Positions 1 through 64,000 of a stretch of DNA of 64,000 nt are shown one piece after another. The translations under genes and the position numbers were made by a program. The DNA is taken from NCBI RefSeq assembly GCF_017301735.1, contig NZ_CP071090.1, positions 930,001 through 994,000 on the forward strand, in the 5' to 3' direction. Numbering within the stretch: the first letter of the stretch is position 1; the number at the start of each line of letters is the position of its first letter. The stretch is from Pyxidicoccus parkwaysis (GTDB lineage Bacteria > Myxococcota > Myxococcia > Myxococcales > Myxococcaceae). The notes beneath the pieces were generated by a model. The model had not been told where the DNA came from, did not search any database, and worked only from the letters and a program-made list of their open reading frames with translations.

Positions 1-778
1 CCAGCGCCACCAGCCCGAAGCCGAAGCCTCCCGCCGCGCCGGTGCCGGGCCAGCCCGCGGACGCCGCACCCACCACGGACGCGAGGTGCGCCAGCGCCGC
101 CTCCAGCTCCTCCACCGCCGCCGCGTCCGCGCCCTTCTGCGGCGCGAAGAGGCGCGCGGCGCCGTCCGGCCCCAGCAACGGCGACGTGACGTCCGTGGCG
201 CCCAGGAGCTCCACCGTGCCCAACCTCGGGTGACGTCCGCTGGCGTCCACGCGGGCGAGGCCGGAGAGCGCCGCGCCTCCGGGCGGCAATGTCTGTCCCT
301 GCGCGTCCAGGAAGCGGTAGCCCAGCGCGGCCAGTGCGCCCGTGCCGCCGTCGGTGGTGGCGCTGCCGCCCAGCCCGACGATGAGGCGCTCACAGCCCGC
401 GTCCAGCGCCGCGCGCATCAGCTCGCCCGTGCCGTACGTGGAGGCGCGCCGCGCGTCGAGCGACTCGGGGGTGAGCAGCGACAGGCCGGAGGCGGACGCC
501 ATCTCCACTACCGCGGTGCGCCCCTCGTCCAGCAGCGCCCAGTGGGCCTCCACGGGCGTGCCCAGCGGGCCCTGCACCACCTGGGTGCGACGCTCACCGC
601 GCGTGCCGGCCAGCAGCGCGTCCACGGTGCCCGGGCCGCCGTCAGCGAGCGGGGCGATGTCCAGCACCACCTCCGGCGAGGACTCGCGAATGCCCCTGGC
701 CATCGCCTCCGCGGCCTGGGCGGCCGTGAGCGTGCCCTTGAACTCCTGCGGTGCGACGAGCCAGCGAGGTGAAATCAC
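1..778 (-). CDS. glycerate kinase (GlxK/GarK family), 3' part missing
   Basis: Phosphorylates glycerate with ATP, feeding glyoxylate or serine-derived carbon into glycolysis. The N-terminal VAPQEFKGTL, the PLADGGPGT stretch and the GLGGSATTDGG stretch are the conserved blocks of the GlxK-type family. I place the start at GTG 776-778, because the preceding lipoprotein gene stops at 775-777 and the two overlap as GTGA, which suggests translational coupling. The gene runs off the left edge of the window, so about 259 residues are visible of a family usually about 370-380 long. Family assignment is confident; the exact phosphorylation position (2- versus 3-) cannot be told from sequence. Confidence 0.88.
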   Translation of the reverse strand, partial: MISPRWLVAPQEFKGTLTAAQAAEAMARGIRESSPEVVLDIAPLADGGPGTVDALLAGTRGERRTQVVQGPLGTPVEAHWALLDEGRTAVVEMASASGLSLLTPESLDARRASTYGTGELMRAALDAGCERLIVGLGGSATTDGGTGALAALGYRFLDAQGQTLPPGGAALSGLARVDASGRHPRLGTVELLGATDVTSPLLGPDGAARLFAPQKGADAAAVEELEAALAHLASVVGAASAGWPGTGAAGGFGFGLVAL

Positions 779-1158
779 GGGGAGGGCACCGGGTCCTTCC
801 TGGGAGCGTCCGAAGGCGTCGATGAAGGCTTGGCGGAAGGAGGAGTCGGCCGCACGTCCAGGCCGCCCTCCTGCATGGCGAGGGACTCGCACCGCTCCTC
901 GAGTCCCGTCTGCACGCAGCGCTCGCTGGCGCCGCACCGGCCGCGGCAGGGCAGGGGCATGCAGTAGCCGGTGACTTCGTCACACGCGGTGCCCACGGGA
1001 CAGTCGGCGTAGCAGCCTCCCGCGGCGCGCTGCGCGGCGGAAGCGCCCACGGCGAGGCTGGTGTTGAGGAGCGCGTTGACGACGGCGCCGTCCGCGCCCC
1101 GACAGCCGGCGAACACCAGCAAGGCGATGAGCCACCGACGCTTCCCTGCCGCCCTCAT
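775..1158 (-). CDS. small Cys-rich lipoprotein
   Basis: Unrecognised secreted lipoprotein of 127 residues. The start at ATG 1156-1158 gives a clean type II signal: basic MRAAGKRRW, a hydrophobic run, then the lipobox VFAGC. The mature part holds about nine cysteines in the central region (motifs CYADCPVGTAC, CRGRCGASERC), suggesting a small disulfide-bonded domain, followed by a Pro/Ser-rich tail. An in-frame extension upstream (ATG 1179 or earlier) would put 7-25 residues before the signal and is less likely. It overlaps the downstream glycerate kinase by four bases, but nothing links the two functions. No function is assigned. Confidence 0.7.
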   Translation of the reverse strand: MRAAGKRRWLIALLVFAGCRGADGAVVNALLNTSLAVGASAAQRAAGGCYADCPVGTACDEVTGYCMPLPCRGRCGASERCVQTGLEERCESLAMQEGGLDVRPTPPSAKPSSTPSDAPRKDPVPSP

Positions 1159-1288
1159 CGCGCTTCGCTCTCCGGCCATGGATTGGCTGAAGATGTACCA
1201 CTGCGCCGGCCTTCCGGATCCTCGGTTCCGCACGCGAGTGACACGGGTATTCTGGAGTTGCGGTGAAGCCGCGAGTCCAGCCGCGGAG

Positions 1289-1804
1289 TCATTGCGTGGA
1301 CGCCTCCGGGGGCGGGTCGTCGTGGCCCTCTTTGACCCGGGTCTCCGCGTGCCATTCCAGCAGGGGCCTCGGCGACTTCAGGGCCGGGGCCACGCGCTGG
1401 GAGATACGCTCCAGCCGCTCCAGCAGTGCGCCCACCGTCTCGGCGGGCTGGCGCGCGGGGCCGCGGATGCGCTCGCAGAAGAAGGTGCGGCAGCCGAAGG
1501 GCCGGTCCGCGTAGACGCTGCACCGCTTGCCCGTCGCATCCAGGTACGGGCAGCCGCCGTCCTCGCGCGGAGGCGGCAGCGGGCGGCCCCGGGAGAGCAG
1601 CTCCCACTCCGGCTGCCACAGCCAGGGCTGACGGCCGGTGCGCGCGAGCTGGCAGCACTCGCCGCTGGCCGGGCAGGAGAAGGGGGCGTACGCCGCGTCC
1701 GCCTGGCGGTAGACGGCGCGGACCTCCTTCAGTGCACGCTCCCGCTCCCGCGTGCCCCCCGCCGGCGCGTCATCGTCCTGCTCGTCCCAGTCCCTCGTCC
1801 GCAT
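1289..1804 (-). CDS. YkgJ-type cysteine-cluster protein (zinc/iron-chelating domain)
   Basis: A 171-residue cytoplasmic protein with the CxxxxxCC...C...C...C...C pattern of the YkgJ/UPF0153 family. Cysteines at about 44, 50, 51, 85, 95, 105 and 110 include SCPASGECC and RPFGCRTFFC. The family is thought to chelate Zn or an Fe-S cluster; its cellular role is unknown. The N-terminal 25 residues are acidic and Arg-rich and the C-terminus after residue 150 is polar and probably disordered. It stands alone on this strand, with about 130 bases to the next start. Confidence 0.82.
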   Translation of the reverse strand: MRTRDWDEQDDDAPAGGTRERERALKEVRAVYRQADAAYAPFSCPASGECCQLARTGRQPWLWQPEWELLSRGRPLPPPREDGGCPYLDATGKRCSVYADRPFGCRTFFCERIRGPARQPAETVGALLERLERISQRVAPALKSPRPLLEWHAETRVKEGHDDPPPEASTQ

Positions 1805-1863
1805 GTCGCCGGTGTTCTCGCACGTCTTCCGGACCGGGGTCGACGTGCCGGGTCAGGTGTCCT

Positions 1864-3162
1864 CTACAGCACGCGGAGCACGAAGCACTTGAGGTACCGC
1901 GTCTCGCGCAGGTTCAGCAGCACGGGGTGGTCTCTCCCCGCGCCGCGCCGCTCGATAATCTGTACCCGCCGCTTCGCGTCTGCGGCGGCCGAGGCCAGCA
2001 TGTCCTCGAAAGCCTGCTCGTCCACGTGGTACGTGCAGCTCGCGCTGATGAGGATGCCGCCGGGCCGCAGCAGCTGCATGGCGCGCAGGTTGATTTCCTT
2101 GTACCCGCGCAGCGCCGCGGCGATGGCGTCCTTGTTCTTCGCGAAGGACGGCGGGTCCAGGACGATGGTGTCGAAGTGCTTGCCCTCGTCCACCGCGTCG
2201 CGGAGGAAGTCGAAGGCGTTCGTCACCACCACGTCCAGGTTGGAGAGCTTGTTGGCGGCGGCATTCTCGCGGATGAGCCCGGCCGCGGCGTCCGAGATTT
2301 CGATGGCCGTCACGTGCTTCGCCTTCGTGGCGAGCTGCAGCGCGAAGCCGCCGACGTACGCGAAGCAGTCCAGCGCCTCGCCGTGCGCGTAGTGCGCCGC
2401 CATGATGTGATTCTCGCGCTGGTCCAGGAAGGCGCCCGTCTTCTGGCCCTCCAGCAGGTCCGCGCGCATGCGCACCAGGCCCTCGTCGAAGGACACGGGG
2501 CCGGGCAACTCGCCGCGCAAGAGGCCCTTCTCCGGGGTGAGCCCCTCCAGGTTGCGCACGCCCACGTCCGAGCGGTTGATGATGCCGCGCGGGTGGAACT
2601 GCTGCTCCAGCAGGTCGAGGAAGAGCGCCTTGCGCTGCTCCGTCGCGGGCACGAGGAACTGGCAGGTCAGGTAGTCGCCGTAGCGGTCCACCACGAGGCC
2701 CGGAATCCCGTCCGCCTCGCCGTGGATGAGCCGGTACGTCTTCTCGCCGGGGAGCGCGCGGCGGCGCAGCTCATCCGCGGACAGGAGGCGCTGGCGGAAG
2801 AAGTCCGCGTCCACCGCCACGTCGTCGAAGCTCAGCCATCGCAGCGAAATCTTCGAGTGCTTCGAATAGAAGGCCTTGCCGAGGAACCAGCCGCGGCCGT
2901 CGACCACGCGCACCACCTCGCCGCCTTCGAGGGCCGGGTCGCCGTTGAGGTCCGCGCGATAAATCCAGGGGTGGCCGGCCTGCCAGCGCTCGACGCCGCG
3001 GCGCACGAGCGATACCTGGGGCAGTCCGTCCTGGCCGAGGTCCGGCGTGGTGCGGTCCGGGGCGGGCTTCTCCGGGCGGGCGTGGGGGCGGTTGCGGCCC
3101 TGGGGCGGGGAGGAGGGGCGCCCACCGCGGTGGGATTTGGGGGGCTTGGAGGAGGTGGGCAT
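1864..3162 (-). CDS. RlmI/RlmK-like 23S rRNA (cytosine-5) methyltransferase
   Basis: Class I SAM-dependent methyltransferase that modifies a cytosine of 23S rRNA. After a basic, Pro-rich N-terminus of about 50 residues comes a PUA domain (LVRRGVERWQAGHPWIYRADL). Then follow the family motif GQKTGAFLDQR, the SAM-binding loop ALDCFAYVGGFAL and the catalytic VLDPPSFAKNKD, with SCTYHVDEQAF after it. I chose ATG 3160-3162 (432 residues); an in-frame TTG at 3186 would add eight residues. The gene is divergent from the membrane-anchored protein at 3192, with only 29 bases between starts, so the two promoters must overlap the coding ends. Which exact cytosine is modified is not resolved. Confidence 0.88.
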   Translation of the reverse strand: MPTSSKPPKSHRGGRPSSPPQGRNRPHARPEKPAPDRTTPDLGQDGLPQVSLVRRGVERWQAGHPWIYRADLNGDPALEGGEVVRVVDGRGWFLGKAFYSKHSKISLRWLSFDDVAVDADFFRQRLLSADELRRRALPGEKTYRLIHGEADGIPGLVVDRYGDYLTCQFLVPATEQRKALFLDLLEQQFHPRGIINRSDVGVRNLEGLTPEKGLLRGELPGPVSFDEGLVRMRADLLEGQKTGAFLDQRENHIMAAHYAHGEALDCFAYVGGFALQLATKAKHVTAIEISDAAAGLIRENAAANKLSNLDVVVTNAFDFLRDAVDEGKHFDTIVLDPPSFAKNKDAIAAALRGYKEINLRAMQLLRPGGILISASCTYHVDEQAFEDMLASAAADAKRRVQIIERRGAGRDHPVLLNLRETRYLKCFVLRVL

Positions 3163-3191
3163 GGCGTTGGCGGCGTATACTCGCAACCCGC

Positions 3192-3719
3192 GTGAGATAC
3201 GAGTTGCTCCTCCAGACGATGACGCCGGGCGTGCCCTACGAGCCGGCGAAGGTGGATGCCCTCCTGGCCGAGCGGCGGGTGGCCGCCCGCCCGGACGGAC
3301 TGCGCGTGTGGCACCTGCGCGGCGGTGACGTGGAGGTGGCGGAGCTTCGCGAGGGCGGCCAGGTGGTGGCCACCGAGCTGCGCGTTCCGCTGTCGGACCG
3401 GCCGGACCTGGTGCGGGAGGTCGTCACCGAGGCGGCGGCGCTGGCGGCCGCGGCCGGGGCTCGGCTGGTGGACCCGCAGCTCGGCCGCTCGCTGTCCGCC
3501 ACCGACGACGGTGTGGTGGTGGAGCAGTACATGCGCACCGCGTGGTACGCGGGCCACGTGGGCGGCATGTCGGACGTCATGAGCGTGCCGAGCCCCTCGG
3601 CGGCGGGGGAGCCGTCGAGCCTGCTGCCGTCGGGGCGCTTCATCATCATCGCCATCGGCGTGCTGATTGCCCTGTATCTCGTGGTGGACACGGTGCTGGG
3701 CGGCGTCTTCGGCCGCTGA
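3192..3719 (+). CDS. hypothetical protein with C-terminal membrane anchor
   Basis: A 175-residue protein starting at GTG. The first 140 residues are soluble and acidic, with a ferredoxin-like alternation of strands and helices but no motif I can name. Residues about 148-170 form one hydrophobic segment (FIIIAIGVLIALYLVVDTVL), so the protein is probably tail-anchored with the bulk in the cytoplasm. It is divergent from the rRNA methyltransferase and lies 78 bases before the FxsA gene, with which it may be co-transcribed. The function is unknown. Confidence 0.65.
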   Translation: MRYELLLQTMTPGVPYEPAKVDALLAERRVAARPDGLRVWHLRGGDVEVAELREGGQVVATELRVPLSDRPDLVREVVTEAAALAAAAGARLVDPQLGRSLSATDDGVVVEQYMRTAWYAGHVGGMSDVMSVPSPSAAGEPSSLLPSGRFIIIAIGVLIALYLVVDTVLGGVFGR

Positions 3720-3797
3720 GCGCGCGGGCCCGCGTCGTGCACAACGCGCGCGACGGGTTGTCCGGCACGGGCGGGCGCGGAGCGTTAGGGTGGGAGC

Positions 3798-4421
3798 GTG
3801 TTCAAGTACCTCCTGCTCGCCATCCTCGTGGTGCCCTTCCTGGAGTTGTACCTGCTGCTGGCCATCGGCCGGGAGGTGGGCCTGCTGCCCACGGTCGCCA
3901 TGCTGTTGCTGACGGCCATGGTGGGCACGTGGGTCGCCCGGCGGGAGGGCGGGCGTGTGATGCGGAGCTGGCGCGACTCCATGGCCCGGGGGCAGGTGCC
4001 GGAGGAGGGCATCCTCGGCGGTGCGCTGGTGATGTTGGGCGGAGCGCTGCTGGTGGTGCCGGGCGTCATCACCGACGTGGTGGGCCTGTTCCTGCTGCTG
4101 CCGCCCACGCGCCGTCTCGTGGCCGCGCGGGTGCGCAAGTCCCTGGAGCGCAAGGTGCGCGAGGGCTCCGTGCACGTCACCACCGTGGGCTTCGGTGGGT
4201 TCGGCGGCTTCGGTGGCTCGCGCGGTGACGGGCCGTTTCCAGGGGGCATGTTCCCCGAGGCGCCCTCCCTCTCACGGCAGGACGAGCCAGGCGCGAAGTT
4301 CACCGAAGGGCCGTCACGCCAGGAGCAGGGCGAGGTCGACGCGGAGCCCTCGTCGCGTCCTTCACGCTCGAGCCAGGGCGAGGTGGACGCGGAGTTCACC
4401 GAGGACGAGCCGCGCCACTGA
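3798..4421 (+). CDS. fxsA: FxsA family membrane protein
   Basis: Member of the FxsA/UPF0716 family. In E. coli, FxsA overproduction relieves phage T7 exclusion by F; the normal role is unknown. It starts at GTG 3798. Four hydrophobic helices occupy residues 1-22, 28-46, 70-90 and 92-103, with the family pattern FLELYLLLAIG and GALLVVPGVITDVVGLFLLLPP. After residue 120 there is a long cytoplasmic tail of about 85 residues not typical of the E. coli protein. The tail carries a Gly-Phe repeat (GFGGFGGFGG at 131-140) and an acidic Glu-rich end, suggesting a flexible segment. Confidence 0.85.
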   Translation: MFKYLLLAILVVPFLELYLLLAIGREVGLLPTVAMLLLTAMVGTWVARREGGRVMRSWRDSMARGQVPEEGILGGALVMLGGALLVVPGVITDVVGLFLLLPPTRRLVAARVRKSLERKVREGSVHVTTVGFGGFGGFGGSRGDGPFPGGMFPEAPSLSRQDEPGAKFTEGPSRQEQGEVDAEPSSRPSRSSQGEVDAEFTEDEPRH

Positions 4422-4443
4422 AGGGGCCCGGCCGGGACGTGGC

Positions 4444-4599
4444 TCAGCGCAGGAGGTAGTCGCCGGCCACGAAGCCGAGCGTCATCGCCAGGACGAGCAG
4501 CGCGCCCTGCAGCTTCGGCGGCGCGGGCAGGGGGATGTCGAGCAGCCGGCAGCCGGCGCCAATGGCCAGCGCGAGGACGAGTCCAACCGTGGCCATCAT
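4444..4599 (-). CDS. XapX (DUF1427) small membrane protein, second copy
   Basis: A 51-residue protein with two hydrophobic helices and the XapX pattern: a first helix with GxGxGCR-like turn (AIGAGCRLLDIPLPAPP), then a second helix LQGALLVLAMTLGFVAGDYLL. The start is ATG 4597-4599, or the in-frame GTG just before it. The TGA of the preceding XapX gene (4599-4601) overlaps this start, so the pair is probably translated by coupling. XapX proteins are tiny membrane proteins of unknown function, sometimes near transporters. It closes the amidohydrolase/MFS/XapX/XapX operon. Confidence 0.8.
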   Translation of the reverse strand: MMATVGLVLALAIGAGCRLLDIPLPAPPKLQGALLVLAMTLGFVAGDYLLR

Positions 4600-4826
4600 C
4601 ACGCGCGCGTCCCTCTCGTCTCACCGGTGGGCCCGCCACAGTCGGCCTTGCTGCGCGCGGGGTGCTTCGCCAGCCACGCGTCCGTCGCCACGTAGCCGCT
4701 CGTCATCGCAACGACGAGGAGCGCGCCGGCCAGCAGCGGCGGCGCGGGCGAAGGAATGCCCAGCCAGCGGCAGCCGAAGCCGATACCCAGGCCGAGCAGC
4801 AGTCCGATGAAGAGTTTCAGGTTCAA
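4599..4826 (-). CDS. XapX (DUF1427) small membrane protein, first copy
   Basis: A 75-residue protein starting at TTG 4824-4826. The start is supported by a strong GAGGAGGA ribosome site a few bases upstream and by a TTGA overlap with the stop of the MFS gene. It has two helices (residues about 4-20 and 31-48) around the hallmark GFGCRWLGIPSPAPP, then a 28-residue hydrophilic tail with one Cys (SKADCGGP). It shares the XapX core with the gene directly downstream, so this is a tandem duplication that has diverged in tail length. The function is unknown; the context suggests an accessory to the MFS exporter. Confidence 0.8.
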   Translation of the reverse strand: MNLKLFIGLLLGLGIGFGCRWLGIPSPAPPLLAGALLVVAMTSGYVATDAWLAKHPARSKADCGGPTGETRGTRA

Positions 4827-6478
4827 GGCAGGTCCTCCTCCGAGGTGACGTTGCGGGTGCCGGTAGGCGTGGCGGTGGCGAAGTGGCGCACCACGGGTGA
4901 CTGCGCGCCGCGATGCAGGGCCCGCAGCGCGTCCTGGATTCGCTTCTCCTCGTTCGTGACGCGCTCGTGCTGGCGCAGGTGCTCCATCCAGGACGCGATG
5001 AGGAAGTATTCGAGGAAGCAGCCCGGCTCGGCCGCGTCCTCCATCACGCCCCACTGCATCGCGCCGTCGCGCCGCCGCGTCTCGCCGAGCAGGTGCAGTT
5101 GGTGCAGGAAGTCCTCACGGGCCGCGGGCTCGATTCGGTACTCCACCGTCACCAGCACCGGTCCCCGGTCTGGCGTCACGTCCCCGGCCATGGTCGGCGC
5201 GGGCCAGTGCTGTGACGGCGCGGTGTCCCGTCCCATGGCCGCGCTCAGCCGGAAGCGCAGCGAGAAGAAGCTCGCGAGCGCCGCCGACACGGCCGCCGCC
5301 GTCAGCGCGACTTCCGTGCCGGCCTGCTGCGCGACGGTGCCCCAGAGCAGGCTGCCGCCCGCCATGCCCGCGGAGAAGGTCCCGATGTAGAGCGCCAGCG
5401 CGCGGGCCCGGACCCACGTGGGCACCGAAACATGCGCGGCCGTCTGCAGCGAGGACAGCACGACAATCCACGCCGAGCCGCTGAGCAGCATCGCCAGTGC
5501 GAGGACGCGCAAGTCCCTCACGGCCGCGAGCGCCAGCATGGTGGCGGCGTAGAGCAGCGTGGCCCCCAGCACCAGCCGGTCCGCGTCCAGCCGCGCGCGC
5601 AGCTTCGGCAACGCGATGGCACCGGCGACGGCCCCCAGGCCCATGAAGCCCAGCAGCATTCCATACGTCCCCGCCCCGGCGGAGAGCTGCTGGCGGACCA
5701 CGATGGCCAACTGCGACGGCAGGGCGCTGGCGAACAGGAAGAAGCAGGCCGACTTGAACAGCACCGAGCGGAAGTCGCTGGCCCGCGCCGCGTAGCGAAG
5801 CCCGGCGCGCAGCGCGAGGCCGAAGGGCTCGGAGGGCAGGGTGGAGACGGGGGCTACGCGCCGCCAGCGCCACAGCACCGTCACCACGCCCAGGAATGAC
5901 AGCGCATTCACGGAGAAGGCCCACGCCGCGCCGAAGCGCGCGACGATGAGCCCGCCCAGCGCGGGGCCGATGGAGCGCGCGATGTTGACGCCGATGGAGC
6001 TCAGTGCCACCGCCGGTGCCAGCAGCGGACGCGGCACCAACTCGGCCGTCGTCGCGGCCTGTGCCGGCATGGCCATGGCGGCGCCCGCGCCCAGCGCGAA
6101 GGTCAGCACCAGCAGCGTCTCCGCGTCGAGCCGGTCCGCGTGCGCCAGCAGCGTGAGCACCGTGGTCATGGCGAGCATCCACAGCTGCACCACGATGAGG
6201 TAGCGCCGCCGGTCGACGATGTCCGCCAGCGTGCCGGCCACGAGGGCGAACGTCACCACCGGCAGCGTCGTCGCCGCCTGCACCGCGGCCACCATCAACG
6301 GCGAGCTGGTGCGCTCGGACATGAACCACGAGGCCGCGACGTCATGCACCCACGTGCCGATGTTGCTGGCCAGCACCGCCAGCCACAGCGCCCGGAAGGT
6401 GGGGTGGCCAAGCGGCGCCCACGCGCCCGTCGCGGGAGCCGGAGGCGCGGAGGTCTCCACGGTGGCGTCAGAAGACAT
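4823..6478 (-). CDS. MFS_3-type transporter with C-terminal cytosolic domain
   Basis: Major facilitator exporter of the MFS_3 (transmembrane secretion effector, EntS-like) group, 551 residues. About 10-12 helices lie within residues 25-415, starting with the typical HPTFRALWLAVLASNIGTWV and containing the motif-A-like ADIVDRRR loop. Residues 445-535 form a soluble domain beginning GPVLVTVEYRIEPAAREDFL and resembling antibiotic-biosynthesis-monooxygenase folds. This extension is characteristic of the subgroup. The start overlaps the amidohydrolase gene by 11 bases and the stop overlaps the first XapX gene, so all four genes form one operon. The substrate is unknown. Confidence 0.85.
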   Translation of the reverse strand: MSSDATVETSAPPAPATGAWAPLGHPTFRALWLAVLASNIGTWVHDVAASWFMSERTSSPLMVAAVQAATTLPVVTFALVAGTLADIVDRRRYLIVVQLWMLAMTTVLTLLAHADRLDAETLLVLTFALGAGAAMAMPAQAATTAELVPRPLLAPAVALSSIGVNIARSIGPALGGLIVARFGAAWAFSVNALSFLGVVTVLWRWRRVAPVSTLPSEPFGLALRAGLRYAARASDFRSVLFKSACFFLFASALPSQLAIVVRQQLSAGAGTYGMLLGFMGLGAVAGAIALPKLRARLDADRLVLGATLLYAATMLALAAVRDLRVLALAMLLSGSAWIVVLSSLQTAAHVSVPTWVRARALALYIGTFSAGMAGGSLLWGTVAQQAGTEVALTAAAVSAALASFFSLRFRLSAAMGRDTAPSQHWPAPTMAGDVTPDRGPVLVTVEYRIEPAAREDFLHQLHLLGETRRRDGAMQWGVMEDAAEPGCFLEYFLIASWMEHLRQHERVTNEEKRIQDALRALHRGAQSPVVRHFATATPTGTRNVTSEEDLP

Positions 6479-8324
6479 GGCACGCGCACCCGAGCGAACC
6501 CCAGAAGCCGAACAGCCCGCCGTGCTCCGAGGAACGACTCCGGGTCGTCACGCGGTGCGCGGCACACGTCTCACCGGGCGCGTGCACGTGCCGCCGCTCG
6601 CTGGCGTGTGCGAGGCGCGCGGCCGACAGCGGCGCGCCCTGGTAGCCACCGAAGCGATTCACCGGAGACCAGTCCGGCATGGCGCCCGGCAGGTCGGGGG
6701 CGAGCGGGCCGAACTCCCCGCTGCCGTGCACCACCTTGCCGCCCAGCACCGTCAGCTCGCTGGTGATGTCCTTGATGGCGGCCTCCTCGACACTGAAGAA
6801 GTCCGAGGACAGCAGCGCGAAGTCCGCGAAGTGGCCCGGCTTGAGGAGCCCCTTGCGGTCCTGCTCGTGCGAGAACCAGGCGCTGCCGTGCGTCCACAGG
6901 CGCAGCGCCTCTTCACGCTCCAGGCGGTTGTCGTCGCCGTACATGGGCAGCCCGCCCACGGTGCGGCCGCTGACGAGCCAGTACAGCGACACCCATGGGT
7001 TGTAGCTGGCCACGCGCGTCGCGTCGGTGCCGGCGCCCACGGGGATTCCCGCGCTCAGCATCCGCCGAATCGGAGGCGTGTGCGCGAGCGCCTGCGAGCC
7101 GTAGCGCTCCGCGAAGTACTCGCCCTGGTACGCCATGCGGTGCTGGATGGCGATGCCACCCTGCAGCGCGCGGATGCGGTCGATGTTGCGCTCGGAGATG
7201 GTCTCCGCGTGGTCGATGAACCAGTGCAGGCCGTCGAACGGTACGTCACGGCTCACCTTCGCGTAGACGTCCAGCACGCGGCTGATGCTCTCGTCGTAGG
7301 TGGCGTGGATGCGGAACGGCCAGCGGCGCTCGGCCAGCAGGCGCACCACGGACTCCAGCTCGCCCTCCATGCCGGGGGGCAATTCCGGGCGCGGCTCGCG
7401 GAAGTCCTCGAAGTCCGCCGCGGAGAAGACGAGCATCTCTCCCGCGCCGTTGTGGCGGAACAGGTCGTCTCCCTGCAGCGGCTTCAGCAGCTTAGACCAG
7501 CGGTCGAAGTCCGCCAGCTCTCCGCCCTTCTTCTGGGTGAAGAGATTGTAGGCGATGCGCACCGTCAGCTCCCCGGACGCGTGCAGCCGCTGGATGATTT
7601 CGTAGTCCTCCGGGTAGTTCTGGAAGCCGCCGCCCGCGTCGATGACCGAGGTGATGCCCAGCCGGTTCAGCTCGCGCATGAAGTGGCGCGTGGAGTTGAG
7701 CTGGTATTCCGGCGGCAGCTTGGGCCCCTGGGCCAGCGTCGCGTAGAGGATGAGCGCGTTGGGGCTGGCCAGCAGCAGGCCGGTGGGGTTGCCCGCCCTG
7801 TCGCGCTCGATGCGTCCGCCCGGCGGGTCCGGCGTGTCCTTCGTGTAGCCCACGGCGCGCAGCGCGGCGCGGTTGAGGAGCGCGCGGTCATACAGGTGCA
7901 GGATGAAGACCGGCGTCTCCGGCGCGGCGGCGTTGAGCTCGTCGAGCGTGGGCAGGCGCCGCTCGGCGAACTGGTGCTCGGTGAAGCCGCCCACCACGCG
8001 CACCCACTGCGGCGCGGGCGTGCGCGCCACCTGCGCCTTCAGCAGGGACATGGCGTCCGCGAGCGAGCGCACGCCGTCCCACCGCAGCTCCAGGTTGTAG
8101 TTCAGGCCCCCGCGAATCAGGTGCAGGTGGCTGTCATTGAGACCGGGAATCAGCCTCCGGCCATCTGCGTCGATGACGCGAGTGCCCGGCGTGGCGTGCT
8201 TCAGCACCGAGGGCTCGTCGCCCACCGCCACCAGGACACCGTTGGCGACGGCCAGGGCTGTCGCTTCCGGATGGTCCCGGTCCAGCGTGGTGATTCGGGC
8301 GTTGCGGACAATCAGGTCGGCCAT
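6468..8324 (-). CDS. amidohydrolase (YtcJ-like, amidohydrolase_3)
   Basis: A 618-residue metal-dependent hydrolase of the amidohydrolase superfamily. The N-terminal beta domain MADLIVRNARITTLD is followed by the first metal motif LNDSHLHLIRGG (H-x-H). Later come HATYDESISR and FIDHAETISERNIDRI, which hold the further His ligands, and GAGTDATRVASYNPW with the catalytic Asp. The C-terminal beta strands VLGGKVVHGSG complete the composite domain. The last 50 residues are Arg/Ser/His/Cys-rich and look like a non-conserved tail that overlaps the MFS start. It leads an operon with the MFS exporter and two XapX genes. The substrate is unknown; similar YtcJ proteins are annotated only by fold. Confidence 0.85.
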   Translation of the reverse strand: MADLIVRNARITTLDRDHPEATALAVANGVLVAVGDEPSVLKHATPGTRVIDADGRRLIPGLNDSHLHLIRGGLNYNLELRWDGVRSLADAMSLLKAQVARTPAPQWVRVVGGFTEHQFAERRLPTLDELNAAAPETPVFILHLYDRALLNRAALRAVGYTKDTPDPPGGRIERDRAGNPTGLLLASPNALILYATLAQGPKLPPEYQLNSTRHFMRELNRLGITSVIDAGGGFQNYPEDYEIIQRLHASGELTVRIAYNLFTQKKGGELADFDRWSKLLKPLQGDDLFRHNGAGEMLVFSAADFEDFREPRPELPPGMEGELESVVRLLAERRWPFRIHATYDESISRVLDVYAKVSRDVPFDGLHWFIDHAETISERNIDRIRALQGGIAIQHRMAYQGEYFAERYGSQALAHTPPIRRMLSAGIPVGAGTDATRVASYNPWVSLYWLVSGRTVGGLPMYGDDNRLEREEALRLWTHGSAWFSHEQDRKGLLKPGHFADFALLSSDFFSVEEAAIKDITSELTVLGGKVVHGSGEFGPLAPDLPGAMPDWSPVNRFGGYQGAPLSAARLAHASERRHVHAPGETCAAHRVTTRSRSSEHGGLFGFWGSLGCACHVF

Positions 8325-8372
8325 CGGTGCATGTCTCCGGGTGTTGCTGTCGACTCGAGCGCGCCTGCGCTC

Positions 8373-9029
8373 TCAGTGCCCGCCTTCGGAACCGCCGAAC
8401 ATCGTCTTCGCGTACTGGATGCCCAGGCCGTAGCCACCGGCGTGCGTGGCGGCGATGCCCGTCGTCAGCCCGTAGGTGGCGCTTCGGGCCCAGTCGCGCT
8501 GCAACTCCAGCAGGTACTGCACGCTGGTCATCGGCACCGCGCCGGCTTGAATCATCCGCTGCACCGCGCGCTCGTGCGCCTCGTCGGAGACGTCACCGCA
8601 GGCGTCGGTGATGACATACGCCTTGAAGCCCTGGTCGATGGCGGAAAGCACCGGGCCGACGATGCACACGCCCGTCCACAGTCCGGCGATGACCAGCTTG
8701 TCCTTCCCGAAGCCGTTGACGGCCTCGATGACGAGCGAGTCCTCCCAGGCGTTCATCGTCGTGCGGTCCCGGACCTTCGCGTCGGGGAACGCCGCGGTGA
8801 TTTCCGGGAACAGGGGGCCGGAGAAGCTCTTCTCCGCGACGGTGGTCAGCAGGGTGGGGACGCCGAAGCCGGCGGCGGCCTTGGCAATCAACGCGGTGTT
8901 GTTGCGCAGTTGCGCGATGTCGATGGACCGGGTGGCGAACGCCATCTGCGACTGATGGTCGATGAGGATGAGCGCGTGGTCGCCGGGCGTGAGGAGGCTC
9001 TTTCCCGGGGTCGGGGTGGCCTTGGGCAT
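8373..9029 (-). CDS. isochorismatase-family hydrolase (YcaC-like)
   Basis: A 218-residue cysteine hydrolase of the isochorismatase superfamily, closest in pattern to YcaC. Asp24 lies in LILIDHQSQMAF and the nucleophile Cys122 in LWTGVCIVGPVLSAI. The region where the catalytic Lys normally falls reads DRTTMNAW, so the basic residue may be Arg89; this would need alignment to settle. The C-terminal 35 residues (RDWARSATYGLTTGIAATHAGGYG) match the YcaC subgroup. The natural substrate of YcaC is unknown. The gene is 48 bases upstream of the amidohydrolase and could be co-transcribed with it; a perfect inverted repeat lies just upstream of its start. Confidence 0.85.
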   Translation of the reverse strand: MPKATPTPGKSLLTPGDHALILIDHQSQMAFATRSIDIAQLRNNTALIAKAAAGFGVPTLLTTVAEKSFSGPLFPEITAAFPDAKVRDRTTMNAWEDSLVIEAVNGFGKDKLVIAGLWTGVCIVGPVLSAIDQGFKAYVITDACGDVSDEAHERAVQRMIQAGAVPMTSVQYLLELQRDWARSATYGLTTGIAATHAGGYGLGIQYAKTMFGGSEGGH

Positions 9030-9065
9030 GGAAGCTTCCTTTGAAGAAATGGGGACAGGCGTGTC

Positions 9066-9087
9066 CCGACGGAGACGTGTCCGTCGG
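9066..9087. promoter_or_regulatory. 8-bp inverted repeat, candidate operator
   Basis: CCGACGGA and its exact reverse complement TCCGTCGG are separated by GACGTG, 37 bases upstream of the isochorismatase-like gene. There is no T-tract, so it is not a terminator. The size and symmetry fit a dimeric repressor site, perhaps controlling the hydrolase/amidohydrolase/MFS run. No regulator gene lies beside it. Confidence 0.4.
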
Positions 9088-9187
9088 CAAACACGTGAGT
9101 CAGGATACTGATGCGGGTCGGAGCGTCTTCCCCCGTTTGGGGGAGCGCGGACTCACCACCCGGTGTGTCTCGGAGGGAGTGGTGCGC

Positions 9188-10294
9188 TCAGCCGCGCGTG
9201 CCGAGCCGCGTGCTGCCGTTGATGCTGGCATTCAGCGTGGTGGAGCCCGCGCGCCACGGCCGCGCCTGCGCGAACACCCAGCGCCCGAAGCGCGCCAGCA
9301 GCGTGCACACCACCAGCAGCGCCGCGGCCACGCCCAGCGCGGCGGGCACGCTCAGCGTGGGGCCGATGCGTCCGGCCAGGCCCGCGATGTCCGCCCAGCC
9401 GTAGACCACCGGCAGGTGCAGCACGTAGACCCAGAGCGACAGCCGGCCGAAGGGCGCCAGCAGTCCGCTGAGCCACCGCGGCGCGAGGTTCACCGCGCCC
9501 AGCACCATGAGCCCCTGGCCCACGCGGAACATCACCATCCACGGGCTCGTGGGGCTCCAGTCGGACGGCGCCACCCGCGTCAGCGCGAGCAGCCCGGCGC
9601 CCACGGCGAGCAGCGCCAGTCCCTGCGGCCAGCCCGGGCGCAGCAGGTGCAGCGCGTGCGCGGCCAGCGCGCCCGCGAAGAAGAAGCCCGCCCAGGGGAA
9701 GAACGGGAAGCGGCTGCCCTCGGCGCTGCCGATGAACTGCTGCAGCGGTCCGGGCAGCCCCGCGCCGAAGCGCCACATCGCCGCGCTCACCAGCGGAATG
9801 CCCACCGCCAGCACGAGCAGCACGCCTGACCGGCCCCAGCGCGGCGGAGCCAGCGCCAGCAGCGTGGAGCCGAACAGGAGCGCGAAGCCGATGCACTGGA
9901 GCGCGTCGAAGGCGAAGACGAGCGAGAGCATCTGGCTCGACCAGCCGAGGTCGTGCACCGCGCCCCAGCCCGGCCAGTGCAGGAGGTAGCCCAGGAAGAT
10001 GAGCAGCAGGGAGCGACGCAGGCGGCGCCCGTAGATGTCGCGCGCCGCGTTGGGCTTCGTCCCCAGTGCCGCCACCACCGCCCAGCCGGCCACCAGCAGG
10101 AACAGCGGCGCGGTGATGCCACGGAAGGCCCAGTAGTTCTGCACCCAGGGCAGCGCTCGCGCCTCCGGCGTCAGCAGCGCGTCCAGCGTGTGCCCCATCA
10201 CCATCGCCAAAACGGCCAGACCGCGCGCCCCGTCGAGTCCGGGGTGGCGGGTGGGCTGCTTCTCGAGAGTGAACGAGGTGACGGGCCGTTTCAC
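9188..10294 (-). CDS. membrane acyltransferase (DUF1624/HGSNAT-like)
   Basis: Polytopic membrane protein of 368 residues with about ten hydrophobic helices. The N-terminus HPGLDGARGLAVLAMVMGHTLDAL and the following WAFRGITAPLFLLVAGW match the heparan-alpha-glucosaminide N-acetyltransferase-like (DUF1624) acyltransferases. The conserved Asp and His in the first helix are the usual active-site candidates. I start at GTG 10292-10294, which puts this motif at residue 15; an upstream in-frame start adds 16 residues with no family similarity. It probably moves an acyl group onto an envelope glycan or lipid; the acceptor is unknown. It is divergent from the YfiM-like gene with 96 bases between starts. 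Confidence 0.75.
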   Translation of the reverse strand: MKRPVTSFTLEKQPTRHPGLDGARGLAVLAMVMGHTLDALLTPEARALPWVQNYWAFRGITAPLFLLVAGWAVVAALGTKPNAARDIYGRRLRRSLLLIFLGYLLHWPGWGAVHDLGWSSQMLSLVFAFDALQCIGFALLFGSTLLALAPPRWGRSGVLLVLAVGIPLVSAAMWRFGAGLPGPLQQFIGSAEGSRFPFFPWAGFFFAGALAAHALHLLRPGWPQGLALLAVGAGLLALTRVAPSDWSPTSPWMVMFRVGQGLMVLGAVNLAPRWLSGLLAPFGRLSLWVYVLHLPVVYGWADIAGLAGRIGPTLSVPAALGVAAALLVVCTLLARFGRWVFAQARPWRAGSTTLNASINGSTRLGTRG

Positions 10295-10390
10295 GAGACC
10301 CGGAGCATAGGACGATGTGCGGGCCACGTCTCGAAAACGCACGAAGGGAGAAGCACCCAGCCAGGTTGTCTGGTGCTACATGCCTGGGAC

Positions 10391-11338
10391 ATGCGACCGA
10401 CCCAACGCTTTCTTCTGGGCATGCTCCTCGTCCTGCCGGGCATCCCCGCGCTCGGCGCCTCGCCAGGGGATGAATGGTTTGGCACCGACAAGGCGAAGCA
10501 CTTCGCCGTGTGCACGGTGCTCGCGGGCGCGGGCTATGGCGGCGGGGCGCTCCTGTTCGACGCGCCATCTGCGCGGTGGATTACCGGCGCGGGGCTCGCG
10601 ATGGGCGCGGGGCTGGTCAAGGAGCTCTACGACACCCGGAGTGGTGGCTCCGGCTTCTCCGTGAAGGACCTCACGTGGGACGCGGTGGGAACGGCCACGG
10701 GGCTCGGCGTGGCGTACCTCGTGGACCGCTTCGTCTTCGGACGTGACGAGCCGGCGTCGGCGTCCGCCATCACCGGGGGCGAGGCGTCGGCTTCGCTCGA
10801 CGTGACACTACGGCTCGGTGCTCCGCTCGTCCCCAACGCGTTCGGCCGTCGAGGGCTTGCCCCGGTCGCCACCGTCACTCGTGTCAGAAGCGACGGCGCG
10901 GCGATAGAGCGGTCGGGTGATGTCAGCACGCGGGTCTTCGACGGGCAAGGCCTCGCCACCCCGCGCCTTGCGCTCGACGAGCCGCACGAGTTGCTCGCGC
11001 TGAAGACGCGGGTCCACCAGCATCATGGCTCCGTCCCGGCCGTCACCGCTGGTGACGAGCACGGTGACCTGTCCGCGAGGGCACTGGTTCATGCAACCGG
11101 TGGGCAGGACGTGGACCTGCTCGGACAGGCCCCGCTCGGCGAACGCACCCTGGAGCCAGCGCGGCAAATCCAGCGCGCCTCCTCGAGCGCCGCCGCGCAT
11201 GAGGCACTTGCGGCAGACGAGGACCTCCACCTCCCGCGCCGCGTCTCCCGCTCCATCCCTGCCGTCGTCCTGCATCCATCCTCCGCTTCCGAATCGCGCG
11301 CAACGTATGGGGCCGATGCCCCGCTGCGCGTCCGCTGA
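10391..11338 (+). CDS. YfiM-like (DUF2279) exported protein with uncertain 3' half
   Basis: The first 120 residues resemble YfiM/DUF2279: a signal peptide MRPTQRFLLGMLLVLPGIPALG, then GTDKAKHFAVCTVLAGAGY, VKELYDTR and FSVKDLTWDAVGTATG, the usual D-K-x-x-H-F, K-E-x-x-D and D-x-x-x-D-x-x-G blocks. The frame has no stop until 11338, giving 315 residues, about twice the family length. From about 10808 on it is antisense to the well-supported ferredoxin gene, and that half has no recognisable content. Either the reading frame really runs through the opposite gene, or a frameshift has removed the native stop. The N-terminal half is well supported; the 3' end is not. Confidence 0.6.
   Translation: MRPTQRFLLGMLLVLPGIPALGASPGDEWFGTDKAKHFAVCTVLAGAGYGGGALLFDAPSARWITGAGLAMGAGLVKELYDTRSGGSGFSVKDLTWDAVGTATGLGVAYLVDRFVFGRDEPASASAITGGEASASLDVTLRLGAPLVPNAFGRRGLAPVATVTRVRSDGAAIERSGDVSTRVFDGQGLATPRLALDEPHELLALKTRVHQHHGSVPAVTAGDEHGDLSARALVHATGGQDVDLLGQAPLGERTLEPARQIQRASSSAAAHEALAADEDLHLPRRVSRSIPAVVLHPSSASESRATYGADAPLRVR
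10808..11275 (-). CDS. thioredoxin-like [2Fe-2S] ferredoxin domain protein
   Basis: A 155-residue protein with the thioredoxin-like 2Fe-2S ferredoxin signature: EVLVCRKCLMRGG near the N-terminus, then VLPTGCMNQCPRGQVTVLV. The four cluster ligands are expected at Cys21 or Cys24 plus the CMNQC pair; that spacing differs from the canonical Cx(12)C pattern, so ligand assignment is tentative. It starts at ATG 11273-11275. The last 30 residues, after RPLYRRA, are low in recognisable structure and overlap the antisense extension of the YfiM-like gene. It is probably an electron carrier of unknown partner. Confidence 0.78.
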   Translation of the reverse strand: MQDDGRDGAGDAAREVEVLVCRKCLMRGGARGGALDLPRWLQGAFAERGLSEQVHVLPTGCMNQCPRGQVTVLVTSGDGRDGAMMLVDPRLQREQLVRLVERKARGGEALPVEDPRADITRPLYRRAVASDTSDGGDRGKPSTAERVGDERSTEP

Positions 11339-11555
11339 AACACGTGCAAGGAGGAGGTAGCCGCGCGCCTTCGTACCCGCAGGCACGGCCCGCCCGGGCG
11401 CGCGCCGGACGGGCAGGGGAGCGCCCCGGGGCCCGCGTGCACTGATGGATGCGGAAAGCCCGGATGAGGGTGCGTCATCATGACGCGGAACGCTTCCTGC
11501 AACCCTGCTGTTAGCGTCGCGCCCGTCTCCGCCGGCTCGTGCGGAGGGCCTCCCC

Positions 11556-12680
11556 ATGCTCCGAAATCGCCTGCTCCCGCTCCTCACGTTGTCGACCCTG
11601 GGCGCCGCCGCGCTGCCCGCGTGCGAGCGCACTCCGGAGCCCGTGGTGACCTCCGTGCCCGCGCCCGCCGCGCCGGCCCCCGTCGCCGCGAAGCCGTCCG
11701 CGCCGAAGCCGCTGACGCCCGAGCAGCTCGCCCACTTCTTCCAGCCGCTGCCGAAGCCGAAGGACGCGAAGCCCGAGCCGAAGGACACCGAGGCCCAGGT
11801 GGCGCTGGGGCGCATGCTCTACTTCGAGCCGCGCCTGTCGAAGAACCACGACGTGTCCTGCAACACGTGCCATGGCCTGACGACGTTCGGCGTGGACAAC
11901 AAGCCGCTGTCGGACGGGCACAAGGGGCAGAAGGGCTCGCGCAACTCGCCCACCGTGTACAACGCCGCCGGCCACATCGCGCAGTTCTGGGACGGCCGCG
12001 CGGACACGCTGGAGGCGCAGGCGCAGGGGCCCATCCTCAACCCGGTGGAGATGGCCATGCCCGACGAGAAGCGCGTCGTGGCCACGCTCGGCTCCATTCC
12101 CGAGTACACCACCCGCTTCCGCGAGGCCTTCCCCGGTGAGCGGAAGCCCGTGTCGCTGGCCAACGCCGCGCGCGCCATCGCAGCCTTCGAGCGCAAGCTC
12201 ACCACGCCATCCCGCTTCAGCCAGTACCTCGCGGGCAGGCACGACGCGCTCTCCGAGCAGGAGCAGCGCGGCCTCCAGCTCTTCGCGGCCACCGGCTGCA
12301 CCACGTGCCACAACGGCCCCGCGGTGGGCGGCACGTCTTTCCAGAAGCTCGGACTGGTGGAGGACTACCCGGGGCTCACCGACGCGGGCCGCTTCGACGC
12401 GACGAAGAACGAGGACGACCGGGGCAAGTTCCGCGTGCCCACGCTGCTCAACGTGGAGAAGACGGGCCCGTACCTCCATGACGGCAGCGTGAAGGAATTG
12501 CCCACCATGGTGCGCCTCATGGCGAAGCACCAGCTCGCGCGCACCCTCACGGACGCCGAGGTGGATGACCTGGTCTCCTTCCTCAAGAGCCTCACCGGCG
12601 AGCTGCCCCCTTCGGAGCTCATCTCCGCGCCCGCGTTGCCGCCCAGCACGCCGAGGACGCCCAAGGCGGACCCGTCCTGA
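11556..12680 (+). CDS. di-heme cytochrome c peroxidase (MauG/CcpA-like), lipoprotein
   Basis: Periplasmic, lipid-anchored di-heme peroxidase of 374 residues. The lipobox ALPAC places the acylated Cys at 23. Two heme c sites follow: CNTCH at 102-106 and CTTCH at 248-252. Family residues QFWDGRADTLEAQAQGPILNPVEM and GKFRVPTLLNVEKTGPYLHDGS are clear. It would reduce hydrogen peroxide with electrons from cytochrome c, or oxidise a protein substrate as MauG does. It is the first gene of a run of co-directional cytochrome genes leading into alternative complex III, so it may draw electrons from the same pool. The linker at 24-60 is Ala/Pro-rich. Confidence 0.9.
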   Translation: MLRNRLLPLLTLSTLGAAALPACERTPEPVVTSVPAPAAPAPVAAKPSAPKPLTPEQLAHFFQPLPKPKDAKPEPKDTEAQVALGRMLYFEPRLSKNHDVSCNTCHGLTTFGVDNKPLSDGHKGQKGSRNSPTVYNAAGHIAQFWDGRADTLEAQAQGPILNPVEMAMPDEKRVVATLGSIPEYTTRFREAFPGERKPVSLANAARAIAAFERKLTTPSRFSQYLAGRHDALSEQEQRGLQLFAATGCTTCHNGPAVGGTSFQKLGLVEDYPGLTDAGRFDATKNEDDRGKFRVPTLLNVEKTGPYLHDGSVKELPTMVRLMAKHQLARTLTDAEVDDLVSFLKSLTGELPPSELISAPALPPSTPRTPKADPS

Positions 12681-12732
12681 AACGCGCGTGAAACGTGCGT
12701 GGCGCCTCGCGCGTTGCTAAGCAGCGGAGCCC

Positions 12733-13131
12733 ATGGACCGAATCTTCTTCAACGCCCACTCCGGACTCCGCTACCTCGTGCTGCTCGCCGGGGTGCTGGC
12801 CCTCGCGTACTTCGCCTTCGGGCTCGCCACGAAGCGGCCCTTCGACAAGGGCGGGCGCATCCTCGGCTCTGCCTTCGCGGGGCTGCTGCACCTCCAGGTG
12901 CTGCTCGGCATCCTCGTGCTGGTGACGCGCGTCTACTACCCCGCGCTCATCGGCCACTTCGTGATGATGGGGCTCGCGGCCACCAGCGCCCAGGTGGCGA
13001 TGTCCCGCAACCGCCGCCGCCCCCAGCCCGGCTACGTGCTGCCCCTGATTGGCGTGGTGCTGGCGCTCGTGTTCATCGCCGGCGGCATCATGGCCATCGG
13101 CCGCGGCTTGCTCACCAGCACCGCGATGTGA
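12733..13131 (+). CDS. small four-helix membrane protein
   Basis: A 132-residue integral membrane protein with four hydrophobic helices at about 12-30, 45-65, 70-88 and 101-125. Two conserved-looking His residues near helix ends (NAHSGLRY, LLHLQVL) and another in IGHFVMMG would suit heme b or metal binding, but this is inference. It sits between the di-heme peroxidase and the di-heme cytochrome c, so a role in the electron-transfer block is plausible. I do not recognise a named family. Confidence 0.65.
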   Translation: MDRIFFNAHSGLRYLVLLAGVLALAYFAFGLATKRPFDKGGRILGSAFAGLLHLQVLLGILVLVTRVYYPALIGHFVMMGLAATSAQVAMSRNRRRPQPGYVLPLIGVVLALVFIAGGIMAIGRGLLTSTAM

Positions 13132-13337
13132 TGCGGCCGTACCGCGAGCGCGGCACCCCTCTCGTGGGAAAATGCTGCGCTCGCGCGGGCCTCGCGGCGC
13201 AAAAGCTGCGCTCGCTTCGCGGCTGATCCCCGCGGTCCGCCTCTGTGTTGGCAAGCGGGCATCCTGGCCCTCTCATTGCAGTCGTGACGCTGCGTGCCGG
13301 GCAATGAGCCCGGACTCCCTTGGAGGGGCACGCAGCG

Positions 13338-14168
13338 ATGCGGACACAAGCCCTGGGTGGACGAAGGCTGTCCCCCGTCATTCAGCTCCTGGCCATGCTG
13401 GTGGCGCCCGCCGCGCTCGCGCAAGGCACCGCGCAGGGGGCGAAGCTCTTCACCCAGCGTTGCGGCTCCTGCCACTCGGTGGGCGAGGGCGACCGCGTGG
13501 GCCCGGACCTGCACGGCGTGCTGGAGCGCCGCGACGAGGCCTGGGTCACCCGCTTCCTGAAGAGTCCGGGCGCGCTCATCGACTCCGGTGACGCCGTCGC
13601 CACCGGTCTCTTGAAGCAGTTCAACGGTGTGCGCATGCCGGACCAGGCGCTCTCCGACGACGAGCGCGCCAGCCTCTTCGCCTTCTTCCGCGACTGCACC
13701 GCGAAGGGGAAGGGGAGCTGCAAGCCGTCCCCCGCCGCGAAGCCGGGCACGGACGCGACGCCGGAGGAAATCGCCCGGGGCCGCCGCCTCTTCGAGGGCA
13801 CCGAGCCGCTGACGAATGGCGGCGCCGCGTGCCTCGGTTGTCACGACGTGCGCGGCGTGGGCGTGGCCGGCGGCGGCACGCTGGGCCCCAACCTCACCTT
13901 CACCTTCGCGCGCCTCGGAGACCGGGGCGTGACGCCGCTGCTGGCGAAGCTGGACACGCCGCTGATGCGCGGGCTGTACGCGAAGACGCCCCTCACGGCG
14001 GAGGAGCAGTACGCCGTGAAGGCGTACCTCGCGGACGTCTCGCGCGACGGCAGCCGGCCGCGCCAGGACAGGGACTTCTTCTACCTCGGCATCGTCGGGC
14101 TCATCGCCGCGCTGGGGTTCATCGGACTCGTCTGGGGGCCGCGCGGGACGGACCCGCGCGCCCACTGA
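13338..14168 (+). CDS. membrane-anchored di-heme cytochrome c
   Basis: A 276-residue c-type cytochrome. A cleavable signal (LVAPAALAQ, cut near residue 29) precedes two cytochrome c domains, with CGSCH at 42-46 and CLGCH at 165-169. Met ligands are likely in GVRMPDQ and PLMRGLYA. A C-terminal hydrophobic helix at about 250-270 anchors it in the membrane. The start is ATG 13338, preceded by GGAGGGG; an in-frame TTG at 13320 would place the ribosome site inside the gene. It lies 25 bases before the NarI-like gene, forming one operon with alternative complex III. Confidence 0.87.
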   Translation: MRTQALGGRRLSPVIQLLAMLVAPAALAQGTAQGAKLFTQRCGSCHSVGEGDRVGPDLHGVLERRDEAWVTRFLKSPGALIDSGDAVATGLLKQFNGVRMPDQALSDDERASLFAFFRDCTAKGKGSCKPSPAAKPGTDATPEEIARGRRLFEGTEPLTNGGAACLGCHDVRGVGVAGGGTLGPNLTFTFARLGDRGVTPLLAKLDTPLMRGLYAKTPLTAEEQYAVKAYLADVSRDGSRPRQDRDFFYLGIVGLIAALGFIGLVWGPRGTDPRAH

Positions 14169-14193
14169 CGGCGCTGCTCGTGCGAGGCCACCC

Positions 14194-14832
14194 GTGAGCG
14201 ACTCCCTCCTCTTCTCGTTCCTTCCCTACGCGGCCGTCGTCACCGCCGTGGCGGGCACCGTGCACCGCCTGACGGTGCGCGAGCCCACCCGCGCTCCTCG
14301 CGAGCCATGGACGCCCGCGGGCCGCGCGGTGCTGGCCGGCGGCGTCACCGTGGCGCTCAACCACCTGCTGGGGCTGGCCGCGCCGAAAGCCATGCAGGCC
14401 TTCAGCGCCTCTCCGGCGCGCCTCTTCACGCTGGAGGCGGTGAGCCTCATCGGCGGCCTGCTGCTGGGCTGGGGCCTCCTGAGCCTCACCCTGCGCCGCG
14501 CGCGTGAGGGACAGTGGTTGCAGGCGGGCTTCCTCGGGCTGCTGGTGGCGCAGGTGCTCACCGGCCTGCACATCGCCGTGGCGCTGCGCTGGGCCTCGGT
14601 GTGGTACCTCCACCTCGCGGTGCCGTACCTGCGCTCGGTGCTGGCCTTCCAGCCGGACGCGACGCTGCTGGCGCAGGCGCCGCTCGTCTTCCAGGTCCAC
14701 ATCCTCTGCGGCTTCGTGCTGCTGGCGCTGGCTCCCTTCGCCCGTGCGCGCAAGGTGGCCCGGGTAGCGCTGGTGCCGCCGGCCTCCGAGCCGAACCTCC
14801 TCGCCACGCCTCGGGAGGAGACCGCTCGCTGA
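14194..14832 (+). CDS. NarI-like cytochrome b membrane subunit
   Basis: A 212-residue membrane protein with five to six helices and a GTG start. The arrangement (MSDSLLFSFLPYAAVVTAVAG, the loop after RLTVRE, a helix with LNHLLGL, a helix with TGLHIAVALRW and a C-terminal helix with FQVHILCGFVLLAL) resembles the gamma subunit of respiratory nitrate reductases. His residues at the helix positions are candidates for heme b. No nitrate reductase catalytic subunit is nearby. It is 18 bases upstream of the pentaheme ActA gene, so it probably transfers electrons between quinol and the cytochromes of this operon. Confidence 0.7.
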   Translation: MSDSLLFSFLPYAAVVTAVAGTVHRLTVREPTRAPREPWTPAGRAVLAGGVTVALNHLLGLAAPKAMQAFSASPARLFTLEAVSLIGGLLLGWGLLSLTLRRAREGQWLQAGFLGLLVAQVLTGLHIAVALRWASVWYLHLAVPYLRSVLAFQPDATLLAQAPLVFQVHILCGFVLLALAPFARARKVARVALVPPASEPNLLATPREETAR

Positions 14833-14850
14833 AGCGCGCGGCCCACCGCC

Positions 14851-15489
14851 ATGAACGACTCGATTCGCCTCCCACGCCTCACCCGCGCCGCCGGACATGC
14901 GAGCGCGCTGCTGGTCCTGGCCCTGACCGGCTGTAGCGGCCCGGTGAACAACCAGCAGGGCTACATGCCCGAGCAGCCCGTGGCCTTCTCCCACGCCGTG
15001 CACACCGGCCAGTACGAGCTGGACTGCCAGTACTGCCACGTGGGCGCGGAGAAGAGCCGCCATGCCGGCGTGCCCGCCTCCAGCGTGTGCATGAACTGCC
15101 ACACGCAGGTGAAGACGGACTCGCCCGAAATCCAGAAGGTGGCGGCCGCGGTGGCGGCGAACCAGCCCATCGAATGGGTGCGCATCCACCGCCTGCCGGA
15201 CCACGCGTACTTCAACCACGCCAGCCACGTCACCGCGGGCCTCGAGTGCCAGACGTGCCACGGCAAGGTGCAGGAGATGGTGCGCGTGGAGCAGGCCGAG
15301 CCGATGACGATGGGCTGGTGCCTGGACTGTCACCGCAAGACGGCGGCGGAGCAGGTGTCCGCGCCACCGCCGTCCGCACCGCGCACAGGCGAGCTGCTCG
15401 CCATGTCCATCCAGGCCCCGGCGCCCGAGCCGCTGAAGGCCCCACGCATCCTGCAGCCCCCGACGGACTGCTCGAGCTGTCACCGCTGA
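14851..15489 (+). CDS. actA: alternative complex III subunit A, pentaheme cytochrome c
   Basis: Periplasmic multiheme subunit of alternative complex III, the quinol:electron-acceptor oxidoreductase that replaces bc1 in many bacteria. Five heme sites are visible in 212 residues: CQYCH 59-63, CMNCH 80-84, CQTCH 133-137, CLDCH 157-161 and CSSCH 207-211. Extra histidines (FSHAVHTGQY, YFNHASHV) supply distal ligands, as in cytochrome c7-like folds. The N-terminus has a hydrophobic segment and a possible lipobox ALTGC (Cys28). It begins the ActABCDEF set, 11 bases before ActB. Confidence 0.9.
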   Translation: MNDSIRLPRLTRAAGHASALLVLALTGCSGPVNNQQGYMPEQPVAFSHAVHTGQYELDCQYCHVGAEKSRHAGVPASSVCMNCHTQVKTDSPEIQKVAAAVAANQPIEWVRIHRLPDHAYFNHASHVTAGLECQTCHGKVQEMVRVEQAEPMTMGWCLDCHRKTAAEQVSAPPPSAPRTGELLAMSIQAPAPEPLKAPRILQPPTDCSSCHR

Positions 15490-15500
15490 GGACCGCCTCC

Positions 15501-18500
15501 ATGTCCGAGTCCCTTCCGAAATACTGGCAGAGCCTGGCCCATCGCGCGGGCGAGCTGCCCGAGCACACGCGGAACGAGTTCGCCGACGAATTGCCGGTGG
15601 GCGTGGCCGCCGTGCCTCCCGACGCGAGCACCCGCCGCGACTTCTTCAAGGTGATGGGCCTGAGCGCCGCCGCCGCGATGGTGGCCTGCCAGCGCGCCCC
15701 GGTGCAGAAGGTCATCCCCTACGTCGCGCGGCCGGACGAAGTCACGCCGGGCCTGGCGCTCTGGTACGCGTCCACGTGCAACGGCTGCAGCGCGCAGTGC
15801 GGCCTGCTGCTGAAGACGCGCGACGGTCGTCCCATCAAGGTGGAGGGCAACGACGAGCACCCCGTGTCGAAGGGCGGCGTGTGCGCGGTGGGGCAGGCGT
15901 CCGTGCTGTCCCTCTATGACGCGAGCCGCGCGCGCTTCCCCGCGCTGTCGTGCCAGCGCACCGCGTGGGCGGCGCTGGACAAGAAGGTGGCGGAGGGGCT
16001 GAAGCAGGCCGCTGATGCGAGCATGCCCATCCGCGTGGTGCTGCCCTGGGTGATGGGCCCCACGGCCGAGGCCGCGGTGAAGCGCTTCCTCACCGCGTAC
16101 CCCACGGCGCGCACGGTGCGCTACGAGCCGCTGGGCGAGCTGGCCGCCATCGGCGAGGCGCATCGAATCACCCACGGCGTGCGCGTGGTGCCGGACTACC
16201 GCTTCGACCACGCCAAGGTCATCGTCAGCTTCGGCGCGGACTTCCTCGGCACCTGGGTGTCGCCGGTGGCCTTCACGCGCCAGTACACCGAGGCGCGAGA
16301 CGCGGCCGGCAAGCGGGAGATGGCGCGGCACTTCCAGGTGGAGCCCGCGCTGACGCTCACCGGCGCCGCGGCGGACCGCCGCTTCCTCGTGGCCCCGTCC
16401 GACGTGACGCCCGCGCTGGCGGACCTCGTGCGGAGGCTGGCGCAGAAGGCAGGCCACGCGGTGCCGGCGCCTGCCGCTCCGGAGTCCCAGGCCACGGCGG
16501 TGCCCGCACTGGGAGCCATGGCCAGCCGTGTGTCGGCGGCGGTGGCCTCCGTGCCCGCGCCCTCGTTGGAGGAGAAGGCGCTGGAGGAGCTGGCTGACGC
16601 ACTGTGGGCGCAGCGAGGTAATGCGCTCGTGGTGGCGGGTGGTGACGACGTGGCCGCGCAGGTGCTGGCCAACACGGCCAACGCGCTGCTCGGCAACGAA
16701 GGCACGACGGTGTCCGTGGCGGACGGCGTGGCGCTGGACGCGGACGCCCTGTCCTACGGCGAGCTGCTGGCGGAGTTGAAGGCGGGCGGAGTGGGCGCGG
16801 TGTTCTTCCTCGGCGTCAACCCCGCCTACGCAGACCCGCGCAGCGAGGAGCTGGCGACGCTGCTCAAGTCCGTGCTCCTCACCGTGGCCAGCAATGACAG
16901 GCTGGACGAGACGGCCTCGCTGGTGCGCTACCACGCGCCGGATGCCACCGCGCTCGAGTCGTGGGGTGACGCGGAGCCCCGGCGCGGCGTGCTGTCCCTG
17001 CGCCAGCCGGCAGTGGCTCCGCTGCACGAGACGCGGCCCCTGGTGGAGTCGCTGCTCCTGTGGGCGGGCGCGCCCCAGCCGCACTACGACTTCCTGCGTG
17101 CGCGCTGGGAGGCGGAGGTGTTCCCCCGCGCTGCTTCCGGGCAGACCTTCACGGCCTTCTGGGACGACGCCGTGCGCCGGGGCGTGGTGACGCTGCCCGC
17201 GACGCAGGTGCCCGCGCCGGCCTTCCGCGAGGAGGGACTCGCGAAGGCCCTGGCCGGAGTGGCCCGCGCGTCCGTGGACTGGGAGCTCGTGCTGTACCCC
17301 AGCGTGGGGGTGCGCGACGGCGCGCCCGCGAACAACGCCTGGCTGCAGGAAGTGCCGGACCCCATCACCAAGGCGACGTGGGGCAATCAGGCCTGCATCG
17401 CTCCGGCGCGTGCGAAGGCGCTGGGCCTGTCCGACGGCGATGTGGTGCGGGTGCGCTCGGGCGGGAAGACAATGGAGTTGCCCGTGCTGGTGCAGGCTGG
17501 CACCCATCCGTCCGTCATCGCCGTGTCGTTGGGCTACGGCCGCACCAAGGCGGGCCGCATCGCGGATGGCATCGGCGCCAATGGCTACCCGCTGGCCTCC
17601 GTCGTCGGCGGCCACGCGAGGCGCGCGGTGCCGGGTGTCGTGGTGGAGGCCACCGGCGAGAAGCAGAAGCTCGCGCTCACGCAGACGTACAACCGGCTCG
17701 ACGGCCGTCCCCACGTGCGCGAGGCGGAGCTGGCCGAGTACCTGACCAACCCGCGCGCGGGCAACGAGGAGCACGAGGAGCACGGCGGCAATGGCAAGCA
17801 CCCGCTCTCCATCTGGTCCGGCCACGAGTACAAGGGCCACCGGTGGGCGCTCGCCGTCGACCTGAGCGCGTGCACGGGCTGCTCTGCATGCGTGGTGTCC
17901 TGCCAGGCGGAGAACAACATCCCCAGCGTGGGGCGCGACGAGGTGCTGCGCTCGCGCGAGATGCACTGGATGCGCATCGACCGCTACTACGAGGGCGACG
18001 AGGCGAATCCGCAAGTCGTGCACCAGCCGATGATGTGCCAGCACTGCGAGAATGCGCCGTGCGAGACGGTGTGTCCGGTGCTCGCCACGGTGCACTCCAG
18101 CGAGGGGCTCAACCAGCAGGTCTACAACCGCTGCGTGGGCACGCGGTACTGCGCCAACAACTGCCCCACCAAGGTCCGCCGCTTCAACTGGTTCGACTAC
18201 AAGCACGACGAGCCGCTGGAGCGCATGGTGCTCAACCCGGACGTCGTCGTGCGCAGCCGCGGCGTCATGGAGAAGTGCTCCATGTGCGTCCAGCGCGTCA
18301 CCGAGGCCAAGGCGCTGGCCAACCGCGAGGGCAGGGCCCTGCGCGACGGCGACGTGCAGACGGCCTGCCAGCAGAGCTGCCCCGCGAAGGCCATCCACTT
18401 CGGCGACATCAATGACCCCGGCAGCGCCGTGGCGAAGCTCGCGAAGGACGGCCGCGCCTTCCAGCTGCTGGAGGAGCTGAACATCGGGTCGTCCATCACC

Positions 18501-18545
18501 TACCTCACGAAGATCCGCAACACCGGGTCGGGAAGCGAAACATGA
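15501..18545 (+). CDS. actB: alternative complex III subunit B, molybdopterin-like plus Fe-S protein
   Basis: A 1014-residue fusion typical of ActB. It has a Tat-type signal with [11 protein letters not shown] near residue 43. Then comes a large molybdopterin-oxidoreductase-like domain (Cys-containing [19 protein letters not shown] start), which in this complex has no Mo cofactor. The last 220 residues form a four-cluster ferredoxin domain with [11 protein letters not shown] near 791, then [21 protein letters not shown], and CSMCVQRV...CQQSCP. It passes electrons from quinol oxidised at ActC/ActF to ActA and ActE. The C-terminus overlaps ActC by ATGA. Confidence 0.92.
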
Positions 18546-20017
18546 GCAACCAGCACCTGTCCCCGCTGCGCGTGCCGCTGGTCAGCGAGGCGCGCAGCCT
18601 GGGTCAGCTCACCGAGGAAATCTGCGCGCCCATGGAGCGCCCTCCCACGTGGCGCTGGTGGGCGGCCTTCGCGGTGGCGGTGTCGATTCTGGGCACCGGC
18701 GCCGGCATCGTCGCCTACCAGGTGGGCACGGGCATCGGCGTGTGGGGCCTGAACAAGACGGTGGGCTGGGCCTTCGACATCACCAACTTCGTCTTCTGGG
18801 TGGGCATCGGCCACGCGGGCACGCTCATCTCCGCCATCCTCTTCCTCTTCCGGCAGAAGTGGCGCACCAGCATCAACCGCGCGGCGGAGGCGATGACGCT
18901 CTTCGCCGTCATGTGCGCGGCGCTCTTCCCCGTCATCCACATGGGCCGTCCGTGGCTGGCCTTCTGGGTGCTGCCGTATCCGAACTCGCGCGGCAGCCTG
19001 TGGGTGAACTTCCGCTCGCCGCTGCTGTGGGACGTGTTCGCCATCTCCACGTACTTCACCGTCTCGGCGGTGTTCTGGTACGTGGGCCTCATCCCCGACC
19101 TCGCCACCGTGCGAGACAGGGCGAAGGCCGGCCTCCGCAAGGCCCTCTTCAAGGTGCTGTCGCTGGGGTGGACGGGCTCGCACCGCACGTGGAGCCGCTA
19201 CGAGACGCTGTACCTGCTGCTCGCGGGGCTCGCGACGCCGCTGGTGCTCAGCGTGCACACCATCGTGTCGATGGACTTCGCCACGTCCGTCATCCCCGGG
19301 TGGCACACCACCATCTTCCCGCCGTACTTCGTGGCGGGCGCGGTGTTCAGCGGCTTCGCCATGGTGCTGACGCTGATGATCATCACCCGCGTGGTGCTGG
19401 GCTACGAGCACCTGATTACGATTCGGCACCTGGAGAACATGACGAAGGTCATCATCGTCACCGGCGGACTGGTGTCGCTGGCGTACGGGACGGAGGTCTT
19501 CGTCGCCTGGTACTCGGGCAACCCCTACGAGCGCTTCGCCTTCCTGAACCGCGCCTTCGGCCCGTACGCGTGGGCCTACTGGACGATGGTGACGTGCAAC
19601 GTGGTGTCGCCGCACCTGTTCTGGTTCAAGAAGATACGCACCTCGCCCGCGGCCATCTTCGTGCTGTCGCTGGTCATCAACGTGGGCATGTGGTTCGAGC
19701 GCTTCGTCATCATCGTGACCAGCCTGCATCGTGACTTCCTGCCGTCGAGCTGGTCCATGTACACGCCGACGGCGGTGGAGGCGGGCACCTTCATCGGCAC
19801 CTTCGGCTTGTTCTTCACCCTGTTCCTCCTCTTCGTGCGCGTGCTGCCCATCATCTCCATCGGCGAGGTGAAGAGCGTGCTGGGCTTCGCGAGGGACGCG
19901 CACGCCGACGCGGCCGCCACGACGGGCCCCCGCAAGCCGGCGCACGCCCCCGCGGAGAGCCTTCCCGCCGCCGCACCGGCGCTGGCCCTCGCCACCCGAA
20001 AGGATGTCCCCGTATGA
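18542..20017 (+). CDS. actC: alternative complex III subunit C, NrfD-like membrane protein
   Basis: A 491-residue NrfD/PsrC-type integral membrane subunit with about ten helices; it binds quinol at the periplasmic face. Recognisable blocks are [25 protein letters not shown] and [34 protein letters not shown], which carry the residues proposed for the quinol site and proton pathway. The C-terminal 40 residues after VKSVLGF are Ala/Pro-rich and probably disordered. It overlaps ActB upstream (ATGA) and ActD downstream (ATGA). Confidence 0.92.
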
Positions 20018-20535
20018 GCGCCCCGGTCCTCGTCGGCTACTTCGACAGCGAGGAGAAGGTCCTCGACGCCACGCGCGCCGTGCGCGAGGCGGGCTTCACC
20101 CTGCATGACGTCTACACGCCCTACGCGGTGCACGGCCTGGACGAGGCCATGGGCCTGAAGTCCAGCCGCCTCACCTGGGTGTGCTTCGGCGCGGGGCTCA
20201 CGGGCGGCTCGCTGGCGCTGGCGCTGGAGCTGTACACCAGCGTGGTGAGCTGGCCGCTCAACGTGGGTGGCAAGCCGTTCAACTCGTTCCCCGCGTTCGT
20301 CCCGGTGGCGTTCGAGCTGACGGTGCTCTTCGCCGCCCTCATCACCGTGGCCTCCTTCCTGGGGCGCGTGAAGCTCTTCCCGGGCAGCCGCCGCGTGGCG
20401 CTGCCTCGGGTGACGGATGACCGGTTCGCCATCGCGGTGCAGCCGCGCGAGGCCGCCGGGGACGGGGCCGCCGCGGAGGAGATGCTGCGCCGGCACGGAG
20501 CGGTGGAGACGGCCCGGATGGAGGTGGCGTCGTGA
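20014..20535 (+). CDS. actD: alternative complex III subunit D (DUF3341)
   Basis: A 173-residue subunit with a short N-terminal soluble domain ([24 protein letters not shown]) and a two-helix hairpin at about 55-115 containing the DUF3341 block [26 protein letters not shown], with the Asn-Ser-Phe-Pro loop. It packs against ActC and ActF in the membrane; no cofactor is expected. Start and stop overlap its neighbours by four bases on each side, as expected for a stoichiometric complex. Confidence 0.9.
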
Positions 20536-21101
20536 GGAAGGCAATCCCAACCGTGGTGGCCCTGGCCGTGGCCGCCGCTGGCTGCGAGCAGGACGAGACG
20601 CGGCCCAACTACGAGTACGCGCCGGACATGGTGTCCTCGGTGCCGTACGACAGCTTCGCGCCCAACCCCAACACGCCGGACGGCAAGACGCTGCTGGGCC
20701 CCGCGAAGGGCACGGTGCCGCGCGGCTTCCAGCCGCTGCACCTGGCCGCGGGCCCGGAGGCAGCAGTGCAAGCGGGACAGGAGCTGAAGAATCCCTATCC
20801 CGCCTCGCCCGAGGTGCTGGCGCGAGGGCAGACGGCCTTCCTGCGCTACTGCAGCCCGTGCCATGGCTCGGGAGGCCTGGGCGACGGGCTGGTGACGGCG
20901 CGCTTCCCCATGCCGCCTTCGCTGCTGGCCGAGCACGCGAAGGGCCTGCCCGACGGGCGCATCTTCCACATCATCACGACTGGCCAGGGGCTGATGCCGG
21001 CCCATGGCTCGCAGGTGGCGCCGGAGGACCGGTGGAAGATTGTCCACTACCTGCGCACCCTGCAGAACCCCGCGCGGACGGCGCGGAAGGACATGCCATG
21101 A
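20532..21101 (+). CDS. actE: alternative complex III subunit E, mono-heme cytochrome c lipoprotein
   Basis: A 189-residue lipoprotein starting at GTG; lipobox AAAGC (Cys18). One heme site, CSPCH at 107-111, and a probable Met ligand in GLMPAHGSQV. The N-terminal mature part carries the ActE-typical MVSSVPYDSFAPNPNTPDGKTL. It is the likely exit point for electrons from the complex to a soluble cytochrome or oxidase. GTGA overlap with ActD and ATGA overlap with ActF. Confidence 0.9.
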   Translation: MRKAIPTVVALAVAAAGCEQDETRPNYEYAPDMVSSVPYDSFAPNPNTPDGKTLLGPAKGTVPRGFQPLHLAAGPEAAVQAGQELKNPYPASPEVLARGQTAFLRYCSPCHGSGGLGDGLVTARFPMPPSLLAEHAKGLPDGRIFHIITTGQGLMPAHGSQVAPEDRWKIVHYLRTLQNPARTARKDMP

Positions 21102-22294
21102 GCGCTCCCGTGCATGAGGTGCCTCCGGCGTCGAGCGGAGGTTTCGAGGTGGGCCCGGGCGTGCGCCGTGCGACCCTGGCGGTGGCGGCCCTGGGGCTGG
21201 GGACGCTGGCAGTGGGCGTGGCGCTCCAGCCGGAGCGTGCACTGTCGAGCCTGCTCACCAGCGGCTTCTACTTCCTGTGCCTGGGGCTGGGCGGCGCCAT
21301 GTTCCTGGCGCTGATGTACGTGGCGAACGCGGGCTGGTTCACCGTGTTCAAGCGCATCCCCGAGGCCTTCGCGTCCTACGTGCCGTGGGGCGCGGTGACG
21401 ATGCTGGCGCTGGTGCCCTTCGCACCGAAGCTCTACCTGTGGGCGCGGCCGGGCGTCATGGAGACGGACCCCCTGCTGCACAAGAAGGCGGCCTTCCTCA
21501 ACGTGCCCTTCTTCGGCATCCGCATGGTGGTGATGCTCGCGCTGTGGACGGGCTTCACGTGGATGCTGCGGCGCAACTCGCTGAGGCAGGACACGGAGCA
21601 GACGGTGGCGCTGACGAGGCGCAACGTGACGGTGTCGGCGCTGTTCCTCGTGTTCTTCGGGCTGACGTTCTGCATGTCGGCGTTCGACTGGCTGATGAGC
21701 CTGGAGCCGCACTGGTTCAGCACCATCTACGCGCTCTACAACGTCGCGGGCCTGCTCAGCTCCAGCGTGTGCGCGATTACGGTGGCCGCGATTCTGCTGC
21801 ACCGGGCGGGCGCGCTGCCCCAGCTCAACACCAGCCATCTGCATGACCTGGGCAAGCTGATGTTCGGCTTCGCCACGCTGTGGGCGTACCTCTGGTTCTC
21901 GCAGTTCCTGCTCATCTGGTACGCGAACATCCCGGAGGAGACGGTCTACTTCATCGCGCGGATGCACGGTGGGTGGGAGGTGCCCTTCTATCTGAACGTG
22001 GTGCTGAACTGGGCGCTGCCCTTCGTGCTGCTGCTGCCCCGGCCGGCGAAGCGCAATCCGTCGCACCTGCTGCGTGTCGCCGCGGTGCTGCTGGCGGGGC
22101 GGTGGCTGGACTTGCATTTGATGGTGGCTCCGGCGAACCAGCCGGAGGGCGCGGGGCTTGGAGTGTTCGAAGTGGCGGGCTTCCTGGGCGTGGGCGCGCT
22201 CTTCGTCCTGGCGGTGACGCGCGCGGTGCGCTCGGCGCCGATGGTTCCGGCGGGCGACCCATACCTCGTGGAGAGCCTGCACCATCACAGCTGA
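21098..22294 (+). CDS. actF: alternative complex III subunit F, second NrfD-like membrane protein
   Basis: A 398-residue NrfD-like membrane subunit with ten helices, paralogous to ActC. Conserved blocks include FYFLCLGLGGAMFLALMYVANAGWFTVFKRIPEAF, FFGLTFCMSAFDWLMSLEPHWFSTIYAL and FSQFLLIWYANIPEETVYF. In known structures it forms a second, probably quinone-silent membrane module and a proton path. It is the last gene of the set; no caa3-type oxidase follows, so another terminal oxidase elsewhere, perhaps the cbb3 at 39 kb, must accept the electrons. A strong terminator lies about 70 bases downstream. Confidence 0.92.
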   Translation: MSAPVHEVPPASSGGFEVGPGVRRATLAVAALGLGTLAVGVALQPERALSSLLTSGFYFLCLGLGGAMFLALMYVANAGWFTVFKRIPEAFASYVPWGAVTMLALVPFAPKLYLWARPGVMETDPLLHKKAAFLNVPFFGIRMVVMLALWTGFTWMLRRNSLRQDTEQTVALTRRNVTVSALFLVFFGLTFCMSAFDWLMSLEPHWFSTIYALYNVAGLLSSSVCAITVAAILLHRAGALPQLNTSHLHDLGKLMFGFATLWAYLWFSQFLLIWYANIPEETVYFIARMHGGWEVPFYLNVVLNWALPFVLLLPRPAKRNPSHLLRVAAVLLAGRWLDLHLMVAPANQPEGAGLGVFEVAGFLGVGALFVLAVTRAVRSAPMVPAGDPYLVESLHHHS

Positions 22295-22365
22295 CGGGTG
22301 ACCGTGGGCCGTGGACCGACGGACAACTCCTGCCCAGTTGTCTGGACCACACGCGGCCTGCGGGA

Positions 22366-22409
22366 GCGGCGCCGCCCGACCTCCTCGGCGGGCGGCGCCG
22401 CGCTTTTTT
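22366..22409 (+). terminator. Rho-independent terminator of the alternative complex III operon
   Basis: A perfect 13-bp stem (GCGGCGCCGCCCG at 22366-22378 pairing with 22389-22401) with a 10-base loop, followed two bases later by six T residues at 22404-22409. The T-tract is on the + strand only, so it ends the ActA-F transcript before the convergent beta-helix gene. Confidence 0.9.
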
Positions 22410-22430
22410 CCGCGCCGACGCAGCGTTGGC

Positions 22431-23882
22431 TCAGGTGGCCGGAGTGGCCTTCTTCGAACGGCGCCGCAGCGCGAGCGGCAGCAGCAGGGCCACGAGCGCG
22501 GCGGCAAGGCCTGGCACCGCGTTGCAGCCGCCTTCGTCGGAGTCCACGTCTCCGCCGGGAGTAGGGCGCGGGTCCACTCCTCCCGTAGTGCCGCCGTCAC
22601 CCTTCGTACCCGCGTCGGCCGTGGTGCCCGCATCCGTCGGGGTGCCCGCGTCAGCAGGGCCGCCCGTGCCGGCGTCGCTGCAATCTCCCAGGGAGTGCTC
22701 CAGCGCGCCCAGCGTGTATGACCCACTCGTGGGCCGGGGCCGCGAGCAGTAGTCCAGCGTCACCGGAGCCCGCGCTTCCGCCTTGCCGATGAGCTGCGAC
22801 ACGTCACCCTTGAGGCGCAGGTCTCCGTTCTGCGGCGCCTGGTACCAGGTGGTCCACGTGCCCGTCGCCACGTTCAAGAGGTTGGTGCCCGCGGTGAAGG
22901 TCCCGGTGTCGCGGCCGCGAACCACGGAGGACATCACGTTGCCATGGGCGCTGCCGGTGCTGGAGGCGAAGCGGAAGTCCACGCCCGAGGTGGAGATGAA
23001 CGTGTTGAACAGCACTTGCGTGTTCTTGGCCTTGTTGAGGTAGACGGCCACGTCCGAGCAGTTGATGACGATGTTGTTCATCATCACCCCGTCCGAGTGC
23101 TCCGGGTCGCACGCCACGTTCGCGTCGAAGGCGGGCGCGCAGAACGCGTTCCCCGTGCCACCGCCGCCGAAGGACAGACCGATGCGCGTGTCCCCCGCTG
23201 GCGCGTCCTTGACGCAGATGACCATGTTGCGCTCGAAGACGCCCCGCTTGCCTCCGCTCTTCATGAACGCGCCATAGGAGATGCCGCCCGCCTTGGAGAA
23301 GTCGTGCAGGTAGTTGTCGCGCACCACCCAGTCGTCGCCGGTGTCGATGTTGAGCTTGTTCACCGGGTTGCCGGTGTTGCGGGCGCGCGTGTCATAGACC
23401 TCGTTGCGCTCGATGAGGCCCCGGTGCGGCATCTCGTAGACGCCGCTGCCGTTCTTTTCCGCGTTCACCTTGAGCTGCGCGTTGAAGTTCCGGACGCGGC
23501 TGTTGCGCAGGACGAAGTTCTCCGCGTGCCCGGTGACGTGGAAGGCGTGCTCGCAGTCGTTGTCCACCGCGCACACGCCCTCGATGTCGAGCCCGTCGAA
23601 CGTCCAGTAGCGGCCGGAGACCTTGAAGCCCTCGAGGGCATTGAAGCGGATGTGCGCCGCGTGCTTGTTCGCCGCGCGCACGATGATGGGCTGCGACGCG
23701 GTGCCCTCCGCTGAACACCCCAGGTTCTGGGTGACGTCATAGGTGCCGTCCGCGAGCACAATCTCGTCGCCCGCCTTTGCAGCCGCGAGCGCTGACTGAA
23801 GCTGGGCTACCGTGGAGACGTTCTTCACCGCCGCGAGACTGGTACCGGACAGCAGCAGCAAGGCGAGGGACAAAGGGCGCAT
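22431..23882 (-). CDS. secreted right-handed beta-helix protein with MYXO-CTERM-like tail
   Basis: A 483-residue exported protein. The start at ATG 23880-23882, with GAGGATGAG ahead, gives the signal MRPLSLALLLLSGTSLAA. Residues 20-390 carry parallel beta-helix repeats: a pectate-lyase/chondroitinase-B-like start (TVAQLQSALAAAKAGDEIVLADGTYD), then Asn-rich turns such as NYLHDFSKAGG and NNIVINCSDVAVYL. It is probably a polysaccharide-binding or -cleaving surface protein. A Thr/Asp/Gly-rich linker (DAGTPTDAGT repeats) leads to GGCNAVPG, a hydrophobic helix and RRRSKK, the Cys-Gly/helix/Arg layout of myxobacterial MYXO-CTERM cell-surface sorting signals. An in-frame extension to 23990 lacks a signal and is rejected. 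Confidence 0.82.
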   Translation of the reverse strand: MRPLSLALLLLSGTSLAAVKNVSTVAQLQSALAAAKAGDEIVLADGTYDVTQNLGCSAEGTASQPIIVRAANKHAAHIRFNALEGFKVSGRYWTFDGLDIEGVCAVDNDCEHAFHVTGHAENFVLRNSRVRNFNAQLKVNAEKNGSGVYEMPHRGLIERNEVYDTRARNTGNPVNKLNIDTGDDWVVRDNYLHDFSKAGGISYGAFMKSGGKRGVFERNMVICVKDAPAGDTRIGLSFGGGGTGNAFCAPAFDANVACDPEHSDGVMMNNIVINCSDVAVYLNKAKNTQVLFNTFISTSGVDFRFASSTGSAHGNVMSSVVRGRDTGTFTAGTNLLNVATGTWTTWYQAPQNGDLRLKGDVSQLIGKAEARAPVTLDYCSRPRPTSGSYTLGALEHSLGDCSDAGTGGPADAGTPTDAGTTADAGTKGDGGTTGGVDPRPTPGGDVDSDEGGCNAVPGLAAALVALLLPLALRRRSKKATPAT

Positions 23883-23941
23883 GGGCTCATCCTCGAAGGG
23901 GGGAGCCCCGATGCTATGCGGGTGTGAGAGGGTTCCGAAAC

Positions 23942-25012
23942 ATGAGTGTGCGTGTCGCGCTGCTGGGCCATGGCTTCGCGGGAAGAACATTCCACGCTCC
24001 GCTGATTCAGGCGGTGAAGGGACTGGAACTGCGCGTCGTCGCGTCCAGTCAGGCCGAAACTGTCCGCTCGCGCCTGCCGGGAGTGACAGTGGTGGCGTCC
24101 GCTCGCGAGGCCGCGACGCACCCGGAGGTGGACCTCGTCGTCATCGCCACGCCCAACGAGAGCCATGCGCCGCTGGCCGAGGCCGCGCTCCAGGCGGGGA
24201 AGCACGTCGTCGTCGACAAGCCCTTCACCGTCACGCTGGCGGAGGCGCGTGCGCTGTGCGCGCTGGCGCAGGCTCGGGGGCGGGTGTTGTCGGTGTTCCA
24301 CAACCGGCGCTGGGACAGTGACTTCCTCGCGCTGCGGGCCGTGCTGGAGGAGGGGGCACTGGGGCGGGTGACGCATATGGAATCGCGGTTCGACCGCTTC
24401 CGTCCCGAGGTGCGCGCACGGTGGCGCGAGCAGGACGTGCCGGGCGCGGGCGTGTGGTTCGACCTGGGGCCGCATCTGGTGGACCAGGCGCTGTACCTGT
24501 TCGGCCTGCCCGAGACCGTGTCGGCGGCCCTCGGGAAGCATCGTGACGGCGCACAGGTGGATGACTGGTGCCAGGTGACGCTCGCGTATCCGCGGCGGCA
24601 GGTCGTGCTCCAGGCGTCGATGCTCGTCGCGGGCGGCATGCCCCGGTTCGCGGTGCACGGCACGAAGGGCACGTGGCTCAAGTACGGAATGGACACGCAG
24701 GAGGACCGCCTGCGCGCGGACGTGACGCCGGGGGCACCGGGCTGGGGCGAGGACTCGCACCCGGGGCGGCTGCTGGACGGTGCGACGGGCGCGGAGCGGG
24801 CCACCGTGGCGCCGCCTGGAGACTATCGCCGCTACTACAGCGGCCTGCGTGAGGCGCTGGAGGGCAGGGGCCCCAATCCCGTGACGCCCGCGCAGGCGCT
24901 GGCCGTGATGGCGGTGATGGACGCCGCCGTTCACTCGGCGGAGCTCGGCTGTGCGCAGCGGCCGGACCTCACGGCGGAGGAGCGCGCGGCCTTCACGGCC
25001 GGCTTGGCGTGA
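23942..25012 (+). CDS. Gfo/Idh/MocA family oxidoreductase
   Basis: A 356-residue NAD(P)-dependent dehydrogenase. The Rossmann start VRVALLGHGFAGRTFHAPLI has the G-x-G-x-x-G/A motif. VVIATPNESHAPLAEAALQAGKHVVVDKPF carries the family EKP-like signature (here DKP), and GVWFDLGPHLVDQALYLFG supplies the catalytic Asp/His block. The pattern matches the YdgJ/YvaA subgroup that acts on sugars or inositols; the substrate is unknown. It is divergent from the beta-helix protein with 59 bases between starts. Confidence 0.9.
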   Translation: MSVRVALLGHGFAGRTFHAPLIQAVKGLELRVVASSQAETVRSRLPGVTVVASAREAATHPEVDLVVIATPNESHAPLAEAALQAGKHVVVDKPFTVTLAEARALCALAQARGRVLSVFHNRRWDSDFLALRAVLEEGALGRVTHMESRFDRFRPEVRARWREQDVPGAGVWFDLGPHLVDQALYLFGLPETVSAALGKHRDGAQVDDWCQVTLAYPRRQVVLQASMLVAGGMPRFAVHGTKGTWLKYGMDTQEDRLRADVTPGAPGWGEDSHPGRLLDGATGAERATVAPPGDYRRYYSGLREALEGRGPNPVTPAQALAVMAVMDAAVHSAELGCAQRPDLTAEERAAFTAGLA

Positions 25013-25109
25013 GCCGGCTCAATCCTGGCGGAGTCATGACACAACCATGGCTGGGACCCAGAGCGGGCTTCCTTCACATTGGGCGCCTCATCCTTGGAGG
25101 AGAGCCCCC

Positions 25110-25619
25110 ATGTCGAAGTCCGTCCTGTCCCTCGCCGTCCTCGTTGCCTCTTGTGTCATCAGCGCCTGTTCCACGCCGGGTGGACAGACGGCCGCGTCCA
25201 TCAACGCTCGCGAGGTGAACATCGTCGATGAGCAGGGGCAGGTGCGCCTGCGTCTCGGGGCTCCGCTTCCTCCTCCCAAGGGAGCCGGCGGCCGCAAGGT
25301 GAAGGCCTATGGCATCCAGTTCATCGGCTCGGAGGGACAGGAGGTGGGCGGGCTCGGAGTCCTGGAACCCATGGGGATGCGCGCGTTCTGCTTCGACACG
25401 GATGAGTGGGTCGAGGCGCTGTGCTTCTCGGTCGACAAGGGGCAGCCGGAGCTCCGCCTGGGGGATGCCTCCGCGCAGCGCATCTCCCTCCGGGTGAGGG
25501 ATGGAGTCGCCACGCTGGAGTTGATGGACTCTCAGGGGACGCCGCGCCTCAAGCTGGAAGTGGACAATGACGGGAAGACGCACGTCGAGGGCGTGACTCC
25601 CGCCTCCGTGAGCAGGTAG
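25110..25619 (+). CDS. lipoprotein of unknown function
   Basis: A 169-residue lipoprotein. The start ATG 25110 is preceded by TTGGAGGAGAG; the lipobox VISAC places Cys20 as the acylated residue. The mature part is beta-rich with repeated short blocks of the form V-R-L-R-L-G (QVRLRLGAPL, QPELRLGDAS, TPRLKLEVDNDGKTHV) and reads like a tandem of small beta modules. I recognise no family. It is transcribed alone, 97 bases after the oxidoreductase. Confidence 0.7.
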   Translation: MSKSVLSLAVLVASCVISACSTPGGQTAASINAREVNIVDEQGQVRLRLGAPLPPPKGAGGRKVKAYGIQFIGSEGQEVGGLGVLEPMGMRAFCFDTDEWVEALCFSVDKGQPELRLGDASAQRISLRVRDGVATLELMDSQGTPRLKLEVDNDGKTHVEGVTPASVSR

Positions 25620-25731
25620 GTCGTTGCCCGTCGAGCAACTCGCCCTTACATCGGCATTCGCATCTGGAGGCCTCCTGCTACGGTGGCGCCGGATTCAACC
25701 GGTCGCGTGAGCGGCCTGTGAGGACGACTGC

Positions 25732-27027
25732 TTGAGCGCGAAGAAGCCCGGCCGCAATGACCCGTGCCCGTGTGGGAGCGGCAAGAAGTATAAGGTCTGC
25801 CATGCCGCCGAGGACCGGGCGAAGGCCGCGCCGCCGCCCGCTGCCGCCCATCCGCTCTCCGCGGACCTGAAGGTGGCGATGGAGATTCTGGGGGACCCGG
25901 ACACGTCGCGGCTGTCCGGCTGTCTCGTGCGCCTGAGCGCGCTCCTGGCCGAGTGGGGACCCGCACCGGGCCTCCGCTTCGACGCGAAGGCCTTCGCCGA
26001 CCACGTGGGCCCGGAACTGGCGCGCCTGGCCGACAAGGAGGGACAGGACGCCCTCAGCGCCCGGCGCGAGCTGCTCGTGGGCGCCGTGCGCAAGCTGGGC
26101 ACGCCCGCGTTCCTGGAGGAGCTCGGCACGGTGCTGCTCGGACGTGCCTCGGAGCCGGGACTTCCGGCGGGAGACAAGCAGGCGCTGTGCGTGGGCGTGC
26201 TGTTCGCGTCCGCGTCGAGGAAGACGGGGCGCTCGCGTCCGGAGGACAACCCGCTGCTGGATGTGGTGTTCGACGTGCAGTTCCGCGAGTGGAGCGCGAA
26301 GCACGCGGAGCTGGTGAAGAAGTACGAGGCGCTCGCGGGAAGCTTCGCGGAGGAGACGCTGCCACCCGAGGCGCGCGAGGCGCTCCAGAAGGCGCGCGGC
26401 GGAGACGTGGATGCGCTGCTGAACTACGTGCAGTCGGACCCGGGCATCGCCGAGCGCATTGCCCGCGAGGCCCGCGAGCGGGCCGCCCGTGTCGAGGCGA
26501 GGATGCGCGAGCCGTCCTCGCCACCCGTCTTCGCGCCGGAGGAGGAGCTCTGGCTCACCTGCGTCCTCTGGGAGCCGATGCAGGCGTTGAAGTCGCTGCC
26601 GCAGGGCGCGGACCCGGCGGTGCGGCGCGAGGCGGTGACGGCGCTGATGCGCGCGGTGAAGGGCGCGCTCGACGAGGACTTCCTGGCGGGGTTGCTGGGA
26701 CGCCTGCGGGAGAATGCGAAGGACACCTCCGTGGACGACGCCGCCCGCGCGGCGCTCATGGACACCGCCATCGCCTTCGAGGCGGAGCCCGCGCGCATGA
26801 CGCTGGCCGCGCTGCTCACGTCGCGACAGGAGGCCACGGGGCGCTCTGCGGAGGAGATGGTGACGCTCGCGGACCTCAAGGCGCTGACCACGTGGACGCC
26901 GGAGTCTTTCGAGCCCTACCGCGCACTGCTGGAGACCATGGGCCTGCCCGCTGCGGCCGCGCGCATCCAGCGCTGCCAGCAGTGGCTGCGTGAGCACCCC
27001 GTCACGCTGCGGACCGAGACGGTGTGA
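25732..27027 (+). CDS. SEC-C motif protein
   Basis: A 431-residue protein starting at TTG 25732 (MSAKKPGRND), with the zinc-binding SEC-C motif at the very N-terminus: CPCGSGKKYKVCH, ligands Cys12, Cys14, Cys23 and His24. The rest is largely alpha-helical and acidic (residues 40-430), with no catalytic motif I can see. SEC-C motifs occur at the SecA C-terminus and in many scaffold proteins, where they bind SecB or ribosomes. The function here is unknown. Confidence 0.78.
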   Translation: MSAKKPGRNDPCPCGSGKKYKVCHAAEDRAKAAPPPAAAHPLSADLKVAMEILGDPDTSRLSGCLVRLSALLAEWGPAPGLRFDAKAFADHVGPELARLADKEGQDALSARRELLVGAVRKLGTPAFLEELGTVLLGRASEPGLPAGDKQALCVGVLFASASRKTGRSRPEDNPLLDVVFDVQFREWSAKHAELVKKYEALAGSFAEETLPPEAREALQKARGGDVDALLNYVQSDPGIAERIAREARERAARVEARMREPSSPPVFAPEEELWLTCVLWEPMQALKSLPQGADPAVRREAVTALMRAVKGALDEDFLAGLLGRLRENAKDTSVDDAARAALMDTAIAFEAEPARMTLAALLTSRQEATGRSAEEMVTLADLKALTTWTPESFEPYRALLETMGLPAAAARIQRCQQWLREHPVTLRTETV

Positions 27028-27207
27028 GGACTGACGGTCCTTCGCGCCTGGTGATGTCGTGGTCTGCGATGGCGGTGCGAAGGCTGTTGGGTCTTCGCAC
27101 CAGGTGATGAGGCGGACCGGGACGAGGAAGGGCACCTCCTGTTCGTCGTACCGGGAGAGGCTGGTGATGCTGCTGCTTCGTTGAACCGCGCCAGCGTGGA
27201 CTGGCGC

Positions 27208-27804
27208 TCAGAGGCGTCGGAGCACGGCGTCCGCTCGCCGCACGTGGTCCACGTCGAGCGTGTGCTTGTTCGAGTCCGCCGCGTCGTAGACGACCGTGAC
27301 TTCGGTGCCCACGCGCCATTCGTCCAACGGGCCCTCCGCGAACAGGGTGGCGTAGACGCCCTCGCGCACCTGTCCGTTGTCGTCGGTGAAGCGGTACGTG
27401 ACGTGGCTGCTTCGCTTGCGAGTGTGCCGGATGGCGACGATGCGCCCCGTCACTGGCACGCCATCTCGCAGCAGCAATCCCTGTCGCTTCGACTGACGGA
27501 GGCCATACAGGCCCAGCCCCGCGCCGAGGGCAATGCACCCGAGGCTCATCGCCAGCTTCGACGCTGGCGAGGCCGGTTGCCGGCCCTGCGTGCGCGCTGC
27601 GGGACGCAGCGGTTTCGCGACCGTTGGGTCCTCGTTGGTGCTCGGGCCCTGGAGCCATTCGCCACCGATGAGCAGTCCCAGCACCAGCAGGACCAGGCCC
27701 GTGAGAATCGGCACGCTCGGGTTCTCGCGAATCATCTCGAGCGGGAACTGTAGCCCGGGAGTGGAAGCCGCCGCGAGCAGGTGCCCGAGGCGTTCCAATT
27801 CCAA
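27208..27804 (-). CDS. DUF3592-like membrane protein
   Basis: A 198-residue protein with two hydrophobic segments (about residues 32-50 and 83-103) flanking a polar loop. The C-terminal beta-rich domain starts DGVPVTGRIVAIRHTRKRSSHVTYRFTDDNGQV and ends EVTVVYDAADSNKHTL, the DUF3592 pattern. The start is uncertain: TTG 27804 directly abuts the TGA of the upstream TetR gene, and ATG 27735 is an alternative 23 residues in. The tight spacing suggests co-transcription with the TetR gene. The function is unknown. Confidence 0.65.
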   Translation of the reverse strand: MELERLGHLLAAASTPGLQFPLEMIRENPSVPILTGLVLLVLGLLIGGEWLQGPSTNEDPTVAKPLRPAARTQGRQPASPASKLAMSLGCIALGAGLGLYGLRQSKRQGLLLRDGVPVTGRIVAIRHTRKRSSHVTYRFTDDNGQVREGVYATLFAEGPLDEWRVGTEVTVVYDAADSNKHTLDVDHVRRADAVLRRL

Positions 27805-28404
27805 TCACGTCTGGGGCTTCTCCTGCGCCTCCGCCAGCAGCACGGCGGCGCGGCGGGCCGCAGTGATGAGCTCGTCCGACAGCGGCGTCCCCGTGGTGGC
27901 TCGCGAGAGGGTCAGCGTTCCGACGCACAGCGCATAGGTCGCCAGCGCGCGCTCCCGTGCGCTCGCTCGCGCGTCCGCGGAGAGGTTCGCGGCGATTCCT
28001 TCCACCATGTGGTCCACGCCCTTCGCGAGAGCCTCCCGCAGCTCCGGCTCGCTCCGGCAGACGTCGGACAGCACGGCGGGGAGCGGACACGCGGGCACCT
28101 CCGCGTCACGGTGGGCCCGGTTGACGTAGCGCCGCACGACGTGGCTCAGCCACTCCGCGCCTCGCAAGTCATCCAGCCCCTGGAACCACTCGTCCCGGCG
28201 CCGCGACATGATGCGCGTGAGCGACTCGACGAGCAGCGCCTGCTTCGAGCTGAAGTGCGCGTAGAAGCCGCCCACCGTCAGCCCGGCCGCGCGCATCACG
28301 TTCTCCACGCTCGTCGCCGAGAAGCCCTGCTTTCGGAAGAGGCCCCCCGCTGCCTCCAGGATGCGCTCGTGTGTGGCCTGCTTCTGCTCCGGGGGATGTC
28401 CCAT
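27805..28404 (-). CDS. TetR/AcrR family regulator
   Basis: A 199-residue one-component repressor. The N-terminal helix-turn-helix is clear: THERILEAAGGLFRKQGFSATSVENVMRAAGLTVGGFYAHFSSKQALL. The ligand-binding C-terminus includes a CPLP block seen in the TetR_C_16-like group (EVPACPLPAVLSDV). It is divergent from the thiolase gene, and the 198-base gap holds two palindromes, so it very likely controls the thiolase/isomerase operon and itself. The inducer is unknown; the targets suggest a fatty-acid or aromatic CoA compound. Confidence 0.87.
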   Translation of the reverse strand: MGHPPEQKQATHERILEAAGGLFRKQGFSATSVENVMRAAGLTVGGFYAHFSSKQALLVESLTRIMSRRRDEWFQGLDDLRGAEWLSHVVRRYVNRAHRDAEVPACPLPAVLSDVCRSEPELREALAKGVDHMVEGIAANLSADARASARERALATYALCVGTLTLSRATTGTPLSDELITAARRAAVLLAEAQEKPQT

Positions 28405-28439
28405 CCGCGGTCACCTCAGTATTCCAGATTATATGCATC

Positions 28440-28453
28440 ATCCGGTACCGGAT
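28440..28453. promoter_or_regulatory. 14-bp perfect palindrome, candidate TetR operator
   Basis: ATCCGGTACCGGAT is its own reverse complement and ends 36 bases upstream of the TetR start. The position fits autoregulation. It differs in sequence from the AT-rich inverted repeat nearer the thiolase gene, so at most one of the two is the main TetR site. Confidence 0.45.
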
Positions 28454-28524
28454 TGCCAATGGAGCCCCACCTCCAGATGGGCAGAATGTCCAGTCCTGAC
28501 GCGGGGATACCAAGGAAGGTTGCG

Positions 28525-28548
28525 ACCATATTATGGCAACAATATGGT
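28525..28548. promoter_or_regulatory. AT-rich inverted repeat upstream of thiolase, candidate operator
   Basis: ACCATATT at 28525-28532 and its exact reverse complement AATATGGT at 28541-28548 are separated by eight bases, 55 bases upstream of the thiolase ATG. In a genome near 69% GC such an AT-rich dyad is conspicuous and likely overlaps the promoter. It is a good candidate site for the divergent TetR protein. Confidence 0.5.
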
Positions 28549-28602
28549 AGCCGCGCGATGACCGGGGCACGAGGCCTCGCCGCGAGCAGGAGGGGTTTGC
28601 CG

Positions 28603-29835
28603 ATGGATGCCTACATTCTCGATGCGGTCCGGACGCCGAGGGCCCGTGCGAAGCCCGGCAAGGGCGCGCTCAGCGGGCTGCACCCGCAGGAGTTGCTGGC
28701 GCAGACGCTGCAACAGCTTCCGAAGCGCACGCAGGTGGACGTGTCGGACGTCGACGACGTGCTCATCGGCTGCGTGTCCCAGTTGGAGGAGCAGGGCGCC
28801 AACATCGCGCGGCAGGCGGTGCTCGTCGCGGGCTGGCCCATCACCGTGCCGGCGCTCAGCCTCAACCGCTTCTGCGGCTCGGGGCTCCAGGCGCTGTCGC
28901 TGGCCGCCATGGGTGTGGCCTCGGGAGCACAGCGGCTCGTGGTGGCAGGCGGCGTGGAGCAGATGAGCCGGCTGGGCCTGGGCGCGGACGGTGGCGGGAC
29001 GGACGGCAACAACCTCCGCCTGCGCGAGCGTCTCTTCCAGGTGCCGCAGGGCATCTCCGCCGACCTCATCGCCACGCTGGAGGGCTTCACCCGCGAGGAG
29101 TTGGATGCCTTCGGCCTGCGCTCCCAGCAGTTCGCCGTGCGGGCGCAGGCGGAGGGGCGCTTCAACAAGAGCCTCTTCCCCGTGAAGAACCCGGACACCG
29201 GCGAGGTGCTGCTGGCCGCGGATGACTCTCCGCGCGCGGACACGTCGCTCCAGAAGCTGGGGGCGCTCGCGGCGTCCTTCACGCAGACGGGCGCGCAGCC
29301 CGCGGGCCCGAATGGCGAGACGCTGGACGCGCTGGCCCTGCGCGCGTTTCCCCGGGCCCGCGAGGTGCGGCACCTGCACACGGCGGGCACGTCCAGCGGA
29401 ATCACCGACGGCGCGGGCGCGATTCTCGTGGCGTCCGGTGAGTACGTGAAGGCGCATGGGCTGAAGCCTCGCGCGAGGGTGCGGGCTGTCTCCGCCGTGG
29501 GCAGCGACCCGGTGTTGATGCTCACGGGCCCCGCGCCCGCGTCGCTCAAGGCGCTCAAGGCCGCGGGCCTGACGCCGCGCGATGTGGACCTGTGGGAAAT
29601 CAATGAGGCCTTCGCGGCCGTCGTCCTCCAGACGGCGCGCGCGCTGGAAATCGACCTGGAGCGCGTCAACGTCAACGGCGGCGCCATCGCCCTGGGCCAC
29701 CCGCTGGGCGCCACGGGGAGCATGCTGGTGGGCTCGGCCTTGGACGAGCTAGAGCGGCGTGGAGGCTCGTTGGCTGTCGTCACGCTGTGCACGAGCGGTG
29801 GCCAGGCGGTGGCGGCGGTGCTCGAGCGCGTGTAG
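28603..29835 (+). CDS. acetyl-CoA C-acyltransferase (thiolase)
   Basis: A 410-residue thiolase II-type enzyme that cleaves or forms beta-ketoacyl-CoA. The acylated nucleophile is Cys91 in NRFCGSG; the general acid/base pair is His366 in ALGHPLGATG and Cys396 in LCTSGGQ. The start ATG 28603 follows AGGAGGGG. The layout is that of degradative FadA-like enzymes rather than a sterol-carrier thiolase. The 2-hydroxychromene-2-carboxylate isomerase-like gene follows after 22 bases, so the pair may serve breakdown of an aromatic or branched acid under the divergent TetR. Confidence 0.9.
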   Translation: MDAYILDAVRTPRARAKPGKGALSGLHPQELLAQTLQQLPKRTQVDVSDVDDVLIGCVSQLEEQGANIARQAVLVAGWPITVPALSLNRFCGSGLQALSLAAMGVASGAQRLVVAGGVEQMSRLGLGADGGGTDGNNLRLRERLFQVPQGISADLIATLEGFTREELDAFGLRSQQFAVRAQAEGRFNKSLFPVKNPDTGEVLLAADDSPRADTSLQKLGALAASFTQTGAQPAGPNGETLDALALRAFPRAREVRHLHTAGTSSGITDGAGAILVASGEYVKAHGLKPRARVRAVSAVGSDPVLMLTGPAPASLKALKAAGLTPRDVDLWEINEAFAAVVLQTARALEIDLERVNVNGGAIALGHPLGATGSMLVGSALDELERRGGSLAVVTLCTSGGQAVAAVLERV

Positions 29836-29857
29836 ACCTCGCGGCCGGGAGGTTCAC

Positions 29858-30466
29858 ATGGCCGCGCCGCTGGAGTTCTGGTTCGAGTTCGGAAGCACCT
29901 ACTCGTACGTGGGTGCGCTGAGAATCGAAGAGGAGTGCCGGGCTGCCGGTGTGCCCCTGGTGTGGAAGCCGTTCCTCCTGGGGCCGCTGTTCACCGCGCA
30001 GCTCGGCATCAAGGACTCGCCGTTCAACGTGAGTCCCATTCGTGGCCGTTACATGTGGAGGGATTTGGAGCGGCTGTGCGCGAAGTTCGGCCTGCCCTGG
30101 AAGCGGCCGAGCGTCTTCCCTCGCGGCACCGTGCTCGCGGCGCGCGTGGCCTGCGCGGGCGAGGGGCAGCCCTGGCTCGGGGACTTCGTGCGCTCCGTGT
30201 TCCGCGCCAACTTCGCGGAGGACCGGGACATCTCGCAGCAGGACGTCCTCGCGGAGGTGCTGCGCGGGCTCGGTGTGGACGCGGAGAAGGTATTCGCCTC
30301 GGCCGTCACCGAGGAGAACAAGGCCCGGCTCCGTGCGAACACGGCGCAGGCCGAGTCGCTGGGCATCTTCGGCGCACCCAACTGCTTCACCCGGGGCGAG
30401 CTGTTCTTCGGACAGGACCGCATCGCCGATGCCATCTCCTGGGCCCTGGGCGAGGGCCGGGAGTAG
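29858..30466 (+). CDS. 2-hydroxychromene-2-carboxylate isomerase-like (DsbA/GST-kappa fold)
   Basis: A 202-residue protein of the NahD/HCCA isomerase group. The N-terminus PLEFWFEFGSTYSYVGALRIE replaces the DsbA CxxC by the F-x-F-x-S-x-Y-S-Y pattern of GSH-dependent isomerases. The C-terminal block SLGIFGAPNCFTRGELFFGQDRI is the conserved cis-Pro loop and end. It would isomerise a hydroxychromene carboxylate in aromatic-ring breakdown with glutathione, although many members act on unknown substrates. GGGAGG ribosome site; operon with the thiolase. Confidence 0.85.
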   Translation: MAAPLEFWFEFGSTYSYVGALRIEEECRAAGVPLVWKPFLLGPLFTAQLGIKDSPFNVSPIRGRYMWRDLERLCAKFGLPWKRPSVFPRGTVLAARVACAGEGQPWLGDFVRSVFRANFAEDRDISQQDVLAEVLRGLGVDAEKVFASAVTEENKARLRANTAQAESLGIFGAPNCFTRGELFFGQDRIADAISWALGEGRE

Positions 30467-30473
30467 GCGCGCG

Positions 30474-31094
30474 TCACGGCGTCTTGCGCGGAGGTGACTC
30501 CGGGCGCAGGCATCTCCAGGCCGCGTCTGCTAGCACCTTCTCGATGCCTGGCTTCAGCTCGCCTCGGCCGCTGGCCCAGTAGCGGAGCAGTTCCTGCGCG
30601 GGCCCGAGCATCAGCGGGATGTACGCGGAGGAGGGCAGGGCGAGAATCTGTCCCTCTTTCGCGTAGGCCTTCATCTGGGCGTAGCCCTCGCGCATGAAGT
30701 GGCCGGTGGCGGACTGGATTTCCGGCTCGGCGGCGGCCACCGCTTCGTCGCGGCGCATCCGGATGAGGTAGTGCGCCGCCTCGGGATTGGCGCGCGACCA
30801 GGCGATGTGGTGCGTGACGATGGCGCGGATGAAGCCTTCCGCGTCGTGCACCTGCTCCAGGCGGGCGCGCAGCACCTCGTGATGCTGGCGCAGGCAGTCG
30901 ATGTAGAGGGCGACGGCGATGCCCTCCTTCGCTCCGAAGTGATGGTAGACGCTGCCCACGCTGGCGCCGCTGAGTGCGCGGATGTCCTCGATGGTCGTCG
31001 CCGCCCACCCCAGCTTCGTGAAGCACTGAAGCGCGGCATCCAGGATGGCGCGGCGGCTCCGCTCACCGACGGCGCTGCGGCGTGACTTCTCCAT
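30474..31094 (-). CDS. TetR/AcrR family regulator
   Basis: A 206-residue TetR repressor from ATG 31094 (MEKSRRSAVGE). ATG 31121 and TTG 31130 are in-frame alternatives with longer N-termini. Helix-turn-helix: RRAILDAALQCFTKLGWAATTIEDIRALSGASVGSVYHHFGAKEGIAVAL. It is convergent with the isomerase gene, with only seven bases between stops. It is not obviously linked to a target; the divergent neighbour is on the same strand, so its regulon is unknown. Confidence 0.82.
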   Translation of the reverse strand: MEKSRRSAVGERSRRAILDAALQCFTKLGWAATTIEDIRALSGASVGSVYHHFGAKEGIAVALYIDCLRQHHEVLRARLEQVHDAEGFIRAIVTHHIAWSRANPEAAHYLIRMRRDEAVAAAEPEIQSATGHFMREGYAQMKAYAKEGQILALPSSAYIPLMLGPAQELLRYWASGRGELKPGIEKVLADAAWRCLRPESPPRKTP

Positions 31095-31156
31095 GGCGGG
31101 ACTCTCGTTCTGGCGTTTCATCCGGGTCAAGCGGAGCCACGGCGCTTGAGGACAGC

Positions 31157-32956
31157 TCAGTGCGCGGTGGACTGCGCCGCATCCTCACCCAGCATCAACC
31201 GTCGGACGATGGGCACGGGCGGGTACCCGTACGAGACAACCTGGTCATGGAAGCGCTGGAGCGAGAAGTCCTTGCCCCACTTCGCCTTCGCGTCCTCGCG
31301 CAACTCCATGAGCATCTTCTTGCCCAGCACATAGACGAGGTACGTCGGGTCCGACGTGCCCCGGCGCGCCTCTCGCTCGGCGTTGATGCGCGTCATGTAC
31401 GCCTCCTCCTCGAAGAGGCGCACGGCCTGCTCGTACGTCATGCCTCGCGTGTGCAGCGACAGGCCGGCCATGTAGCGCGCCAGTCGCTGGAGGTAGAGCG
31501 CGAGCTGGCTCAGCCGCAGCTTGTCCGCCTGTGGGCCCGTGCCGCCGTAGCCCTCGTCCAGCATCATCTGCTCCGTGTACAGGCCCCAGCCCTCGCTGAA
31601 CGAGCCTGAGCCCATCAGCTTGCGCACCTTGGACTGAATCCGGTTCGTCCACAGGAACTGCACGTAGTGGCCCGGGTACGCCTCGTGAATCGAGACGAGC
31701 GGCAGCGCGTAGCGGTTGTAGAAGCTCATGTGCTGCAGCGTCTGGTCCGCGTTCCACGCCGGGTCCGGCGGCGTCACGTAGTAGTACGCCTCCGTCGCCT
31801 TCTTCTCGAACGGGCCCGGCGTGCTCATGCTCGCGAAGGACAGCGCTCGATTGAACGACGGCGTCTCCGCCACCCGGGCCCGCACCTCACTCGGAACGGT
31901 GATGATGTGGTGGTCGATGAGGTACTGCCGGATGTCCTCCAGCGTCGCCGTCGTCGTGGCCACCAATTCCGCGGGGGCAGGGTGCTCCTGGCCCAGCTCG
32001 CGGTACACGTCCATGGGCGCCTTGCCCGGAGCCAGCCGCGCCGCCACCTCGCGGAACTGCTCCTGCGTGCGCTTCATCTCCGCGCTGCCCCACGCCAGCA
32101 GCGAGTCGATGCTCTCGGTGACGCCCTCCTCGTACAGGAGCTTCTTGCGGTACGTCTCCTCGCCAATCGCGAAGGCTCCGTTGGAGCGCGGCAGCAAGTC
32201 CTCCTTCAGGAAGCGGGTGTAGCCGTCGATGGCCTCCAGGCAGCGCGCCTGCTCCTGCTTGAAGGCCTCCTGGAGCGCGGCGTCCTGCACCGGCGCGAAG
32301 GCCTGCGGCAGCGTCTGCGAATAGAGCGAGCGCGTGCCCCGCACCTGCTCCAGCGCAATCTCCGTCCACAGCTTCGGCGGATTCTTCAGGTTGGCCCGCG
32401 CGGCGGCGAACACCTCCGGCACCACGGCCATGCGCTTCACCGCCGAGCGCATCCGCTCCTCCAGCGGCGCGAAGTCGCGGTTGATGAGCTGGTACACCGA
32501 GCCTGACGCGAAGCTCAGGTACTGATTGGGATTGCGCTCCCACGCGCGCACCACTTCCAGGTCCAGGATTTTCGACCGGAAGTGGTTCTCCAACATGTCG
32601 TAGTCGGCCCGGTCCTCCGGCGGCAACGCACTGCGGTCCACCGCCTTCGGCAGCGCGGCGAGCCGCTCCTGGTAGTACGCCAGATTGGAGGCGCGCTCCT
32701 CGGGCCGGAAGCCGCGCAGCTCACCGTCATACGAGTGCACGCCCGCGGACGTGGCCGACATGGGCGAGCGGCGGAAGTGCTCCTCGAAGTGCGCGTCCAC
32801 GAAGCCGCGCAGTGCCACCTGCGCGGGGGACAGTCCAATCGGCGTGGCGGCATGGACGGCCGGAGACGTGGCCTGGGCTGGCGGATGTGAGGTGGCACAG
32901 CCGGAGGACAGCAGCAGCAACGCGGCGAGGACGCTCGTGGGGCGCAGTGCGTTCAT
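31157..32956 (-). CDS. DUF885 family lipoprotein, putative metallohydrolase
   Basis: A 599-residue exported lipoprotein: MNALRPTSVLAALLLLSSGC, Cys20 acylated. It is the mostly helical DUF885 fold, with the signature VSIHEAYPGHYVQFLWTN (HEAYPGH, probable zinc ligands) and the downstream Glu-rich FSEGWGLYTEQMMLDEGY. The family includes proteins with carboxypeptidase-like activity, but most are uncharacterised. The start ATG 32954-32956 follows GAGG; an upstream in-frame start would bury the signal peptide. Probably periplasmic peptide turnover. Confidence 0.85.
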   Translation of the reverse strand: MNALRPTSVLAALLLLSSGCATSHPPAQATSPAVHAATPIGLSPAQVALRGFVDAHFEEHFRRSPMSATSAGVHSYDGELRGFRPEERASNLAYYQERLAALPKAVDRSALPPEDRADYDMLENHFRSKILDLEVVRAWERNPNQYLSFASGSVYQLINRDFAPLEERMRSAVKRMAVVPEVFAAARANLKNPPKLWTEIALEQVRGTRSLYSQTLPQAFAPVQDAALQEAFKQEQARCLEAIDGYTRFLKEDLLPRSNGAFAIGEETYRKKLLYEEGVTESIDSLLAWGSAEMKRTQEQFREVAARLAPGKAPMDVYRELGQEHPAPAELVATTTATLEDIRQYLIDHHIITVPSEVRARVAETPSFNRALSFASMSTPGPFEKKATEAYYYVTPPDPAWNADQTLQHMSFYNRYALPLVSIHEAYPGHYVQFLWTNRIQSKVRKLMGSGSFSEGWGLYTEQMMLDEGYGGTGPQADKLRLSQLALYLQRLARYMAGLSLHTRGMTYEQAVRLFEEEAYMTRINAEREARRGTSDPTYLVYVLGKKMLMELREDAKAKWGKDFSLQRFHDQVVSYGYPPVPIVRRLMLGEDAAQSTAH

Positions 32957-33013
32957 GGAGCCTCGGGGGAAGGGGCGATGGAGCGTCGCCGAAGGCCCCC
33001 GGCGCGACAAGCG

Positions 33014-33376
33014 TCAGGCTTCGCCGAGCCACAGCCCGAGGCCGCCCAACAGGCCCATTCCGAGGAACATTCCCGCCAGTAGCCACGCCTGACGGCGCGT
33101 CCACCCCAGCGCCTCGCCATACCTGCGCGCGCACCAGAGGACGAGGAGGGCGAGCCCCACGCAGATGCCCATGGGCCCCAGCGCCACCAGCGCCTTGCGC
33201 GCCGTCCCGCTCACGTCCAGCACGGCCAGAAGCAGCAGTGGTCCGAAGCCGATGACGAGGATGGCGAGCGCGATGCCCAGCCCGCCCCAACCACTAGGGC
33301 CGGACAGCTCCAGGAAGTCCAGCAGCTGCCTGCCGGCGGAGCGCGGCTCTGATTCGGGTCGGCGGGGCGGTGCCAC
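33014..33376 (-). CDS. small three-helix membrane protein
   Basis: A 120-residue membrane protein starting at GTG 33374-33376. Hydrophobic helices lie at about 32-53, 65-85 and 97-117, after a Pro/Arg/Ser-rich cytoplasmic N-terminus. I recognise no family. It lies three bases downstream of the trigger-factor-like gene and is almost certainly co-transcribed with it. Confidence 0.6.
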   Translation of the reverse strand: MAPPRRPESEPRSAGRQLLDFLELSGPSGWGGLGIALAILVIGFGPLLLLAVLDVSGTARKALVALGPMGICVGLALLVLWCARRYGEALGWTRRQAWLLAGMFLGMGLLGGLGLWLGEA

Positions 33377-33379
33377 GGC

Positions 33380-34408
33380 TTAGCCCTGCTCGGCGCCTTC
33401 GAAGGTCACCTTCGCCTTCGACATGACGTACTCGACGACCATCAGGTGCCAGCCCAGGTCATGCAGCTTCTTCGTCGTCTCGGGGGACTCGCGCAGCGCG
33501 GCGCGCACGTCGTCGGCCGTGAGGCCGAAGGGCTCGGTGGTCTGCTCCAGCAGCTTCTGGAGCTTCTCGGCGGAGAGGGTGAGCTTGTCCTGCTCGGCGA
33601 TGGCCTTCAGCCCGAGCCCGACGCGGATGCGGTGCTCGGCCTGCTCGCGCGTGGAGGCGTCCTGCAGCCAGCCCTGCACTGCCTCTTCCTGCTCCTCCAC
33701 GCTGAAGCCGCGCTCCACCATGCCGAAGCCCTCGGCGGTGGCCCAGCGGCGGCGAATCTCCTCGTCCACCAGCTTGCGCGGCACCTCCACCTCGGTGCGG
33801 CGCGCCACCTCGTCCAGCACCAGCTCCTGCGCCTGGACCCAGAGGTTGTCGGAGAGCTCGTTCTCCAGCTCCTCCTGGAGGGCCGTCATCACGGCGTCCA
33901 GCGAGTCACCGAGCCCGAGCTGCTTCAAGAAGGCGGGGCTCTCCTCGTCCGGGAGCGTCAGCTCGCGCGCGGCGCGGATGTCCACGAGGAAGCGCACGGG
34001 CTTTCCGCGCAGCGACTCCACCGGGTAGTTGTCCGGCAAATCCAACATGAGCTGGAGGCTGCCGCCCACGGTGCCGCTCTCGGCCACCAGCTCCGAGAAG
34101 CCGGGGAGCGCTTGCAGCGGGGCCAGCTCCGTCCAGAAGCCGAAGCGGGTGGAGAACGGAATGAGGCGGCCCTCGGCGTAGCCCAGCACGTCGAGCTGGA
34201 CGTCGTCGCCCTCGGCGACGTGCTCACCCTCGGCGCGCTCACGCACGGTGGCCAGCGCCCGCTTCTTCTCGTGGAAGCGGGTGATGAGGTCCTCCGAGGT
34301 GAGGTCCTCCGCCAGGGGAACGCGCACCGAGAGGCCCTCCAGCGAGGGGGCCTTCACCGGCGGCAGGGGTACGGGCCCCGCCGCCATGATGCTGGCGATG
34401 GGGCTCAT
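33380..34408 (-). CDS. trigger-factor-like peptidyl-prolyl isomerase/chaperone lacking the ribosome-binding domain
   Basis: A 342-residue protein with a trigger-factor-like layout but shortened at the N-terminus. The first 35 residues cannot hold the normal ribosome-binding domain and its GFRxGxxP motif. An FKBP-like central part (EGDDVQLDVLGYAEGRLIPFS, LQALPGFSELV, LRGKPVRFLVDIRA) and the helical arm domain (LDEVARRTEVEVPRKLVDEEIRRRW and the segments after it) are clear. The start ATG 34406-34408 follows GAGAGG. It is probably a secondary chaperone that does not dock on ribosomes. Confidence 0.75.
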   Translation of the reverse strand: MSPIASIMAAGPVPLPPVKAPSLEGLSVRVPLAEDLTSEDLITRFHEKKRALATVRERAEGEHVAEGDDVQLDVLGYAEGRLIPFSTRFGFWTELAPLQALPGFSELVAESGTVGGSLQLMLDLPDNYPVESLRGKPVRFLVDIRAARELTLPDEESPAFLKQLGLGDSLDAVMTALQEELENELSDNLWVQAQELVLDEVARRTEVEVPRKLVDEEIRRRWATAEGFGMVERGFSVEEQEEAVQGWLQDASTREQAEHRIRVGLGLKAIAEQDKLTLSAEKLQKLLEQTTEPFGLTADDVRAALRESPETTKKLHDLGWHLMVVEYVMSKAKVTFEGAEQG

Positions 34409-34559
34409 CTTCAGGAGCCTCTCGACTCCCTGTCCTTCTCCTCGACCGCTTTGGCTGCTCACGGGGACTCCAGGGACATAACCCGGCCCTCGCTGATGCC
34501 AGTGAGGAGCAAAGGGCCGGTGCGCCATGGACCGTCTTTTTAGTGCAGCCGGGCGCCTA

Positions 34560-35585
34560 TTAGAAGAAGGCGCCGATGATGCTGGACACGGTGGAGACGG
34601 CCGCGCCCACCTGGCTGACGATGGGGATGTTGGTCGCCGCGGCGATGGAGCCGACCGCGGTGATGACCGACGTCACCTTCTTGCCGGTGCTGGCCTTGGA
34701 GTCCGCCAGCGTGGCCACGGCCTGAGCCGTGTCCACCGCCGCCATGGCCACGTTGAGGCCGGGGGCGAAGCGAGCCGCCGCCTTGGCCGCCGGACCCGCC
34801 GCCGCGCGCGCACCCGCCTTGAGGGCGGCCTCGCCGGCCTCGCGGCCCGCGGCGCTCAGCACGGCCTTGCCCGCCGCGCGCGAGGCGCTACCGGCGCCCC
34901 GGGCGATGGAGCCCGCCGTCTCCTGGGCCACCTTGGTGGCGGTCTCAGTGATGGCGCGGCGCGCCGCCTTGGCGGTGGCACCCTCGAAGACCTGCTTCAG
35001 CGCGGTGCCGGACGCGGCCTTGGCCACGGCCTCGCTGGCCTTGGGGGCCACGCGCTTGAACGCGTCCAGCGCGGCCTTCTCCGCGCCCAGCTTCTGCGCG
35101 ACGACCTTGGCGTGGAGGATGCCGCCGGCGACCTTGCTGCCCTGGATGCCGCCGGAGACGACGTTGAGGCCCGCCTTCGCCGCGTCCAGCGAGGAGCGCA
35201 CGGCCTTGGTGATGTCCTCGCGGCTGCCCGAGCGCACCGCGTTGCGGATGTCGCCCACCGCCGTCGTCACGGCCTTGCCGGCGGTGAAGACGCTGACGGC
35301 GCCCAGCGGGCCCTTGGCCTTGGCCATCACCTTCTGGAAGGCGCCGAACTTGCCGGCGTCGAAGGTGGGGTTGGAGATGAAGCCCAGGCCCTTGGAGCCC
35401 AGGATGCCCTCCACCGGCTTCTTGCCCACCTTGCCAATCTGCTCGATGGCGTCCTTGCCGAAGGAGATGGCCTTCGACGTCTGGCTCACCACGGCGGTGC
35501 CGCCCTTGATGAGCTTCTCGTTGTCCTTCACCGTCTGCTTGACGGTCGAAACCACGTTCTGGAAGGTCTTCTTGATGGAGGTCAT
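34560..35585 (-). CDS. Ala/Gly-rich protein with hydrophobic C-terminal hairpin, unknown function
   Basis: A 341-residue low-complexity helical protein beginning MTSIKKTFQNVVSTVKQTVKDN. The middle is Ala/Lys-rich amphipathic helix with repeated AAKAA/AARA blocks. The C-terminus (VTSVITAVGSIAAATNIPIVSQVGAAVSTVSSIIGAFF) forms a hydrophobic hairpin split by an N-I-P-I-V turn. The layout matches the C-terminus of the 890-residue protein at 51.7 kb (VPVAGQVVGGLLFAVGTG), so the two may be related membrane-active proteins. There is no signal peptide. The function is unknown; a pore-forming or membrane-inserting role is inference only. Confidence 0.65.
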   Translation of the reverse strand: MTSIKKTFQNVVSTVKQTVKDNEKLIKGGTAVVSQTSKAISFGKDAIEQIGKVGKKPVEGILGSKGLGFISNPTFDAGKFGAFQKVMAKAKGPLGAVSVFTAGKAVTTAVGDIRNAVRSGSREDITKAVRSSLDAAKAGLNVVSGGIQGSKVAGGILHAKVVAQKLGAEKAALDAFKRVAPKASEAVAKAASGTALKQVFEGATAKAARRAITETATKVAQETAGSIARGAGSASRAAGKAVLSAAGREAGEAALKAGARAAAGPAAKAAARFAPGLNVAMAAVDTAQAVATLADSKASTGKKVTSVITAVGSIAAATNIPIVSQVGAAVSTVSSIIGAFF

Positions 35586-35697
35586 GGGCGGGCGCCTCGC
35601 TCGAATGGCGGAAAACGTCTTGGAACCATTATCGGACGTGGGCGCACGAAGTTGCGTGGTGGGTATTTGAATACATTTTCCCACTCAATTTCCGGGA

Positions 35698-36405
35698 TCA
35701 GTGGCAGCTCGGGCGGCCGCTCGCGGAGCCCACCGCGCGGTAGATGAGGACGGCCGCCGCGACGAGCGGCACCGCGCGCTGGAGGACGAAGGCCGCGGCG
35801 CGGGGCCGGTGCTTCCACAGCCCGGCCTGGAGCTGAGCGCCCAGCAGCGCGGGCAGCCCGCCCACCGCGAAGGCGCCGAGGAGCAGCGCGCCGCCGCCGA
35901 ATGATCCACTGGCCAGCGCCGCCGCGAAGACTCCGTACAGCAGGCCGCAGGGCAGCAGCGGCGTCACCGCACCCATTGCACCCGCGCGCCCCGTCCACGA
36001 AAACTTTGCGCCCCAGCGCGAGATGAAGCGCACGGCCTGCGAGAGGCCCGGCAGCGGCCGCAGGCGCTTGCCGACCTCCAGCGCGGAGGCCACCAGCGCC
36101 GCCGCCATCAGCCACGGCAGATAGGGGCGCGTGGAGACGGCCAGCACGCGCGTGACGCCTCCACCGAGCGCGCCCAGCGCTCCGCCCACGAGCGCGTACG
36201 CCAGCACGCGCGCGCACTGATAGGCGAGCACGGCGCGGCGTCGCTCGGGGCCCGGCACCGAGGGAAGTCCCGCGCACGCCAGCGGCCCGCACATGAGGAG
36301 GCAGTGCACGCTTCCGGTGAAGCCCACCGTCAGTGCCCCGAGTGCGCCGACCATCACCGCCGGTGAGGAGAACAGCGAGGAAAGGGCAGTCGTTTCGAGC
36401 GGCAT
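35698..36405 (-). CDS. SafE/TauE-like membrane protein of the cbb3 locus
   Basis: A 235-residue polytopic membrane protein with six helices. It opens with VGFTGSVHCLLMCGPLACAG, the C-x-M-C-G block of the SafE/DUF2892-like family often encoded beside cbb3 oxidase and CcoI; the Cys/Met residues suggest metal handling. I start at ATG 36403-36405 with ACGAGGAC just upstream; ATG 36417 and 36429 are alternatives. The C-terminus ends in Gly-Arg-Pro-Ser-Cys-His. It is divergent from CcoI, starts only 48 bases apart, so shared control is likely. Probable role: copper supply for the oxidase. Confidence 0.78.
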   Translation of the reverse strand: MPLETTALSSLFSSPAVMVGALGALTVGFTGSVHCLLMCGPLACAGLPSVPGPERRRAVLAYQCARVLAYALVGGALGALGGGVTRVLAVSTRPYLPWLMAAALVASALEVGKRLRPLPGLSQAVRFISRWGAKFSWTGRAGAMGAVTPLLPCGLLYGVFAAALASGSFGGGALLLGAFAVGGLPALLGAQLQAGLWKHRPRAAAFVLQRAVPLVAAAVLIYRAVGSASGRPSCH

Positions 36406-36453
36406 GTCCTCGTGCATCGCAACAGGCATGCCGTTCGCAAGGTGACACCGTGC

Positions 36454-39033
36454 ATGCCTGCCTCCTCGCAAATCGCGCGCGCATCGGACGCCTGCCTCCA
36501 CTGTGGCAGTCCCGTCCCCGTGGGCGCGGCGTCGCGCGACTTCTGCTGTGCGGGCTGCGAGGCCGTGTACGGCCTGCTGCGTGCGCAGGGGCTGACTCGC
36601 TACTACCAGCTCACGCAGGGCAAGGCGGCGCCCGCGCCGGAGCCGCGCAAGGACCGGGGCTTCGCGTGGCTGGAGCCGCTGGTGTCGCGCGCGGAGGCGG
36701 TGCCCGGCCCGGTGTGCGCGCTGGAGCTGGACGTTCAGGGCATCCACTGCGCCGCATGCGTCTGGCTGATGAACGAGCTGTTCCGTCGTCAGCAGGGCGG
36801 GGCGGGGCTCACGGTGGACCCGGCACTGGGCAAGGTGTCCATGCAGTGGCGGCGCGGTGCCTTCGACGTGAGCGGCTTCCTGCGCACGGTGGAGGACTTC
36901 GGCTACCTCTTCGGTCCCAGCCGCAAGCACCCCGAGGCCGCCAGTCTGGATTTGCCCATCCGCCTGGGCATCTGCGCCGCGCTGGCGATGAACGTGATGC
37001 TGTTCTCGGTGAGCTTCTATGTCGGGCTCACTCCGGAGGACGGCGACGTCTTCCGCCTCTTCACGCGGCTGAGCGTCGTGCTGTCCACCGGCGTCGTCAT
37101 GGTGGGCGGGTGGCCGTTCTTCCGCTCCGCCGCGCAGGGGCTGCGGCGCGGCGTGCTGCACCTGGACCTGCCGATTGCGCTGGGCATCCTGCTCGTGTTC
37201 GGCACATCGCTGGTGCAGGCGCGGGGCGGCCGGGGTGACCTCGCGTACTTCGACACGCTCAACACCTTCGTCACGCTGATGCTGGTGGGGCGCTGGCTCC
37301 AGCAGCGCGTGCTGGAGCGCAACCGCCGCTTCCTCCTGGAGGATGACGGCGCGGAGGGGCTGTTCGTCCGCAGGCAGGAAGGCGAGAGGCTCTCCACCGT
37401 GCGCGCCGCCGAGGTGGGCGAGGGCGACGTGCTCGTGATTGCTCCGGGCGACCTGGTGCCTGTGGACGCGGTGCTGCTGGACGCGGACGCGAGCGTGTCC
37501 ACCGACTGGATTACCGGCGAGCCGGGCGAGCGCGCGGTGACGAGAGGGGATGCCCTGCCCGCCGGTGCCTTCAACGCGGGCCGCGAGGCGGTGCGGGTGC
37601 GCGCGTCGCAGGCCTTCACGGACTCGCCGCTGGTGGCGCTGCTGCGGCGTGCTCCAGCAGGGACGGGGAGCGCGGCGGTGCACACGCGCTTCTGGGACCG
37701 CGTGTCGCGCCGCTGGGTCGTCACGGTGCTGCTGGTGTCGGGCCTGGGCCTCGCGCTGTGGTGGCCGGCCGGCCCGGACAAGGCGCTGGAGGTGGCAGTG
37801 GCGCTGCTGGTGGTGACGTGCCCGTGCGCCATCGGCATCGCGACGCCGCTGGCGTACGAATTGGTGCAGGCACGCCTGCGCCGGGACGGCTTCTTCGTGC
37901 GCAGCCCGGACCTGATGGACCGGCTGCCGCGCGTGCGGAAGGTGCTGTTCGACAAGACGGGGACGCTGACGCTCGGCCGGCTGGAGTTGGTGGACCGCGC
38001 GTCGGTGGACGCGCTGAGTTCGGAAGCGCGAGACGTGGCCTTCGACCTGACCTCGCGCAGCAACCACCCGGCGAGCCGCTGCCTCAGCGCCGCGTTGGCC
38101 CGAGTCGGGGCCCGGTTCAATGCCGAGGCCCGTGTGACGGAGCACTCGGGACAGGGCGTGGAGCTCACGCGTGATGGCGTGTGCTGGCGGCTGGGCCGTG
38201 CGCAATGGGCGATGGAAGGGCAGGGCGCTTCGCGTGTCGAGAACTCGCACCTGAGCGGCGCGGCGGAGCCGGACGGCTCGCGGGACGCACAAAGCCTTGC
38301 TGATGTCGCGGCGCCGACCCCGAGCCTCACATCTCTGGAGCGGGATTGCGCCCTCGGCACCGAGCCGGAGTCGCGCATCGCCGCCGGAGCGACTTCTGCC
38401 TCGGGCCCCGTGCTCACCCGCGACGGCATGCTTGTGGCCACCTTCGCCCTGCGCGAGTCGGTCCGCTCGGACGCACGGCGCGAAGTGCAGGCGCTCCAGG
38501 CCGAGGGCCGCTCGGTGTGGCTCATCTCCGGCGACGCTCCAGCCCGCGTCCGCGACATGGCCGAAGCCCTGGGCATCCCCACCGCGCACGCGCTGGGCGG
38601 CCAGCGTCCCGAGGACAAGGCCTCCACCGTCGCCGCCCTCGATGCGGCGGACACGCTGTACCTGGGCGACGGAGTCAACGACAGCCTCGCCTTCGAGCGC
38701 GCCCTCTGCGCGGGCACCCCCGCCATCGACCGTCCGGTCATGCCGGGCAAGAGCGACTTCTTCCTCCTCGGTGAAGGCCTCGCCTCCATCCGCGAAGCCC
38801 TTCGCCTGTCGCTGCGGCTGCGGCAGGTGGTGCGCCGGTTGCTGATGCTCGCGGTGGCCTACAACGTCGTGGCCGTCACCGTGTGCCTCTCCGGATGGAT
38901 GACGCCGCTGCGTGCCGCGCTGGCGATGCCCGCGACCAGCCTCGCCACCGTCCTCTTCACCGTGTGGAGCCTGTCCGCCGCGCGCGAGCGCCCGGCCTCC
39001 ACTCCCACGCAGCTGCGGGAGGTGCCCGCATGA
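36454..39033 (+). CDS. ccoI: CcoI-type copper-transporting P1B ATPase
   Basis: An 859-residue P-type ATPase needed for cbb3 oxidase assembly. An N-terminal Cys cluster (CLHCGSPVPVG, then FCCAGCEAVYGLL) precedes a degenerate HMA domain with CAAC near residue 99. The catalytic core has TCPCAIGIATP in the membrane (Cu-binding CPC near 456), the phosphorylation motif DKTGTLT (Asp near 500), SNHP (RSNHPASR) and GDGVNDS near 739. An extra low-complexity stretch of about 60 residues (from GQGASRVENS to TSASGP) interrupts the soluble region. AAGGTGA ribosome site, start ATG 36454. ATGA overlap with CcoS. Confidence 0.92.
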   Translation: MPASSQIARASDACLHCGSPVPVGAASRDFCCAGCEAVYGLLRAQGLTRYYQLTQGKAAPAPEPRKDRGFAWLEPLVSRAEAVPGPVCALELDVQGIHCAACVWLMNELFRRQQGGAGLTVDPALGKVSMQWRRGAFDVSGFLRTVEDFGYLFGPSRKHPEAASLDLPIRLGICAALAMNVMLFSVSFYVGLTPEDGDVFRLFTRLSVVLSTGVVMVGGWPFFRSAAQGLRRGVLHLDLPIALGILLVFGTSLVQARGGRGDLAYFDTLNTFVTLMLVGRWLQQRVLERNRRFLLEDDGAEGLFVRRQEGERLSTVRAAEVGEGDVLVIAPGDLVPVDAVLLDADASVSTDWITGEPGERAVTRGDALPAGAFNAGREAVRVRASQAFTDSPLVALLRRAPAGTGSAAVHTRFWDRVSRRWVVTVLLVSGLGLALWWPAGPDKALEVAVALLVVTCPCAIGIATPLAYELVQARLRRDGFFVRSPDLMDRLPRVRKVLFDKTGTLTLGRLELVDRASVDALSSEARDVAFDLTSRSNHPASRCLSAALARVGARFNAEARVTEHSGQGVELTRDGVCWRLGRAQWAMEGQGASRVENSHLSGAAEPDGSRDAQSLADVAAPTPSLTSLERDCALGTEPESRIAAGATSASGPVLTRDGMLVATFALRESVRSDARREVQALQAEGRSVWLISGDAPARVRDMAEALGIPTAHALGGQRPEDKASTVAALDAADTLYLGDGVNDSLAFERALCAGTPAIDRPVMPGKSDFFLLGEGLASIREALRLSLRLRQVVRRLLMLAVAYNVVAVTVCLSGWMTPLRAALAMPATSLATVLFTVWSLSAARERPASTPTQLREVPA

Positions 39034-39218
39034 ACGTCCTCGTCCTCCAGGTCTTCGTCAGCCTGATGCTCGTCGCCAGCTCGGTGCTGCTGTTCGCGTA
39101 CAGCGTGCGCCACCGGGACCACGAGCACGCCGACCGCCTCTCCCTCTTCCCGCTCGAGGACGACAGCGCCCAGTCGCCCGCCGCCCCCGAGCCCAAGCCT
39201 TCCGCTTCCCAGGAGTGA
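39030..39218 (+). CDS. ccoS: CcoS cbb3 oxidase assembly protein
   Basis: A 62-residue single-helix protein, MNVLVLQVFVSLMLVASSVLLFAYSVRH, followed by an acidic polar tail. This is the typical CcoS layout, required for heme/copper insertion into the cbb3 core in other bacteria. It overlaps the end of ccoI by ATGA and is four bases before the fused ccoNO gene. Confidence 0.82.
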   Translation: MNVLVLQVFVSLMLVASSVLLFAYSVRHRDHEHADRLSLFPLEDDSAQSPAAPEPKPSASQE

Positions 39219-39222
39219 TTTC

Positions 39223-41589
39223 GTGCAACAGCAACGAATCATCTACGACGACACCACGGTCCGGCGCTTCATCATGGCGTCGGTGCTGTTCGGCATCGTG
39301 GGCATGGCGGTAGGGGCGCTCGCGGCCAGCCAGCTCGCATGGTGGCAGGCCAACCTCGGCATCCCCTACACGACGTACTCGCGCCTGCGCCCGCTGCACA
39401 CCAACGCGGTCATCTTCGCCTTCGTCGGCAACATGATGTTCGCCGGCATCTACTACTCGACGCAGCGCCTGCTGAAGACGCGCATGGCGTCCGACCTGCT
39501 CTCGAAAATCCACTTCTGGGGCTGGCAGCTCATCATCGTCGCGGCGGCCATCACACTGCCGTTGGGCATCACCACCTCCAAGGAGTACGCGGAGCTGGAG
39601 TGGCCCATCGACCTGGCAATCGCAGTCATCTGGGTGGTCTTCGCCATCAACTTCTTCTGGACGCTGAAGAAGCGGAACGAGAAGAACCTCTACGTCGCCA
39701 TCTGGTTCTACATCGCCACCATCGTCACGGTGGCGGTGCTGCACATCGTCAACAGCCTGGCGCTGCCGTTCTCTCCGCTGAAGAGCTACTCCGTCTATGC
39801 GGGCGTGCAGGACGCGCTGGTGCAGTGGTGGTACGGCCACAACGCCGTCGCCTTCTTCCTCACCACGCCCATCCTGGGCATCATGTATTACTTCCTGCCC
39901 AAGGCGGCGGAGCGGCCCGTCTACTCGTACCGGCTCTCCATCATCCACTTCTGGGCCCTGGTCTTCATCTACATCTGGGCCGGTCCGCACCACCTGCTCT
40001 ACACCGCGCTTCCGGACTGGGCGCAGTCGCTGGGCATGATTTTCAGCGTCATGCTCTGGGCTCCGTCGTGGGGCGGCATGCTCAACGGCCTGCTCACGCT
40101 GAAGGGCGCCTGGCACAAGCTGCGCGAGGACCCCGTCCTCAAGTTCCTCATCGCCGGCGTCACCTTCTACGGCATGGCCACCTTCGAGGGGCCGCTGCTC
40201 TCCATCAAGTCGGTGAGCGCGCTGGGCCACTACACGGACTGGATTATCGGCCACGTGCACAGCGGCGCGCTGGGGTGGAACGGCTTCATGGCCGCCGGCA
40301 TGTTCTACTGGCTGGTGCCCAGGCTGTACGGCACGAAGCTGCACTCGACGAAGGCCGCGGACGCGCACTTCTGGCTCGCGACGGTGGGCATCCTCCTCTA
40401 CGCGGTGTCCATGTGGATCAGCGGCATCACCCAGGGGTTGATGTGGCGCGCCACCAACCCGGACGGGACGCTGCTCTACCCGAACTTCGTGGAGACGCTG
40501 CTGGCCATCCGGCCCATGTACATCGTCCGCTTCGCGGGCGGCTCCATGTACCTCGTGGGCTTCATCATGATGGCGGTGAACCTGTGGAAGACGGCTCGCG
40601 CCGGTCAGCCCGTCAATGGTGAGACCACCGTCGTGGTGGAGACGCCGGCCGCCGCGCCCGAGGTGCAGCCCGTCGCTGTGCCCACGCCCGGCTGGGTGCA
40701 GGTCGTCACCGGCCGCCCGCTCATCTTCGCCGTCGCCATCCTCGCGGTGACGATGTTCCTCGGCTGGGCGAAGCCGGTGCGCGCGGTGGTGCTGATGGGC
40801 GCCATCGTCGCCATGGGCGAGTTCGCGTGGATTGTCACCCGCCGCGAGCGCGAGGCGGGCAAGCCGTCCTGGTTCGGCCTCATCGAGGGCCGGCCGCTCG
40901 CCTTCACCGTGCTCACGCTGTTGGCCATCCTCATCGGCGGCGTGGCGGAGCTGTTGCCCACCATCATGATCAAACAGGCGGTGCCCGCGCACGGCGAGGC
41001 GCAGCAGCCGTACTCGCCGCTGGAGCTGCAGGGGCGTGACTTGTACGTCCGCGAGGGCTGCTACACGTGCCACTCGCAGATGATTCGGCCCTTCGTGGCG
41101 GAGACGCAGCGCTACGGCGACGTGTCCCGCGCGGAGGAGTTCATCTACGACCACCCCTTCCAGTGGGGCAGCAAGCGCACCGGGCCTGACCTGCACCGGC
41201 TGGGCGGCAAGTACCCGAACCTCTGGCACTACACGCACATGCTGGACCCGCGCGCGACGAGCCCCGGCTCCAACATGCCACCGTACCCGTGGCTCGCGGA
41301 GAACCAGCTCCAGGTGAAGGACGCGCCGAAGAAGCTGGCGCTGATGCAGAAGCTGGGCGTGCCGTACACCAACGCGGACGTCGACACCGCGGAGCTGCGG
41401 CAGAAGGCGCAGGCCGAGGCCATCACCGCGGACCTGGCCACGCAGGGTGTCACCGTGAAGTGGGACTCGGAATTGGTGGCGCTCATCGCCTACTTGCAGC
41501 GCCTGGGCCGCGGGCCGCAGGACGTGCCGGTGCAGGCTCCGGGGGCGACCACCGCCTCGGTCGTCGGCGGCCAGGGAGGGACTCGCTGA
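39223..41589 (+). CDS. ccoNO: fused cbb3 oxidase subunits I and II (CcoN-CcoO)
   Basis: A 788-residue fusion of the catalytic subunit and the first cytochrome c subunit of cbb3 oxidase. Residues 1-about 460 form the heme-copper core with its His ligands (RLRPLHTN, WWYGHNAVAF, AGPHHLLYT, GHVHSGALGWNG). A linker with four added helices (residues about 490-585) precedes the CcoO part, which holds one heme c site CYTCH at 613-617 and the CcoO block PFQWGSKRTGPDLHRLGGKYP. Starts at GTG. The normal stop/start between ccoN and ccoO is absent, so the two subunits are fixed at 1:1. Fusion also occurs in some other phyla. Confidence 0.9.
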   Translation: MQQQRIIYDDTTVRRFIMASVLFGIVGMAVGALAASQLAWWQANLGIPYTTYSRLRPLHTNAVIFAFVGNMMFAGIYYSTQRLLKTRMASDLLSKIHFWGWQLIIVAAAITLPLGITTSKEYAELEWPIDLAIAVIWVVFAINFFWTLKKRNEKNLYVAIWFYIATIVTVAVLHIVNSLALPFSPLKSYSVYAGVQDALVQWWYGHNAVAFFLTTPILGIMYYFLPKAAERPVYSYRLSIIHFWALVFIYIWAGPHHLLYTALPDWAQSLGMIFSVMLWAPSWGGMLNGLLTLKGAWHKLREDPVLKFLIAGVTFYGMATFEGPLLSIKSVSALGHYTDWIIGHVHSGALGWNGFMAAGMFYWLVPRLYGTKLHSTKAADAHFWLATVGILLYAVSMWISGITQGLMWRATNPDGTLLYPNFVETLLAIRPMYIVRFAGGSMYLVGFIMMAVNLWKTARAGQPVNGETTVVVETPAAAPEVQPVAVPTPGWVQVVTGRPLIFAVAILAVTMFLGWAKPVRAVVLMGAIVAMGEFAWIVTRREREAGKPSWFGLIEGRPLAFTVLTLLAILIGGVAELLPTIMIKQAVPAHGEAQQPYSPLELQGRDLYVREGCYTCHSQMIRPFVAETQRYGDVSRAEEFIYDHPFQWGSKRTGPDLHRLGGKYPNLWHYTHMLDPRATSPGSNMPPYPWLAENQLQVKDAPKKLALMQKLGVPYTNADVDTAELRQKAQAEAITADLATQGVTVKWDSELVALIAYLQRLGRGPQDVPVQAPGATTASVVGGQGGTR

Positions 41590-41768
41590 TGTACAAGCAA
41601 TTCTACGAGGGAATGGAGCTGACGCACCTGCCGCTCTTCGCGCTCTGGCTGTTCATCGCGGTGTTCCTCGGCGTCTGTGTCTGGGTTTTCGGGGCGCGGC
41701 GCAGCCGGGACTTCGACGCGCTCGCGCAGATGCCGCTCTCAGCGCAGGGGGAACAGGGCCATGAGTGA
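41589..41768 (+). CDS. ccoQ: CcoQ-like small cbb3 subunit
   Basis: A 59-residue protein with one helix (LPLFALWLFIAVFLGVCVWVFG) and a short charged tail RRSRDFDALAQMPLS, typical of CcoQ/FixQ, which stabilises the complex. Its ATG overlaps the last base of the ccoNO stop, and its end overlaps ccoP. Confidence 0.8.
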   Translation: MYKQFYEGMELTHLPLFALWLFIAVFLGVCVWVFGARRSRDFDALAQMPLSAQGEQGHE

Positions 41769-42309
41769 GAAGGCGCGGCTGCACTACATCTACGACGGCA
41801 TCGAGGAGCACGACAACCGGCTGCCCAACTGGTGGCTGTTCATCCTCTGGACGACCATCGTCTTCAGCGCGGGCTACTGGTTCTGGTACCACATCGCGGA
41901 GCTGGCGCCGGGGCAGCTCGGCGAGTACCGCGGCGAGGCCGCGGAGGTGGCGAAGCGCAACGCGGACAACAAGCCCGCCTCCAACGAGATGCTGCTCGCG
42001 CTGGTGAAGGACCCGGGCACGGTGGGCAACGGCAAGGCGGTGTTCCAGGCCAACTGTGCGTCGTGCCACGGCGCGCAGGGCCAGGGGCTCATCGGCCCCA
42101 ACCTGACGGACGGCTTCTGGCTGCACGGCAGCAAGCCCATGGACATCCACAAGGTGGTGGCCGAGGGCGTGGTGGCCAAGGGCATGCCCGCGTGGGAGCG
42201 CACGCTGGGCGCCGAGCGCGTGCGTGCCGCTGTCGCGTACGTGCTGACGCTCAAGGGAACCCACGCACCCGGCGGCAAGGCGCCGCAGGGCGAGCCCGAA
42301 CAGCCGTAG
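41761..42309 (+). CDS. ccoP: CcoP cbb3 cytochrome c subunit with a single heme site
   Basis: A 182-residue subunit III. An N-terminal block LHYIYDGIEEHDNRLPNWWLFILW and one membrane helix match CcoP. Only one heme motif is present, CASCH at 99-103, with the probable Met ligand in AKGMPAW. Standard proteobacterial CcoP has two CxxCH sites and about 300 residues, so the second heme domain is missing. It overlaps CcoQ by eight bases. Confidence 0.88.
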   Translation: MSEKARLHYIYDGIEEHDNRLPNWWLFILWTTIVFSAGYWFWYHIAELAPGQLGEYRGEAAEVAKRNADNKPASNEMLLALVKDPGTVGNGKAVFQANCASCHGAQGQGLIGPNLTDGFWLHGSKPMDIHKVVAEGVVAKGMPAWERTLGAERVRAAVAYVLTLKGTHAPGGKAPQGEPEQP

Positions 42310-42337
42310 CACCCGAGTCACGGAGAGGAAGCGGCGT

Positions 42338-43747
42338 ATGTCAGCGGCACCGCAGAACAGTCCCCGCATCGACCAGCTCAGCTCCATCCGGGCGGATGGC
42401 TCGCGGCTGGCCATCCACCCCTCGGACGTGCAGGGCCGGTTCATCACCCGGCGGCGGCTGCTGTTCGCGGTGCTGATGGCCATCTACGTGGCGCTGCCGC
42501 TGGTGCAGGTGGGCGGCCACCCGGCCGTGCACCTGGACGTGGCGGCGCGCCGCTTCTATCTCTTCGGCGGCACGTACAACGCGCAGGACTTCTGGCGCGT
42601 GCTGTTCCTCGTCACGTCCATGGGCTTCGGCCTGCTGTTCGTCACCGCGTGGCTGGGCCGCGTCTGGTGCGGCTGGGCGTGCCCGCAGACGGTGTTCCTG
42701 GAGGGCGTGTACCGGCCGATTGAGCGCTTCTTCGACGGGCCTCGCGAGCGGCGGCTGAAGCTGTCGGGCTCGCCGTGGACGCCGGGCCGGGTGGTGCGCG
42801 CGGGGTTGAAGCACGGCGCGTACCTGGGCGTGTCGTTGCTGATTTCACACGCGGCGCTGAGCCTCTTCGTGTCCGCGGGAGGCCTCGTGTCCATGGTGGC
42901 CGCGGGCCCGACGGTGTCGCCGGTGGCCTTCGCGTGGGCCATGGCCGTCACCGGCGCGCTGTACTTCAACTTCGCGTGGTTCCGCGAGCAGCTCTGCGTG
43001 GTGGTGTGTCCGTACGGCCGGCTCCAGTCGGCGATGCAGGACCGGGACTCGCTCATCATCGGCTACGACGTGAAGCGCGGGGAGCCTCGCGGGCGGATGT
43101 TGAAGGTGAAGCTCGGCGAGGTGGCGCCTCCGCGCGGTGACTGCGTGGACTGCCGTCGGTGTGTCATGGCGTGCCCCACGGGCATCGACATCCGCAATGG
43201 CTTGCAGATGGACTGTCTGGCCTGCGCGCAGTGCGTGGATGCGTGCGATGACGTCATGGACAAGGTGGGCAGGCCGCGCGGGCTCATCCGGTATGATTCA
43301 CTCAACGGGCTGGATGGACAGAAGCGCCGTGTGCTGCGGCCCCGGCTGGTGCTGTACGGCGCGCTGATGGTGGCGGCCTTCACCGGACTGGCGCTGAGCC
43401 TCGTGCAGCGCGTCCCGTTCGAGGCCAACCTGCTGCGCTTCCAGGGCATGCCGTACCTCATCGAAGAGGGCACGGTGCGCAATCAGTTCGAATTGCACCT
43501 GGTGAACAAGAACCCGAGCGAGACGACATTGACCATTCGCGTGGACAGTCCCGTGCCCGCGCAGGTGGTGGTGCCGCAGGCGGAGGTGAAGCTGGCCTCG
43601 CTGGAGAGCTTCCGCGTGCCGCTGTTCCTCACCGTCCAGCGCGAGCGCGTCACCGCGCCGTTTGTCTTCACCGTGGAGGTGAAGGACTCGGCGTCAGGTG
43701 AGGTGAAGCGGATGGAGGCGCGGTTCCTGGGGCCGACGGGTGGGTGA
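42338..43747 (+). CDS. ccoG: CcoG/RdxA Fe-S membrane protein of cbb3 biogenesis
   Basis: A 469-residue protein with about five helices and two ferredoxin-type Cys clusters: CVDCRRCVMACPTG and CLACAQCVDACD. Before them comes the family block RVWCGWACPQTVFLEGVYRP. In other bacteria CcoG reduces Cu(II) for cbb3 assembly. Residues about 379-469 form the C-terminal FixG Ig-like domain; the DNA for this part is repeated twice downstream. Start ATG 42338 after a GGAG-like site. The expected next gene, ccoH, is absent; accessory genes follow instead. Confidence 0.92.
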   Translation: MSAAPQNSPRIDQLSSIRADGSRLAIHPSDVQGRFITRRRLLFAVLMAIYVALPLVQVGGHPAVHLDVAARRFYLFGGTYNAQDFWRVLFLVTSMGFGLLFVTAWLGRVWCGWACPQTVFLEGVYRPIERFFDGPRERRLKLSGSPWTPGRVVRAGLKHGAYLGVSLLISHAALSLFVSAGGLVSMVAAGPTVSPVAFAWAMAVTGALYFNFAWFREQLCVVVCPYGRLQSAMQDRDSLIIGYDVKRGEPRGRMLKVKLGEVAPPRGDCVDCRRCVMACPTGIDIRNGLQMDCLACAQCVDACDDVMDKVGRPRGLIRYDSLNGLDGQKRRVLRPRLVLYGALMVAAFTGLALSLVQRVPFEANLLRFQGMPYLIEEGTVRNQFELHLVNKNPSETTLTIRVDSPVPAQVVVPQAEVKLASLESFRVPLFLTVQRERVTAPFVFTVEVKDSASGEVKRMEARFLGPTGG

Positions 43748-43800
43748 GGGCTCGCCTTTGAGTTCGAAGATGAAGGCCGCAGCACGGGCGTGACAGCAGG
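43453..43800 (+). repeat. ccoG 3' end repeat, copy 1 (in the intact gene)
   Basis: The last 295 bases of ccoG plus about 50 bases past its stop form the reference copy of a direct repeat. It covers the Ig-like C-terminal domain. From 43504 to 43747 it differs from copy 2 (51.3 kb) at about six positions by my count, and more from copy 3 (54.5 kb). The 5' 50 bases are less similar to copy 2 than the core, so the homology is a mosaic. Confidence 0.85.
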
Positions 43801-43896
43801 AGCCTCGCTGATGGCGGCTCTCGCCGGGCCTGACTCGGCAAGAAGGCCCTGTAACGTGGAGCCATGCTCCGCACGGGCTGGCACTCTCCCGTCGCA

Positions 43897-46800
43897 TCAA
43901 GAGTCGTCGAAGTTCTCCTTCCCAAATCGCTCTAGGCGTTTCATAAGTCGATCTCTCTGGCGCTTCACTGCGAGCCGCAGTGCCTCTTCGGAGAGAGACT
44001 CAAGCCCCATTGCCTTTGCCACCTCTTTGGTGGAGCCTTCTCCCAAGAGTAGCAACCGCAGGGTGGCAAGGTCCTTGTCGCTCAAGCCTCCCTTTGACGC
44101 CAACAAGTCCAGGGCGCTCTTCGCCTCCACCGACAACTCCAGTTCCTCCTTTGGGCTCCTCGTCTGGAGCTCCGCGACACCGGCAAACGCCAGCTCGCGC
44201 CGGGCTCGTGCGGACTCGGACCTCATTCGATCGGTGGCCTTGTTCCTTGCCGACTGCAAGAGATAGGTCTCAAGGCGACCCCGGTTGGGGTCGTAGCGTT
44301 CAGGCTGTTGGAGATAGGAGAAGATGGCGTCGATGGTAGAGTCAAAGGCAGTGTCGTCGCTGCATCGAAGCTCGGCTATCAATCGTCTGACAATGCGGGC
44401 GCTGTACTTCTGGAAGATATCGACGCTGGCCATGGGATCTGTCGGAGGCAGCTCGGCTTGCTGGAATGCGTTCGGGTTCAGGAGTTCCTCTCGTTCCTGC
44501 GCCGCTTGCTTCGCCCGTGCGTGCCCGATAGCGCGGTAGTGGTCAACGAGGACTTGCAGCAGTTCCCCGGCGCTCTCGCGGACATTCTGTCGGAGGCGCA
44601 CCTTGCCGAGTTCCCATGATGCCAGGGCGACTCCCCGGTCATCGCGCCAAGCCCGGGCGAATTCGAGTGCTTCTTCACACAATGCCGCCGCCCGGCTCAG
44701 TTCGGACCGCTCGGCCGCGATGAGCGCGAGTCCAAGTCTAGCGTCTACTTCGAGGCGGATGTCACCCGCATCAATGGCCAACGCAAGAGATTCTTTCAAC
44801 AGAGGCTCGGCTATGTCTGTACTTCCGGCCTTGAAGGAGAGGCTTGAGGACACATAGTGGAACTCCGCCCTGTGTGCACTAGAAGGCGCCGCTTGATTCT
44901 GAACCCGACGCAGCGTCGTGCGAGCCGCTACGTTATCGTCCAGTTCCATCTGGAATCGGGCCAATTTGACGAGGATGCCTGTCCGTACCGCATCATCTGA
45001 CGCGACGGGCATCAGCGCTCGCGCGCGTCCACATGTCTCAACTGCCTGCCCGATATGCCCAAGCTCCGCCTGGGCAATGGCTACTTCCAGCAAGAGTGAT
45101 GGGTCCTCGGAATAATTGAACTTGGCCGCACCTCGAAACCACCGCACCCGCTCCGCAGGCGGGCTCCGCAGGCGTACCAGCGTCGAAGCAGCGGTGCGCA
45201 ATGAAGCCTCCTGCGTCTCGCATGCAGTGATCTCCCAGTCTGCAAGTGGTTCGCGAGCGAGGAGCGACTCGATGGCGTGGGCGATGTTCTCGGACTCCGT
45301 ATCGAAGGTGGCAATGGCCTCCGCGCGTGCGCGTCCCCCCTGCATGTACTGCCCATGGAGACCCTCGAGCAGGGTCAAAAAGTAGGAGCCATGGTGGATG
45401 GTTGCCGTGTGGGACTCACTCAACCAGCGTGGAGCGACTTGCCGTATCGGGCGCCATAGGGCGTATCGCCCATGTGCTACGGACTTCAACAGCCCAGCTC
45501 GGATCATCTCGCGCAATAGCGAAGTTGCCTCCACAGAACCCGACATCGAAGGAGCGCCAATGCTCGCCAGAACCGCGGCAGCGGCGTGAATGTCGAAGGA
45601 GGATGGGAACACGGTGAGTAGGGAAACCGCTTGCAGGAGTTGGACGTATCGGGCGGGGCCGAGGTCCGATGGGAGCTGGGAGATTGCGACTCCGACTTCG
45701 TGAAGGAGCATCGGCAGATGGCCCAGCATTTCCACAAGCTTCGCAGCATGCGCGCCGATCTGCGGCGCCATGCTCAGCAGCAAGCTTCTGGCGCTGCCCG
45801 TCTCGACTTCTTCGAGTTTCACTCCTGGAGCGTTGATTCCTTCAATTGGTGCGCGAGACGTGGTGACAAGGAGAGTGCCCGGACGATATGGCCGCAAGGC
45901 GTTGAGTTCGCGTGAAATCTGTCGATCGCTCCATTGCAATGTATCGATGTCCTCCAACACCAGCGCGACTCGTCGCTCGGACGTCAAGGCATGGTAGCGC
46001 TGAAGGATGTCTTCCCCCGGGGGCTCACGTTCCGGAGCGAGAGCATTTACCACCTCTCTGGCGATGGTAAGTGCGGATGGGCGGCCTCCGAGTCGGCGAA
46101 GGTCGAGCACATATCGCCCATGCGGAAAGGCAGGTTCCGTACGCGAGAGGAGCTGTCGGACGAGTTGCGTCTTTCCTGTGCCTGTATTTCCTGAAATGGC
46201 GACGAGGGAGGTCTGTAATGAGACTTCCCTCACCAATAGGTCGAGCTCTCTCGGATGGACTACGGGGCCATCGACGGGAGGCGGCACCGGTTGCAGATCG
46301 GGTGTCGTGGCGGGCTCGATGAAGTACTCGTCGCCCAACAGCGTGCGCAGTCGCAATGCGCCTGACACTATTGGAATCCGCATGGGGCCCGTTGGGGCGA
46401 GGTCGAATCTTTTCCAGTTGGTCACACTCTTGCGCCGAGCCTCAAGCACTTCGACAATCCGACGGGTGACGTGTTGCTCCTTCCCGGTCCTCGCTTCAAT
46501 CAAAACCTGTCTTTGTATCGTCGAGTCAGGCCAGCTAGATGTCTGTTTTAAAGGTGCGTTTCCCTGGGTTGTATGCACCAGGATGAGCGTAAGTCTCCCA
46601 ACCTCTGCGGTTGATCGTTTGCGCAGACTTCGGCGAAGTTCCTGCATGTAGGGGCCGGCGAGATGCTCGGTATCTGAGAGCAATATGATAAAGGCGTCAC
46701 ACTGAGCGATGATGCTTGCAGTGGATTTACTGACGAAGCCTCCAGGAGGTATCGGCTTGTCGACCAGGAAGGTCTGGTGCTGAGTCTGGCGCAACGAATC

Positions 46801-47649
46801 CTCGATACGGTTGCACCACATCCGGTTTTGTTCATCGGTCTCAATGCTGTCGATGAAGACGCGTCGTGGCTTGGGAGGTGGTTTGTGCTTCTCGACATCG
46901 GCCACCTCCACAACCAGCGGGTGGGTTCTCGGCACTTCGATGACCTCGTCATTCGGCTCCGCCCGCATCGTGAACTCGATGGCGCGAGGGAACATCCTCA
47001 CGGCGAGCTTGATGCGCTCCATCCCTTCGAGTGAGAGCCAGTTCATCCATTCCGGGAGGGGGCCGGATGGGAGCGAAGGGGCCAACAGGTTCCCCGCCAC
47101 ATGCGTCCGGGCGGCCACAGCGAGCATTCGTCCCTCCTCCATGTCCATCAGGTCGGAGGAGAGTCGCGTTGTTGCGCCAGCAGCCCACGGAGCTACGCCC
47201 GCCGGGTTCCGGATCAGCTCGGCTACCGCTTGGCGCAACAACTTCCGTGCTCGCCCGAAGACCTCCGGGTTCGGGCTGGACTGCACGTAGTTCAGCTCTT
47301 CTTCCAGGCGAAGGGCGGGGGGAAGCCAGGACTCGTGCGCTTGCCGGGTGATGTTCCAAGCCTGCTCGTAGCGTTCGGGATTCCGGGTGGCGAGCCGCTC
47401 GCGCAGGACGGCTCCGACACCTGGTGCGAAGACGAACCCGTCGGGACTACGGAAGGTGACGAGACTTCCCTGCCACAGGTCTGCTTCGACGGCAGGCGAG
47501 CTCTCTGGGAGCAGTCCCAGCCGCAGCTGCCGCAGGAGCGATGGATCGACGCGGACGGCGAACGACGCGAGACAGGCGAGATCCACGGAGAGAGGTGCCT
47601 GGCGCTCGACGTGCTCGACCAGCTGCCGGGCCGCGATGGTAGTGCCCAT
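43897..47649 (-). CDS. TIR-STAND NTPase-TPR protein with C-terminal ECF-sigma-like domain
   Basis: A 1250-residue regulator. I use ATG 47647-47649, with GGAGG ahead, rather than ATG 47676. Residues 1-230 are a helical domain of unknown family. Residues about 260-395 form a TIR-like domain (RRVFIDSIETDE, IIAQCDAFIILLSDTEHLAG, PYMQEL with a Glu at the NADase position). Residues about 465-680 are a STAND NTPase: P-loop GNTGTGKT at 487-494 and Walker B VALVLEDID. A winged-helix-like part and TPR repeats follow to about 1060. The last 165 residues resemble an ECF sigma factor: region 2 RYDPNRGRLETYLLQSARNKATDRMR and region 4 GEGSTKEVAKAMGLESLSEEALRLAVKRQRDRL. Last gene of a four-gene operon; GC content is visibly lower than its flanks. 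Confidence 0.82.
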   Translation of the reverse strand: MGTTIAARQLVEHVERQAPLSVDLACLASFAVRVDPSLLRQLRLGLLPESSPAVEADLWQGSLVTFRSPDGFVFAPGVGAVLRERLATRNPERYEQAWNITRQAHESWLPPALRLEEELNYVQSSPNPEVFGRARKLLRQAVAELIRNPAGVAPWAAGATTRLSSDLMDMEEGRMLAVAARTHVAGNLLAPSLPSGPLPEWMNWLSLEGMERIKLAVRMFPRAIEFTMRAEPNDEVIEVPRTHPLVVEVADVEKHKPPPKPRRVFIDSIETDEQNRMWCNRIEDSLRQTQHQTFLVDKPIPPGGFVSKSTASIIAQCDAFIILLSDTEHLAGPYMQELRRSLRKRSTAEVGRLTLILVHTTQGNAPLKQTSSWPDSTIQRQVLIEARTGKEQHVTRRIVEVLEARRKSVTNWKRFDLAPTGPMRIPIVSGALRLRTLLGDEYFIEPATTPDLQPVPPPVDGPVVHPRELDLLVREVSLQTSLVAISGNTGTGKTQLVRQLLSRTEPAFPHGRYVLDLRRLGGRPSALTIAREVVNALAPEREPPGEDILQRYHALTSERRVALVLEDIDTLQWSDRQISRELNALRPYRPGTLLVTTSRAPIEGINAPGVKLEEVETGSARSLLLSMAPQIGAHAAKLVEMLGHLPMLLHEVGVAISQLPSDLGPARYVQLLQAVSLLTVFPSSFDIHAAAAVLASIGAPSMSGSVEATSLLREMIRAGLLKSVAHGRYALWRPIRQVAPRWLSESHTATIHHGSYFLTLLEGLHGQYMQGGRARAEAIATFDTESENIAHAIESLLAREPLADWEITACETQEASLRTAASTLVRLRSPPAERVRWFRGAAKFNYSEDPSLLLEVAIAQAELGHIGQAVETCGRARALMPVASDDAVRTGILVKLARFQMELDDNVAARTTLRRVQNQAAPSSAHRAEFHYVSSSLSFKAGSTDIAEPLLKESLALAIDAGDIRLEVDARLGLALIAAERSELSRAAALCEEALEFARAWRDDRGVALASWELGKVRLRQNVRESAGELLQVLVDHYRAIGHARAKQAAQEREELLNPNAFQQAELPPTDPMASVDIFQKYSARIVRRLIAELRCSDDTAFDSTIDAIFSYLQQPERYDPNRGRLETYLLQSARNKATDRMRSESARARRELAFAGVAELQTRSPKEELELSVEAKSALDLLASKGGLSDKDLATLRLLLLGEGSTKEVAKAMGLESLSEEALRLAVKRQRDRLMKRLERFGKENFDDS

Positions 47650-47653
47650 GAGC

Positions 47654-48634
47654 TCAGCGCCTCCGCAGAATGCCATGCATGGCGCGGGCGACCGTGAGTG
47701 TCCGGTCCCACGTGAACAGCTCCATTACACGCAACAGTTCCGGGGGCCATCGTTCAGGCGGATAGGGGACAAGTGCGCCCACAATGCATCCCGCCCGGCG
47801 CAGCATTGTCGCGAAGCTCCACCACTCCTCTTGGGAGGCGGGCACCTCGCCACCGGGGGCTGCGCCAAGCCCCAGGTCCGTCACGCACAGGACTCGCGTT
47901 CCCGGGCGGGGGAATTGCTCGGGGCCGTAGGGGCGCCACTGATGCCTGGCTCCTTTTCCGCATCCACGGGAGGGGCACGCCGCGAAGTGGAGCAGCTCAA
48001 GCCCTGCTCCCACGAGGTGGGAGAGCCTCCGCTCCAGGTGGGTTGCGTCGTGATGGAAAGGAAGCATGGCTTCACCTCGGTCGACGAGCAGCTGCACCCC
48101 ACGTGCAAGGGTGGGGGAACCGCGTAACGGAAGGGGAGCACCCAATGCCTGCCCTCTGCCGACGCGCAGCACGATGGCCTCCAGATCGAGATGATCTTCG
48201 CCAAGTGTCGAAAGCATTGCCGAGAGCACCGCCCGCGAGCGCCCGGCTTCCAACAATGGCGCTGGCTCCGGGACGGCGGCCCCCGGTCGTGGAGTGGCCA
48301 GGGCTGGATGCTCCGTGTGAACCCACTCCGGCACAGGGGCCCTGGGCCTCTGGAGTCGGGTGACCGCCACGGGGGTGTCCTTTTGCTCGTCCTCCGCCGA
48401 ATCGGACTGAAATACGGGAGGCGGTGGAGGTGGCGGCAGGAACGGGCTTATGTGGACAGGCGCGGGTTCTGGAGGAGCAATCGGCTCGACGCCAGGGAGT
48501 GGGGGCATTTCGTCACCCGGCGCTTGATGCATGACGAGAGCGGTGATGGCCGCTCGCGTCGCTTCATCTGCGGGTTGCATGCGAGACAGGGCGTATGCCA
48601 GGTCTCCGAGACTCGACGGGTGGTCGCGCCTCAT
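47654..48634 (-). CDS. degenerate vWA-domain protein of MoxR-vWA conflict operon
   Basis: A 326-residue protein. The N-terminal 125 residues are Pro-rich and disordered (FLPPPPPPPV at about 65-74). Residues about 175-320 look like a von Willebrand A domain: ARGVQLLVDRGEAMLPF puts the MIDAS position as D-R-G-E-A-M rather than D-x-S-x-S, then GTRVLCVTDLGLG and CIVGALVPYPPERWP. Many vWA partners of MoxR ATPases have such degraded MIDAS sites. It overlaps MoxR upstream by ATGA. Its stop lies four bases before my chosen start of the TIR-STAND gene. Probable role: substrate or partner platform for MoxR. Confidence 0.75.
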   Translation of the reverse strand: MRRDHPSSLGDLAYALSRMQPADEATRAAITALVMHQAPGDEMPPLPGVEPIAPPEPAPVHISPFLPPPPPPPVFQSDSAEDEQKDTPVAVTRLQRPRAPVPEWVHTEHPALATPRPGAAVPEPAPLLEAGRSRAVLSAMLSTLGEDHLDLEAIVLRVGRGQALGAPLPLRGSPTLARGVQLLVDRGEAMLPFHHDATHLERRLSHLVGAGLELLHFAACPSRGCGKGARHQWRPYGPEQFPRPGTRVLCVTDLGLGAAPGGEVPASQEEWWSFATMLRRAGCIVGALVPYPPERWPPELLRVMELFTWDRTLTVARAMHGILRRR

Positions 48635-49578
48635 TTGCGAGGTTCCTTGCGCCCATGCTTCCAGATGGTGGATGACAGCAATTGCTTGAAGGCGTCTCCG
48701 TCAGGGGCAAGCTTCAGGCTCACACACGCCCGAAGAGCATCGACATACTCAGCGGCGCTGATGCCGGGTTGCTGGTCCTTTCCGGGAAGCAGCGCCTGAG
48801 CAACGGCGAGGAGCAGTCCCTCATTCAGCGAAGGAAGTTGGGCGCGGCCGATCTCCACCAGTCGCTCACGTGTCGGGTATTCGAGTGGAAGTTCGATGCA
48901 CCGCCGTAGGAATGCGAGGGGTAGTTCGCGCTCGTCGTTGGTGGTGATGATGATGAGCGGAGCCTTGTCAGGAGTCGTCTCCACAAGCTGGCGGGTCTCC
49001 TCGACCTGGAATTGAAGCGAACCCAGGGGCACCAGGAGGTTGTTGGGGGTGTCTGGGTCCGCCTTGTCGATTTCGTCCAAGAGGACCACCGCTCGTGAAT
49101 GTTCACTCCCGAGATTTGGATCAATGGCGATCGAGGAGCCTCGGGCACCGCGAAACCTCTGGGCTTTGGCGCTCGCCTCGTCGAAGGCCCACCACAAAGG
49201 TCCCGGCGTTACATAGCGATTCTGGTCCAGTTCGAACCTTCGTCGGGCCTGGGCATCGTGGAGGCGGTTCAGCAAGTCCACTTGCCAGAGCAGGTCTTTC
49301 GCCTGCGTACGCGACGTGATGACGGTCTCGTAGTACCGCCAGCCGAGTACTTGCGCCACGCTTCGGGCCAGAGAGCTTTTCCCCGTCCCCGAAGGGCCGC
49401 GCACCAGCAACGGGCGCTGGGTCGCCAACGCGACGTTGACTCGTAGGATGATCTCCTCCGAGTAGACATAGGTGACGGCCCGGCGCTGGTCTCCCGCGAG
49501 GAGTGAAGGCTCGCGGGGGTATTCGACAGGCTTGGGGTCGAAGTGCCTGTGATACTTGAGGGTGACGGCTTCGGGCAT
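48631..49578 (-). CDS. MoxR-family AAA+ ATPase
   Basis: A 315-residue AAA+ ATPase of the MoxR/RavA type. Walker A GPSGTGKSS at 61-69, Walker B AVVLLDEIDKADPDTPNNLL at about 163-182, sensor 1 ITTNDER (Asn214) and an arginine finger in LAFLRRC. It would use ATP to remodel or activate a partner, typically a vWA protein encoded alongside, as here. It sits 13 bases downstream of the TIR gene and overlaps the vWA gene. Confidence 0.85.
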   Translation of the reverse strand: MPEAVTLKYHRHFDPKPVEYPREPSLLAGDQRRAVTYVYSEEIILRVNVALATQRPLLVRGPSGTGKSSLARSVAQVLGWRYYETVITSRTQAKDLLWQVDLLNRLHDAQARRRFELDQNRYVTPGPLWWAFDEASAKAQRFRGARGSSIAIDPNLGSEHSRAVVLLDEIDKADPDTPNNLLVPLGSLQFQVEETRQLVETTPDKAPLIIITTNDERELPLAFLRRCIELPLEYPTRERLVEIGRAQLPSLNEGLLLAVAQALLPGKDQQPGISAAEYVDALRACVSLKLAPDGDAFKQLLSSTIWKHGRKEPRK

Positions 49579-49591
49579 ATCCTGACGCTCC

Positions 49592-50806
49592 TCAGAGGTG
49601 CTTCAAATACGTGAGCTTCTTGTCGTAGAGCAGCCAGAAAGGTTGCTCTATCCCGGGCTCAAGCAAGGGGTGCAGCATGGTAATGCCAGCCTGTCTTGCC
49701 AATTCCTCGGAGAGTTGCTCGCCGCCCGTCAGTAGGAAGAAGGTGACGCCGGGAAACTCCGCGCGCAGCTTGGCCAACGCCGGAAGCATCAAGACTGACA
49801 GCCGCACGGCCACGAAGACGGGCTCCCGGCATTCGGTGATATTTCGCACGGTCTCATCGACCTTCTCGGGTGGCACGTTCAGCTTGTAGGCCAGCGCGGT
49901 CCGCACCATGCGAATCAACTCGTCGAGGCCTCCGTCACCCACCACGCCATCCACCATCGCGACACGCCAGGAGTCGCCTAGGGGCATGTCGAATGATCTT
50001 ACGACATAGAGCCAGGCCGTGCGGGAATCGTCTCCGTTGAGCGCAAGCAGGCCCGACTTCTCCTCACACTTGCCGATCTCGGCGGCGGAGCGGCAGTCCA
50101 CCCAGGAGGTCGCGATGAGGGTCATCACCTCTTCGATGGCGGCAATTCCCTGCAAGCGCGAGCGGAAAACCCGGACTCCCAGGGTGGCCTTTTCCAACCC
50201 GGCGGCCATGAGGCCCAGCGCGACTCTCATGGGAAGCTCCATCCCCGGTGTCCAGGGCTCCAGCGGCGATCCCATCCTGAGGACTGCGGATTCCAGTTCG
50301 CCAGGTTGCACCTTGGCGAGCACACCTCCCAGGCGCCGGGTGTGCCAATCCGCGACGGACTGGGAGGGGACGTGCGCGACGAGATGGTCGAGGATGCGCT
50401 GGATGGCTTCGCCCTGAGGAACGTCTGCGCGGATGGACTGCACGTCCGCAACACGTGCGGGCGCAAGCGGACTGCCATCTACCTGTTCCATTGTGACGGG
50501 CGGGAGATAGACCGGGATGAGCTTGAAACGGCCCTGCTCACTGGCATGCCGGTAGGACAGCAGGCTGACTTCGTAGGCGACGTAGCTCGACTTCAGGGCC
50601 GCCTCCGACAGCAACAGCACCGCAGCATCACACCCGCCAATCCAGGCATTGAGTGTAGAGCGCCAGTCCTGACTCAGCCGCAATTCGTCCTTGTCCAATA
50701 GGACAAGGTAACCAGCTTCGCGCAGACGCCGTGCGAGCTCGTCCCGCAGTTGCTCGCCCGCCGGTTCCTTCGCTGAGTAGCTGATGAAAATCCTCGGGGA
50801 GGACAT
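49592..50806 (-). CDS. TIR-domain protein
   Basis: A 404-residue protein with an N-terminal TIR domain: PRIFISYSAKEPAGEQLRDELARRLREAGYLV, then LDKDELRLSQDWRSTLNAWIGGCDAAVLLLSEAALKSSYVAYEV. Glu79 in SSYVAYEV sits where NAD-cleaving TIR domains have their catalytic Glu. Residues 150-404 form a second globular domain with alternating strands and helices and no motif I recognise; it may be a sensor or adaptor. ATG 50806 is preferred because FISYS then begins at residue 7; ATG 50824 adds six residues. First gene of the TIR/MoxR/vWA/TIR-STAND operon and a likely effector. Confidence 0.82.
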   Translation of the reverse strand: MSSPRIFISYSAKEPAGEQLRDELARRLREAGYLVLLDKDELRLSQDWRSTLNAWIGGCDAAVLLLSEAALKSSYVAYEVSLLSYRHASEQGRFKLIPVYLPPVTMEQVDGSPLAPARVADVQSIRADVPQGEAIQRILDHLVAHVPSQSVADWHTRRLGGVLAKVQPGELESAVLRMGSPLEPWTPGMELPMRVALGLMAAGLEKATLGVRVFRSRLQGIAAIEEVMTLIATSWVDCRSAAEIGKCEEKSGLLALNGDDSRTAWLYVVRSFDMPLGDSWRVAMVDGVVGDGGLDELIRMVRTALAYKLNVPPEKVDETVRNITECREPVFVAVRLSVLMLPALAKLRAEFPGVTFFLLTGGEQLSEELARQAGITMLHPLLEPGIEQPFWLLYDKKLTYLKHL

Positions 50807-50824
50807 AGTGGCGTGGTTGCACAT

Positions 50825-51275
50825 TACTTTGGGCGAAGCGGGACGCCCACCTTCGTCATCGCGGTTCTCCCCGGGTCCTAGCTCACCCCGACGTCATCGG
50901 TGACGATGCGCCTTCTCGCGCCGTTCGTGAGGGCACGGCGGGGCGCCCGCCGCAGCCACGTGCCCATTCACAGCGGGCCATGCACCATGTGCTTCTCGTT
51001 GACGAGAGCTACCCAAAGCGCGGTGCTGGCAATGCCTGTCGAGGACGCGAAACGGCTGAGTTTTCGCCACGGTCGGAGCAGAGGTGCCGAGCAGGTCAGG
51101 AGAGTGTTCCACTGCTGGGGCCCATGTGCTCGCTCCTCTGCGGTTCCTGACCGGGAGAGAAAGACATGGCACATTCTGGTTGGCGTTTCCCGGTACAGAC
51201 TTGGTCTTGAGCAAATCCGCTCGTCGCGTTCGCGGCGGTGACGCCGCCGGCGTGGCGCGTGGTTTCCGAGACACG
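50825..51275. other. non-coding stretch upstream of the TIR operon
   Basis: About 450 bases between the start of the TIR operon and the second ccoG-tail copy. Open frames on both strands lack ribosome sites, recognisable motifs and codon bias, and none is convincing. It must hold the operon promoter; I see no clear inverted repeat or sigma-54 box. Confidence 0.5.
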
Positions 51276-51617
51276 GTAACCTCATCGAGGAGGGGACGGT
51301 GCGCAACCAGTTCGAGCTGCACCTGGTGAACAAGAACCCGAGCGAGATGACATTGACCATTCGCGTGGACAGTCCCGTGCCCGCGCAGGTGGTGGTGCCG
51401 CAGGCGGAGGTGAAGCTGGCCTCGCTGGAGAGCTTCCGCGTGCCGCTGTTCATCACCGTCCAGCGCGAGCGCGTCACCGCGCCGTTTGTCTTCACCGTGG
51501 AGGTGAAGGACTCGGCGTCAGGTGAGGTGAAGAAGATGGAAGCGCGGTTCCTGGGGCCGACGGGTAGGTGAGGGCTCCTGGAGGGCTGGGTTGACTCCTT
51601 GAAGGCGAAGCTGAATG
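51276..51617 (+). pseudogene. ccoG 3' fragment, repeat copy 2
   Basis: A second copy of the ccoG tail. The frame from about 51299 to 51571 is open and encodes the same Ig-like domain; only about four of some 90 residues differ from intact CcoG. It lacks everything upstream (membrane helices, Fe-S clusters), so it is a displaced gene end. Homology continues about 45 bases past the stop (ttgaaggcgaag). It is the boundary between the TIR/MoxR cargo and the next cassette. Confidence 0.88.
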
Positions 51618-51727
51618 GGACGACCGGCAGATTTCTGGGATGCGGGCCGGGCCATTCCCTCTTTCTCGCCACGGGTCCGGGACCATCCCCGGGCCGCCTC
51701 ACGCTTGAAAGAACCCGGGAGCCCAGC

Positions 51728-54400
51728 ATGCTGGACGCGAACATCAAGACGAAGACGTACGTTCCTCCAACTTCCAGTCCGGCGCCCAAGACGGGCACGA
51801 AGGCCCCGGGCACGCCGAAGAAGCAGGTGGGGAGCTCGGCCCTCCGGGAGGCCACGGCCAAGGCGGAGAAGGCCCGGACGACCGCGGCGAAGAAGCAGCA
51901 TGAGTCGCAGGTCGCGACCCGGAAAGCCACGGCCGCGGCGGAGCGGCAGAAGACGTTGCAGGGGAAGCGGGATGCGCTGCTTCGGGAGGTGGACGCGCAC
52001 GGAGGCAAGTGGGCCCCCTCGACGGAGCGACAGAAGACGGAGGCCCTGAAGAAGACCCAGAAGGACCTGGACGCGGCCCAACGGTCCGCCACGAAGGCAC
52101 AGAAGGACGCGGAGGCCGCACGTCAGGCGGCCGTCACCTCGGCCAATGAAGCACTGGCGGCCCAGAAGGCCGCCAACGCCCAGGCCGCCCGGGAGAAGGT
52201 GGCCCCGCCCTATCCCCTCGCCGACAAGGTGACGGACGGGTTCGACGCCAACCGGCGCCTGTCCGCGGCCGAACAGCGCAAGCTCTTCGGCGCCCCCCAG
52301 GCCGCATCTCCGCGAGAGGCCGCCCAGGAGGACGCGAAGCGCGTGGCGCGGGCGCTGTCTCCCCCGAACCTCGGCTCCAAGAACCCCCTGGACCTGATGA
52401 AGCCCGGCAGCCTCGCGCTCCGGCCCGAGGCCGCGAGCAAGGAGCTGGCCGCCCTGCTCGAGAAGGGCACGAGCCCCGAGTACCGGAAGGCGTTGCTCGA
52501 GGCCGTCAAGCCGCAGCTCGAGGCCATTGGGGGGACGCTGTCGTATCCCGCCGGTGCCAGCGAGAGTCAGCCGACCGATCCAACCTCCGGAAAGGAGACC
52601 CTCGAGGCCCTGGGCAAGGCGTCCAGCACCTTGCGGCCCGAGGAGCAACGTGCGCTCGCGGAGGGCCTGGTCTCGGGGATTGGCTCCGACGAGAAGCTCA
52701 AGCAGGGCACGAGCGAAGGCCTGCGCGAAAGCCTCCGGCGGGGCGAGGGCGGCGCCTTCTCCGTCCAGCTCGCGACGGCCTTCGAGCGTGCCGGCAAGTC
52801 CAGGCACGCGGAGTCCGTCGCCCGGACCGCACAGGCCGAGGTGAAGGAGATTCGCGAGGACTTCGCGGCGAAGTCGAAAAAGGTCGAGGAGCTGAACGCC
52901 CAGGTCGCCCGGCTCGCCGCCAGCTTCGGCCCTGCGATGACCCAGAAGGAGCAACAGAATGCCCTCAACGCCTTCAAGGCGCGCCACAAGGCCGAATACG
53001 GAGCGCTGGAGGACGCGGCGAAGAAGCTGGAGGGCGCTCTCGAGGCCTCCAACGAGGTCCTGAAGCAGCCGGACTCCGCCCTCTTCAAGGGGAGGCAAGG
53101 AGGGCTGCCCGGCTTCGCGGACGAGGCCCTGGAGACGCAGAAGCAGCTCAAGGGCTTCGTGGGGACGGATGTCGGCCAGAAGTTCATTGACGCGGAGGTG
53201 GCGAAGCAGGCCAACCAGGAGCCGTCCTTCCTGGACGGCGTCTCCAACTGGCTCAAGAGCCCCAAGCTGGGCAAGGACGCCCAGGACATCGCCAAGGGGC
53301 TGACCACGTCGGTGACCAAGGGGCTGGCGAGCGCCGCCCTCAAGGCCGCGGCCAGCGGGGAGAACGTCGCGGGCGCCAAGCGCGTCTTCGAGAACGTGCT
53401 CGGCAAGAACCCCGTCCTCTTCGGCGTCACGGCCGAGGACATGAATACGCTGAAGGGGCACTTCAACGACCTGCTGGACAACAAGAAGGGGGCCGCGGAG
53501 GCGCTGGACAAGGAGCTCCGCAAGCTCTCCGTCGAGCCGCCCGGCACGACGGGGGCCTCCGGGGCGGGCAGCGCCCTCAGAGGGCTCGGCGTGGTGGCTG
53601 GCCTCTTTGGAGCCGCCAACAGTGTGACGGACGCCGCGAAGGAGCTGGACCTCGCGAACACGACCAAGGCCCTGGGGGACACGCTCTCTGCCTCGGCGGA
53701 CACCAGCCTCTTCGTGCTCGACGTCTTCGGGAAGAACGCCCAGGCGGCAACCAAGGTCCTGGGCAAGCTCGGTCCCGCGGGAGGCGTGCTGGGCGCCGTG
53801 GGTGATGGGCTCGCCGCCGCGAAGGCCTTTGGCGCCGGAGACACTGTCGAGGGCTTCGCGAAGACGGCCTCGGCGGCGGGAGGTGCGCTCCTGGCCGCCG
53901 CGGCGCTGTCCCAGTCCGTGCCCGTGGCGGGCCAGGTGGTGGGCGGCCTGCTGTTCGCGGTGGGCACGGGCGTCTCGCTCTGGAACGAGAGCCAGAAGCG
54001 CCAGGAGTCGCAGCAGGATACCAAGGCCTTCCTTCGGGGGGCGGGCTTCTCTCCCCGGCTGGCCGAGCAGCTCAAGGACCCCGACACCGCGATGCGCACC
54101 GGGCGCTTCCTCACGCAGATGGCCGAGCGGCTCCACACCACGCCTCAGGAGCTGCGCCAGCGACTGGAGCGCCTCACCGACCGGAAGCAGCTCGACACCT
54201 TCTTCTACGCAGTGGAGAAGACCCCGCACGGCGAGGACGGACGGTACGTCGCCACGGATGACACGCCCGGCACGTACGGCAGCCACACCTATGGGGCGGG
54301 TGGGCATGGCGCCTCGCAGGCGTACTCCGTGACGGAGTACTACCTGCAGAGCCTCGCGGATGCCGAGGCCTACCTGCGCAAGAACGGCGTCCTCGTCTGA
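51728..54400 (+). CDS. large coiled-coil protein with colicin-like hydrophobic C-terminus
   Basis: An 890-residue protein with no signal peptide. Residues 40-175 are Ala/Lys/Arg-rich and likely coiled coil. The middle (200-610) is helical and charged. A Gly/Ala-rich hydrophobic segment (about 620-750) includes GSALRGLGVVAGLFGAANSV and VPVAGQVVGGLLFAVGTGVSLW. A polar domain (750-890) ends with a Gly/Tyr/His stretch GTYGSHTYGAGGHG. The overall plan recalls pore-forming bacteriocins and type-secreted effectors, and its hydrophobic module resembles the protein at 34.6 kb. Function and family are unknown. It is the sole gene between ccoG-tail copies 2 and 3. Confidence 0.75.
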   Translation: MLDANIKTKTYVPPTSSPAPKTGTKAPGTPKKQVGSSALREATAKAEKARTTAAKKQHESQVATRKATAAAERQKTLQGKRDALLREVDAHGGKWAPSTERQKTEALKKTQKDLDAAQRSATKAQKDAEAARQAAVTSANEALAAQKAANAQAAREKVAPPYPLADKVTDGFDANRRLSAAEQRKLFGAPQAASPREAAQEDAKRVARALSPPNLGSKNPLDLMKPGSLALRPEAASKELAALLEKGTSPEYRKALLEAVKPQLEAIGGTLSYPAGASESQPTDPTSGKETLEALGKASSTLRPEEQRALAEGLVSGIGSDEKLKQGTSEGLRESLRRGEGGAFSVQLATAFERAGKSRHAESVARTAQAEVKEIREDFAAKSKKVEELNAQVARLAASFGPAMTQKEQQNALNAFKARHKAEYGALEDAAKKLEGALEASNEVLKQPDSALFKGRQGGLPGFADEALETQKQLKGFVGTDVGQKFIDAEVAKQANQEPSFLDGVSNWLKSPKLGKDAQDIAKGLTTSVTKGLASAALKAAASGENVAGAKRVFENVLGKNPVLFGVTAEDMNTLKGHFNDLLDNKKGAAEALDKELRKLSVEPPGTTGASGAGSALRGLGVVAGLFGAANSVTDAAKELDLANTTKALGDTLSASADTSLFVLDVFGKNAQAATKVLGKLGPAGGVLGAVGDGLAAAKAFGAGDTVEGFAKTASAAGGALLAAAALSQSVPVAGQVVGGLLFAVGTGVSLWNESQKRQESQQDTKAFLRGAGFSPRLAEQLKDPDTAMRTGRFLTQMAERLHTTPQELRQRLERLTDRKQLDTFFYAVEKTPHGEDGRYVATDDTPGTYGSHTYGAGGHGASQAYSVTEYYLQSLADAEAYLRKNGVLV

Positions 54401-54459
54401 GGGGCTCAGGTAGGTCGTTGACGGCGCATCCGCGCGACGTCTGAGCGTCCCCCGCTTTC

Positions 54460-54775
54460 TGAACAAGAACCCGAGCGAGACGGCATTGACCATTCGTGCG
54501 GACAGCCCCGTGTCCGCGCAGGTGGTGGTGCCGCAGGCGGAAGTGAAGCTGGCCTCGCTGGAGAGCTTCCGCGTGCCACTGTTCCCCACCGTTCAGCGTG
54601 AGCGCGTCACCGCGCCGTGTGTCTTCACCGTGGAGGTGAAGGACTCAGGGTCCGGTGAGGTGAAGAAAATGGAGGCTCGGTTCCTGGGGCCGACGGGGGG
54701 GAAGGGCTCGCGGGTGGAAGGCTCGCCTTCTTGAAGGCGAAGATGAATGCCAACGCACGGTCGTGGCAGCAGGGG
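54460..54775 (+). pseudogene. ccoG 3' fragment, repeat copy 3
   Basis: Third copy of the ccoG tail, starting inside the Ig-like domain (LNKNPSETALTIRADSPV). It has drifted further than copy 2: for example Val to Ala, Phe to Cys in APCVFTVEV, and a lost stop so the frame runs to 54734. It is homologous past the stop as well, ending near 54775. It marks the far side of the large-protein cassette. Confidence 0.85.
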
Positions 54776-55039
54776 CTATGCAAACCCTCCCCGGTTTCGT
54801 GGACCTGAGGCTCGCACGGTCGCGCCAGAGAATGCCCTGTGGCACGGCTGAAAGATGAGCGAGCGCTTGCCCATGTCGAGCACCCGAATCCGCACTCCTT
54901 CGCCTGGAATCGCCGCGTCGACCGTGCGCGGCTGCCCGTCAACTGTCAGCGTGCTTTCCGCGATGGCGGTCGGGAAGTACAGCCAAGTCGGCGACGCTGC
55001 TTCGACGCGAATCTCGGGCAATCTAACAGGTTGCAGCAA
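54776..55039 (-). pseudogene. possible truncated gene remnant
   Basis: An 87-residue frame with good codon bias in its first half (LPEIRVEAASPTWLYFPTAIAESTLTV, then GVRIRVLDMGKRSLIF), preceded in frame by a TAG at 55067-55069 and without a ribosome site. The end abuts ccoG-tail copy 3. It looks like the remains of a beta-rich protein cut at both ends; I cannot name the family. It could also be chance. Confidence 0.35.
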
Positions 55040-55142
55040 TGGTGCGTGACCTCCCGAGAGAGCACGCTACCATCGGCTGCACCTGCGCAGTGCCGCCCTT
55101 TCCATGGCCGAAGTGCTGCCGCCGCGCCGCGGCACCGAGGGG

Positions 55143-55898
55143 TCAAGGTGTTGAGCGCCCGCCGATTTCCGGGAAGCGCTCATAAGCCCGCAGGAGCGCG
55201 TCCAGGTGGGCGGAGTTGTCCAGGTCGAGCGGCGAGTCCGTGAGCTGGACGACCCACCCGCCCGATGCCGTGCGCCGCGCTCGTGAGAGAATCTCGGTGT
55301 CCCGAGCCGGGTCCGGGAACCCGATGGCCTGGGCGGCAGCATCCGACCAGTAGTTCAGCCACCCGAGGTAATAGGGAATCTCGGGCGAGCGAATGTGCTC
55401 GAAGAGCTTCAGGGCGGGCAACCCCCGGCGTGGGGACGGCGGCCCCTCCAGCGTGGGTGCTATCTGATACGCGATGTCCAGAGCAGCGTCATCCGGCGTC
55501 GCATGCCCCCAGAACGCGAGAGCGCCCTCCGCTACTCGCTCAAGCACATCCGCGGCCGCCGTGATAACGGTCGCGTCTAGAGGCAGCTTCGCATGGACTT
55601 GGAGCTGAGGCTTGCAGCCAGGGCTCGCACTCGCGGATCGTCGCATTCCGGAAATGGTCACGGGGTGGCTCTCGTCGCCGTTGCATAGCAGCGGGAACTT
55701 TCCGCGTGTTGCCGCCTCAGTGAGCCAAGCCTCGCGTTGCGGTAACTCTATTGGGCGCCCTCCTTTGCTGACTTCCCACTCCAGGCGCAAGCCAGGCAGC
55801 GCCCGCTCCATGCCACGGACGACAGCGAGTGTGCGGCCGTCGTGCCCCACGAGCGTAGGCGCGTAGACGGTGAGATCGAGACGCTTTCGGGTGGTCAT
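55143..55898 (-). CDS. DUF5953-like immunity protein
   Basis: A 251-residue protein resembling the DUF5953 family of myxobacterial immunity proteins: MTTRKRLDLTVYAPTLVGHDGRTLAVVRGMERALPG, then SPEIPYYLGWLNYWSDAAAQAIGFPDPA. It is Trp/Tyr-rich in the middle and has no membrane helix or signal. ATG 55896-55898 overlaps the toxin stop as ATGA; ATG 55907 is an alternative three codons earlier. The coupling to the nuclease-like gene is the main evidence for an immunity role. Confidence 0.72.
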   Translation of the reverse strand: MTTRKRLDLTVYAPTLVGHDGRTLAVVRGMERALPGLRLEWEVSKGGRPIELPQREAWLTEAATRGKFPLLCNGDESHPVTISGMRRSASASPGCKPQLQVHAKLPLDATVITAAADVLERVAEGALAFWGHATPDDAALDIAYQIAPTLEGPPSPRRGLPALKLFEHIRSPEIPYYLGWLNYWSDAAAQAIGFPDPARDTEILSRARRTASGGWVVQLTDSPLDLDNSAHLDALLRAYERFPEIGGRSTP

Positions 55899-56677
55899 CG
55901 TTTGCATCCCGTGACGACGATTTTGAGGCTGGGATCCTGTCGAAGCAGCGCTTCTCTATGCGCGGCACTACTCACCCCAACGACGAAGCTGTATCCACAT
56001 GCCGCCGCGATATCGCGGTCCTCCTGGAACTCTTCCGCCTGCTCTTCGATCACCCGCTCCCTGAGGAAGTCACTGTATGTGTCAAATTGATAGGTCTTGA
56101 TCTCCCACAGCACACGCGCGCCGACTTGCAGCGCATCAAAGCGCTTGCCGCCAACGAGCACGTCATTGCCTGGATAACGGTTGGGCGGAAACCTGTCGGC
56201 GCACTCGTTATGCGGGACATCCTCGCCCGCGTGCGGAACCGGGACGGGCCTGCACTCAGGGCGGCGATCTCGTTCCAATGGCTCGGTAGGCACCGGAGGG
56301 AACCCATCCTGCCCTGATGGCTCCGGCTTGGGCTTTCGATTCGCGGAGGGCTCCTGCGGGGCGGGCTTCGTTTGGGGCGCGGGCTCGACTTCCTCCCGGC
56401 TACTCCCTCTCAGCTCATACGCATCCAGCGCTTCCTTGATGACGACTCCCACCACCACCACGCCAACAACGATGACTGTGCCCACGACGATCTCGGGAGC
56501 AGCCAAGACACAAAGGCCGAACCCCAAGGCGGCCGCGCCTGCCGAGGCGACCGCGCATCTTCTCGTCGGGTCGTTGAATCGGACCCGGTCATGGTCGAGG
56601 GCTGAAAAGCACCGTTCGGCAAGCACGGGCCAAGGCTGGGAAGCCTCACGGACAGCGCACCGCCCCCGTCCGTCCAC
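55895..56677 (-). CDS. DUF6310-like toxin with REase-fold nuclease C-terminus
   Basis: A 260-residue protein starting at GTG. Residues about 45-82 form two hydrophobic helices (GAAALGFGLCVLAA, IVVGTVIVVGVVVVGVVI). A Pro/Lys-rich linker follows. Residues 150-260 hold a restriction-endonuclease-like domain: RYPGNDVLVGGKRFDALQ, then VLWEIKTYQFDTYSDFL, giving a D...E-x-K active site, and a long helix with the conserved EEQAEEFQEDRDIAAACGY. Probably a DNase toxin with its immunity partner directly downstream. The IS630 element is about 130 bases upstream and may supply or disrupt its promoter. Confidence 0.7.
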   Translation of the reverse strand: MDGRGRCAVREASQPWPVLAERCFSALDHDRVRFNDPTRRCAVASAGAAALGFGLCVLAAPEIVVGTVIVVGVVVVGVVIKEALDAYELRGSSREEVEPAPQTKPAPQEPSANRKPKPEPSGQDGFPPVPTEPLERDRRPECRPVPVPHAGEDVPHNECADRFPPNRYPGNDVLVGGKRFDALQVGARVLWEIKTYQFDTYSDFLRERVIEEQAEEFQEDRDIAAACGYSFVVGVSSAAHREALLRQDPSLKIVVTGCKR

Positions 56678-56811
56678 GCGCGCGTCAGCTCTGGCGCACG
56701 GGGCACGAGCAGGATGATTGCTCCCGGCTCGGGCTGGACAAGTGAAGTCTCCGGGCCCCTACGACAAGCACGGCTGGCACCTCAGCACAGAGAGACAGTA
56801 AGGGGGCACTA

Positions 56812-57961
56812 AGTATGTAGCCAAAAGTTCGGAGACAAATTCGGCCTGGGTGCGCAGCATATGCCTCATGCGACGCGTGAGGAGCCCTGCCGAGCTTGGG
56901 CTGACAGCCGACGACAGGCACCGACTGGAGCGGGCACTGCGAGAGGCTCGCGATGCCCGCCACCTCCGGCGGTTGCTGGCTGTGAAACTCGTAGCCGAGG
57001 GCCAGTCCGTGGCAGACGTGGCGCGTCTGTGCGCCCTGAGCCGGCCCATCGTCTATCGCTGGCTGGGACGCTACTTGGAGTCGCACCAGTCCGAGGTGCT
57101 CCTGGACCGTCCGCGGACAGGGCGGCCTCGCGGCGCCTCGCGTCTGACCGACACGCTCCTGCGCCGCGTGGTCCAGCAGAGTCCGCAAGAGGCGGGCTGG
57201 GCGACCCACGGCTGGACGGTGCCGCTGCTGTGCACGCACCTTCGCCAGCAAGGCATCGACGTGTCGCCGCGCACGTTGCGCCGCCGGCTGCACGAGGCCG
57301 GCCTGCGCTGGAAGCGGCCCCGGTACGTGTACGTGACGCGTGCGCCGCACCTGGCGCAGAAAAAAGGGGCCTTGTCCGCCGTCTGAAGAAGTTCAAGGCG
57401 CAGTCGCCTCGTGCGGTCCTGCTCATCATGGACAGCACCGTGCTCAGGTGGTTTCCGCCGCTGCGCGCGGCGTGGGCCCCGGTCGGCGAGCCAGCCCAGG
57501 TCCTCATCACCGGGGAGAACGCCAAGCGCGCGGTGTGGGGAGCCATCAATCCACGCACCGGCCACCGCGTGGTCGCCACCAGCCAGCGCGGGCGGCAGGA
57601 GGATTTCATGGCCTTCCTGCGCCTGCTTCGCCTGGCCTACCCGGGCCGAGCGGTGCTGCTGCTGTTGGACCAGGCCAGTTGCCATACCGCCCAGCGCTCG
57701 CAGGCACTCGCAGCCCAGCTGGCCATTCACCTGCTCTGGCTGCCCAAGCAGCGCCCCGAGCTCAACGCCATGGACCACATCTGGCGGGAGCTGAAGCTGC
57801 ACATCTCGGCCAATCGCCAGTACGCCACCGTCGATGACCATGTCGATGCCGCCGTCCTGTGGCTGCTGGCGCTCACGCCAACGCAGGCCCTCCGCAAGGC
57901 GGGTATCCTCGCGGAGGGCTTCTGGTTGCGGGATTTGTTAGAGAACTTTTGGCTACCTACT
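56812..57961 (+). mobile_element. IS630-family insertion sequence
   Basis: A 1150-base element with inverted repeats AGTATGTAGCCAAAAGTTC on the left and, on the right strand, the same sequence with one change (AGTAGGTAG...). It is flanked by TA on both sides (56810-56811, 57962-57963), the target duplicated by IS630/Tc1-type elements. It carries one transposase in two overlapping frames. It appears intact. Confidence 0.88.
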
Positions 57962-57964
57962 TAG
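56868..57964 (+). CDS. IS630 transposase made by -1 frameshift (orfA/orfB)
   Basis: orfA (56868-57386) encodes the DNA-binding part: HTH SVADVARLCALSRPIVYRWLGRYL and the second HTH VSPRTLRRRLHEAGLRWKRP. At 57360-57365 six A residues followed by G form a slippery run. A -1 shift joins orfB, which ends at 57964. The catalytic part has the first Asp in LIMDSTVL, the second in LLLDQASCHT and the third acidic residue in PELNAMDHIW (Asp, not Glu). The final TAG codon uses the duplicated TA target plus the next G. Confidence 0.85.
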
Positions 57965-58084
57965 CGGCGTACCCGTACGGTGGACGACGTGCCGGACCGC
58001 TTGAAGGTGGAAGGGGCTGTGCTCGGCGGTGGTCTCGCGAGCCTGGACATGAGCGGATGGATGGGAGAGAGCTGCGCGAGGGGC

Positions 58085-58330
58085 TCAGGAGGAGTCAGCG
58101 GCGCGCAGCCGCTTCGACTCGTGCGGCAGCAACTCGCAGATGCGTGACTGGGGTGGGGCTGCACGCGCAGCAGTACGTCGGCGAGGTACTTCTCGGGGTT
58201 GACGTCGTTGGCCTCGCAGGTGGCCACTCGCGCGTAGAGGCTGGCGAGGTTCTTTCCTGCGGCCTCGTGGCCGACGAAGAGAAAGTTCTCGCGGCCCAAC
58301 GACCGCGAGGTTGCGCAGCAGCGTGGGCTA
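58085..58330 (-). pseudogene. IS66 transposase C-terminal remnant
   Basis: Translation on the minus strand gives LGRENFLFVGHEAAGKNLASLYARVATCEANDVNPEKYLADVLLRVQ, the C-terminal signature of IS66 TnpC. A frameshift after the LLRVQ segment breaks the frame; in the next frame ELLPHESKRLRAADSS and a stop at 58085-58087 complete the expected end. The upstream part is missing, cut near the SDR gene. It is a decayed insertion. Confidence 0.8.
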
Positions 58331-59104
58331 CGCCGCTCCGGCCGTGATGCCACCGTCCACCGCCAGCACCGCGCCCGTCACGTACGAGGCCTCATCCGAG
58401 AGCAGCCACACGATGGCCCGCGCGCTCTCCTCCGGGTCGCCAATCCTGCCCAGGGGGACCCTGCTGGACATGTACTTCGCCGCCTTCTCCGGCGCGCCGG
58501 GTGAGACCTTCTTGAACACGCCCTCGAGCATGGGGGTGCGGTGCGGGCCGGGGCACAGCACGTTGAGCCGCACCCGCTGCGCCGCGTACTCGAGCGCCGC
58601 CGACTGGGTGAGGCCATGCACCCCGTGCTTCGCCGCGCAGTAGAACGAGCCCAACGGCTTGCCCGCCAGTCCCGTCGTGGAGGAGACGTTCACCACCGCC
58701 CCGCCGTTCATCATGACCGGGAGCTGGTACTTGAGGCACAGCCACACCCCCTTGAGGCACACCGCCAGGGTGCGGTCGAACTCCTCCTCAGAGAGCTCCG
58801 CGGTCGGCGCGTACGTGATGTCCCCGATGGCCGCGTTGTTCACCGCGAGGTCCAGGCGCCCCCAGCGCTGCAGTGCCGCATCCACCATGCGCCGCACCTC
58901 GTCCGCCCGTGTCACGTCGGTTTGGACGAAGAGGGCCTCGCCCCCGGCGTCGCGCAATTCCCGCTCCGCCGCGAGGCCACGCGCCTCCCCGCGCGAGGCG
59001 ATGAGCACCTTCGCGCCCTCGGCGCACAGCAGCTTCGCTGTCGCCAGTCCGATGCCCGAGCTGCCTCCCGTCACGACCGCGACCCTGCCTTCGATTCCTC
59101 GCAT
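58328..59104 (-). CDS. short-chain dehydrogenase/reductase
   Basis: A 258-residue classical SDR. NAD(P)-binding TGGSSGIG at 12-19, the NNAA motif (LAVNNAAIGD) and the catalytic S-Y-K triad: VNVSSTTG with Ser, and SFYCAAKHG with Tyr and Lys. The C-terminus GDPEESARAIVWLLSDEASYVTGAVLAVDGG is the usual substrate-loop end. The substrate is unknown. It is the first ordinary gene beyond the island, its stop lying against the IS66 remnant. Confidence 0.88.
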   Translation of the reverse strand: MRGIEGRVAVVTGGSSGIGLATAKLLCAEGAKVLIASRGEARGLAAERELRDAGGEALFVQTDVTRADEVRRMVDAALQRWGRLDLAVNNAAIGDITYAPTAELSEEEFDRTLAVCLKGVWLCLKYQLPVMMNGGAVVNVSSTTGLAGKPLGSFYCAAKHGVHGLTQSAALEYAAQRVRLNVLCPGPHRTPMLEGVFKKVSPGAPEKAAKYMSSRVPLGRIGDPEESARAIVWLLSDEASYVTGAVLAVDGGITAGAA

Positions 59105-59446
59105 GTGCGTGCCCCCCTATTGATTGTGCGGAAATACCCAGACAGTCCGTGTGCGCTCGGGAGCGCCGCGGAATGCCCTCTCGCACGGAGCGTCTCGCTT
59201 GTCGGATGCCATGGGAACCCTCGGAAGAACGCCACCCAACGCAGTCAGGCGTTCTGGATGCGAAAAGAGGCCCGAGGCCCGCATCCGTCCCAAAAATGTT
59301 CGCTTTGGAATTGCTTTTGCAGCTCGGAAACAGTGGCCTGATGACACACATCAGCGCCACGTGGCTCCGTGGGTGGCGTTCAGTCGGGCCCAGCTGCTGT
59401 GCGCTCCATCCAGGAGTGGAGCGCTCCGGCGAGGGCTTCCCTGACG
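59105..59446. other. non-coding stretch between SDR and kinase genes
   Basis: A 340-base gap. Short frames occur on both strands but have no ribosome sites and no recognisable content. It contains the SDR promoter region; no clear terminator or operator was found. Confidence 0.5.
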
Positions 59447-60910
59447 TCAGTGCGCGGTGACGGACAGGGTGTAGAGCTGCATCTCCGAGCTCTCGTTGCT
59501 CCAAATCACCAGGTGCGTGGAGCCCACCGTCCTCCCGGTCAGGCGCAGCACGCCGCCGCCCAGCATCTCTATCTCCATGATGGTTGGTTCGCCCACCGCC
59601 ATGCGCTGGATGTCGGGGATGCGCAGCTCCTTCACCTCTCCAATGCGCAGCGAGATGAGCGGGTTCGGCGGGGCATCACGCTCCGCCGCGACCGGGGCTG
59701 CTTGCACCTTCGCGTCAGGTGGCTCGGAGCGCGAAGGCTGCTTCCACAGGAACAGCCCGATTCCCACGCCCATCAACACGACAGTGGCTCCTCCCAGGCG
59801 ATGCAGCCGCGACGGAGCTGGCCGGGAGAGCACCGTCATCAGCGCATCCATGGAAGGGAATCGCTCCTCCGGGGCCTTCGCGAGCCCCCGGGCCAGGGCG
59901 GCACGGACGTGCTTCGGCAGGTCCGGAGTCCTTGTTCCCCGCTGAAGGGCCCGTCGTGGCGCGGGCGCGGAAGCGCTCGACGGCCGCTCGCCCTGGAGCG
60001 CCTCGTGGAGCGCGACACAGAAGCTGTACTGGTCGCTGCGCGCGTCCACGGCCCGGCCTGCCCGTTGCTCGGGAGACATGTAGGCAGGCGTACCCGGAAC
60101 CCGGCCCCGCTGCGTCAGCGCGTGCGCCTCCTCGGGCGCGGCTTCGTCGCTCGCTCCAGACGTCACGGCGCGCTGCTCCTCCGTGCCGTGCCTCGCGAGG
60201 CCGAAGTCCGAGACGCGCACCCGTCCGTCGAGTCCCACCAGGACGTTGGAGGGCTTGAAGTCGCGGTGGACCAGTCCCGCCCGGTGCGCGGCGGCGAGCC
60301 CCGCTCCCGCCGCGAGGAATACCTCCAGCACCTCGCGCCAGGGACGCTCGCGCTCACGGAGCCAGTTCGCGAGCGTCGTGCCTTCCACCCACTCCATGGC
60401 CAGGAAGTCGCGCCCCTCCGCCGTGCCCAGCTCGAAGATGGGCAGCACATTGGGATGTGACAGCCGCGCCATCGCCTGGGCTTCCCGGTGCAGCCGCGCT
60501 CGGCCTTCTTCCTCCGCCCCCTCCCGCAGAGGCCTCAGCAGCTTGAGCGCCACCCGCCGCCCCAGTCGCGGGTCGTCCGCCGCGTACACCACGCCCATGC
60601 CCCCCATGCCCAGCACGCCGCGAACCAGGTAGGGCCCGAGCTGCGTCCCCGGCGGCAGCGTCTCTTCCCGCCGAGCGTCCCACTGCGTGGGCGCACCGGT
60701 ATCCTGCCGCGTGGGCGCCTCCCACTCGCCGGTGCCCGGATGCGAGGCCTCGGCCGCCACGGCAGCCACCAGTGCCCGGCAATCCGCACAGCCAGAGAGG
60801 TGTGCTTCCACCCCTGGCACCTTCGCCCCGGAAAGCGAGCCGGTGGCGAAAGCCGCGAGCAGGTTCTCGTCGGGGCACACCGGCATGGGGGGGCGGGGCA
60901 GCGGGTTCAT
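59447..60910 (-). CDS. membrane Ser/Thr kinase with zinc-finger-like N-terminus and extracytoplasmic pilus-N-like domain
   Basis: A 487-residue PknB-type kinase. Residues 1-50 carry an anti-sigma-like His-x3-Cys-x2-Cys motif (EAHLSGCADC). Kinase domain about 92-365: Gly loop GMGGMGVVY, Lys123, HRD-type VHRDFKPSN at about 214-222 and SDFGLA with DFG at 235-237. A single helix (373-390) puts residues 416-487 outside the membrane; their pattern (NPLISLRIGEVKELRIPDIQRMAVGEPTIMEIEML) resembles the N-terminal domain of secretin/pilus proteins. The same domain type is in the small secreted protein at 61.1 kb, so the kinase may sense or pair with it. Confidence 0.85.
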   Translation of the reverse strand: MNPLPRPPMPVCPDENLLAAFATGSLSGAKVPGVEAHLSGCADCRALVAAVAAEASHPGTGEWEAPTRQDTGAPTQWDARREETLPPGTQLGPYLVRGVLGMGGMGVVYAADDPRLGRRVALKLLRPLREGAEEEGRARLHREAQAMARLSHPNVLPIFELGTAEGRDFLAMEWVEGTTLANWLRERERPWREVLEVFLAAGAGLAAAHRAGLVHRDFKPSNVLVGLDGRVRVSDFGLARHGTEEQRAVTSGASDEAAPEEAHALTQRGRVPGTPAYMSPEQRAGRAVDARSDQYSFCVALHEALQGERPSSASAPAPRRALQRGTRTPDLPKHVRAALARGLAKAPEERFPSMDALMTVLSRPAPSRLHRLGGATVVLMGVGIGLFLWKQPSRSEPPDAKVQAAPVAAERDAPPNPLISLRIGEVKELRIPDIQRMAVGEPTIMEIEMLGGGVLRLTGRTVGSTHLVIWSNESSEMQLYTLSVTAH

Positions 60911-61052
60911 GGCGTGCTTCGAATCTTCGCAGCCCGGACATGCGCCGGAAAGCCGGGGACGGCGTGACGACACGCCCCTCCATCATGCGCTGCTCGCGCG
61001 TGGCGCTTCCAGGCCCCCTACTGGGAGCCCGGAATCCCGCACCGCGCGTGGG

Positions 61053-61379
61053 TCAGTCGTGAACGATGATGCGGAAGCTGCCGCGCTTGTTCTCGGGCCC
61101 CACCCAGACGAGCAGCGTCGTCTCCCCGGCCTTGCTGCCGGTGAGTCGCAGCACGCCCTTGTTCGCCAGGTCGACGTCGGCCACTTCCGGGTCGTCAATC
61201 GCGACACGGACCATGCCCGGCACGCTCAGGTCCTTCTGGCCGCCCTTCTTCAGCGTCACCGTCCCTTCGGGGGCTGGCGCGGCCTCGGCGGCCTTGGCCG
61301 GCTTCGTCTCCTCCGCCGCAAGGACAGGGGTTCCAATCAACGTCAGCGCGACCAGGGCCAGCTTCATTCCGTGATGCAT
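61053..61379 (-). CDS. secreted small protein with pilus-N-like domain
   Basis: A 108-residue exported protein: MHHGMKLALVALTLIGTPVLA, cleaved before AEE. An Ala/Lys/Pro linker leads to residues 45-108 (GGQKDLSVPGMVRVAIDDPEVADVDLANKGVLRLTG), which align by pattern with the kinase's extracytoplasmic domain: G-x-x-K-x-L/I, P-x-x, and D-x-x-G-x-L-R-L-T-G. The start ATG 61377-61379 follows TGGAGGA. It lies between the sigma factor and the kinase, 142 bases from the latter, and may be a ligand or a partner. Confidence 0.75.
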   Translation of the reverse strand: MHHGMKLALVALTLIGTPVLAAEETKPAKAAEAAPAPEGTVTLKKGGQKDLSVPGMVRVAIDDPEVADVDLANKGVLRLTGSKAGETTLLVWVGPENKRGSFRIIVHD

Positions 61380-61479
61380 GGGGTGCGTCCTCCAGGGGGG
61401 TTGTTCCACCTTCACCGGGATGACACCGGCCACCTCGAGGCGTTGCACGGCACCTCGAAAATAATTTCGGCCCCCGAGG

Positions 61480-62388
61480 CTACCCGGGCTTGCTCAGCAG
61501 GGAAGGGAGGCTCAGGTCCAGCTCACTGTTCAGCGCGCGCATCAGGCTGTGCAGCTCACCGGGGGAGAGCCGGAGCCGCTCCACCAGCCGTTGGCGCGTC
61601 CCTTCCAGCGCGGCCTCTCGTGCCCGGGACACCCAGCGCGACACGGTGGACTTGTGCGTCTGGTACATGGTGCCGATGCGCTCCAGGCTCAGTCCCTCCA
61701 CGACGTGCAGGCGCAGCACGGTGCGCTCCCGGGCGGGCAGGGCCTCCAGGGCCTCGGAGAGCGCCGCCTGGAAGTCCGCGCGGTGGTTTCTGCGCAGGTA
61801 GTCCAGCTCGACGTCCGCCGTGCCCGCACCGGCTGGAAGCGGCAGTGCCTCTGCTTCCTCTTCGGCGTGGGACCTCCGGCGTTCCGCGCGCTGGAGGTTG
61901 AGGGCCGTGCGCACCGCTGCCGCCCGCAGCCAGGCCGCGAGCGGGCCACTTCCCTGGTACTCCGCGATGCGCGGGGGGCGGCCTCCTTCCGGAACGAGGA
62001 GCCGCTCGCGCAGGTGCTGGAACACCTCGGATGACTCCACCCCGGCATCCCGCAGTCGCGCCACCGAGGCCGCTGCCTTGGGAAACACGTGGCGCTCCAG
62101 CGCGGCATGCGCCGTGGAGTCACCTCGCGCGCAGGCACAGGCCAGATAGAGGTCCGCGGCATGCAGGGATGCGAGCACCCGGGAAGGCTCTTCGTCCTGT
62201 GGCACGCGGCTGGCGAGGTGCCGCAGGAAGTCCTCCTCCGCCAGGGACACGCCCGGCCAGGCCTGCTGGCCTGCTGCGTACAGCGAGGCCAGCACGTCCT
62301 CCAGTCCGGGGAGGTCCGCGTAGCCACGTCGGGCGCCGGTCCCCAGTTGCTGGAGGAAGACGAGCGAGCGGCTCTGTTGCGTTCGCAT
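61480..62388 (-). CDS. sigma-70 family factor (myxobacterial gmx-type)
   Basis: A 302-residue sigma factor. Region 2 is IAEYQGSGPLAAWLRAAAVRTALNLQRAERRR, and region 4 is LSEALEALPARERTVLRLHVVEGLSLERIGTMYQTHKSTVSRWVSRAREAAL, with a clear helix-turn-helix. The 100-residue N-terminal extension is helical. The layout fits the Myxococcales-specific sigma-70 group Sig-70_gmx, known from clusters with Ser/Thr kinases. I start at ATG 62386-62388 with GAGG ahead; ATG 62466 is in frame. The first gene of the sigma/secreted/kinase set. Confidence 0.82.
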   Translation of the reverse strand: MRTQQSRSLVFLQQLGTGARRGYADLPGLEDVLASLYAAGQQAWPGVSLAEEDFLRHLASRVPQDEEPSRVLASLHAADLYLACACARGDSTAHAALERHVFPKAAASVARLRDAGVESSEVFQHLRERLLVPEGGRPPRIAEYQGSGPLAAWLRAAAVRTALNLQRAERRRSHAEEEAEALPLPAGAGTADVELDYLRRNHRADFQAALSEALEALPARERTVLRLHVVEGLSLERIGTMYQTHKSTVSRWVSRAREAALEGTRQRLVERLRLSPGELHSLMRALNSELDLSLPSLLSKPG

Positions 62389-62639
62389 GCGCACCTCGGC
62401 ACGGCGCGTGTCTGGACCGCCACGCCTCACGCGCGTTGTTACCCCGTTCCTTCCCTTCGTTTCCATCCCCCCTCACTTGTCATTCAGGGAAGTGGCGCCA
62501 GCCTCAGTCCGCCTCGACGGGCTGAACCCAGCAGTCATTTGCATATCTCCATGCGGCTCCGTGGCATCGGAAAGGCGGGGGAATTGAAACGAGGGAGGTG
62601 GGTGGGAGACAGTCGCGGCTTTCGCTCAAGGAGGTTCTC

Positions 62640-64000
62640 GTGAAGAAGTCGCTCGGACTGTGTCTGTTGATGATGGGCGTGGGTTGTGCTCACACGTCAG
62701 GTCCGTCGAAGGACGTGAGCCCCGCGTTGGATGCGAGCGCCATCCAGGCGTTGGAGGCGCGCGCCGACAAGGCCTACGACGCCGAGGACTTCAAGGGCTG
62801 CGCGGAACTACGGCGTCAGGCGGCGGAGGCGCAGACGGACTCGGAGCTTCGCGCGGATGGGCTGTATTCGGCGGCGCGCTGCGCCTCGCTGGCGGCGGAC
62901 CCGAGCGGAGCCATCGCCCTGCTGAGGCGCGCGGTGGCGGATGGCTTCTACGCGCCGGACAGGCTCCGGTACAACCCGGAGCTCGCCTCGCTCCACTCTG
63001 CCGAGGGCTGGTCGGACGTGCTCGCGGGGGCCTCCGCGAACCTGGCCAAGGCCGAGCAGCCGCCCATGGCCGTTCCGGTGCTGCGCGGCATCGACGTGTC
63101 GCACTCCCGCCGCGCCACGCGAGACGCCGTCATCCTGGCGTTTGGTCTGGAGCTCGGCAAGCCCATCATCAGCAGCAAACACCTGTTCAAGAAGGCGGGG
63201 GAGGCGCTGAAGAAGCAGTTCAATCTGGCCGAGGCCGAGGTGTCGGTCATTGCCTTCTTCGCGGCCGAGTACAAGGACCAGGCCTTCGCCACGGTCGACC
63301 TGCTGGACGCGGAGGACGCGCAGCGGCAGCGCTTCCTGCCGCAGCCCACGGGACACGTGGAGGACCCCGAGGGGCTCCTCACCCAGTGGCGGGCCTACGA
63401 GGACAAGTCCGTGAGCCTCATGATGGGGGGCGCGATAGAGCCCGAGAAGATGGGCATCTGCAGCGTCGCCCACTGCATGCCGTCGGGGTTCGCCCATCCC
63501 GAGCTGGCGCCCTTCGAGCCCGTCTTCATCGCGAAGGTGCCGGGCGCCGCGGAGCGCCTGCTGAAGGTGCTGAAGGAGGACGCCGACCCCGACCGTCGCA
63601 GCTCGGTGCCCTTCCTGCTGGCGTATGGGGGCAACGCGGAGCAGGTCGTCGCGTGGCTCGTGCCTTTCTTCCGGGACCCTGACTGGACGGTTCGCAACAG
63701 CGTGGTCCGCACGGTGCTCGAGTTCCAGCGCGCGAGCGACCATCCGCTGGTGTCCCTGCCGGTGGCGATGGACGCGATGCAGATGCCGAAGACGACGGAC
63801 CGGAACAAGGGCACGTTCCTGCTCGGAATGGTGCTGGAGAAGATGAAGCCGGAGGAACTGAAGGCCCGCCGCGCCGAGGTGCTCCGGCAGGTGGGGGCGC
63901 AGCTGGTGGAGATGGCCGGGTATCAGCAGCCCATCCATCGCGAGCCCGCTGTCGAGGTGCTCGAGCGGCTCTCCGGCGAGAAGCACGAGAAGGCCGAGCA
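62640..64000 (+). CDS. lipoprotein of unknown function, 3' part missing
   Basis: Starts at GTG with a near-perfect AAGGAGG ribosome site; lipobox VGCAHT gives a lipoprotein signal. The N-terminal mature region is TPR-like (ALEARADKAYDAEDFKGCAELRRQAAE), then helical segments and, in the last part, HEAT-like helices (SVPFLLAYGGNAEQVVAWLVPFF, DWTVRNSVVRTVLEF). Runs off the right edge after about 453 residues. It is divergent from the sigma factor with 251 bases between. No named family. Confidence 0.72.
   Translation, partial: MKKSLGLCLLMMGVGCAHTSGPSKDVSPALDASAIQALEARADKAYDAEDFKGCAELRRQAAEAQTDSELRADGLYSAARCASLAADPSGAIALLRRAVADGFYAPDRLRYNPELASLHSAEGWSDVLAGASANLAKAEQPPMAVPVLRGIDVSHSRRATRDAVILAFGLELGKPIISSKHLFKKAGEALKKQFNLAEAEVSVIAFFAAEYKDQAFATVDLLDAEDAQRQRFLPQPTGHVEDPEGLLTQWRAYEDKSVSLMMGGAIEPEKMGICSVAHCMPSGFAHPELAPFEPVFIAKVPGAAERLLKVLKEDADPDRRSSVPFLLAYGGNAEQVVAWLVPFFRDPDWTVRNSVVRTVLEFQRASDHPLVSLPVAMDAMQMPKTTDRNKGTFLLGMVLEKMKPEELKARRAEVLRQVGAQLVEMAGYQQPIHREPAVEVLERLSGEKHEKAE

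What the first reader, a model, noticed from the sequence alone, without database searches (positions are those of the whole stretch)
43897..50806. Four-gene TIR / MoxR / vWA / TIR-STAND-TPR-sigma operon: candidate new conflict system
Four overlapping or closely spaced genes run 50806 to 43897 on one strand. A TIR protein with the Glu that fits an NADase is followed by a MoxR AAA+ ATPase, a vWA protein with a degraded MIDAS site, and a TIR-STAND NTPase-TPR protein. MoxR plus vWA pairs linked to STAND NTPases and effectors are known in prokaryotic conflict systems, but this order and two TIR proteins in one operon are not an arrangement I recognise. GC content is visibly below the flanks and the genes sit in an island.
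Basis: partly seen in the sequence, partly recalled or inferred. Interest (0 to 1): 0.87.

Follow-up and report, generated by a model that had tools for sequence, protein, structure and literature searches.

The report
Myxococcus TIR–MoxR–vWA immune operon, sigma-tailed
A four-gene cluster in a Myxococcus bacterium recurs in the same gene order in other bacteria and has the layout of the TERNS3 class of predicted bacterial immune systems described in 2021; it would likely stop infected cells by destroying NAD+, and its exchangeable arm ends in a sigma-factor domain, a predicted sensor or bait.

Summary
Window 43897-50806 (- strand) encodes a TIR protein, a MoxR AAA+ ATPase, a vWA protein and a long core–TIR–STAND–TPR–ECF-sigma protein, low in GC, inside a 21.3 kb insertion between ccoG and hemN. 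All 14 distinct loci found with a profile of the vWA protein carry the four parts in this order (9 in the window's family, 5 in other records, among them Chromatiaceae and Azospirillum, where the last two are one protein). The four conserved parts have near-parallel distances (r 0.93-0.95). The long protein's C-terminus is exchangeable. In 2 of 14 loci a calcineurin-like phosphoesterase replaces the first TIR.

It is not unrecognised: the layout is that of the TERNS3 MoxR–vWA ternary systems (Kaur et al. 2021, eLife 70394). Membership of the third component by sequence could not be tested. Not seen in the text read, so possibly new: the ECF sigma tail (found in 3 of 14 loci; separately on a NACHT–HEAT protein in two related genomes) and the phosphoesterase version. 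Likely mechanism: the variable arm senses infection, MoxR–vWA sets the threshold, and TIR1 would cleave NAD+. Nothing here has been tested at the bench.

The parts
49592..50806 (-). Third component (TIR1): TIR domain (res 2-147), helical region (131-248) with an EAD-like stretch, C-terminal alpha/beta domain (about 250-404)
48631..49578 (-). MoxR-type AAA+ ATPase, Walker A GPSGTGKS from residue 61
   Evidence: AAA_5 E 5e-15, bpMoxR E 4e-9; one clade with the 13 other loci, support 99/98
47654..48634 (-). vWA protein: N-terminal helices, Pro-rich linker, vWA domain (res about 175-326), D185 and D253 invariant
43897..47676 (-). vWA-L-like core (1-262) + degenerate TIR (268-400) + STAND NTPase (Walker A from 496) + TPR (about 800-1075) + ECF sigma (1078-1258)
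   Evidence: core fused to the vWA in Azospirillum
43903..44445 (-). ECF sigma-factor tail of the long protein (residues 1078-1258)
   Evidence: Sigma70_r2 E 3e-6, over the cut-off; sigma70-ECF model end to end, E 2e-9, 37.0 bits, below its cut-off of 42.9; stand-alone relatives across the family
43455..43753 (+). 3' end of ccoG, left boundary of the insertion (copy 1)
   Evidence: in 8 of 8 relatives compared the alignment with the ccoG region stops at 43734-43755 (one of these contigs ends 362 nt later)
51279..51577 (+). second copy of the ccoG 3' end (96%), right boundary of the four-gene module
54460..54709 (+). third copy of the ccoG 3' end (92% over the aligned 250 nt)

Best explanation
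The four genes form one predicted operon with the gene layout of a TERNS3-type MoxR-vWA ternary conflict system, and they likely act as an infection-triggered switch in which the variable fourth protein would sense an invader, the MoxR-vWA pair would set the threshold, and TIR1 would then cleave NAD+ to stop the cell or make a nucleotide signal. Shown: the domains, the fixed order, parallel divergence of the four conserved parts, exchange of the C-terminal arms, the conserved TIR Glu, and the position in an insertion. Inferred: that the genes are transcribed together and the proteins form one complex; that MoxR ATP hydrolysis remodels the vWA / vWA-L / TIR1 assembly; that the STAND-TPR-sigma arm is the sensor and TIR1 the executioner (the direction proposed for VMAP systems in PMC10907252; Kaur et al. 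treat the vWA-linked arms as effectors); that the target is phage or another mobile element.
For: Same order in 14 of 14 distinct loci found with the vWA profile. Pairwise distances of third component, MoxR, vWA and core correlate at r 0.926-0.947, 0 of 2000 permutations as high for each of 6 pairs. MoxR proteins of all 14 fall on one side of a branch (99/98), apart from 4 VMAP, 1 iSTAND and 1 CoxD-type MoxR. C-terminal arms differ between loci; one has a calcineurin-like phosphoesterase plus a region like the anti-phage protein HyoA (E 2e-47, 161 bits, below that model's cut-off of 1200). TIR Glu79 in 21 of 21; the TIR1 profile matches the NAD+ hydrolase AbTIR, E 2e-7. Sporadic: 8 of 147 genomes of the class. 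vWA and core are one protein in Azospirillum. Layout matches TERNS3.
Against: No TERNS3 model or sequence was reachable, so membership rests on layout. Parallel distances also follow from joint inheritance of a gene block. That the core is the vWA-L is weak by profile: the two VMAP-system vWA proteins come first among control ORFs at E 0.0067 and 0.045, but an unrelated ORF follows at 0.053. MoxR also passes the cut-off of bpMoxR, the MoxR of another subsystem. The MoxR tree has long branches in the comparison rows. No functional data; NADase activity is inferred from fold, profile match and one residue. Which protein senses and which executes is open. The search of named genomes used one peptide pattern and gave 5 loci, one of them a duplicate.
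Confidence: 0.6

Rival explanations
1. Same operon, opposite direction: TIR1 is the sensor-coupled signal maker and the fourth protein's arm is the effector; activation would free the STAND-TPR-sigma arm, whose ECF sigma domain would redirect host RNA polymerase to a defence or death regulon.
For: The sigma domain spans the sigma70-ECF model end to end and is 57% and 47% identical to those of G061 and G058; Kaur 2021 predicts that TERNS3 TIRs make a NAD+-derived signal and treats vWA-L arms as effectors, and infers a transcriptional response for ECF-like domains in TRADD-N systems.
Against: Sigma was found in 3 of 14 arms (Pfam missed one of the three, so others may hide), so it is unlikely to be the common output; arms with WD40 or phosphoesterase would need other outputs.
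Confidence: 0.25
2. The third component is an iSTAND2 (inactive STAND) protein, so this is an iSTAND2-type rather than a TERNS3-type ternary system.
For: The C-terminal domain of TIR1 aligns colinearly with the STAND domain of the same operon over 107 columns (P-loop, Walker B and sensor strands), E 0.019, probability 2%; three control profiles gave 11-37 columns with that same query. Best Foldseek row over the whole model is the TIR-NB-ARC protein RPP1, aligned to residue 388, though at rmsd 17.8. Kaur 2021 describes the same split of vWA and vWA-L for iSTAND2.
Against: The profile match is not significant; Kaur 2021 links iSTAND2 mainly to trypsin-like domains and EADs, and TERNS3 to directly fused TIR.
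Confidence: 0.2
3. A housekeeping MoxR-vWA chaperone pair (RavA-ViaA, CoxD-CoxE or NorQ-NorD type) that assembles a metal enzyme, with the TIR genes as passengers.
For: MoxR-vWA pairs do this elsewhere; the vWA model's best Foldseek match is in the NorQD complex.
Against: Fixed TIR or phosphoesterase partner, exchangeable arms, sporadic presence (8 of 147 genomes), low GC and position in an insertion.
Confidence: 0.04

Closest known systems
[quoted passage not shown] 2021, PMC8195603)
   Same: Gene layout: TIR fused to an alpha+beta third component, MoxR, separate vWA, separate vWA-L with variable C-terminal domains; proteobacteria with multicellular habit
   Different: ECF sigma tail after STAND-TPR, and a calcineurin-like phosphoesterase on the third component (2 of 14 loci), are not mentioned for this class in the text read; sequence identity of the third component untested
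iSTAND2 ternary systems (same paper)
   Same: Separate vWA and vWA-L genes; possible inactive STAND fold in the third component
   Different: Third component carries TIR, not the EAD/bDLD3 plus trypsin link reported as predominant there
VMAP ternary systems (Kaur et al. 2020, PMC7159879)
   Same: Order third component, MoxR, vWA; enzymes and EADs on the third component; variable arms
   Different: No VMAP-C match; MoxR lacks the WxhapG and PsWR motifs (0 of 14; VMAP controls 4 of 4, one of them with PRWR); vWA and arm are separate genes
[quoted passage not shown] 2020)
   Same: TIR on the third component, MoxR without the VMAP extensions; a same-genus example has TIR-iSTAND, MoxR, then a 1649-aa protein, presumably the vWA
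   Different: PF19995 does not match; the one iSTAND MoxR compared falls outside the clade of 14, on a long branch
Avs/NACHT-type STAND defence proteins
   Same: STAND with superstructure-forming repeats in the arm; a HyoA-like region in the Azospirillum arm
   Different: Here the STAND is a fused arm of a four-gene MoxR-vWA system

Membership tests
TERNS3 ternary system | 5' gene: third component with alpha+beta domain, most often fused to TIR | tested here: met
   TIR in 12 of 14 loci, phosphoesterase in 2; C-terminal domain profile in 14 of 14; predicted alpha/beta domain
TERNS3 ternary system | MoxR AAA+ ATPase gene | tested here: met
TERNS3 ternary system | vWA and vWA-L-plus-effector encoded by separate adjacent genes | tested here: met
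   13 of 14 loci; fused in L057. That the core is the vWA-L rests on position, this fusion and weak profile hits
TERNS3 ternary system | Third-component domain homologous to TERNS3 by sequence | not testable with these tools
   No clear Pfam match in the C-terminal part; no TERNS3 alignment or accession in the text seen; supplements not available
iSTAND2 ternary system | Inactive STAND module as third component | tested here: inconclusive
   hhalign to STAND E 0.019, probability 2%; Foldseek RPP1
VMAP ternary system | VMAP-C domain (PF20028) | tested here: not met
   matches in 4 of 147 genomes (3 over the cut-off), none at these loci; no member of 21 matches; the model does match a VMAP control
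VMAP ternary system | MoxR N-terminal motifs WxhapG and PsWR | tested here: not met
   0 of 14 against 4 of 4 controls
iSTAND ternary system | iSTAND domain (PF19995) | tested here: not met
   one match in 147 genomes, at another locus; no member of 21
beta-propeller ternary system | vWA component with a beta-propeller C-terminal to the vWA | tested here: not met
   none found in the window's vWA or long protein, though MoxR passes the bpMoxR cut-off and the L055 arm has WD40 repeats
Thoeris / FxSxx-COOH TIR proteins | Curated score of ThcB4 (220 bits) or FxsC (130 bits) | tested here: not met
   19.7 and 16.6 bits
Anti-phage defence system | Protection against phage in a living host | not testable with these tools
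   no experiment

The most novel reading that the evidence does not exclude
The arm is a bacterial NLR with a built-in sigma factor: a TIR-STAND-TPR receptor that displays an ECF sigma domain at its sensor end as an integrated decoy for invader proteins that seize host sigma factors or RNA polymerase, and that fires TIR1 when the bait is touched. A separate NACHT-HEAT protein with a related sigma tail, beside a Schlafen-type gene (L040, L041), would be a second case.
Probability: 0.2. Interest if true: 0.85.

Novelty: new variant of a known kind. Interest (0 to 1): 0.55.

Why it matters
In the papers seen, TERNS3-type systems rest on sequence analysis alone. A compact Myxococcus operon with a catalytic-looking TIR, an ATPase, a vWA and an exchangeable arm makes the class testable, and bears on a disagreement in print: whether the variable arms of MoxR–vWA systems are sensors or effectors. 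The sigma tail, seen on two different STAND architectures in one bacterial family, would link immune receptors to transcription or to integrated decoys as known in plants.

Tried and rejected
SAV_2336 (NF041121) as relative of the vWA protein plus core: recalled, not supported; one weak match elsewhere in the genome and none in the fused Azospirillum protein. PADLOC and NCBIfam gave only generic or sub-cut-off matches; MadB_ATPase E 4e-22 (78.7 bits, cut-off 475) for MoxR was not pursued. The vWA profile matched no solved structure by sequence and no vWA family of Pfam in any of 28 members (the best family there was MEDS, 3 members, best E 0.001); the vWA call rests on motifs and predicted structure. 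hhalign of the TIR1 C-terminal part against one iSTAND and two VMAP proteins gave nothing (one-sequence templates, little power). In the fold search with the TIR1 model the TIR domain fills the list, so the C-terminal domain was barely tested. Frames of 855-856 aa ending in sigma in L042 and L043 may be spurious; I do not count them as fusions. A first search for VMAP-C in the window's genome and 14 control genomes found nothing anywhere.

A sigma tail on a MoxR–vWA arm was not found in print by the searches with 'sigma factor' among their terms (67, 83, 86) or by the MoxR–vWA, Myxococcus-defence and TERNS3 searches, in a library of openly licensed papers only. In PMC7159879 'sigma factor' occurs 0 times in the main text; in PMC8195603 'sigma' occurs 5 times, and the passages shown (12 of 15 places for six terms) tie it to TRADD-N/EACC2 systems. 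Their supplementary lists of effectors could not be read.

Full report
WHAT IS THERE. TIR1 has a TIR domain, a helical region and an alpha/beta C-terminal domain. Part of the helical region resembles effector-associated domains: the profile of the C-terminal part has as its best control hit (E 0.0079; best stretch residues 17-74) the EAD1-bearing N-terminus of a VMAP protein (EAD1 at residues 5-86), and one of 21 members matches EAD7 weakly, E 0.037. MoxR is a AAA+ ATPase. The third protein matches no Pfam family, but its predicted structure is most like vWA domains, and its best Foldseek match is in the MoxR–vWA complex NorQD. Its two metal-site-type aspartates are invariant in 28 of 28 sequences, so the site is not simply degraded. 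The fourth protein is a core domain, a degenerate TIR, a STAND NTPase with intact Walker A, TPRs and an ECF sigma domain.

RECURRENCE. A profile of the vWA protein found 9 loci in 8 of 147 genomes of the class, all in the window's family, 5 loci in genome contigs, one a duplicate of G020, and one in IMG/VR: 14 distinct loci. In 14 of 14 the third component, MoxR, vWA and core follow in this order on one strand. In G042 and G040 TIR1 seemed missing by BLAST, but the gene there has the same C-terminal domain behind a calcineurin-like phosphoesterase. In Azospirillum vWA and core are one protein. Distances of the four conserved parts correlate at r 0.926-0.947; joint inheritance alone can give this. 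All 14 MoxR proteins lie on one side of a branch, 99/98, apart from 4 VMAP, 1 iSTAND and 1 CoxD-type MoxR; the tool warns of long branches among them.

VARIABLE ARMS. Behind the core: TIR-STAND-TPR-sigma (window, G061; in G058 sigma is seen by alignment, 47% over 177 residues, though Pfam is silent), TIR-STAND-TPR without sigma (G020), NB-ARC-TPR (G073), AAA with LuxR-type HTH (first G017 locus; sigma region 4 also scores there, on HTH stretches), wHTH-AAA (L054), WD40 (L055, and proteins P0005-P0007), AAA (L056), phosphoesterase with a HyoA-like region (L057), and arms with no clear match (G042, G040, second G017 locus, L058). The sigma domain belongs to a family of mostly stand-alone ECF-type frames in the window's family. 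A NACHT–HEAT protein with a related sigma tail lies beside a Schlafen AlbA_2 gene in G034 (Pfam), with equivalent frames in G033. The tree groups those two with stand-alone sigmas (98/97), apart from the window–G061 pair (100/97).

WHERE IT SITS. The 3' end of ccoG is present three times (43455-43753, 51279-51577, 54460-54709), bounding the four-gene module and an 889-aa orphan gene. Between the ccoG and hemN matches, 18 of 24 genus genomes with both on one contig have under 450 nt; two have 702 and 920 nt; four are large: the window's genome 21.3 kb, G068 29.1 kb, G066 6.2 kb, G076 5.0 kb. Two more genomes have them on different contigs and one has no hemN hit. In G076 the insert holds an AAA_15/AAA_21 ATPase and transposase pieces and ends in a 77-nt ccoG remnant before hemN. 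So the system lies in an insertion hotspot. I saw no phage-type integrase among the window ORFs scanned, which are not all ORFs of the insertion. How the ccoG copies arose is open.

WHAT IT IS. Kaur et al. 2020 (PMC7159879; sections 8, 9 part 1, 20-22, 35 part 1 and passages read) define MoxR–vWA ternary systems. Kaur et al. 2021 (PMC8195603; section 6 and passages read) add iSTAND2 and TERNS3, in which vWA and vWA-L plus effectors are separate genes; TERNS3 third components are most often linked to TIR by direct fusion. The window matches that layout. VMAP-C, iSTAND and the VMAP MoxR motifs were tested and not found. Whether the third component is TERNS3 or iSTAND2 by sequence could not be settled: a colinear 107-column match to the operon's own STAND domain is suggestive but not significant.

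HOW IT LIKELY WORKS. The fixed parts are the TIR (or phosphoesterase) protein, the ATPase, the vWA and the core; what changes is the arm. A fixed enzyme with exchanged arms fits arms as sensors and TIR1 as executioner, as proposed for VMAP systems in PMC10907252 (passages read). Kaur et al. treat the arms as effectors. I commit to the first at moderate confidence; NAD+ cleavage is inferred from fold, the profile match to AbTIR and Glu79. The sigma tail could be bait or a transcription output.

TAXON. Two members of the same genus carry names through matching proteins and contigs (Myxococcus landrumensis for G061, M. fulvus for G058), so I place the window's genome in Myxococcus; the family name Myxococcaceae is recalled.

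Noticed in passing
43455-43753, 51279-51577, 54460-54709: Three copies of the ccoG 3' end split the ccoG-hemN insertion into modules; the ccoG-hemN gap is under 450 nt in 18 of 24 genus genomes and 5-29 kb in 4, with an ATPase-bearing insert and a ccoG remnant in G076 (L063).
   Followed up: partly
51731-54400: 889-aa protein without a Pfam match at E 0.01, alone between the second and third ccoG copies.
   Followed up: partly
55143-56677: DUF5953 and DUF6310 gene pair; a 75% identical stretch lies about 10 kb downstream of ccoG in G079 (L066 14305-15416).
   Followed up: partly
L040 9648-14220 and L041 5624-10214: NACHT-HEAT protein ending in an ECF sigma domain, next to a Schlafen AlbA_2 gene, in two related genomes (Pfam run on L040 only).
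   Followed up: partly
59441-62471: Kinase, sigma-region-4 and pilus-N-terminal-like genes whose close match in G054 and G068 (88% and 86%) lies away from ccoG, so this segment appears to have moved.
   Followed up: no
L057 8647-13071: Azospirillum fusion of vWA, core, calcineurin-like phosphoesterase and a HyoA-like anti-phage region in one protein.
   Followed up: partly
56850-57964: Transposase-type gene split over two reading frames.
   Followed up: no
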